25,583 nt of DNA, taken from positions 1 to 25,583 of IMG/VR virus record IMGVR_UViG_3300017737_000073; one strand, 5' to 3'. The notes under the pieces are model-generated. The model did no database searches and was not told the DNA's origin. It worked only from the letters and a program-made list of their open reading frames with translations. Source of the stretch: a virus. Below, piece by piece: positions 1-25,583 of this stretch (positions within the stretch are counted from its first letter, which is position 1; each line of letters starts with the position of its first letter). The position numbers and the translations under genes are program-made.

Positions 1-563
1 TGATAAGTAACGGGTGTATAATAAAAATAACCTGCTCTATATGGTTTAATACATAATATTTCTATTGCATTATTACCACTACCAAAAGCTGGTATTCTTG
101 TTAGTTTATCTCTATTAGTATATTTACTCCAATCGTGAAAATAATAATATCCTTTTATATCACCTTTTTTATCTGCTTTTTCGGCTCTAAGTGTTTGTAC
201 TGGAAAATGCTCTACTTTAACTATTTTACTTCTATCTACATTGTAATATACTTGTAAAGTAGCTTGTCCTAATAAGTAAAAGTCAGAACATATCTTTTTT
301 AAATCTTCTTTATTAAATAATGTAACTGCTTCTGCATATTCCATCGGTTTTTTATCGCTATTAGTTGCGCTTAAACCTTTACCGTATATCATTTCAGTTA
401 TACCATTAATAATTGCGTTATTAGTTGGACTACCTTGATATTGGTCTATTAGATATTGATAATAGTTATTATCTTCACCGTAAGAAACAAAATCTTTATT
501 CTTTTGCTCCGTTATCTTTGGTGCTGTATATGTATTTAAATTTACTACTCTAATATTACTCAT
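1..563 (-). CDS. Phage portal protein, N-terminal part (cut by window edge)
   Basis: The first 187 codons are open with no stop up to the window edge, so the C-terminal part is missing. The ATG overlaps the stop of the upstream 143-aa gene (TAATG). The protein begins MSNIRVVNLNTYTAPK, followed by a YGEDNNYYQYLIDQY stretch, then SPTNNAIINGI and MIYGKGL at about residues 45-65. A later part contains LRAEK and YYYFHDWSK. This pattern is what I know from portal proteins of Bacteroidota siphoviruses, where the segment after the YG..N motif is the start of the clip/wing fold. The portal forms the dodecameric vertex through which DNA is packaged and to which the neck attaches. Unusually, it lies at the distal end of the head genes, about 14 kb from the terminase, rather than next to it. 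I am confident of the family; the C-terminus cannot be assessed. Confidence 0.85.
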   Translation of the reverse strand, partial: MSNIRVVNLNTYTAPKITEQKNKDFVSYGEDNNYYQYLIDQYQGSPTNNAIINGITEMIYGKGLSATNSDKKPMEYAEAVTLFNKEDLKKICSDFYLLGQATLQVYYNVDRSKIVKVEHFPVQTLRAEKADKKGDIKGYYYFHDWSKYTNRDKLTRIPAFGSGNNAIEILCIKPYRAGYFYYTPVTY

Positions 564-994
564 TAGCTTATTATTATATAATCATCATCAGGATAATTAG
601 TTGTTTGTGTGTATTGTCCGCTATTAATTGTATAATAGTCATTGTCAGCTTGATTTATAGTTTGATCAGTACAAAATACCTTATCTAAATAAATACTTTT
701 TTCAGAAGTTGTTATACTTTCCCAGTTATCGGTTGCTGCTTCCCATATTACATTGTAAGTGTTCCATAGCGCACCTACACCTTGTAATATTTTTAAATCA
801 TAAAATCTACCTTCTACTAAACTAAATGTAGTAGATATAGATGCATTATCATTATTTCTTGTTAATGTAACGTTTTCAGTTCTTGTTGTTGTGTTAGTAC
901 TAGTATCTCTAATCGATACAATAACCTGTGACGGATATGTTCTCGGTGCGAAAGTTAAAGTTTGCGCTGAAGTACTAGTTGTTAAAATCTTCAT
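563..994 (-). CDS. Small virion-module protein of unknown function (143 aa)
   Basis: This 143-residue protein is rich in Thr, Ser and Asn and predicted to be mostly beta. It has no signal peptide, membrane segment or recognisable catalytic motif. Its N-terminus (MKILTTSTSAQTLTFAPR) and the FSLVEGRFYDLKIL stretch near residues 57-70 are of a type I associate with small structural proteins beside the portal in Bacteroidota phages, possibly a minor capsid or head-decoration protein; that role is inference. It is translationally coupled to the portal by a TAATG overlap. It is separated from the upstream tail-tube-like gene by a 90-nt gap containing a terminator and a TATTATATA box ending 3 nt before its ATG, so it probably heads its own transcript with the portal. 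Confidence 0.7.
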   Translation of the reverse strand: MKILTTSTSAQTLTFAPRTYPSQVIVSIRDTSTNTTTRTENVTLTRNNDNASISTTFSLVEGRFYDLKILQGVGALWNTYNVIWEAATDNWESITTSEKSIYLDKVFCTDQTINQADNDYYTINSGQYTQTTNYPDDDYIIIS

Positions 995-997
995 ACA

Positions 998-1006
998 TAT
1001 ATAATA
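998..1006 (-). promoter_or_regulatory. Late box TATTATATA, 3 nt before the ATG at 994
   Basis: On the minus strand the sequence reads TATTATATA TGT ATG. It lies just after an intrinsic terminator. The same box with the same 3-nt spacing precedes the genes starting at 13728, 6626, 4698 and 3299. A second copy of the nonamer is at 1024-1032, at the end of the terminator T-run. A -10-like role with a leaderless start is inferred. Confidence 0.55.
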
Positions 1007-1031
1007 AAAAAAAAAATATTTTTTATATAAT

Positions 1032-1056
1032 AAAAAAGGGAAGTTAAAAACTCCCC
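1032..1056 (-). terminator. Intrinsic terminator after the tail-tube-like gene
   Basis: Minus strand: stem GGGGAGTT / AACTTCCC (one G-U pair), 3-nt loop, then six T. It is A-rich on the other side as well, so it could act in both directions. Confidence 0.8.
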
Positions 1057-1084
1057 TTTAAAAACACACAAAAACAAAAAACTT

Positions 1085-1654
1085 TTATGAAGTTGGATTA
1101 ATTTGTGTTCCACTTGCTAACGCAGTAACTACCGTTCCTGTTACGAATAACGGAGGTATTACTTCTGTAGCTGTGAACGTTAAAGTAAATCCACTTAAAT
1201 CAGAATATGCTGCACCACTAACGATAGTACCTGCTGTTACTTCAGCACCTTGGTGGAAACCTACCATTAGATAATTAGCGTCTACTGTATCTGGATCCAT
1301 TGTACCCGATTGTACTGCATTGTTGTCTTTTACTACAACGTGTGGTCTTGCTGCTGCTAGAATTTTAATTTCTTCTTGAGTTGCCACATCTAAATGTGTA
1401 AATGTTAACTCTAAAGTTGTTTCATATACCGTAGTACCTGTATCTCTAGAACTAATGATGTTTGTTGTTAATGAACTAGTAGCACCTTTTAAATCGTATT
1501 CAAAAAAAGCTGGTGTTCCTGATAAAGCAGAAATATTACCTGCAGAGATTGTTGCTGTACCTAATGTACCATAATCTGCAAAATATACTTTACTTAATCC
1601 ACCTACCGATTCTTTACAAGGTAACTGCCTTCCTGTTGTTAATGCACAAGCCAT
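1085..1654 (-). CDS. Putative major tail (tube) protein
   Basis: The 189-residue product starts MACALTTGRQLPCKESVGGL and continues with VYFADYG, a signature I recall from a very common Bacteroidota-phage structural protein usually interpreted as the tail-tube subunit. The middle (residues about 55-105) has alternating polar/hydrophobic strands such as TTVYETTLELTFTHLD, and the C-terminus is Thr/Val rich and beta-like. Size (around 20 kDa) and position between major capsid and portal fit an abundant virion protein. It lies between two strong terminators (1670-1703 upstream, 1032-1056 downstream), so it may have its own transcript or be reached by read-through. No TATTATATA box precedes it; the leader is simply A/T rich. 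A head decoration protein is the main alternative. Confidence 0.72.
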   Translation of the reverse strand: MACALTTGRQLPCKESVGGLSKVYFADYGTLGTATISAGNISALSGTPAFFEYDLKGATSSLTTNIISSRDTGTTVYETTLELTFTHLDVATQEEIKILAAARPHVVVKDNNAVQSGTMDPDTVDANYLMVGFHQGAEVTAGTIVSGAAYSDLSGFTLTFTATEVIPPLFVTGTVVTALASGTQINPTS

Positions 1655-1669
1655 AATTTATTTTATTTT

Positions 1670-1703
1670 AAAAAAAAAGGTAGGTAGTATAATGCCACCT
1701 ACC
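1670..1703 (-). terminator. Strong intrinsic terminator after the major capsid gene
   Basis: Minus strand: perfect 7-bp stem GGTAGGT / ACCTACC around an 11-nt loop, followed by nine T. It lies 26 nt after the capsid stop and ends 16 nt before the next ATG. Confidence 0.88.
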
Positions 1704-1729
1704 CTTTTTAAGTTATACTATTATTTTAA

Positions 1730-2665
1730 TTACGCTGTAGCGTATAATACAATATCACCACCGATTGCGTGCTGAATACCTGCTGTAAATCTCATTACTA
1801 CTCTTACGTTTTGAGATCCATCTAAATCTGCCATATCAATTACTTTTACGAGATTTTGATCTGACATAAGTCCAGTTCCGAAAAACAGGTTACTCGCTTG
1901 TGCTGCAACTGCATCGTTATCTGATAAACCAGGAGCGTTTACTACCTTAATTCCATCAAATGATAATGCATTACCGTTGTTATACCATTGAGTACCTTGA
2001 GCGTTTGTACCTGCTGCACCTAAACCTGCTGCACCAAATCCACCTAAAGCTCTAATATAGTTTCTGTACATATTAGATGGTAAGTAGATATTTAAATCTT
2101 CTGCACCATATACTGCTGTAGGAATAGCGTCAGCTATTTTTCCAAGTTCTGCTATTACGTTTGCAGACGTAGATGCTGTACCTGTTACATCGTTTACGTC
2201 ACCATCAGCACCTAAAGTTGTGATAAACCCATCAAACTCACCTGCTGTTGCATTAGTACCTGTCCAAATGTTTTGTTCCATTTTTTGAGCTACTTTATCT
2301 GCTACGTGAGCAATTAAAAAGTCAGAAAACTTAGGAGGTAGGTTATCAAATGCAGAATATCCCATTGATACTGCTTCCCAATCTGATCTGAAATCTTTTT
2401 TACATAATTCTAAGTTTACCTGAAATTCTTCTGGTTGTAAGATTCTTTCAGTTAAAGTTAGTGTTGAAGTATCTGTAAAGTCACAAGTACCATCTTTTAC
2501 GATACCATCTGTTGCGACTTTTTTCATTACTTGTTTAAATTTTACATTAGGTACAATAGATATGTTACCTTCTGCTAACGTTTTACCTGATAATAGAGCA
2601 GCTGAAATATACTTTCCTGCAAATTCACCAGCATACGTTGTTGTTATTGAAGTTGTTGTTGCCAT
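1730..2665 (-). CDS. Major capsid protein (HK97-like fold, inferred)
   Basis: This 311-residue protein has the make-up of a phage major capsid protein. The N-terminal arm is Thr/Ser rich (MATTTSITTTYAGEFAGKYI). It is followed by NISIVPNVKFKQVMKKV and LTLTERILQPEEFQVNLELCKKDF (split here as LTLTERILQP and EEFQVNLELCKKDF). A helix region follows (IAHVADKVAQKMEQNIW, residues about 119-135), then a Gly/Ala-rich stretch and a beta C-terminus ending GDIVLYATA. This corresponds to a recognised capsid type of Bacteroidota phages. It is 7 nt downstream of the acidic scaffold-like gene and is followed at once by a strong terminator, as expected for a highly expressed product. The HK97 fold itself is inferred from family knowledge, since no single residue motif proves it. 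No N-terminal cleaved delta domain is obvious; a separate scaffold gene supplies that role. Confidence 0.85.
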   Translation of the reverse strand: MATTTSITTTYAGEFAGKYISAALLSGKTLAEGNISIVPNVKFKQVMKKVATDGIVKDGTCDFTDTSTLTLTERILQPEEFQVNLELCKKDFRSDWEAVSMGYSAFDNLPPKFSDFLIAHVADKVAQKMEQNIWTGTNATAGEFDGFITTLGADGDVNDVTGTASTSANVIAELGKIADAIPTAVYGAEDLNIYLPSNMYRNYIRALGGFGAAGLGAAGTNAQGTQWYNNGNALSFDGIKVVNAPGLSDNDAVAAQASNLFFGTGLMSDQNLVKVIDMADLDGSQNVRVVMRFTAGIQHAIGGDIVLYATA

Positions 2666-2672
2666 TATTTAA

Positions 2673-3299
2673 TTAATTATTGTTAGAAATTGCTTGTAAT
2701 ACTCTACCATAGGTAGTGTTTTGATTTGAGTTAACTGCAAACTTTGCACCTAGTTTTTCTTCAATGTTTTCAGGTGAATGTTTGATGCCTTCTGCCGCAG
2801 GTTGAGATAATTCTTCTTGTTGCTGTGACATTTCCTCTTTTTCCTTATCGCCTGATATAGCATCGATAAGTCCTTTGATTTGCTCTTTTACTTCTTCAAC
2901 AGATTCTGCTAAAGCTGTAAGTTCCTCTTTAGTAGCGTAACCCATTTCAGATTTTTCTTCTTCCTGAACTGGCGCTTCTTCAAGGTTAGTATCTTCTACT
3001 GCTGCTGCAGTTTCGTCTACTACTTCTTCTGAATTTTTGATATCTTCTATCATACCTTCTGTTTTAACGATTAATATTCTATTGTCCGAAAGTTCGTACT
3101 CACCAATAGGTAAGGGAACATTCTGATCCTCTGTTTTAATAAACACTTCGCTACCCGATTCAAATTTAGAAGCAGTTAGCACAGTACCGTTCTCCAGAGT
3201 TATTTCTTCTAAAGAAATTTGTTCTAATTTAACGTCTACATTATTAGGATCAACACCTAATAAAGTTTTGACCTTTGATAATATCTCTGTAGCATTCAT
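2673..3299 (-). CDS. Putative capsid scaffolding protein (acidic, coiled coil)
   Basis: The 208-residue product is very acidic, with Glu-rich runs around residues 85-120 (SEEVVDETAAAVEDTNLEEA, then EEEKSEMG). A predicted coiled coil follows (ELTALAESVEEVKEQIKGLI, about residues 126-146), and the C-terminus is low-complexity and Asn/Gln rich, ending RVLQAISNNN. Immediately upstream of the capsid gene this is the classic place and composition of an assembly scaffold. The short conserved-looking C-terminus (LGAKFAVNSN...TYGRVLQAI) may bind the capsid protein, which is inference. The N-terminal 80 residues look like a small beta domain. It starts with a CATTATATA box 3 nt before ATG and probably heads a scaffold-capsid transcript. 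Confidence 0.72.
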   Translation of the reverse strand: MNATEILSKVKTLLGVDPNNVDVKLEQISLEEITLENGTVLTASKFESGSEVFIKTEDQNVPLPIGEYELSDNRILIVKTEGMIEDIKNSEEVVDETAAAVEDTNLEEAPVQEEEKSEMGYATKEELTALAESVEEVKEQIKGLIDAISGDKEKEEMSQQQEELSQPAAEGIKHSPENIEEKLGAKFAVNSNQNTTYGRVLQAISNNN

Positions 3300-3302
3300 A
3301 AC

Positions 3303-3311
3303 TATATAATG
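3303..3311 (-). promoter_or_regulatory. Late box CATTATATA, 3 nt before the scaffold ATG
   Basis: Minus strand CATTATATA GTT ATG, one mismatch to the box found before four other late genes, in a 51-nt gap. No hairpin terminator is visible in the gap. Confidence 0.5.
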
Positions 3312-3350
3312 AATACACGATATTTTTTTACATTTTGTATTAGAGAAATT

Positions 3351-3494
3351 TTAAATACGCCCTATTCCTTGCGCTTCTAATGAACCATCACAGCATTTAC
3401 GACTATAAGTGTTGTCTGGACACAAACAAGCCCTTCTAGCACCTTTAGGTGACGTTCTACTAGGTGTTTTATAATGTTTATCTTTCTTTGGCAT
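3351..3494 (-). CDS. Conserved Cys-rich mini-protein (47 aa)
   Basis: This complete 47-codon gene starts MPKKDKHYKTPSRTSPKGAR and ends CCDGSLEAQGIGRI. The second half carries CLC at residues 23-25 and CC at 34-35, giving four cysteines in a CxC...CC pattern that could bind a metal or form disulfides. I recall the CxC-D-TYS-x-x-CCDGS-x-x-AQGIG signature as widespread in Bacteroidota phages and prophages, often near head genes or at the ends of virion proteins; its function is not known to me. The codon third positions are A/T rich like its neighbours and the ATG overlaps the stop of a 10-codon micro-ORF (TAATG), both supporting real translation. It lies between protease and scaffold, so a minor head protein is possible. 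Confidence 0.75.
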   Translation of the reverse strand: MPKKDKHYKTPSRTSPKGARRACLCPDNTYSRKCCDGSLEAQGIGRI

Positions 3495-3526
3495 TATTTA
3501 CAAATACAATATTCGCAGTTACACAT
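3494..3526 (-). CDS. Possible 10-residue Cys-rich micropeptide
   Basis: A 10-codon frame encodes MCNCEYCICK. Its ATG comes 2 nt after the stop of the protease gene and its stop overlaps the next ATG as TAATG. Four of ten residues are Cys. The start/stop stitching to both neighbours resembles translational coupling. It may be a real micropeptide or merely a coupling leader; nothing beyond the arrangement supports function. Confidence 0.4.
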   Translation of the reverse strand: MCNCEYCICK

Positions 3527-3528
3527 AT

Positions 3529-4698
3529 TTATCTTTTTATAGGTACACAGTTAGGTACTTTTCTTCCATTCTTCATTTTAGTACCAATCATTTCGTAACC
3601 TGATTGACAAGGTTTTTTTAAATCTTCGCTGTGTTGTTCACAAGGCATATACCATTCTTTACCTTCGTATTCGTGTACGTGATAACCTTCGCACCCTAAG
3701 TCTTTTGCAATTTGTTCAGCTTTTTCTTGTGTAGAATATGCAAGGCGATCATCTATTATAGCATATTGTTCGTTTATTACTTCTGAATATAAATTAAGTT
3801 GTTTTATTTTACTTTCTGCCCAACTTTTAGCTGATTTACCACCCCATAATAAATAACTTATAGTACCACAAGCAGTTGTATCGCTTGGATCATAATATTC
3901 TTCTGCTCTAGATAAATAACTATACATTCTTTTAATAGTTTCGGTACTTACCTTTTCTTTTTTAGCTAATTGTTGCGCTCTTATCTTACCTACATCGGTT
4001 GCACACTTATTATTTACTTTGTCGTTTAGCTCTATACCTCTTTTAGCATTATTAGCAACAGAATCTGGATAGTCGTTAAAACTTTCTAGTGTTACCGTTA
4101 CACCATTAACAATATCTTTTAAGGTAGATAATAAATATTCTGCTTCTGCTCTTTCTATCGCGCTTAAATCATCTTTTCTATATGTAGACTTGTCTTGAAA
4201 ATAACCTTCTATTGAAAAACCTTTTACAGCACCTGTTTTAACAAATTCTTGCCATACTTTATCTGAATTTACCTTTACACTACCTACCCAAGTACCAACA
4301 GGGTATTTTAAACCATAAAATGCAGTTTTGTCTTTTATAGGATCTTCTACTATCCAGCTTTCTACTAAACTTAAACCTTTTAGTTGCATTTGGTGTTCTA
4401 GTGTAGCATTGTTTTGGTTACCTTCCATTAAATACATTTCACTAGCCTTACGAACCGTGTCTTTACTAAAATATATATAATATTCGCCTTCTTCGTTAAC
4501 TCGTAGTATTGGTTTATTAGGTATAAGTAATGCACCTAGTAATATTCTCTTTTCATCATCAACTTCTGCTAATTTATACTCAGCGTCTTTATTAAGTGTA
4601 ATAAAATCTTCTTCTATTGCTGGTTTCTCTACAATAGATATAGCTTCTATACCTGAATACTCTTGTTCTTCGTCTAGTATAAGTTCTACTATCTTCAT
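3529..4698 (-). CDS. Prohead protease of XkdF type with C-terminal accessory domains
   Basis: This protein probably matures the procapsid by cleaving scaffold. Residues about 1-175 match the XkdF family: SIVEKPAI near 21-28, GALLIPNKPILR near 55-66, LEHQMQLKGLSLVESWIVED at 100-119, YPVGTWVGSVKV near 132-143 and VKGFSIEGYF at 158-167. By analogy with assemblin-fold phage proteases, His102 and Ser162 are the likely catalytic pair; this is inference. Residues about 215-300 form a second module (GKIRAQQLAKKEKVSTETI, then YLLWGG near 283-288), a helical region that I recall as a separate domain attached to many phage proteases. Residues about 310-389 form a third part with CEGYHVHEYEGKEWYMPCEQH and the conserved ending NGRKVPNCVPI. 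At 389 residues it is much longer than a bare protease. It is preceded by a TATTATATA box. Confidence 0.82.
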   Translation of the reverse strand: MKIVELILDEEQEYSGIEAISIVEKPAIEEDFITLNKDAEYKLAEVDDEKRILLGALLIPNKPILRVNEEGEYYIYFSKDTVRKASEMYLMEGNQNNATLEHQMQLKGLSLVESWIVEDPIKDKTAFYGLKYPVGTWVGSVKVNSDKVWQEFVKTGAVKGFSIEGYFQDKSTYRKDDLSAIERAEAEYLLSTLKDIVNGVTVTLESFNDYPDSVANNAKRGIELNDKVNNKCATDVGKIRAQQLAKKEKVSTETIKRMYSYLSRAEEYYDPSDTTACGTISYLLWGGKSAKSWAESKIKQLNLYSEVINEQYAIIDDRLAYSTQEKAEQIAKDLGCEGYHVHEYEGKEWYMPCEQHSEDLKKPCQSGYEMIGTKMKNGRKVPNCVPIKR

Positions 4699-4701
4699 AA
4701 T

Positions 4702-4710
4702 TATATAATA
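4702..4710 (-). promoter_or_regulatory. Late box TATTATATA, 3 nt before the protease ATG
   Basis: Minus strand TATTATATA ATT ATG, filling most of the 30-nt gap after the tape-measure stop. Same nonamer and spacing as before 13728, 6626 and 994. Confidence 0.55.
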
Positions 4711-4728
4711 TATTTATTTATGTTTTTT

Positions 4729-6495
4729 TTATATTCCACTTTCACTAATTATATTTCTATCTAATTGTTGTGCCGTTGTAACATCTCCTGACACTACATA
4801 TGCTTTAACTGGTTCTCGGTTACTTAATGCTTGTGAAATTTGGTTTATTGGTGATTCTCCAACTACATTAAATGCTGGTGGTAATGCTTGTTGAATAGTG
4901 TTTTGTATTCCTGGTGATGATGCTGTATCACTAGTACCTGGTATTTTTGTTGATACTATTTTATTTACAGTTGCCAATCCTGAAGCAATAACTCCAGCTG
5001 CTGCTACAGGTCCAAATATTCCACCTTGACCTAATGCTTTCGTAGCACCTTCATATGTGTTTATAATTGCTTGTGCTATACTTACAGCCTTACCTGCTAC
5101 AGTACTTTCTCCTAATAGTTGAGATAAACCACCTAATGCATCTGCTACAATTTTTCTTTTTGCTTCAGCTACTAGCTTTTCATTTTTCTCACTTGCATTA
5201 TTATATCTTTTTTCTGCAGAAGCTCTTTGCGCTAAAGCATTTTCATATTCAATAGTACCTTCACCAAATATTTCTTTTGTTTTTTGTAGTCTTATATCTG
5301 CTAGCGCTAGTTCTTCATCTAAAAGTTTTTTTTCTAAATTTAACCTATCTAATATGCCATCTTCAACTGCAAGTTCACCTTCTATATCTAGCCTTCTTAC
5401 TTCTGATTTAGCATCTTGTTCTGCTAGTAAAAAATCTAATTTTTCTTTTTGTAATGCAGCTTCATTAGCTTTTTGTTCAGATGTTTGAGCTAAAATTCTT
5501 TCATCAATTTCTAATAATCTAGTTTTAGCTTCAATTTCCGCAATTTGTAGATCAATGTTTATTTCTTGTCCTATTCGTGCCGCCTTTGCTGCATCAACTT
5601 GTATCTGTGCTAACTCCTTTTCTTTTTGTATTTGTTCTACTTGTAATCTTGATAATTCTTCATTAGCTGCTATTCTATCATTTATATCTTTACGAATATC
5701 ATCTCTTATTCTTCTTTGTTTTTCTTGGGCTGTAAGCGCTTTTAACCTGGCTCCCTCTTGTTTAGCAGCAGCTAACCTTGCTTTTTTATCTAATTCTACA
5801 GTCGCATCAGCAGCTGCCATCATCTCCATTATAAAATCCCTTAGCTCTTTAATACCTCCAGTCATATCTTCTGTAAACTGAATTATATCTACAGCATTAA
5901 ATGGATCACCTAAATTATCTAAACCTTCTTTTAATTTTAATACTGCATTAGGTAAACCAGTAGGACCAGAAAACGCAGACATCGCTGCTTGCCCTAAATT
6001 AAAAAACCCAAGTGTAATTTTTTTTAATGGAATAAAAATAGAACCTATTAATGCTGCACCTAGTGTTGTTATGTTAACAGCTAAATCAGCAAATAATTTT
6101 AACATACTATTACCTGCTGGTTGAAATTTATTTATAAGAAAATTGACGAACCCATTAAATAAGTTTACTGTAAATAAAAATGTTTTTCTAAATTCATCTG
6201 CTACAATCTGATTGCTTAAAAATACTTGTTTTAAAACTGTAAAACCTTCAAGTAACAAACCAATACCTAATGTTTTTAAAGTTAGTCCTACAAAACTTAA
6301 TGCTTCACCTACACTTACAACTGCAGATCTAACTCCAGAAAAACCATCACTTAATTGTTTTGATGTTTTTTTACCTACATTTTCTACATTATCTACACTT
6401 TCTTTTACAGCAGCAAATGATTCTTGTATTTGTTCAAGATTTTCTATTAAATCTTTTACTTTAACTTCTAACTCTACTACCCTTTTTTCTGCCAT
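4729..6495 (-). CDS. Tail tape measure protein
   Basis: This 588-residue protein has the typical tape-measure build. There is an N-terminal coiled coil (residues about 5-40, VVELEVKVKDLIENLEQIQES) and hydrophobic segments at about 58-95 (LTLKTLGIGLLLEGF), 105-120 and 140-170. A long charged coiled coil runs over about 230-445, and a C-terminal hydrophobic, Gly/Ala-rich patch at about 465-515 carries AIINTYEGATKALGQGG and GPVAAAGVIASGLATVNKI. That last motif is common in tape measures of Bacteroidota phages. In siphoviruses it sets tail length at roughly 0.15 nm per residue, which would give a tail near 90 nm (rule of thumb, inference). Its start overlaps the end of a 49-aa gene by 19 nt. No peptidoglycan hydrolase domain is visible. 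Confidence 0.85.
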   Translation of the reverse strand: MAEKRVVELEVKVKDLIENLEQIQESFAAVKESVDNVENVGKKTSKQLSDGFSGVRSAVVSVGEALSFVGLTLKTLGIGLLLEGFTVLKQVFLSNQIVADEFRKTFLFTVNLFNGFVNFLINKFQPAGNSMLKLFADLAVNITTLGAALIGSIFIPLKKITLGFFNLGQAAMSAFSGPTGLPNAVLKLKEGLDNLGDPFNAVDIIQFTEDMTGGIKELRDFIMEMMAAADATVELDKKARLAAAKQEGARLKALTAQEKQRRIRDDIRKDINDRIAANEELSRLQVEQIQKEKELAQIQVDAAKAARIGQEINIDLQIAEIEAKTRLLEIDERILAQTSEQKANEAALQKEKLDFLLAEQDAKSEVRRLDIEGELAVEDGILDRLNLEKKLLDEELALADIRLQKTKEIFGEGTIEYENALAQRASAEKRYNNASEKNEKLVAEAKRKIVADALGGLSQLLGESTVAGKAVSIAQAIINTYEGATKALGQGGIFGPVAAAGVIASGLATVNKIVSTKIPGTSDTASSPGIQNTIQQALPPAFNVVGESPINQISQALSNREPVKAYVVSGDVTTAQQLDRNIISESGI

Positions 6496-6626
6496 TTAAG
6501 CTCGTTTTTAAATTGGTTATACGCTTCTTTTACACTACTTGGTAGTTTATACTTACCTTTAGCTATTAGCACGTTCTCGCTTTTGCTTTTAGAGTATTTT
6601 AATAATTCGATTATGCTGTGTAACAT
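6477..6626 (-). CDS. Small protein upstream of the tape measure (49 aa)
   Basis: This 49-codon gene begins MLHSIIELLKYSKSKSENVL and ends FKNELKWQKKG. It is basic and mostly helical with no cysteine or membrane segment. A TATTATATA box sits 3 nt before its ATG and its 3' end overlaps the tape-measure start by 19 nt, so it is probably translated and coupled to the tape measure. A short helical protein directly before the tape measure could be an assembly factor, but tail chaperone function is better assigned to the frameshift gene at 13728. Third codon positions fit the neighbours. Function unknown. Confidence 0.6.
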   Translation of the reverse strand: MLHSIIELLKYSKSKSENVLIAKGKYKLPSSVKEAYNQFKNELKWQKKG

Positions 6627-6629
6627 ATA

Positions 6630-6638
6630 TATATAATA
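6630..6638 (-). promoter_or_regulatory. Late box TATTATATA, 3 nt before the ATG at 6626
   Basis: Minus strand TATTATATA TAT ATG in the 28-nt gap after the large tail-tip gene. Same box and spacing as the other late genes. Confidence 0.55.
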
Positions 6639-6654
6639 GTTTTATTTTATTTTT

Positions 6655-9600
6655 TTAACAACTTGCATAATTAGATATTACACCTGTGCTACTTATTTGC
6701 GCTCTATAGTTATTTTCGAACTTATACCAATTACCACCACCATTAAATTTATTAGAAGTGGTACTTTCTCCCGCATCCCTAGAATCTGTATACAATACTG
6801 TATTATTACCTAAAGTAGTTTCATCGTAATAAACTATTGTACTTGGTGTTGTGCTACAAGCAGTTGTTGCATCACTACTTCCTGAACTAGATATTTTTAT
6901 ACCAGATAAACCTGCAGTAGATGGGTTTACACTATCATAATAAACATCTCCATTATCAAAGTTCCAATAAACTGTTTCAATATAACCACTACTATCTAAT
7001 TGCAAAAACTGTGTAAATCTAGATTGATAATCATACCATTGTTGTGTACTTGTGTTATATCTTTGAATCTTTGCTGCAAAAATTGCTTGATCTGGATATA
7101 ATTGATATTTATAGTCTTGCGGATAAGTATGTAAAGTTTTAAACGTTCCTAAACCATATGATACAGGTGTTGTTAAGGTTTCATCTGTATAAACCCTACT
7201 ACCTGAACCAACAGGTATAGTTGACCATAAAAATTTAGTTGTGCTTAATGTAGAATTAAATGCAGTAGTTATATCATAAAAGTTTGTACTTGGATATGCC
7301 GAAGTTATTCTTAGCCTTTGTACATCTAGATTACAATTTAGTTCTGCACCTAAGACTCCATTACCCCCACTTATTTGATGATTTTTATTTGGATTATACC
7401 TATAAAAACCGTTAGGTGCTAAAGTTGTAGCTCCTGAATCAGTATATAAGGTTATTCCAACTGCCCAACTAGATGATGTCGAATAGTATGTAGTCGTATT
7501 GCTTGTTACACACGCATAATAAGAACTTCTAGTATCGTTATAAACTATGTAAGGATATGTTTGTACTGGAGTTGTTACTGTTTCGTATGCACTAGATATG
7601 GTCGTGCCTGCACTATTAGTAGCAGATCCCCAATAATAATAATTTGTGTTGCCTGTTAAGTTAGTAAAGTTTAATGATTTTACCCCAGTTGATGTAGTAG
7701 ATATACTATAAAAGTTATTACCCGCTGCATTATAAGCAGAATTATTAGTTCCCATCCAAATACCTGCACTTGTTATACTTGCACCATTATCATTTGTTAT
7801 GTTTATATTACCTGTAAAACTTGTTGCAGTTACACTAGTTTCGGTTTGTGTTTCTACTGATGGTGCAGAAGGTGCTGCAGTTGTTACTACTGTTTCATAA
7901 GAACTTGATACACCTTTTGTTGCGCTATATTGATTTGTTGCTGTACCCCAATAGTAATATGTAGTATTAGCCAATATACCTTCTGAACTACCGAAGTCAT
8001 ATGTTTTTATACCTGTAGAAGTAGGTGCAGGTGTTATATTATAATGTGGATTATTAGTAGCTGCTGCGCTATTTATTCCCATATAGAATCCTGCTCCATT
8101 AATAGTATCACCACCGTCACTAGTGATTTCTAATCTAGCTGTAAAACCTGTATATGTTACGTTTTGTTCTGTTAATGCGCTAACAGTTGGTGGTACAGGT
8201 GCTGATGGTGTTGTTAAGCTAACAGTTGTACCTACACCTTCCCCGTGTTCATTAATTGCATATGCAGTTACATAATAAATTGTGTTACCTGAAACGCCTG
8301 ATGTTTTATTATAAGTATAACTACCTGTAGATGTTCCTGAAACAACTACTTTAGGGGTATTGTTTGTATATGTAGGGCTAGTTCCTATATAAAAACCTTT
8401 TTCAGTTACAGTACCGTTAGCTACATCTAAACTACCATTAGCTGTAAATGATTGATATGTTACATTTGAAGCTGTACTAGTAGTCATTGTAGGCGCTTGT
8501 GTAGGACAAGGTTGATAATTTGATATATAACCATTAGTATCTATTGTAGCATAATTACTACCTGGAAATGCGTGATAGTTTCCTGATCCTGTATATTTAG
8601 TTGTTAAACCTTCATTTGTAAATAGTTGTGTTGTGTTACCTAATAAACCCGAATAATATACTGGTGTATTTAAAGTATAACCACAAGCAGTACTAGGTGT
8701 TGTGCTATTAGATGAAGATATTGAAATTTGTATAAAACCTACACCAGATGAAACTATTGCTTCGCTACCATTTAATAATTCTAAACTAGATTCACCTGTT
8801 TGTAAGTTAGTTGTTATACTATTTATTCTATAAGTAAGATCACCTATTTGTAATTCATCTGCTAAACTGTATTGTTGTAAAAAACTTAAAGGTAGTTTGG
8901 CTTTTATTTTAGTTAACCTTTCATTAAACCTAAATACATTAGTAACATATGCTTTATAATATTTTTCAAATAATGTATCTATATATGCTTCGCTATCATT
9001 CCATTCATTCTTTTCTACATTAAAATGTATAGATTCTGGGTATCCTGCACCTGTGTTTAATATTGCTGGTGTATTACTAGGAATCCAATATGCATCTACA
9101 TTAGGTTCATAAGCATTACTTGTTCCACCATCATAACCAATTATACTTGAGAGCAAATTTATAGAAGGTGCCGTTTCACCCGTATTAGAACTGTGTATAG
9201 GGTAATATATTACTGGTTTACCTAAATACGCTGCTTGCTTGTCATCTAGTAAATGCCCAACTTGTAAACCTGTTGTTAGTTTTTCAAACTTCATATGCTG
9301 AAAAGGTAACACTATTTCATATGCTTGATTATTACTATCTAATGTTCCATCATCATTATAAGTTGCTGATCCCCAATCTGATTGAAACTGCTCTTTATGG
9401 TTTTTAGCAAGTATGTTATTTGTATCTTCGTATTTAAAATCTATTTCTCTATATGGTAATGCTTTATCTATAGTTTTTGTTGTACTGTCTACGTATTCAG
9501 TAACGTCTCTTACCGTACCACCTGAATAATAACTATCTAACGTTTTAACATATATCTTACCATCTTCTTTATAAGCTGTTAGATTAAACATTTTAAATAT

Positions 9601-10920
9601 TCCTGACAAGAAGTCTATTATTTTAATATCTGGTATGTTTTGTTTTATAGAAAAACCTTGTGTTGGTATATCAAAGTTTGCATCTACATCTCCTGTTGCT
9701 ATACTAGTTGTATCATAGTTGTCGAAATTCCCAAATAAATCAAAAGAAAAATTATCTACAGTTTCATTATTATCTGCTCTAAAAATTAATTCATAAGTAC
9801 CATTACCTAAACTAAAACTTCTTAAATCATTAGATTGTCCTACCCCATAAGTAAAAGTTGTTTCTATTTGGTTACTTGATTTGTTTCTTAAATCTACATA
9901 TATGTTACCTGTAGATGATGAATATATTACACGTAATGCAAATTGAAAGTTTTGATATGACGCTAAATTATATATTATAAATACTCTCTCGCTTAATATT
10001 AAGTTATTAGGGTGATAATTGTATGCATTAAAATATGATCTACCAGTTTGTTTATTTGGTGTGTATGAACTTCCTAGACCTTCTAATATTTTACCTGCGT
10101 TTCTTTGGCACAGCATATATAAGTTATAGAAACCTATATTAGTTGTATTAAAGAAATCATTACTAAATGTTATTAAATCGTATTGATCTTCTATTGCTTT
10201 TATAATTACATATAACCTTAAACTATATACTAGATCTTTCCAATAATAACCTGAGTGTTGAGCGCTATTAGTTGTACTTAAATTACCTCCCGATATATTT
10301 ACTTCTTCTTTTGTTGCATCATAATAAGATGGAGAAGTTACAGGCGATGTTACGTTTAGAAAAAAGGCTCTTTGTGAATTACCTATCAAAGATACTAATG
10401 TAGGTGTTGTAAACGTTTCGCTACCAACTGTAACATTACCTGAACCTGAAGTTGATGTTAATGCAGTTTTTACATCTGATGATGTATAAGTTACATCAAA
10501 ATTATCTAAAAAATCTAAGTCTTGTAATTTAGAATCACCTAACACTTCTTTTAAATCTAAATCACCAAAGAATGTAATTCTATATGTGTCTGATCTACCG
10601 TTTTTTAAATCTACACCTTCTAATCTTATCTTACCTCTTTGAAATGGTAAACTATTTAATTCTATTTTAGCATCTTTCTTTTTACGTGCATCAAAAGAAA
10701 AGTTTGATGATTGTATAAAATTATGATAATGTTTAAAGAATTTATTGTTTGTTTTACTAGCGGGTAAACTAAATGTTTTACTAAAGTTAGTAAATATCTT
10801 AGCAGGATCTTTTACGTCTTGTATGGTTTGTGTTAAAGATATTGTTTCATCTTTAAATAAATCTAACCTAGTATAATTAACATCGCCAGGTTCTTTAACA
10901 TATAATTCAATATTATTCAT
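6655..10920 (-). CDS. Large tail-tip/adhesin protein with tail-hub-like N-terminus and FN3-like repeats
   Basis: This 1421-residue protein is the largest in the window. Residues about 1-130 contain LTQTIQDVKDPAKIFTNFSK followed by TFSLPASKTNNKFF, a pattern I know from conserved tail-tip/baseplate proteins of Bacteroidota phages. Residues about 130-740 look like mixed alpha/beta hub and tail domains. A Cys-bracketed module spans about 742-805, ending ISNYQPC. Three fibronectin-III-like repeats follow at about 805-900, 900-1013 and 1013-1125, each with TxxSFTxxG... GFYxG or GIWMG and TYYYxxxAxN signatures. Further short modules follow, and the last one at about 1350-1421 ends ISNYASC. The C-terminal half is Ser/Thr/Tyr/Asn rich and probably displays receptor-binding surfaces. 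It is coupled to the gene before it (TAATG) and followed by the tape-measure unit. Confidence 0.75.
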   Translation of the reverse strand: MNNIELYVKEPGDVNYTRLDLFKDETISLTQTIQDVKDPAKIFTNFSKTFSLPASKTNNKFFKHYHNFIQSSNFSFDARKKKDAKIELNSLPFQRGKIRLEGVDLKNGRSDTYRITFFGDLDLKEVLGDSKLQDLDFLDNFDVTYTSSDVKTALTSTSGSGNVTVGSETFTTPTLVSLIGNSQRAFFLNVTSPVTSPSYYDATKEEVNISGGNLSTTNSAQHSGYYWKDLVYSLRLYVIIKAIEDQYDLITFSNDFFNTTNIGFYNLYMLCQRNAGKILEGLGSSYTPNKQTGRSYFNAYNYHPNNLILSERVFIIYNLASYQNFQFALRVIYSSSTGNIYVDLRNKSSNQIETTFTYGVGQSNDLRSFSLGNGTYELIFRADNNETVDNFSFDLFGNFDNYDTTSIATGDVDANFDIPTQGFSIKQNIPDIKIIDFLSGIFKMFNLTAYKEDGKIYVKTLDSYYSGGTVRDVTEYVDSTTKTIDKALPYREIDFKYEDTNNILAKNHKEQFQSDWGSATYNDDGTLDSNNQAYEIVLPFQHMKFEKLTTGLQVGHLLDDKQAAYLGKPVIYYPIHSSNTGETAPSINLLSSIIGYDGGTSNAYEPNVDAYWIPSNTPAILNTGAGYPESIHFNVEKNEWNDSEAYIDTLFEKYYKAYVTNVFRFNERLTKIKAKLPLSFLQQYSLADELQIGDLTYRINSITTNLQTGESSLELLNGSEAIVSSGVGFIQISISSSNSTTPSTACGYTLNTPVYYSGLLGNTTQLFTNEGLTTKYTGSGNYHAFPGSNYATIDTNGYISNYQPCPTQAPTMTTSTASNVTYQSFTANGSLDVANGTVTEKGFYIGTSPTYTNNTPKVVVSGTSTGSYTYNKTSGVSGNTIYYVTAYAINEHGEGVGTTVSLTTPSAPVPPTVSALTEQNVTYTGFTARLEITSDGGDTINGAGFYMGINSAAATNNPHYNITPAPTSTGIKTYDFGSSEGILANTTYYYWGTATNQYSATKGVSSSYETVVTTAAPSAPSVETQTETSVTATSFTGNINITNDNGASITSAGIWMGTNNSAYNAAGNNFYSISTTSTGVKSLNFTNLTGNTNYYYWGSATNSAGTTISSAYETVTTPVQTYPYIVYNDTRSSYYACVTSNTTTYYSTSSSWAVGITLYTDSGATTLAPNGFYRYNPNKNHQISGGNGVLGAELNCNLDVQRLRITSAYPSTNFYDITTAFNSTLSTTKFLWSTIPVGSGSRVYTDETLTTPVSYGLGTFKTLHTYPQDYKYQLYPDQAIFAAKIQRYNTSTQQWYDYQSRFTQFLQLDSSGYIETVYWNFDNGDVYYDSVNPSTAGLSGIKISSSGSSDATTACSTTPSTIVYYDETTLGNNTVLYTDSRDAGESTTSNKFNGGGNWYKFENNYRAQISSTGVISNYASC

Positions 10921-11957
10921 TATCTAATATTACTTATCATATCAAAGGCATATTCTGCTGTAATAGTATATTGTACTATTTTATCGTTTACACCTGTTTT
11001 AAATGTTTGTTGCGTATCGGTTATATTAATTGGTACTGTTTGTTCTGATCCACCTTCTACTTTTCTTATCCATACTTGCTCACTAACTAATAGTTGTTTT
11101 ATGCTTTCATTTACACTATCATAACTCATAGGTGGGGTGTTCAATATAAGTGTTTCGTTAGCTAAAGCGTTAAATTGCTTTATGGAATGTTTTTGCTTAT
11201 TATATTCAAAACTGCTATTAGCTATGTTTCTTTTAAATGTAGTTTTATTTACTTTAATGTTTTCTGTAGTTTTACCATTAAAATAAAAGTCTTGTAAAGC
11301 TCCATATTTATTTACAAATGTGACCTTATATGCTGTGTGTTTATTACAAACTCTATTAATCTTAAAAACTGTACTTATAACTGTTTTAGTTGTATCACTT
11401 GCACTAAACGTATCATATACAATTGCAGTACCATTCCAATAAGGAATTACACCTGCTGTATTATCAGGATAATATAATTGTACTCCGTCTTGCATTACTG
11501 GTGTTCCGTTTATAGGATCAAAATCTGTTAATAGTTTTGCACTATTTGGAGGATTGTTGCCAGTACCTTTTCCTTCCATAAATTCATAGTAACCATCTAA
11601 TCCTTTATGATCTATTGTAAAAGAATCCATATTATGTACAGTACCACCTGTGTTAATGTCATCTATTGTTGCGCTTTTAAATGTTAGTGTACCTGTTATT
11701 GCTATTGTTTGACTAGTGTATGAATTGTTAAATGTAATGTCTAAATAATCTCTACATAAGTCTGCTATCTCAAAACTAACTGTTCCAGTTTCTGTACCGC
11801 TACTTCCAGATAGCACCGTATCTTTACTCATTTCACTTATTACAGTACCATCTACTGATAATTCTAATGTAGCACTTTTAGCTACAAGTGAATTTACCGC
11901 ATCATATGCTTCGCTCTTAGTTTCGTAATACGGACTTCTTAATAATATTGCTGCCAT
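10920..11957 (-). CDS. Conserved tail/baseplate protein, distal-tail-like
   Basis: The 345-residue product starts MAAILLRSPYYETKSEAYDA and has a beta-rich N-terminal half with FEIADLCRDYLDI around residues 82-94. A middle section carries TAYKVTFVNKYGALQDFYFN (about residues 207-226), a signature I recall from tail proteins that sit just before the tail-tip protein in Bacteroidota phages. It overlaps both neighbours by a single base (TAATG on each side), which suggests strict co-translation with the gp10-like protein and the tail-tip protein. A distal tail or baseplate-hub role is inferred from position; no enzymatic motif is visible. Confidence 0.65.
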   Translation of the reverse strand: MAAILLRSPYYETKSEAYDAVNSLVAKSATLELSVDGTVISEMSKDTVLSGSSGTETGTVSFEIADLCRDYLDITFNNSYTSQTIAITGTLTFKSATIDDINTGGTVHNMDSFTIDHKGLDGYYEFMEGKGTGNNPPNSAKLLTDFDPINGTPVMQDGVQLYYPDNTAGVIPYWNGTAIVYDTFSASDTTKTVISTVFKINRVCNKHTAYKVTFVNKYGALQDFYFNGKTTENIKVNKTTFKRNIANSSFEYNKQKHSIKQFNALANETLILNTPPMSYDSVNESIKQLLVSEQVWIRKVEGGSEQTVPINITDTQQTFKTGVNDKIVQYTITAEYAFDMISNIR

Positions 11958-12532
11958 TATATTCTTTTAATTAAATCTGCTTCTTTCATACTATCTATAA
12001 ATTCATTAAGCATATCATCTGCAAATATGTTTTGTAAATCTTGTGGTAATTTTTTATATTCATTAACAAATGGTATAGACCAGAAATTATTAGCTCTTAT
12101 ACCTTTTTCATAAATTGATTTAGAAATAACATATGCTATAGATTTATAATTGCCTTTTTTAAATTGACCTTTTGCATCTCTAAATCTTATATTTCTAGCT
12201 TTAGCCCAACTTTCAAATGCTGTGCTTGGTGGTCTTTTAGTAGAAAATTTATATGGTGTATTTTTATTTACTCTATAATTACTTTTAGTACCTTTTACAC
12301 CAAAGTTTATGTAATCACCATAATCCTCCATTAACAAACCCCATACTTGCGCTTTAGGCGTTTCACTAAATTTATTGTATTTTATACTATTGTATAATCT
12401 TTTAGTATTATTTATAGGTCGTCTTTTCTTTTGCAACTTAGTACCTTTGCTAAGATTCTGTCTAGCTTGTTTCTTTACAGCTTTAAAGAACTGATCTAAT
12501 CTTGCATTAAACTTATCTGAAACTACTAACAT
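11957..12532 (-). CDS. HK97 gp10-like head-tail/neck protein
   Basis: This 191-residue basic protein has a Lys-rich N-terminus (KKQARQNLSKGTKLQKKRRP, residues about 19-38), then RLYNSIKY, EDYGDYINFGVKGTKSNY (about 69-86) and FSTKRPPSTAFESWAKARNI. A third part contains RDAKGQFKKG and YVISKSIYEKGIRANNFWSIPF. The DYG-Y-NFGVKG motif and the Ile-Arg-Ala-x-x-Phe ending are what I know from gp10-like tail-completion proteins of Bacteroidota phages. These sit at the neck between connector and tail tube. It overlaps the upstream gene by 7 nt and the downstream gene by 1 nt. Its place within the tail operon, away from the portal, is unusual. Confidence 0.72.
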   Translation of the reverse strand: MLVVSDKFNARLDQFFKAVKKQARQNLSKGTKLQKKRRPINNTKRLYNSIKYNKFSETPKAQVWGLLMEDYGDYINFGVKGTKSNYRVNKNTPYKFSTKRPPSTAFESWAKARNIRFRDAKGQFKKGNYKSIAYVISKSIYEKGIRANNFWSIPFVNEYKKLPQDLQNIFADDMLNEFIDSMKEADLIKRI

Positions 12533-12999
12533 ATATATTGATCATTAGGTAATTCTATTTCTAGATCTGCATTCCACCCCGCTAAGTTATTTTCAAACCT
12601 ATCTACAAATGGTTCACAAGTAGGATCATTAGTTAATTTATATCCCGTAGTGTTTAAATCGCCAAATCTTAATTTTTGTATTAATTTATTTAATACGCCT
12701 AACTGTGTGTTTAATATATCTTGTTCGTCTGTGTTTTTTCTAAACTTATCTGTTTCTTCTTCTTTACTAGTATCTTTTATATCCATAACAAGTACGGTAA
12801 TATTATATACAAGTGTCTGTTGTGTTGACACTACATTGTTTACTATAAAGTGTGCTAGGGGAAATATAGTTTGTTTACCTAAGTCTACATCAGATACATC
12901 TCCTATAGTAACTGTTTTAGTTATATCGTTGTTTAATAGTGAACTTTCTAGCGCTTCGCTAAGTAAGTAATATGATCTAATGGCTACGTTTGCTGGCAT
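12526..12999 (-). CDS. Putative tail terminator/completion protein
   Basis: The 157-residue protein has an N-terminal helix (VAIRSYYLLSEALESSLL), beta strands with TVTIGDVSDVDLGKQTIFPL and a strand-rich core (VYNITVLVMDIKDTS). A helix follows in the 85-110 region and a C-terminal acidic beta section ends ELPNDQYIC. This layout and its place directly before the gp10-like gene fit the tail-terminator/minor-tail-U type of small protein that caps the tail tube. No motif proves it, so the role is inferred from size, predicted secondary structure and neighbours. Its ATG lies inside the -1 frame extension of the upstream gene (23-nt overlap), implying coupling to the frameshifted product. Confidence 0.55.
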   Translation of the reverse strand: MPANVAIRSYYLLSEALESSLLNNDITKTVTIGDVSDVDLGKQTIFPLAHFIVNNVVSTQQTLVYNITVLVMDIKDTSKEEETDKFRKNTDEQDILNTQLGVLNKLIQKLRFGDLNTTGYKLTNDPTCEPFVDRFENNLAGWNADLEIELPNDQYIC

Positions 13000-13246
13000 T
13001 TCTTTTTAATTCTGCTTGTTCTACTTCGTTCTTTTCTTTTATATATAATAATACATTTAAAGATTTTAATAATCTTTCTTTAGTGATATTTTCGAATTCT
13101 GTAATACGTCCCTGAGAGAGTTCGTAAATTGCTGAATACCACCCCCATCGCTTAGAAAACTGTGCTGACCTTCCGTTAGGTTGCTCAACTGGTTCTCCGT
13201 TAAATAATCCATCATATTGCTTGACAACTCGATCCCTAAATTGTAA
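12977..13246 (-). CDS. -1 frame extension of the tail-chaperone-like gene (trans-frame part)
   Basis: After the U9 run at 13245-13253, the -1 frame stays open for 89 codons to a TAG at 12977-12979. This gives a predicted 250-residue fusion (161 + 89). The frame encodes FNGEPVEQPNGRSAQ, then FSKRWGWYSAIYELSQGRIT (about 40 residues into the extension) and a charged helical end KEKNEVEQAELKRN. The WGWY-x-x-I-x-x-L motif is of a type I associate with tail assembly chaperone or related proteins in Bacteroidota phages. Third codon positions in this frame are mostly A/T as elsewhere in the phage, whereas the zero frame over the same bases is rich in G/C third positions, so this looks like the selected frame. 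It may arise by programmed slippage, or a missing base in the homopolymer may have split one gene. Confidence 0.7.
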   Translation of the reverse strand, partial: LQFRDRVVKQYDGLFNGEPVEQPNGRSAQFSKRWGWYSAIYELSQGRITEFENITKERLLKSLNVLLYIKEKNEVEQAELKRNASKRSH

Positions 13247-13728
13247 AAAAAAACCACCGCACTAAAACACACATCTAAAGGCATATCTTTCATTACATCG
13301 CTTTCTTTAGCTTCGTAATCAATAATATTATATTTATCTCTATGTGCTTCTTTAATTGGTCTATATAAAACACTCATAGCTTTATGCATATCATCCCACG
13401 ATTGCATATAGTTTTCTATGTCTACATATTCACCTAATGATATATCTTCTAATACTGGTATAAATCCATATGCAGTATTATTCATTTCAAAGCGGTTTAT
13501 TAGTTTAGGTTTTATTTCTAGTAAGTCGTTTAGTATTTTAATTATTTCGTTCATATCTGTGATCTTAATTTTAAATGTGTCTTTAAGATCTATGCCACAA
13601 AATATCTCTATCATCTTTTGAGCTACAAACGTACCATCACCGTTGTCTTTTTGTATTTTAAGAAACTTCTGATATTGATCTAATGTCAGTTCGTTTAGAT
13701 CTGTTGGTACGTTAATAGATAACTTCAT
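13066..13728 (-). CDS. Tail assembly chaperone-like protein, zero-frame product (220 aa)
   Basis: The zero-frame product is 220 residues. It starts MKLSINVPTDLNELTLDQYQ; residues 1-160 are helical and acidic with FKIKITDMNEIIKILNDLLE near 53-72 and EDISLGEYVDIENYMQSWDD near 94-113. The LTLDQYQ.F opening and this middle segment match my memory of an uncharacterised tail-module family in Bacteroidota phages. From the U9 run (codons 159-161) onward the zero frame has G/C-rich third positions unlike the rest of the phage, so its last 59 residues are probably not the main product. Position just before the tail genes and the frameshift arrangement resemble G/GT-type tail chaperones. However, it precedes the tape measure by seven genes, whereas such genes usually sit next to it. 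A TATTATATA box precedes it. Confidence 0.75.
   Translation of the reverse strand: MKLSINVPTDLNELTLDQYQKFLKIQKDNGDGTFVAQKMIEIFCGIDLKDTFKIKITDMNEIIKILNDLLEIKPKLINRFEMNNTAYGFIPVLEDISLGEYVDIENYMQSWDDMHKAMSVLYRPIKEAHRDKYNIIDYEAKESDVMKDMPLDVCFSAVVFFYNLGIELSSNMMDYLTENQLSNLTEGQHSFLSDGGGIQQFTNSLRDVLQNSKISLKKDY
13245..13253 (-). other. Nine-U slippery run, candidate -1 frameshift site
   Basis: The mRNA reads G GUU UUU UUU UAC in the zero frame, so both P- and A-site tRNAs can re-pair perfectly after a one-base backward slip. The frame entered by the slip is open for 89 more codons. A one-base homopolymer sequencing error would give the same appearance. Confidence 0.65.
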
Positions 13729-13731
13729 AAA

Positions 13732-13740
13732 TATATAATA
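13732..13740 (-). promoter_or_regulatory. Late box TATTATATA, 3 nt before the ATG at 13728
   Basis: Minus strand TATTATATA TTT ATG, 21 nt beyond the T-run of a terminator. It probably heads the long tail-gene transcript. Confidence 0.57.
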
Positions 13741-13761
13741 ACAAATTTAACTTTTTTTCAC

Positions 13762-13792
13762 AAAAAAAGGGAGCCATCTCCGAACCCCCTTT
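13762..13792 (-). terminator. Intrinsic terminator upstream of the tail operon
   Basis: Minus strand: AAAGGG / CCCTTT stem, extended inward by a G-U and a G-C pair, an internal loop of about 14 nt, then seven T in all. It follows the small gene ending at 13832. Confidence 0.72.
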
Positions 13793-13831
13793 ACTAACCA
13801 ATTAATATGAAAAAAATTCTATGAAAAAGAA

Positions 13832-14044
13832 TTATGAAGATGTAAGCTGTTCTTTTATTATTTTAAAGTTAATATTGTCTTTATGTAATTCAAAGTGTTC
13901 GTGCTTTGTTGGGTAACTAAATGCGTCTTGCATAAACAAGTCCTCTAGTTGTGATGTATCTAATGTTTTAAGTAGATCTAAGTCATAGTGACCGAACACC
14001 TGGTTTAACGCTATCATAGTATCTCTAAATGATTTTGACTCCAT
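13832..14044 (-). CDS. Hypothetical small acidic protein (70 aa)
   Basis: This 70-residue product (MESKSFRDTMIALNQVFGHY at its start) is predicted helical, with DLLKTLDTSQLEDLFMQDAF in the middle and no cysteine, membrane helix or nucleic-acid motif that I recognise. Its ATG overlaps the stop of the 31-aa membrane-peptide gene (TAATG) and a terminator follows it, so the two form a short leftward unit between terminase and tail operon. It is of unknown function; a regulator of late expression would fit the place but has no sequence support. Confidence 0.6.
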   Translation of the reverse strand: MESKSFRDTMIALNQVFGHYDLDLLKTLDTSQLEDLFMQDAFSYPTKHEHFELHKDNINFKIIKEQLTSS

Positions 14045-14139
14045 TATAGATTCGTTATAAAGTTATCTAGTAAGACTAATAATATTGCAGCTAACCATAT
14101 AACGGCAACGTATGATATGTTTAATAGTTTTTGTTTCAT
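14044..14139 (-). CDS. Small single-helix membrane peptide (31 aa)
   Basis: A complete 31-codon gene starts MKQKLLNISYVAVIWLAAIL and ends DNFITNL. Residues about 9-25 form one strongly hydrophobic segment after a basic start, typical of an inner-membrane peptide. The stop overlaps the next ATG (TAATG). A GGGG stretch lies 1 nt upstream of the ATG and may be a weak ribosome site, unusual in this otherwise SD-poor window. The role is unknown; a membrane peptide of this kind could affect host envelope or exclusion, but that is speculation. Confidence 0.5.
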   Translation of the reverse strand: MKQKLLNISYVAVIWLAAILLVLLDNFITNL

Positions 14140-14170
14140 ACCCCTAAATTAATAACTATATTTTAATTAT

Positions 14171-14178
14171 CAAAATTA
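14171..14178 (-). promoter_or_regulatory. Candidate host-type -7 element TAATTTTG
   Basis: Minus strand TAATTTTG matches the Bacteroidota -7 consensus TAnnTTTG exactly and would start transcription about 25 nt before the ATG at 14139. No clear -33 TTG is seen, and the region is so AT-rich that chance matches are expected. Confidence 0.3.
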
Positions 14179-14198
14179 TTTAATAACTTTTTTTTACT

Positions 14199-14207
14199 TA
14201 TATTTAG
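14199..14207 (+). promoter_or_regulatory. Candidate promoter TATATTTAG, 3 nt before the plus-strand ATG
   Basis: Plus strand TATATTTAG ATT ATG. The first eight bases differ from TAnnTTTG only at the last position. The same TATATTTA with equal spacing precedes the early operon start at 22086. Confidence 0.4.
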
Positions 14208-14210
14208 ATT

Positions 14211-14363
14211 ATGAAAATAACTAAAACAAGACTTACTACTAACGAAGCTAAAGATTCATTCTTACTTCTATGGTTTGCAGGTAGTAGATTAAAGTCTAAA
14301 ATATTTACAAGTGAACGTGAAGCTCTAGACTATCAGAGTATGTTACTTGGTTCTAACGAATAG
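14211..14363 (+). CDS. Lone plus-strand small protein (50 aa)
   Basis: This is the only plausible rightward gene in the window. It encodes 50 residues, MKITKTRLTTNEAKDSFLLL then WFAGSRLKSKIFTSERE and ending MLLGSNE. Third codon positions are almost all A or T (only about six G/C in fifty), as in the real phage genes and unlike most antisense frames here. Its 3' end overlaps the 3' end of TerL by 11 bases on the opposite strand, and its start faces the leftward gene at 14139 across a 71-nt shared promoter gap. I do not recognise the family. A small amphipathic basic protein transcribed against the late genes could be a regulator, but function is unknown. Confidence 0.55.
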   Translation: MKITKTRLTTNEAKDSFLLLWFAGSRLKSKIFTSEREALDYQSMLLGSNE

Positions 14364-15519
14364 CATACTTACCATAGTTAGGTTTGCTCATTAGACTATA
14401 GGTTGCATACCTGGTTGCATCAGGTAAGTGATCAGCACCATCATTAGGTATGTTAGTTAATCTATTTGCTTTATCTTTCTTCCACCTGTAATCTCTAAAC
14501 TCTCTTATAGCATTTACAGATGTTTCTGTTATATGTAGTTTGTATCGCTTTAACAAGTCTATACCTGCCATAATACTATTCTGTCCTTTTACGCTTGGTC
14601 TTATATTGTTTCCCATTCTTCTAAGCTCGTCTATTAAACGTACTTCTGCTGAATCACCAAAGCATAGCTTATTGTCTTTATTATGCTCTAGAAAGAATCT
14701 ATGTATGTCTGCCGTTGTCATCATAGTTCTATAAAGTAATTCATTAATATATAGATTATGATCTTTCTGATATACTTCTACCGCACAGGTCGGATCATTG
14801 GTATAACCAAAGTCCATACCTATAGATAATAACTTAGCATCCTCTGGTATTTTATTTATCGTAGTAAAGCTAAATATCTGTGTTCTTGATAGCGCTCTCT
14901 CACCTAGTCCAAATACTTGCCAATATTCTTCATCTGTTTCTTTTAATCTTTCTAGTTCGTGTACAAGTGTTTTATCTATAAATGGATTGTCTTTGTATGT
15001 AGTCTTAAAAAACACAGCATCATCTCTAGTTTCTACTTTATCATATATCCAATGGTTTGCTTCACTAGGATTATAGTCTATTATTATTTGACCTTCTGTT
15101 CTAAATATTAATTGTTGCCAACTATCCCAATCTATTTCATTACATTCATTAACAAATAATAAGTTTCTTTTTCTACCACGTATCTTAGCAGGTTGATCTA
15201 ATGATATGAACTCTATGGTGTTGTTGTTTAGATAGTATTCGCTATTACTCTTATTATGATTCTTTTCGCTATATAACTCATAGTTCTTTAGTATATCTAA
15301 AAAGTCACGCATAACAGTTCCACGTAAACTAGGAAAAGTCTTACGGCATATAGTAACAATATGATTTTGATTTTGAAAGCAGTAATCGAATATTATCCAC
15401 ACTAACAGGTTAAAGGTTTTACCAGACCTACTTCCTCCCTGCTCTATTAGTATCTTCTTATCTGATCTATGAAATTTATAAGCGTGGTTAAATATAACAT
15501 TAGTCTGTACTTGATTCAT
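14353..15519 (-). CDS. terL: Terminase large subunit
   Basis: This is the packaging ATPase-nuclease that drives DNA into the prohead and cuts it. The 388 residues show a Walker A GGSRSGKT at 28-35, a Walker B with acidic pair in NLLFVNECNE (residues 119-128, Glu125 the likely catalytic base) and a coupling stretch around IIIDYNPSEANHW (about 145-157). The C-terminal RNase H-like nuclease shows Asp236 in GMDFGY, Asp289 in CFGDSAE and Asp363/Asp367 in DGADHLPDATRY. This matches the Terminase_3-type family in order and length. It overlaps the small subunit gene by 20 nt. The rightward 50-aa gene ends inside its last codons. Uncommonly, the next structural genes are tail rather than portal genes. 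Confidence 0.95.
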   Translation of the reverse strand: MNQVQTNVIFNHAYKFHRSDKKILIEQGGSRSGKTFNLLVWIIFDYCFQNQNHIVTICRKTFPSLRGTVMRDFLDILKNYELYSEKNHNKSNSEYYLNNNTIEFISLDQPAKIRGRKRNLLFVNECNEIDWDSWQQLIFRTEGQIIIDYNPSEANHWIYDKVETRDDAVFFKTTYKDNPFIDKTLVHELERLKETDEEYWQVFGLGERALSRTQIFSFTTINKIPEDAKLLSIGMDFGYTNDPTCAVEVYQKDHNLYINELLYRTMMTTADIHRFFLEHNKDNKLCFGDSAEVRLIDELRRMGNNIRPSVKGQNSIMAGIDLLKRYKLHITETSVNAIREFRDYRWKKDKANRLTNIPNDGADHLPDATRYATYSLMSKPNYGKYAIR

Positions 15520-15760
15520 TATCTTTCACCACTACTTCAAATAAAGGTGTGTCTTGGTTTAGTGTTATGTCTTGTGTTTCTCTAGGTTTACCATAATAGT
15601 AATTTGCATATAGTTGTGCAAACTTATAGTCACCTTTCTTTAGACCATCGTGTAGTACTTGTATAAATAAATCTTCCATAGGTGATAGCTTGTCTAATAA
15701 CTTAAACTCATCAGCTTTAGACTTTCTACCAGATCCATCTCTTTTACCACCCCAACTCAT
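15500..15760 (-). CDS. Putative terminase small subunit
   Basis: This 86-residue protein starts MSWGGKRDGSGRKSKADEFK, the Gly/Arg/Lys-rich GGKRxGSGRK opening that is typical of small terminase subunits and related DNA-recognition proteins. A helical stretch follows (LLDKLSPMEDLFIQVLHDGL, residues about 21-40), then the FAQLYANYYYGKPRETQDI motif and an acidic tail (VVVKDNESSTD). The Y-GKP motif close to the C-terminus is familiar from small terminases or their relatives. It directly precedes and overlaps terL by 20 nt, the expected pairing. At 86 residues it is short for a complete TerS, and a full helix-turn-helix is not obvious, so the DNA-binding mode is uncertain. Confidence 0.72.
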   Translation of the reverse strand: MSWGGKRDGSGRKSKADEFKLLDKLSPMEDLFIQVLHDGLKKGDYKFAQLYANYYYGKPRETQDITLNQDTPLFEVVVKDNESSTD

Positions 15761-15762
15761 AA

Positions 15763-15894
15763 TTAATTTCTTTTACCTTGTCCTCTATATTTCTTTTTAT
15801 AACCCGTTTGTCCTCTACTTGCATTCTTACTATGCACACCTGGTCTTTTCTTTTTAGGTCGCTCTATGTAAGCACTTATTATCTTTCTTGCCAA
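15763..15894 (-). CDS. Conserved small basic protein before the terminase (43 aa)
   Basis: The frame runs from a TTG codon (15894) to a TAA 2 nt before the terS ATG. It contains IISAYIERPKKKRPGVHSKN and then SRGQTGYKKKYRGQGKRN. The RPGxHSKxxS...YKKxYxGQG signature is one I recall as a recurrent tiny protein beside terminase or head genes in Bacteroidota phages. Almost a third of its residues are Lys or Arg, suggesting nucleic-acid binding, but function is unknown. No in-frame ATG exists between the upstream stop and the conserved part, so the TTG start is chosen by default. The TATTATATA box at 15919-15927 is upstream. Confidence 0.7.
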   Translation of the reverse strand: MARKIISAYIERPKKKRPGVHSKNASRGQTGYKKKYRGQGKRN

Positions 15895-15918
15895 CTTGAA
15901 AAAACTTGATTAATCAAA

Positions 15919-15927
15919 TATATAATA
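15919..15927 (-). promoter_or_regulatory. TATTATATA box before the packaging genes
   Basis: Minus strand TATTATATA TTT GAT. The twelve bases TATTATATATTT are identical to those before the ATG at 13728, but here no ATG follows; the first start is the TTG 21 nt further on. It lies in the 49-nt gap that separates the replication genes from the terminase genes. Confidence 0.4.
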
Positions 15928-15943
15928 CTTTTTTTTACTTTTT

Positions 15944-16372
15944 TTAATACACCCACTCACTTTCATCTAAAAATACTTTGTCTTTTACCATAGTATCTAT
16001 TTGTGCTGCCATCTTCATTAATGTATCTGCAGGTAAGTATTTTAGTTTAGATTTTATATATGCAGTTGTGTTTGCTCTACTTTTAAAGTCTGGTTTAGCA
16101 AATAAACTATTAAACCATTCTTGCATTCTTTTATTGTTATGTTCATATACTTCAAACATTCTTATACTGTGTGTTAGTGTTGCATTATCCATATTAAAAC
16201 CTAATTGGTTAAATATCTTTATTATATCTTTATTACGTAGTTTGTAATAGTGTCTTAGTATGTGTACAAAAAATGATCTCGCTTCTACATATTCTTGATC
16301 TCTTTTCTTTTGTAAAAAGTTTATACCTGTTACGTCTTTAACTTCTTTTGCTATTCTGTATGTCTCTCTCAT
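15944..16372 (-). CDS. DnaA domain IV-like protein
   Basis: This 142-residue protein resembles only the DNA-binding C-terminal domain of DnaA. Residues about 23-73 carry KRDQEYVEARSFFVHILRHY, then LRNKDIIKIFNQLGFNMDNAT and LTHSIRMFEVY. In DnaA this order is: basic patch with aligned R..aR..a..L, then the helix with I(G/F)..f, then the D-H-(S/T)-T-V-x-H-A/S signature. The last element here is D-N-A-T-L-T-H-S. The rest (residues 75-142) is a helical tail of unknown role. It lacks the AAA+ ATPase domain, so it may recruit or compete at an origin or act as a transcription factor. It is the last gene before the packaging unit. Related domain-only proteins are found in other Bacteroidota phages. 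Confidence 0.68.
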   Translation of the reverse strand: MRETYRIAKEVKDVTGINFLQKKRDQEYVEARSFFVHILRHYYKLRNKDIIKIFNQLGFNMDNATLTHSIRMFEVYEHNNKRMQEWFNSLFAKPDFKSRANTTAYIKSKLKYLPADTLMKMAAQIDTMVKDKVFLDESEWVY

Positions 16373-16404
16373 AATTTACTAAATTATTAATATTTGTTTA
16401 TATA

Positions 16405-17208
16405 TCAAAGGTTTATCTCTATATAATAGTCGTCTAGTTCTGGTTCGTCTTGCTCGAAGTGTTGTGCATAAACATTAAGCGCATACGCTACTTTATCTCT
16501 ACCACTCTGTATAAACTCTTTACTTACAGCTTTACTTATACCTATATCTCTAGATCCTTTATCTATTACAATAAATCTAAAATCGGGTATATTATAAATT
16601 TCTGTATATAAATAGGCTTGTACGTCATAGTGAAAGTTATACGCACTATGTTCAAAACCTTTTATGTTACTTGTTGTTTTAAGATCACACACATAGTCTT
16701 TAGCTAGAACATCTGCTTTAGCACGAAATGGTTGACCTTGTACTAATGCTACACCTGGATATTCTGTCTTACATCCTTTTATCATTTGCATAGCGGGTTC
16801 GTTACGATAAAATGCTTCTGCTAATCTTTCTGCATCATTCTTTTCTTTCATTGTAAATACTTCACCGTGTTCTTCTTTAGCCATTTTAAATTTCTTTGTG
16901 TTCTTGCTTTGCACATCTATAAACACTTGTGATTCAAATACGTCATTCTCTAATATCGCAGTATGCGTTAACCAGCCATCTCTTAGTGCTTGACTTTTAG
17001 GTGATCCATACTTCATTACATTATAGTATGTTTTAGGTGATTCTAGTAATAGTTTTATTGTACTACTACTAAATGCAAATTTATTCATAAAGCCATAATA
17101 GAATTCATCATCTAGCATTTTAGATAACAGTTCTGTTTTGTCGTAGTATTTTCCGTCTAATAGTTTTATTTGTTTATTCATAAGCATATCTAGTATTATT
17201 AAATCCAA
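16405..17208 (-). CDS. PD-(D/E)XK exonuclease, RecE/DUF3799-like
   Basis: The 267-residue protein belongs to the RecE-type PD-(D/E)XK nucleases. FAFSSSTIKLLLESPKTYY (about 44-62) and LRDGWLTHTAILE with His82 form the N-terminal part. The core has GVALVQGQPFRAKADVL (Asp166), then DYVCDLKTTSN (Asp175 and Lys177 as the DxK element) and HYDVQAYLYTE with Gln197 as the QxxxY motif. Such enzymes degrade double-stranded DNA 5'-3' for recombination, usually with an annealing protein; no annealase is recognised beside it, though the hypothetical protein at 21003-21503 could be examined. The annotated ATG is 5 nt after the HNH gene stop; the internal Met10 (MNKQIKLL) is a possible alternative start. Confidence 0.78.
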   Translation of the reverse strand: MDLIILDMLMNKQIKLLDGKYYDKTELLSKMLDDEFYYGFMNKFAFSSSTIKLLLESPKTYYNVMKYGSPKSQALRDGWLTHTAILENDVFESQVFIDVQSKNTKKFKMAKEEHGEVFTMKEKNDAERLAEAFYRNEPAMQMIKGCKTEYPGVALVQGQPFRAKADVLAKDYVCDLKTTSNIKGFEHSAYNFHYDVQAYLYTEIYNIPDFRFIVIDKGSRDIGISKAVSKEFIQSGRDKVAYALNVYAQHFEQDEPELDDYYIEINL

Positions 17209-17213
17209 TTTAT

Positions 17214-17720
17214 TTAAATGTTTTTTCTATACAAAATGTAATGTAAAGATGAATCGTTAGGAATATTATATTTTTTTAATAGTTGTGAATATGTCATTCC
17301 GTTTTTTCTATCTTCTCTTATTTTTAATATTGTTTCTGTAGAGTATTTTCTATTTTTACTCGATGCATTAATTGCTCTTTTCACTCTATCCTTTTTAGGA
17401 CAATCCATAATATTTTGACTTTGTGTACCTATTGCAATATTATCAAAAGAATCATCATCTCTTTTTCCGTTTAAATGCCTAACAACAATACCGTCTTGAT
17501 ACATATCATTTTTATATTTTTGATATGCTTGTAATCTAGATATTTTAAATGCAGCATATTTATTATAGTCATCTTCTTTTCTTAGCTTATAATATTTATA
17601 ACCATTTTTATAATAACCTTTTAAAGTTTTACCATCAGGGTTTAAAAGCACCCCTTCCTTGTTAACTCTATAGTCTTTGTTGTGTGCGTATATTTCGTTT
17701 TCGTTAAATGTGTATGCCAT
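17214..17720 (-). CDS. HNH homing endonuclease
   Basis: This 168-residue protein shows an N-terminal NUMOD4-like stretch (YRVNKEGVLLNPDGKTLKGY, residues 17-36) and the HNH core: ISRLQAYQKYK then GIVVRHLNGKRDDDSFDNIA (77-96), with His82 and Asn84 as likely active residues. A C-terminal DNA-recognition part has YSTETILKIREDRKNGMTYS and LLKKYNIPNDSS, a helix-turn-helix. Free-standing homing endonucleases of this kind spread themselves between phage genomes. It sits between the diphosphohydrolase-like gene (TAATG overlap) and the exonuclease gene (5-nt gap), apparently without breaking either. It has no obvious role in the replication operon. Confidence 0.82.
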   Translation of the reverse strand: MAYTFNENEIYAHNKDYRVNKEGVLLNPDGKTLKGYYKNGYKYYKLRKEDDYNKYAAFKISRLQAYQKYKNDMYQDGIVVRHLNGKRDDDSFDNIAIGTQSQNIMDCPKKDRVKRAINASSKNRKYSTETILKIREDRKNGMTYSQLLKKYNIPNDSSLHYILYRKNI

Positions 17721-18016
17721 TATTTAGTTAAAAATTCTTGTAATGCTGCCAGTATTCTCCACGCTGCTTTAGCTAAATGTAACATACCATCATCATCATA
17801 AGGGTTAATACTATGATCTATTATATGCCTTGCTGCAGCATCTAAATGATCTTTACTTTTACTTTTATCCCAATGCAAAGGTTTATCAGGGTGGTGTTGT
17901 TTATTTCCTAATTGACTAACCTTAGATATTTCTAACAATGCATTAGGGAAATATTTTAATACCCCAGTATAAACTGGCATTTGTTTTCTTTGTTCGTGTT
18001 TATTAGAATTCTTCAT
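17720..18016 (-). CDS. dATP/dGTP diphosphohydrolase-like protein (short form)
   Basis: The 98-residue product contains MPVYTGVLKYFPNALLEISK (residues 13-32), VSQLGNKQHHPDKPLHWDKS (33-52) and DHLDAAARHIIDH followed by DDDGMLHLAKAAWRILAALQ. This series of motifs is the signature of the N-terminal dATP/dGTP diphosphohydrolase domain (formerly DUF5664) of phages. His41/42, His48 and His64/68 with nearby acids could bind metal. Such enzymes adjust purine deoxynucleotide pools in phages, sometimes in those with modified DNA. Here it exists as the N-terminal domain alone, with no second domain. The reaction is inferred from the family; activity of the stand-alone domain is unproven. Confidence 0.72.
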   Translation of the reverse strand: MKNSNKHEQRKQMPVYTGVLKYFPNALLEISKVSQLGNKQHHPDKPLHWDKSKSKDHLDAAARHIIDHSINPYDDDGMLHLAKAAWRILAALQEFLTK

Positions 18017-18248
18017 ATGTCATTCTATATGTTAAATAAATATATATGTCGTTATCTACTAATTTATATCTTTTACTTTCCATCTCAAACCTAAATATAA
18101 ATGTAAACAACTCTATTTCTATTTCACTTCCTACTTCAGGCACACTATCAAAATCTAACCATAAAGAATTTACGGTGTCTAGTAATTTGTTTTCTACATC
18201 TTCAGAAGGTTCTTGTCCTACTATGTCAGTCAAGATGTGTATCTTCAT
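18003..18248 (-). CDS. Hypothetical protein (81 aa)
   Basis: This 81-residue acidic protein starts MKIHILTDIVGQEPSEDVEN. The rest reads as alternating beta strands (SEIEIELFTFIFRFEM, KLVDNDIYIYLTYRM), suggesting a small beta-rich fold. I do not recognise the family. It overlaps its upstream neighbour by 23 nt and the diphosphohydrolase-like gene by 14 nt, fully within the early operon. An antisense frame over the same bases is open for 70 codons, but operon context and overlap pattern support this strand. Confidence 0.6.
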   Translation of the reverse strand: MKIHILTDIVGQEPSEDVENKLLDTVNSLWLDFDSVPEVGSEIEIELFTFIFRFEMESKRYKLVDNDIYIYLTYRMTYEEF

Positions 18249-18534
18249 ATTTCTTTAATTGTTGTTTAGCTTCGTTTCTTTCGTTTACCGCACCGTCTCT
18301 TTGAAATTTATATTGCATTACAGCTTTAAGCGCAAGATCTCTATCTCGTTTTAATTCTATTATATGCCATTGTATATCTAAAAAAGATTCTATTATTAAT
18401 TTTAATTCTTTATTATCTTGTGCTTTACCTTTCCATTTAGTTAACAGTTCTAATACTGTTTGAATATTCTTATCGCACTCAAACTCTTTTATTGCATCTA
18501 GCTTTTTATAAGCATCTATCAAATCCTGATTCAT
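18226..18534 (-). CDS. Hypothetical coiled-coil protein (102 aa)
   Basis: This 102-residue protein is mostly helical. The N-terminal half has KKLDAIKEFECDKNIQTVLE (residues 10-29) and the C-terminal half is a strong coiled coil (IIELKRDRDLALKAV and RDGAVNERNEAKQQLKKYED). No catalytic or metal motif is seen. It overlaps the nuclease-like gene upstream by 29 nt. A structural partner for a neighbouring replication protein is possible but not supported by motif. Confidence 0.6.
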   Translation of the reverse strand: MNQDLIDAYKKLDAIKEFECDKNIQTVLELLTKWKGKAQDNKELKLIIESFLDIQWHIIELKRDRDLALKAVMQYKFQRDGAVNERNEAKQQLKKYEDTHLD

Positions 18535-18952
18535 TGTTTATATAACTTGCTTGTGATTCTTCTAATAAATATACTTCTTTTTCTTTTTTCTTTTTAGTCC
18601 ATAGTGTTGTGTCTGGACAATTTAGTTTCTCTAGCTCTGGTAAATTCATATTGTTTAACCAAAATATATACATACCTTTCGGATCAAACACTAAATATAA
18701 TTTGTGTATTTGTTTTGGTAATCCTAATAGTCTTTCATATTTACCTTTCTCTAATAATTTTGTTTCATAATATTTATGTCTAAACTTCATTTCTATTACG
18801 CATTCTTTTTTCTTAGGGGTTAAACCTTTTGCATCAAAATATTCATAATCTTCACCACACCAGGTAAGGTTCCAACCATCTAAATTTAATATATTAACTA
18901 CCGTTTGTTCCCATTTATGTACTTCTTTTATACCCATTTTTATAAATAACAT
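18506..18952 (-). CDS. PD-(D/E)XK nuclease-like protein
   Basis: The 148-residue product shows a compact PD-(D/E)XK pattern: YFDAKGLTPKKKECVIEMKF at residues 38-57, giving Asp40, Glu54 and Lys56 in D-x13-E-x-K spacing. It is preceded by a helix (KEVHKWEQTVVNILNLDGW) whose Glu14 could be the first acidic residue. RHKYYETKLLEKGKYERLL follows, a helix typical of this nuclease type, then a strand LYLVFDPKGMYIFWLNN. Small phage nucleases of this kind may process recombination or replication intermediates; the substrate is not shown. It starts inside the upstream gene (38-nt overlap); Met6 (MGIKEV) is an alternative start that reduces the overlap to 23 nt. Confidence 0.62.
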   Translation of the reverse strand: MLFIKMGIKEVHKWEQTVVNILNLDGWNLTWCGEDYEYFDAKGLTPKKKECVIEMKFRHKYYETKLLEKGKYERLLGLPKQIHKLYLVFDPKGMYIFWLNNMNLPELEKLNCPDTTLWTKKKKEKEVYLLEESQASYINNESGFDRCL

Positions 18953-19157
18953 TTAGCTCATCTACAAACTCTTGTATTCTACCAATAATATGTTCACCCC
19001 TACAAGTACATAAACTTTCGTAAGGATGATTAAAATACTTTGCGTGTAGACTTTCGATTAATTTAAGTTCGTTTTTTGCTATTGTGTTATTTTTTACGCC
19101 TTTAAATTTAGTCCATTGATCGTAATCAACTTTTATCATTTGTACTTTATCTGTCAT
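18915..19157 (-). CDS. Hypothetical protein with CxC motif (80 aa)
   Basis: This 80-residue protein starts MTDKVQMIKVDYDQWTKFKG and has LIESLHAKYFNHPYESLCTC followed by RGEHIIGRIQEFVDELNVIY. The H-A-x-x-F-N-H-P-Y...C-x-C pattern resembles a small uncharacterised family I have met in Bacteroidota phages. Two cysteines and two histidines lie close enough for a possible zinc site, which is inference. Its ATG overlaps the stop of the 55-aa gene as ATGA, implying coupling. Confidence 0.62.
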   Translation of the reverse strand: MTDKVQMIKVDYDQWTKFKGVKNNTIAKNELKLIESLHAKYFNHPYESLCTCRGEHIIGRIQEFVDELNVIYKNGYKRST

Positions 19158-19321
19158 CTTTTAATTTGTATTTTATTCCAATCGTCTTTTCTCTTATCAC
19201 AACCACAGTCTTTGTAGCCGAATAGTTTTGCTATAGCCGTAGCTATTCTTTTACCATAACCAAACGTGATTATGTTAATTATTTTTTCTGCTAGATCCCC
19301 TAGTCCAATCGAATTTCTCAT
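19154..19321 (-). CDS. Conserved small protein with CGC motif (55 aa)
   Basis: This complete 55-codon gene starts inside the 3' end of the sigma-like gene (47-nt overlap) and ends with an ATGA overlap to the next gene. The protein MRNSIGLGDLAEKIINIITF continues GYGKRIATAIAKLFGYKDCG and CDKRKDDWNKIQIKR. The GLGDxxEKI...G...KDCGCxxRKxxxN pattern is a recurring tiny protein of Bacteroidota phages that I recall without known function. Cys39 and Cys41 in CGC plus the basic end suggest metal or nucleic-acid contact; this is inference. Although it lies in an overlapping frame, the motif makes it a convincing gene. Confidence 0.75.
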   Translation of the reverse strand: MRNSIGLGDLAEKIINIITFGYGKRIATAIAKLFGYKDCGCDKRKDDWNKIQIKR

Positions 19322-19832
19322 ATTGTTTTTTTACAAAATCTTTTACTTTTAAATATGTGTTTCTTAAAGATACATAACTTATATTAGTTTCTCTTTGTAG
19401 CTCTGATATTTTCTTACCGCCAGACAACAGTTCAAATATTGTAATGTCATACCAAGTAAGTTTCTCTCTATAATCATCTGTAAATTCTTCTAGCTTATTA
19501 AAAAGTGTATCTTCATCAATAGTACTTTTTTTACCATACTTAGCTAAAGCTGAACTTAAATCAAAGTTTTCGCTATCAGATGTAATTATTAAATCTTTAC
19601 GCTTGTTGTTGTGTTGTTTTAATCGTAAACAAGAATGAAAGATAATTTTATAACAATAGAAATAGTTTATATCGTTTTCACCATATCTTAAATCTTTACC
19701 CTTCTTTGTTAGATCATCTATTTTAATATACATTTCCGAAACAATATCTTTGCAGTCGTCATCACCGCAGTTAAAAGATTTACATATCCTTAACCAATCT
19801 TTATGTTTCTTATATGCTATTTCAAGAATCAC
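19275..19832 (-). CDS. Sigma-70-like factor (ECF-type), putative late regulator
   Basis: This 185-residue protein has the two-domain shape of a small sigma factor. Residues about 22-42 (GDDDCKDIVSEMYIKIDDL) resemble region 2.1-2.2. YFYCYKIIFHSCLRLKQHNN (58-77) lies where region 2.4 contacts the -10 element. Residues about 120-172 form a region 4-like helix-turn-helix (ITIFELLSGGKKISELQRET, then NISYVSLRNTYLKVKDFV). Phage-encoded factors like this redirect host RNA polymerase. It overlaps the ATPase gene upstream by 11 nt and lies in the early operon, as expected for a factor that turns on late genes. The TATTATATA boxes before late genes are the obvious candidate targets; that link is inferred. 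A non-sigma HTH regulator is the alternative. Confidence 0.68.
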   Translation of the reverse strand: MILEIAYKKHKDWLRICKSFNCGDDDCKDIVSEMYIKIDDLTKKGKDLRYGENDINYFYCYKIIFHSCLRLKQHNNKRKDLIITSDSENFDLSSALAKYGKKSTIDEDTLFNKLEEFTDDYREKLTWYDITIFELLSGGKKISELQRETNISYVSLRNTYLKVKDFVKKQYEKFDWTRGSSRKNN

Positions 19833-20748
19833 GCTTTTCTATTAAATGTAATAAATTTTTATTGTTAATACTAAAACCTACATTGTTAGCTAATGATCTA
19901 AACTCTATAGGATTTTCTAACGGTGTAGGTCTACCACCACTATCTATCTCTTTTATTTTTATTATAGCTAAATATGTATTTGTCCAGTATTCTGGGTGAT
20001 TTGTATACCTGTGTAATATTAGAAAATTATCAGATTTATTTAGGAACTTACCCCCTCCTTCAGCTGATCCTGCACTTGGTGGTTGTATATATCCTTCGAA
20101 CTTATGTCCGTTAGGGTGTTTGTGTCTTAGTGATTCTGTTACAGCGTGTGTAATTAAATATATAGAACACTTGTTTCGTCTAGTAAACAATCTATAATCT
20201 CCCATAACTGCGTAGTCGTATTCGTGACCACCGTATGTTTTCATTAACTCTTTATCTCTTATAAGTGAATTGTATGGATCTATTAATAAAGCGTGGTAAT
20301 CAAATGTCTTTTTAATTTCTTCTGCTTGTCTTAATAATTCGCTAGATGTATATACTTCTTCTATGTTCACATATCTAAAGTGTTGATGAATCCATTTAAT
20401 CTTTTCTTTCCATACCTTATCTGGTATTTTATTAAATGGTAACCCAACTAAAAATTCACATAGCTTTTTACTTATACTACTAGGTTCATTCTCTGCTGAA
20501 TATATTAAGTATTTAAGATTATACTTAACAGCATATAATAAAAGTAAATAAAGTAATGTGGTTGTTTTACCAGTTGATGCGTGTCCAAGTACTACATTAA
20601 AGTTACTAAACTTAAATCTCCAGTACTCATCTATCTCTGGTATTCCAAGTCGTAGACCTTCCTTAATCTTACCATTACGAATGTCATTCAGTCTACTAAC
20701 TTGAGAACTTAAAGAAACTGTATTAGAATGGGAGTCCGTCATCGTCAT
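19822..20748 (-). CDS. RecA/DnaB-like ATPase, putative replicative helicase
   Basis: The 308-residue protein carries Walker A GHASTGKTTT at 55-64 (Lys61, Thr62), LIYSAENEPSSISKKLCEFL around 81-100 (the E-E motif and following helix of DnaB-like ATPases), and Walker B HALLIDPYNSL at 152-162 with Asp157. A sensor-like strand (SIYLITHAVTESLRH, about 200) and the Ser/Gly-rich PPSAGSAEGGGKF loop come before FLILHR. This is the core of RecA-fold hexameric helicases. There is no primase or DnaB N-terminal domain, so it may be a helicase or recombination ATPase that uses host primase. It overlaps the SSB-like gene upstream by 26 nt and the sigma-like gene downstream by 11 nt. Confidence 0.82.
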   Translation of the reverse strand: MTMTDSHSNTVSLSSQVSRLNDIRNGKIKEGLRLGIPEIDEYWRFKFSNFNVVLGHASTGKTTTLLYLLLLYAVKYNLKYLIYSAENEPSSISKKLCEFLVGLPFNKIPDKVWKEKIKWIHQHFRYVNIEEVYTSSELLRQAEEIKKTFDYHALLIDPYNSLIRDKELMKTYGGHEYDYAVMGDYRLFTRRNKCSIYLITHAVTESLRHKHPNGHKFEGYIQPPSAGSAEGGGKFLNKSDNFLILHRYTNHPEYWTNTYLAIIKIKEIDSGGRPTPLENPIEFRSLANNVGFSINNKNLLHLIEKRDS

Positions 20749-21016
20749 TTGTGTTTCGATCAGGACTGTGTTCCTTACTAGTTATTTCTTTATAATTATT
20801 GCTTTCTAATTTGCTGTATGGTTTACCAGCTTTGCTTATCATAGTAATAAACTTTAGATACCCTTCATTTTCTTTAATATGTTTTTGTATATCGGGATCC
20901 TCTAACTGTTGTTTAAACTTCTCTACGTTAAGACTATTCTTAGAAACTATATAGTCTTTATCATTTGTGTATGTATAAAGTCCGTTTATAAATACTGTAT
21001 CGCTATTTTGTGCCAT
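20723..21016 (-). CDS. Putative single-strand DNA-binding protein, SSB-like tail
   Basis: The 97-residue protein starts MAQNSDTVFINGLYTYTNDK and ends NTNDDDGLPF. The acidic DDD-x-LPF ending is the hallmark by which SSB proteins bind partner replication enzymes, and such tails are also found on small phage DNA-binding proteins. The first half (FINGLYTYTNDKDYIVS, then GYLKFITMISKAGKPYSKL) could be a short beta barrel. No classical OB fold can be proven at this length. It lies next to the helicase-like ATPase (26-nt overlap), fitting a replication role. Confidence 0.58.
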   Translation of the reverse strand: MAQNSDTVFINGLYTYTNDKDYIVSKNSLNVEKFKQQLEDPDIQKHIKENEGYLKFITMISKAGKPYSKLESNNYKEITSKEHSPDRNTNDDDGLPF

Positions 21017-21503
21017 TGTTTTGTGGTTTAGTTGTTAGTAAATTATAGTATGCTATTGTTACTTGTCCTATAGAACTTAGTAATTCGCTTTGCGCTTTTG
21101 CTCTATTTTCACCTTCTAGTGATAAAGTTTTTTGCCAAGCATCACTAGTTACAGTTTCGAAACCTAACTTAGATGCAACTGATAATGCTATACTTTGTTG
21201 CTGTGTTAAAGATTCTGTACTTGTACTTGTGTTTGTAGGTTGATTATTTTCTACTTTTTTCATTTGTTTACCGTTTTGAATTATTTTTTTGTTTACCATT
21301 CTTTCGTTCAAAAGGTACGTAACATTGTCACCTTTTGCAAATGGGTACGGTTTATTAGATGGATAGTTAAATACTGGTATATCACCATTCTTTAATGATA
21401 CTTTATATTCTTTCATTTCTGTTCCATCTTTACCAGACCAAGTTTTACCTTCTTCGATCCAGTCTATAGTTGATTGTCTGTTTTGATTTTGTGCTAAACT
21501 CAT
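21003..21503 (-). CDS. Hypothetical replication-module protein, possible OB-fold (166 aa)
   Basis: The 166-residue product has an N-terminal beta-rich half (TIDWIEEGKTWSGKDGTEMK, EYKVSLKNGDIPVFNY, PYPFAKGDNVTYLLNERMV), a Ser/Thr/Gln linker near 90-110 and a helical C-terminal half (QQSIALSVASKLGFETVT). Beta-rich first half, flexible linker and position before the SSB-like gene would suit a small nucleic-acid binding protein, but I do not recognise it. It is coupled to the upstream coiled-coil gene by a TAATG overlap and overlaps the SSB-like gene by 14 nt. Confidence 0.6.
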   Translation of the reverse strand: MSLAQNQNRQSTIDWIEEGKTWSGKDGTEMKEYKVSLKNGDIPVFNYPSNKPYPFAKGDNVTYLLNERMVNKKIIQNGKQMKKVENNQPTNTSTSTESLTQQQSIALSVASKLGFETVTSDAWQKTLSLEGENRAKAQSELLSSIGQVTIAYYNLLTTKPQNNGTK

Positions 21504-21688
21504 TATTTGTTTATTAAGTTAAATTTATCTGCGTATGCTAGAAGTTCTTCTAGTCTTTTGTTTTTTTGTTTTTCCTTAGATAACTCTTTTTGTAGAGATT
21601 CTATTTGTAGTCGTTGCCATTTTAATTGGTCATTCACAAAGCCATTAGCTTGTGTTTTTATAATATTTAAATCGTTTTGTGTGTACAT
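21503..21688 (-). CDS. Small coiled-coil protein (61 aa)
   Basis: The product MYTQNDLNIIKTQANGFVND continues QLKWQRLQIESLQKELSKEK with heptad-like Leu/Ile spacing across residues about 20-50, so it is almost one coiled coil. It has no known motif. It is 2 nt after the NinG-like gene and overlaps the following gene by one base (TAATG). Such a short helical protein may be an adaptor for a neighbouring replication protein, which is inference. Confidence 0.58.
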   Translation of the reverse strand: MYTQNDLNIIKTQANGFVNDQLKWQRLQIESLQKELSKEKQKNKRLEELLAYADKFNLINK

Positions 21689-21690
21689 TT

Positions 21691-22086
21691 TTATAATTGT
21701 TTCCTCAAAGTTATCAAATTTTTTTTATAAAACAAATGTTTTTCTTCTAATTCGTAATTTTGTATTTTAATTGTTTGTTTAGATAATAGCATTAATTCAT
21801 CTGCCGTACCCTTACCGTGTATTTCATCTATACGTTTTCCATAATTATACGCATCACCTGCAAGCCAATTATTACAGTATGCACATTGGGGGTAAACATT
21901 ACGTTCATCATACCTAGTTACTAAAAATCTCCTACTAACAAAATGACCAGCGTGTATTTTTCCACTATTCCATATATGTTTCTTACCACAAGTTATACAA
22001 GTACAATACCCATTTTTGTCAGCGTGTTTTCTTCGTATGTATTCGCTAAATATCCGATCAATTTTTTTGATTAATTTTTGTCGCAT
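21691..22086 (-). CDS. NinG/Rap-like recombination endonuclease
   Basis: This 131-residue protein matches the lambda NinG (Rap) family, structure-specific endonucleases that cut recombination intermediates such as Holliday junctions. It has an N-terminal helix with FSEYIRRKHADKNGYCTC (13-30), a zinc-binding pattern Cys28/Cys30/Cys33 with CITCGKKHIW, then the core KIHAGHFVSRRF (His45, His48) and RYDERNVYPQCAYCNNWL (58-75; Cys68 and Cys71). The HAGHF...R-x-x-x-x-N-V-x-x-Q-C-x-x-C-N order is the family signature. At 131 residues it keeps the core but lacks long extensions. It is the first gene after the operator-bearing gap, and so probably opens the early operon. Confidence 0.85.
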   Translation of the reverse strand: MRQKLIKKIDRIFSEYIRRKHADKNGYCTCITCGKKHIWNSGKIHAGHFVSRRFLVTRYDERNVYPQCAYCNNWLAGDAYNYGKRIDEIHGKGTADELMLLSKQTIKIQNYELEEKHLFYKKNLITLRKQL

Positions 22087-22089
22087 TTT

Positions 22090-22098
22090 GTAAATATA
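22090..22098 (-). promoter_or_regulatory. Candidate early promoter TATATTTAC, 3 nt before the ATG at 22086
   Basis: Minus strand TATATTTAC AAA ATG. Its first eight bases differ from TAnnTTTG in one base. It shares TATATTTA and spacing with the plus-strand gene at 14211. Operator-like repeat 1 lies about 24 bp upstream, near the expected -33 zone. Placement would give a leaderless transcript. Confidence 0.45.
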
Positions 22099-22121
22099 AA
22101 AATTTTATTATATTTTATACA

Positions 22122-22135
22122 GTACTATATTGTAT
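22122..22135. promoter_or_regulatory. Operator-like near-palindrome, copy 1
   Basis: Plus strand GTACTATATTGTAT. It matches copy 2 in 13 of 14 bases and begins 44 bp before it, about four DNA turns, so a protein on both sites would sit on one face of the helix. Confidence 0.5.
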
Positions 22136-22141
22136 AAGTTT

Positions 22142-22165
22142 ATAATGTATATTATAATAATGTAT
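22142..22165. repeat. Nested 9-bp direct repeat ATAATGTAT
   Basis: ATAATGTAT occurs at 22142-22150 and again at 22157-22165, between the two 14-bp near-palindromes. It could be part of the same regulator-binding array. Confidence 0.45.
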
Positions 22166-22179
22166 GTACTATATTGTAC
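22166..22179. promoter_or_regulatory. Operator-like near-palindrome, copy 2
   Basis: Plus strand GTACTATATTGTAC, a near-perfect inverted repeat (12 of 14 positions symmetric). It touches the last base of the holin-like gene stop codon. A dimeric repressor site is inferred. Confidence 0.5.
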
Positions 22180-22595
22180 TAGAGCTTTCTTATTTTTTCT
22201 AGACCACGTGATCCAAAATATGCTCCATAAACTAAAAGAAGTAATTGATTTATAATAGTAAGATCATAGTTTAAAAAAAACCCCGTAGCATATACTAAAG
22301 TTAAAAATACTAACGATATAGGTCTTACGTTTTTACTAAGCCACGAATCAGATAGTGAATCAGCTTCCCATCTACGAGTAACTGCATCCATCTCCTCTAA
22401 CTCAATCTCAAGCATTCTAAGAGCAGTTTCTTTATCGGGCTGGGGTAAACTATCATCTTTAATGATTAAGTTCTTTAAAACGCCTAATACGCCTTGATCA
22501 GGTATTGTCTCCGCTAGACTCTGAAACACCCCCGACTTCCCTAGTAGGAACTGACCTAGTTTCGTCTCTTTGAACTTTTTTCTTTTTTTGCTCAT
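22179..22595 (-). CDS. Holin-like membrane protein (GTA holin 3TM type)
   Basis: The 138-residue protein has a basic N-terminus (MSKKRKKFKETKLG), a middle helical region with ALRMLEIELEEMDAVTRRWE followed by ADSLSDSWLSKNVRP, then two hydrophobic segments at about 93-110 (ISLVFLTLVYATGFFL) and 113-131 (LTIINQLLLLVYGAYFG). The E-x-x-A-V-T-R-R-W-x-A-D-S-x-S-D-S-W-L-S-K-x-x-R-P segment is the recognised signature of the family called 3TM holin of gene transfer agents (PF11351). In phages it is taken to be a holin or a lysis-linked membrane protein. Its first 98 nt overlap the end of the endolysin gene in another frame, an unusually long overlap that ties the two lysis proteins together. Confidence 0.72.
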   Translation of the reverse strand: MSKKRKKFKETKLGQFLLGKSGVFQSLAETIPDQGVLGVLKNLIIKDDSLPQPDKETALRMLEIELEEMDAVTRRWEADSLSDSWLSKNVRPISLVFLTLVYATGFFLNYDLTIINQLLLLVYGAYFGSRGLEKIRKL

Positions 22596-23070
22596 ACTTT
22601 ACTTTTTTAGGTTTTTCTACTTTAGGTTCTTTAAACTCTATAAGACCTAAATTTGTATTGCGATATACTAAACCTCTATTTAAACCCTCTACATAACTAC
22701 AATGTACCCAACTTGGACTATCATCATTATATTCCCATATCAATACATCAAACTTTAAATTGTCTTTTATGTAATAAAATATAGCTCTATTAGATACATC
22801 AGTACCATCGTTGTCTAGATCTATAGCTTGACCAGTTATGTGTTTACTGTTTTTGCTACCACCTACTAAACTATTTAATCTTTCACATCTATACATACTA
22901 CTTACATATATTGGTTTTTTAAAGTGATCACGTATAGGTTGAAATATCTTTTCTGCTGTTAGTTTTAAGTTGTCTATTATAATACCGCTAGGTGTATTGT
23001 CTAGTCTTTTACGTTTTGCAGTTTCAGATCTTATAGCTTCTGCTAATGTTAAATTTTGTGATAGTTTCAT
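22498..23070 (-). CDS. Peptidase M15 endolysin
   Basis: This 190-residue protein is a zinc D-Ala-D-Ala-type peptidase (Peptidase_M15_3), which would cut peptidoglycan cross-links during lysis. Key stretch: SSMYRCERLNSLVGGSKNSK (57-76), HITGQAIDLDNDG (77-89) and SWVHCSYVEG (120-129). This gives His77, Asp84 and His123 as the likely zinc ligands in the SxHxxGxAxD...WxHxSY order. The C-terminal tail from about residue 150 is highly basic (PKKVKYEQKKKKVQRDETRS) and poor in structure. It coincides with the overlapping start of the holin-like gene, so its composition may be shaped by the second frame. No signal peptide is visible, so export would need the holin. Confidence 0.88.
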   Translation of the reverse strand: MKLSQNLTLAEAIRSETAKRKRLDNTPSGIIIDNLKLTAEKIFQPIRDHFKKPIYVSSMYRCERLNSLVGGSKNSKHITGQAIDLDNDGTDVSNRAIFYYIKDNLKFDVLIWEYNDDSPSWVHCSYVEGLNRGLVYRNTNLGLIEFKEPKVEKPKKVKYEQKKKKVQRDETRSVPTREVGGVSESSGDNT

Positions 23071-23071
23071 T

Positions 23072-23221
23072 TTAATAATATTTATTCATAAACCACTTTA
23101 GGAATACTGTTGCCCAAAACATAGTTAATAATAACCATACTGTTGAGTAAATAATATAAGGTACTTGAAGCCAAAAAGCATCTTTAATACCTTCCCAAAT
23201 TTTATTTAAAAAGTTTTTCAT
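23072..23221 (-). CDS. Small membrane protein of the lysis cassette (49 aa)
   Basis: A complete 49-codon gene starts MKNFLNKIWEGIKDAFWLQV and has one strong transmembrane segment, PYIIYSTVWLLLTMFWATVF (about 21-40), then a short basic end KWFMNKYY. It stops 1 nt before the endolysin ATG. Small one-helix proteins directly before an endolysin are often holins or lysis regulators, which is the inferred role. Leader is AT-rich with no promoter box seen. Confidence 0.6.
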   Translation of the reverse strand: MKNFLNKIWEGIKDAFWLQVPYIIYSTVWLLLTMFWATVFLKWFMNKYY

Positions 23222-23245
23222 AATATTTATTTTTAATAAAGTTAA

Positions 23246-23392
23246 TTATTTTTTATTTAATAGCTGATGTATTTTTATCAGCGTATAGATAGTCGTTACA
23301 ACTATTAACAATCCTTGTAATACGGAATTAACTTCTGATATTGTCATTATTAATGTAAATATCCCTAAGATTGTTGGTTCAAATCCATTCAT
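23246..23392 (-). CDS. Small membrane protein, possible holin (48 aa)
   Basis: This 48-codon gene encodes MNGFEPTILGIFTLIMTISE followed by VNSVLQGLLIVVTTIYTLIK and IHQLLNKK. It has two hydrophobic stretches (about residues 7-19 and 24-39) and a basic C-terminus, consistent with a short class-II-like holin hairpin. It begins 4 nt after the tail-fibre-type gene stop. Role as holin is inferred from build and place; together with the 49-aa protein and the 3TM-type protein it makes three membrane proteins in the cassette. Confidence 0.6.
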   Translation of the reverse strand: MNGFEPTILGIFTLIMTISEVNSVLQGLLIVVTTIYTLIKIHQLLNKK

Positions 23393-23396
23393 TTTA

Positions 23397-23774
23397 TTAT
23401 TCTATTGTAAGTTCAACTATTTTCCATTCTTGGTTTTCTTCGTCCCAAGTATATATTTTTTCAGGTGATGCGTCTTCAGGGTATGGTACTGGTGCTTCCC
23501 ATATATAATCTTCATTTAGACTCCAACTTGGATATGGTTGTGGTGCATAAAAAGCATTATTATCGGGATCCCAAGTATATCCAACTCCTGCAAAATTATA
23601 TCTAATATTTCCATTATAAGATGTTTGTACCCAATTCCTGTGACCAAATAATCCCTCACAAAAATCTATACCTTTAAATTCTAATTCTTGACCATCAACT
23701 GTTATTTCGTTGTTATGTACAACAATTACTCTTGTTACTATGTTATTTTCATTTAATTCTGCAAAATGTGCCAT
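23397..23774 (-). CDS. Small tail-fibre-type protein of marine phages (125 aa)
   Basis: The 125-residue protein starts MAHFAELNENNIVTRVIVVH and continues with FCEGLFGHRNWVQTSYNGNI and GVGYTWDPDNNAFYAPQPYP, ending in Trp/Glu-rich repeats (YIWEAPVPYPEDA, YTWDEENQEW). This is a distinctive family that I know from many marine phages, cyanophages included, usually next to tail-fibre genes. It is probably a virion surface or fibre-associated protein with no known enzymatic role. It follows the glycine-rich adhesin by 17 nt. Its presence supports a marine origin. Confidence 0.78.
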   Translation of the reverse strand: MAHFAELNENNIVTRVIVVHNNEITVDGQELEFKGIDFCEGLFGHRNWVQTSYNGNIRYNFAGVGYTWDPDNNAFYAPQPYPSWSLNEDYIWEAPVPYPEDASPEKIYTWDEENQEWKIVELTIE

Positions 23775-23791
23775 TTTAATCTATTTTAATT

Positions 23792-25531
23792 TTAACTATG
23801 TACGTATGTACCACTACCTGTAAATTTTATTATTGTATCACTACCTGATGTTGTTACTGTAGGACTTCCTGTTGTTGTTCCTGAATATTCAGATGTTAGT
23901 AATCTTAATATTACAACTCCTGAACCTCCAGCTTTTCCTACCGATGTACAATCTCCACCTGCAAATCCTCCACCTCCTCCACCAGTGTTAGCAGTACCAG
24001 CAGTATTTACATTTGGACAAGATGTTCCCTGTCCACCACCACCAGCACCTCCTGGTAAAGATGCACCTGAACCTGAACTTTGTCCTGCACCCCCACCACC
24101 AGCATAAGTTACAGAACTTCCTGTTATTGAAACTGCAAGACCATCTCCACCGTGACCTTGTGCATTTGTATTACCTGCTTCAGAAGCACCCCCACCTCCT
24201 CCACCAGGATAAGTACCACTTGCAAGACCATCACCACCAGCATATCCTTGATTGGCTGTTCCTGCACCACCATCTTCTGAATACGAAGCACCTCCCCCTG
24301 AACCACCAGGAGAACCATCTAAATTACCTGTTTGCCCTGCACCTCCTCCTCCTCCTAAAGATGTAATAGTTGTTAAACCTGAAGCAGCTATTGATGAATC
24401 ACCACCATTCGCACCTCTATAATTTCCACTTAAATCTGTTTCAGGAGCACCTGCACCAATTGTAATTGTATAAGTTCCTGCTGCTAAAGTTATATCGCTT
24501 TCAGAACTTGAACCACCACCTGAAGTAGGACCATAAGATGTACGAAGTCCTCCTGCACCACCCCCACCTGAATTTGAACTTCTACCTCCAGCACCACCTC
24601 CTGCTATAACAAGGAAATCCATATATTGAGCTGTTTGTCCGTGATTATATGTGCCTGAACCTGTATATTTTAATATTGTATCGTCACCACTTGTTGTAAC
24701 TGTTGGTGAACCTGTAGTATATCCTGTTGTATAAGCAGCAGTTGGTAATCTAAACACAACCACTCCTGATCCACCACTCATTCCTGCTCCACCACCTCCT
24801 CCGTAGTTAGTTGTACCATTAGTACCATTAGCTGTTTCTCCACCATTCCACGCTGTACCTTCACCACCTCCACCAGTTCCAGCAACTCCTTTTGGGCTTG
24901 ATTGGGCTCCATTACCACCACCTCCACCTCCTGCTCTCGTTATTGAAGATCCTGTAATAGATGAAGCAAGACCATTACCTCCTGCTCCAGGATTTCCAGC
25001 TCCTGATTGAGTAGCAGAACCTCCTGCAACACCAGCACCACCTCCTCCAGCACCATAATAATAACTACCTGATCCATATCCTAAAGCACCTCCTGCAGTT
25101 CCTTGGGTTTTACCATCGCTTGTTGCTACTGACGTTCCTGCACTATTAGTACCACTACTATCAGTTTGACCACCACCTGATCCTCCATTTTGTGTTGATT
25201 GTGCTGTATTGTTTGGCCACCTTACACCTTCTCCTCCACCGTTAGCAATTATACTATCAATTGAAGAATTACCTCCAGCTGTACCAGCACTTCTGTTTCC
25301 AGCAGTTCCACCTGCTCCTACTGTAATAGTATAAGTTGTTCCGTCTTCTAAAGTTATTTTATCTTCTGTACTACTTACACCACCACTTGATTCGGTAGAA
25401 TAAGAATTCCTATATCCCCCTGCACCACCACCACCATAACGTGCACCACCACCACCACCTGCAATGATAAGAAAATCTGCTACTACTTCAGCTGCTGCTA
25501 ATAAACCAAAATTTATACCTTGTCCAAACAT
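23792..25531 (-). CDS. Glycine-rich adhesin/tail-fibre protein with two tandem modules
   Basis: The 579-residue product consists of two long copies of one module, at about residues 17-304 and 305-579. Each starts with F-L-(I/V)-I-A-G-G-G, has G-G-G-G-A-G-G-(Y/L)-R and TYTITVGAGG or TYTITIGAG, a central zone of dense Gly-Gly runs, then SGVV(V/I)(F/L)RL. Each closes with TTGSPTVTTSG.DTI(L/I)K(Y/F)TGSGTY. The Gly-rich zones probably form a polyglycine-type sandwich as in phage receptor-binding adhesins. The protein is therefore the likely host-recognition fibre. It starts 1 nt after another gene end. Dense glycine codons make antisense and shifted frames look open; these are artefacts. Confidence 0.78.
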   Translation of the reverse strand: MFGQGINFGLLAAAEVVADFLIIAGGGGGARYGGGGAGGYRNSYSTESSGGVSSTEDKITLEDGTTYTITVGAGGTAGNRSAGTAGGNSSIDSIIANGGGEGVRWPNNTAQSTQNGGSGGGQTDSSGTNSAGTSVATSDGKTQGTAGGALGYGSGSYYYGAGGGGAGVAGGSATQSGAGNPGAGGNGLASSITGSSITRAGGGGGGNGAQSSPKGVAGTGGGGEGTAWNGGETANGTNGTTNYGGGGGAGMSGGSGVVVFRLPTAAYTTGYTTGSPTVTTSGDDTILKYTGSGTYNHGQTAQYMDFLVIAGGGAGGRSSNSGGGGAGGLRTSYGPTSGGGSSSESDITLAAGTYTITIGAGAPETDLSGNYRGANGGDSSIAASGLTTITSLGGGGGAGQTGNLDGSPGGSGGGASYSEDGGAGTANQGYAGGDGLASGTYPGGGGGGASEAGNTNAQGHGGDGLAVSITGSSVTYAGGGGAGQSSGSGASLPGGAGGGGQGTSCPNVNTAGTANTGGGGGGFAGGDCTSVGKAGGSGVVILRLLTSEYSGTTTGSPTVTTSGSDTIIKFTGSGTYVHS

Positions 25532-25532
25532 T

Positions 25533-25583
25533 TTAACTTGCTATTTGACTAATACTATACCAAAATTCTGTAGCACTTACACA
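25533..25583 (-). CDS. C-terminal end of an upstream gene (cut by window edge)
   Basis: From the window edge to a TAA at 25533-25535 one frame is open for 16 codons, reading CVSATEFWYSISQIAS. The stop is 1 nt before the adhesin ATG, the same tight spacing used elsewhere here, so it is probably the end of a fibre or tail gene. Too short to identify. Confidence 0.5.
   Translation of the reverse strand, partial: CVSATEFWYSISQIAS

Follow-up and report, generated by a model that had tools for sequence, protein, structure and literature searches.

Candidate leaderless late promoters and a putative ECF-type late sigma factor in a lineage of uncultured tailed phages of Bacteroidota

Is the short box that stands at one fixed distance before five late genes of an uncultured phage a promoter fused to the start codon, or is it a signal for translation? 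The window, i.e. the whole stretch of DNA analysed (25,583 nucleotides), is a 25.6-kb fragment of a tailed phage with a G + C content of 31%, one of a family of marine flavobacterial phages. On its minus strand, genes of recombination and replication and one small gene for a helix-rich protein (19275-19832) precede those of the terminase, tail and head. A sequence-only reading had proposed leaderless late promoters. The proposal is supported here by conservation, clade-coherent boxes, displaced copies of the promoter and a cultured relative, all by comparison of sequences and without mapped 5' ends. The box is very probably the -10-like part of a two-element late promoter, read by a divergent ECF-type sigma factor of the phage, with five of six transcription units predicted to start at the A of the ATG.

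The pattern TATTATATANNNATG is present four times in the window, always on the minus strand, with the ATG at 994, 4698, 6626 and 13728. These coordinates agree with the earlier claim. In shuffled sequence TATTATATA-N3-ATG averages 0.08 occurrences and never attains the four observed. The putative scaffold gene at 3299 has the variant CATTATATA-GTT-ATG, box and distance being as reported before. The bare nonamer TATTATATA is found in 11 copies (3.3 expected). The five N3 spacers differ, yet their final base is T in 5/5. The bases of the spacer vary, as had been said; besides box and distance, T at -1 and a second element at -30 to -25, neither of them noted earlier, are kept as well.

All five promoters and genes lie on the minus strand. 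The promoter of g13728 (gene 13066-13728, phrog_32199) occupies 13732-13758, with an A-tract at 13758-13753 (-30 to -25), the box TATTATATA at 13740-13732 and the predicted start of transcription at 13728, the A of ATG; its score with a position weight matrix (PWM) is 22.1 bits. The 49-aa open reading frame before the tape-measure gene (6480-6626, overlapping that gene) has its promoter at 6630-6656 (predicted start 6626, 23.5 bits). The head maturation protease gene (3529-4698, Peptidase_S78_2) has it at 4702-4728 (predicted start 4698, 22.8 bits), and the putative scaffold gene (2673-3299, phrog_24921), upstream of the major capsid gene, at 3303-3329 (variant CATTATATA, predicted start 3299, 21.8 bits). 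The promoter of g994 (gene 563-994) is at 998-1024 (predicted start 994, 23.7 bits), just downstream of a terminator. The terminators noted earlier near two of the boxes are present as intrinsic hairpins on the minus strand, at 1059-1034 just upstream of g994 and at 13792-13766 just upstream of g13728.

Two further nonamers are rejected as promoters. The copy at 1024-1032 is made up of the tail of the terminator and the A-tract that belongs to the 994 promoter; in several relatives the equivalent nonamer is lost and the A-tract kept. The copy at 13042-13050 reaches 16.6 bits but is inside a conserved overlapping reading frame. Beyond the end of g13728 (about 13000-13100, minus strand), relatives conserve a second frame (ITKERLLKSLNVLLYIKEKNEVEQAELKRNASKRSH), which a tail assembly chaperone possibly uses to make a frameshift product. 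Between the major capsid gene and g1654, at about 1665-1700 on the minus strand, lies a hairpin like that of a terminator, GGGTAGGTGGCATTATACTACCTACC-T9, both strong (z -4.8) and conserved. No box or promoter was found for g1654 although it is behind this hairpin. Expression of g1654 may depend on read-through, and the hairpin is possibly an attenuator that sets capsid above the downstream genes.

With the PWM, trained on other contigs, six sites and no more score strongly in the window (21.8-24.8 bits), five of which are those already known; under a Markov null, 0.1 site per window attains at least 15 bits. The sixth, at 15919-15945 on the minus strand, has the highest score of the window (24.8 bits) and keeps both elements (A-tract 15945-15940, box TATTATATA 15927-15919). 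It belongs to the terminase operon. Its predicted start at 15915 leaves a predicted leader of 21 nt to the first gene of the operon, a 43-aa basic open reading frame (15763-15894, minus strand) with a TTG start; the start codon in relatives is TTG, GTG or ATG. The leader itself (15915-15895, minus strand, GATTAATCAAGTTTTTTCAAG) is nearly identical across clade A and is recognisable in clades B and D right after their differing boxes. It contains the palindrome TTGATTAATCAA; no stable fold of this leader was found.

More than 200 IMG/VR loci were gathered with the large terminase subunit (TerL), protease and sigma factor as queries. Homolog upstream regions were aligned through the proteins, not through the box. 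For each of the five genes, homologs as distant as about 60% protein identity still have the box, whereas the sequence on either side of it has drifted. No box is seen in these upstream regions before the major capsid gene, the tape-measure gene or the tightly packed tail genes. In stacked non-redundant promoters the box is at -12 to -6, T is at -1 in 95-100%, and an upstream element is at -30 to -25 (A-rich, window's clade) or at -31 to -26 (CAAAAT, other clades). The promoter of the window's clade reads A6 at -30 to -25, TATTATAT at -12 to -5 and T at -1. Of 22 unique occurrences of the two-element motif in clades B and C, 21 stand exactly 5 nt before the ATG of an open reading frame of at least 40 aa. 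Comparison of these regions strongly favours a promoter over a ribosome signal as the identity of the box.

The two elements also recur 12-42 nt upstream of starts elsewhere. Leadered copies are present in clades B, D and E as well as in the window; the homolog of g13728 in one contig (L205) has, 12 nt further upstream, the same D-type promoter that in a relative (L207) is placed leaderless. Of 19 non-redundant displaced sites, some of them related and a few perhaps false, 18 have T at -1 and 18 have a purine at +1. These bases mark a start signal at the very offset that in leaderless genes is taken by T and the first base of the ATG. Promoters of the phage sigma factor could still be real with the start a few bases off, giving very short leaders or a start inside the gene; homologs in L039, L041 and L107 have the box 1-2 nt further from the ATG, which would give leaders of 1-2 nt. 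Such an offset is unlikely, as the T and the purine of the displaced promoters sit precisely at the leaderless position. That the 5' end coincides with the start codon is supported only indirectly, by the spacing, by T at -1 and by the purine at +1 of displaced copies.

The sequence of the box differs between clades. Five types are distinguished: A, TATTATA (window's clade); B, CGTTATA; C, CGATATA; D, TTATATA; and E, TGATATA, the last known from one contig. Each contig has its own type at several late genes and rarely another type. Matches to the type of the own group number 38 (type A), 12 (type B) and 13 (type C) versus 0-0.2 expected, so that the matrix across contigs is block-diagonal; contigs of types A and C also contain a few matches to the short type-D pattern. 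A deeper clade, F (L143, L162-L164, L252), has AACACTT-N13-ACATTA before homologous late genes. Type-F promoters are all leadered, with 7-19 nt between box and ATG, which suggests that not all phages of the wider group place their late promoters at the start codon. Boxes coherent within clades are what one would expect of a promoter that co-evolves with a specificity factor of its own; no such pattern would come from a translation signal common to the host.

The candidate for that factor is the product of the gene at 19275-19832 (minus strand), a putative divergent ECF-type sigma assigned by the profiles of its relatives and by its fold. The protein of the window alone has no match above threshold in Pfam, PHROG or NCBIfam, no match among cultured phages by tblastn, and a PDB sequence search with a narrower alignment (A1) gave nothing useful. 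In 15 diverse members of the family, TIGR02937 (sigma70-ECF) is matched by 14 (best 9.7e-12) and phrog_1740 (RNA polymerase sigma factor) by 11; matches to Sigma70_r2 and r4_2 are also present in family members, and a PDB profile search gives a sigma factor (5.7e-5). The AlphaFold model of the window's protein is of moderate quality (pLDDT 69), and its top Foldseek matches in the PDB are all ECF sigmas, with a weak E of 0.03. Homology to ECF group 4 regions 2 and 4 in a short two-domain protein is met by the family, the window copy alone being below threshold. Of 28 records searched, 21 have the gene; those without it are for the most part short fragments, with G021 and G012 in addition. Whatever the box type, almost every long relative carries the gene. 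For contig G011 (L080), which has a sigma gene, the search gave no box type.

On the sigma tree, types A, B, C, D and F need one change each, the minimum possible. Promoter and sigma factor thus appear, from this comparison, to have changed together as the phages diverged, although agreement by clade could reflect shared descent without direct contact. In the helix after an aromatic stretch (region 2.4 in ECF sigmas) the motif read by eye is [IV]DL.RK for clades B and C; its counterpart in the cultured phage P12024L is MDELRR, and these three have CG at -12/-11; the sigmas of A, D, E and F are without the region 2.4 D. The association of this D with CG at -12/-11 is suggestive only.

P12024L, a flavobacterial phage that infects Nonlabens (Persicivirga) sp. 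IMCC12024, is the nearest cultured relative of the window's capsid protein (32% identity). The annotation of its gene 35 (21405-21884) names sigma-70 region 2, and the protein aligns to the window's sigma family (hhalign 92%, E 6e-7). Boxes of the type CGTTA[AT] lie exactly 12 nt before the ATG of the late genes at 179, 3031, 5412, 24771, 26011 and 27612, a placement that would make all six leaderless, and at 11 nt, offset by 1 nt, before the gene at 22090. Nearly all are preceded by the element AAAACAAA (null mean for the pattern 0.28). With its sigma gene and its boxes, P12024L has the arrangement where it was predicted, with a new box. Nonlabens phages P12024L/S (Inhavirus) resemble the window in the related capsid, the sigma-70 region 2 gene and AAAACAAA-N-CGTTAATA exactly before ATG; P12024L differs in its box and in T at -1, which is not invariant. 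Promoters were examined in P12024L only, not in P12024S, and no paper describing the promoters of P12024L/S was found in the literature searched. In bacterial genomes, a search with only the window's TerL gave no relative; an alignment matched bins of Winogradskyella and other Flavobacteriaceae at 58-59%.

Could the boxes instead be promoters for the primary sigma or another sigma of the host? Host -7 elements start with TA at -12/-11, as type A does, and Flavobacterium psychrophilum has a CGT-box class of ECF promoters (PMC9723704). The host consensus TANNTTTG (PMC6847099) is not met by type A, which has ATAT at -8 to -5; nearly every long contig of each type has the phage sigma gene, and the box types follow its tree. 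Reading by a host sigma is therefore very unlikely. A search for TANNTTTG in the window gave one exact match, near early gene 21688, no more than the roughly two that chance would give. At that place (21736-21706, minus strand), TTTGTTTTATAAAAAAAATTTGATAACTTTG fits a Bacteroidota host promoter 18 nt before gene 21688, the stretch being also coding. Before early gene 22086, the region 22087-22180 (minus strand) is AT-rich with repeated ACAATATAGTACTGTATA-like stretches, similar in relatives; operators or an early promoter region are possible. In P12024L (L311), TATATTTG is only 4 nt before the ATG of the early gene at 20463, and this host-type promoter may be nearly leaderless too.

The alternative named at the outset was that the A/U-rich box acts in translation only; the host would be one that initiates without Shine-Dalgarno sites. 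The box is A/T-rich and adjoins the ATG, and Bacteroidota tune initiation with upstream adenines at -3, -6 and -12/-13 (PMC6847099). Of the positions of this Kozak-like signal, A at -6 alone agrees: type A shows no conserved base at -3, position -12 holds T or C, and -12/-11 are CG in other clades. The -30 element is outside the footprint of a start site, both elements occur also 12-42 nt away from starts, and the type of the box follows the phage sigma. The major capsid gene, where a signal for strong translation would be expected and the promoter of an operon would not, is without the box. The translational account is scarcely tenable. Mere chance, to which 31% G + C and 11 bare nonamers might point, is ruled out for practical purposes by the shuffles, the PWM null and the conservation.

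The preferred reading remains a two-element late promoter read by a phage sigma factor. Its elements, their spacing and conservation, the clade-coherent variation and the sigma gene in nearly all long relatives are established at the level of sequence; recognition of the promoter by the protein of 19275-19832, initiation exactly at A+1 and late expression are all inferred. Early genes, including that of the sigma factor, would be read by the host polymerase with a host sigma. The phage sigma would then redirect the host core polymerase to the late promoters. The start site would coincide with the ATG in five of the window's six late units, giving an mRNA without a leader; the terminase operon would be leadered. 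Preferential or factor-independent initiation on 5'-AUG late in infection is a possible reason, given here as speculation.

The likeness to T4 late promoters proposed earlier, with a single box, is replaced by a two-element ECF-type promoter with a divergent ECF-type sigma. Shared with T4 and its gp55 are a phage-encoded sigma-family protein, late genes and an AT-rich -10 box of fixed sequence; the T4 late box is TATAAATA at -13 to -6 (PMC1524935). Unlike T4, the window's family has a second upstream element at fixed spacing, a sigma of the ECF class and the lock to the start codon. A single element without an upstream one is not met, since the second element is present at -31 to -25 in types A-D and is kept in displaced copies. 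In phage Aeh1 the box has changed (CTAAATA) with divergence of gp55 (PMC1524935), resembling the clade differences described here.

With ECF sigmas (E. coli RpoE, the CGT-box class of F. psychrophilum) the family shares a promoter in two parts and a sigma of two domains, regions 2 and 4. The spacer of about 13 nt between element and box looks shorter than that of classical ECF promoters. Type B and P12024L have CGTT at -12 to -9, like the ECF CGT box (PMC9723704). A CGT-core -10 with an AAC-type -35 is met by type B (CGTT) and P12024L (CGTTAATA, AAAACAAA) and not by window type A (TATTATA, A6). Unlike known ECF sigmas, the factor is phage-encoded, types A and D are without CG, and the -30 element is A-rich.

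Leaderless mRNAs of Flavobacterium likewise have the 5' end at the start codon, which is predicted here. Their share is small: in F. psychrophilum, 5.5% of mRNAs with mapped starts are leaderless (PMC9723704), and transcripts of F. johnsoniae are mostly leadered (PMC6847099). Leaderless late mRNAs at five of six predicted units would thus be a marked departure from the host. Phage late sigmas are already known, and co-divergence of box and sigma has been noted before in T4-like phages (PMC1524935). Probable, with less assurance than the reading of the box itself, is a lineage of Bacteroidota phages with a leaderless late programme through an ECF-type sigma, promoters fixed to the ATG and at least six diverged specificities, in hosts without Shine-Dalgarno sites and rarely leaderless. 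If true, late promoters fused to the start codon in such a phylum would tie the choice of promoter to a different mode of translation. Box and sigma varying together would form a natural sigma/promoter series for mapping specificity, and the pairs may be useful for orthogonal expression in Bacteroidota.
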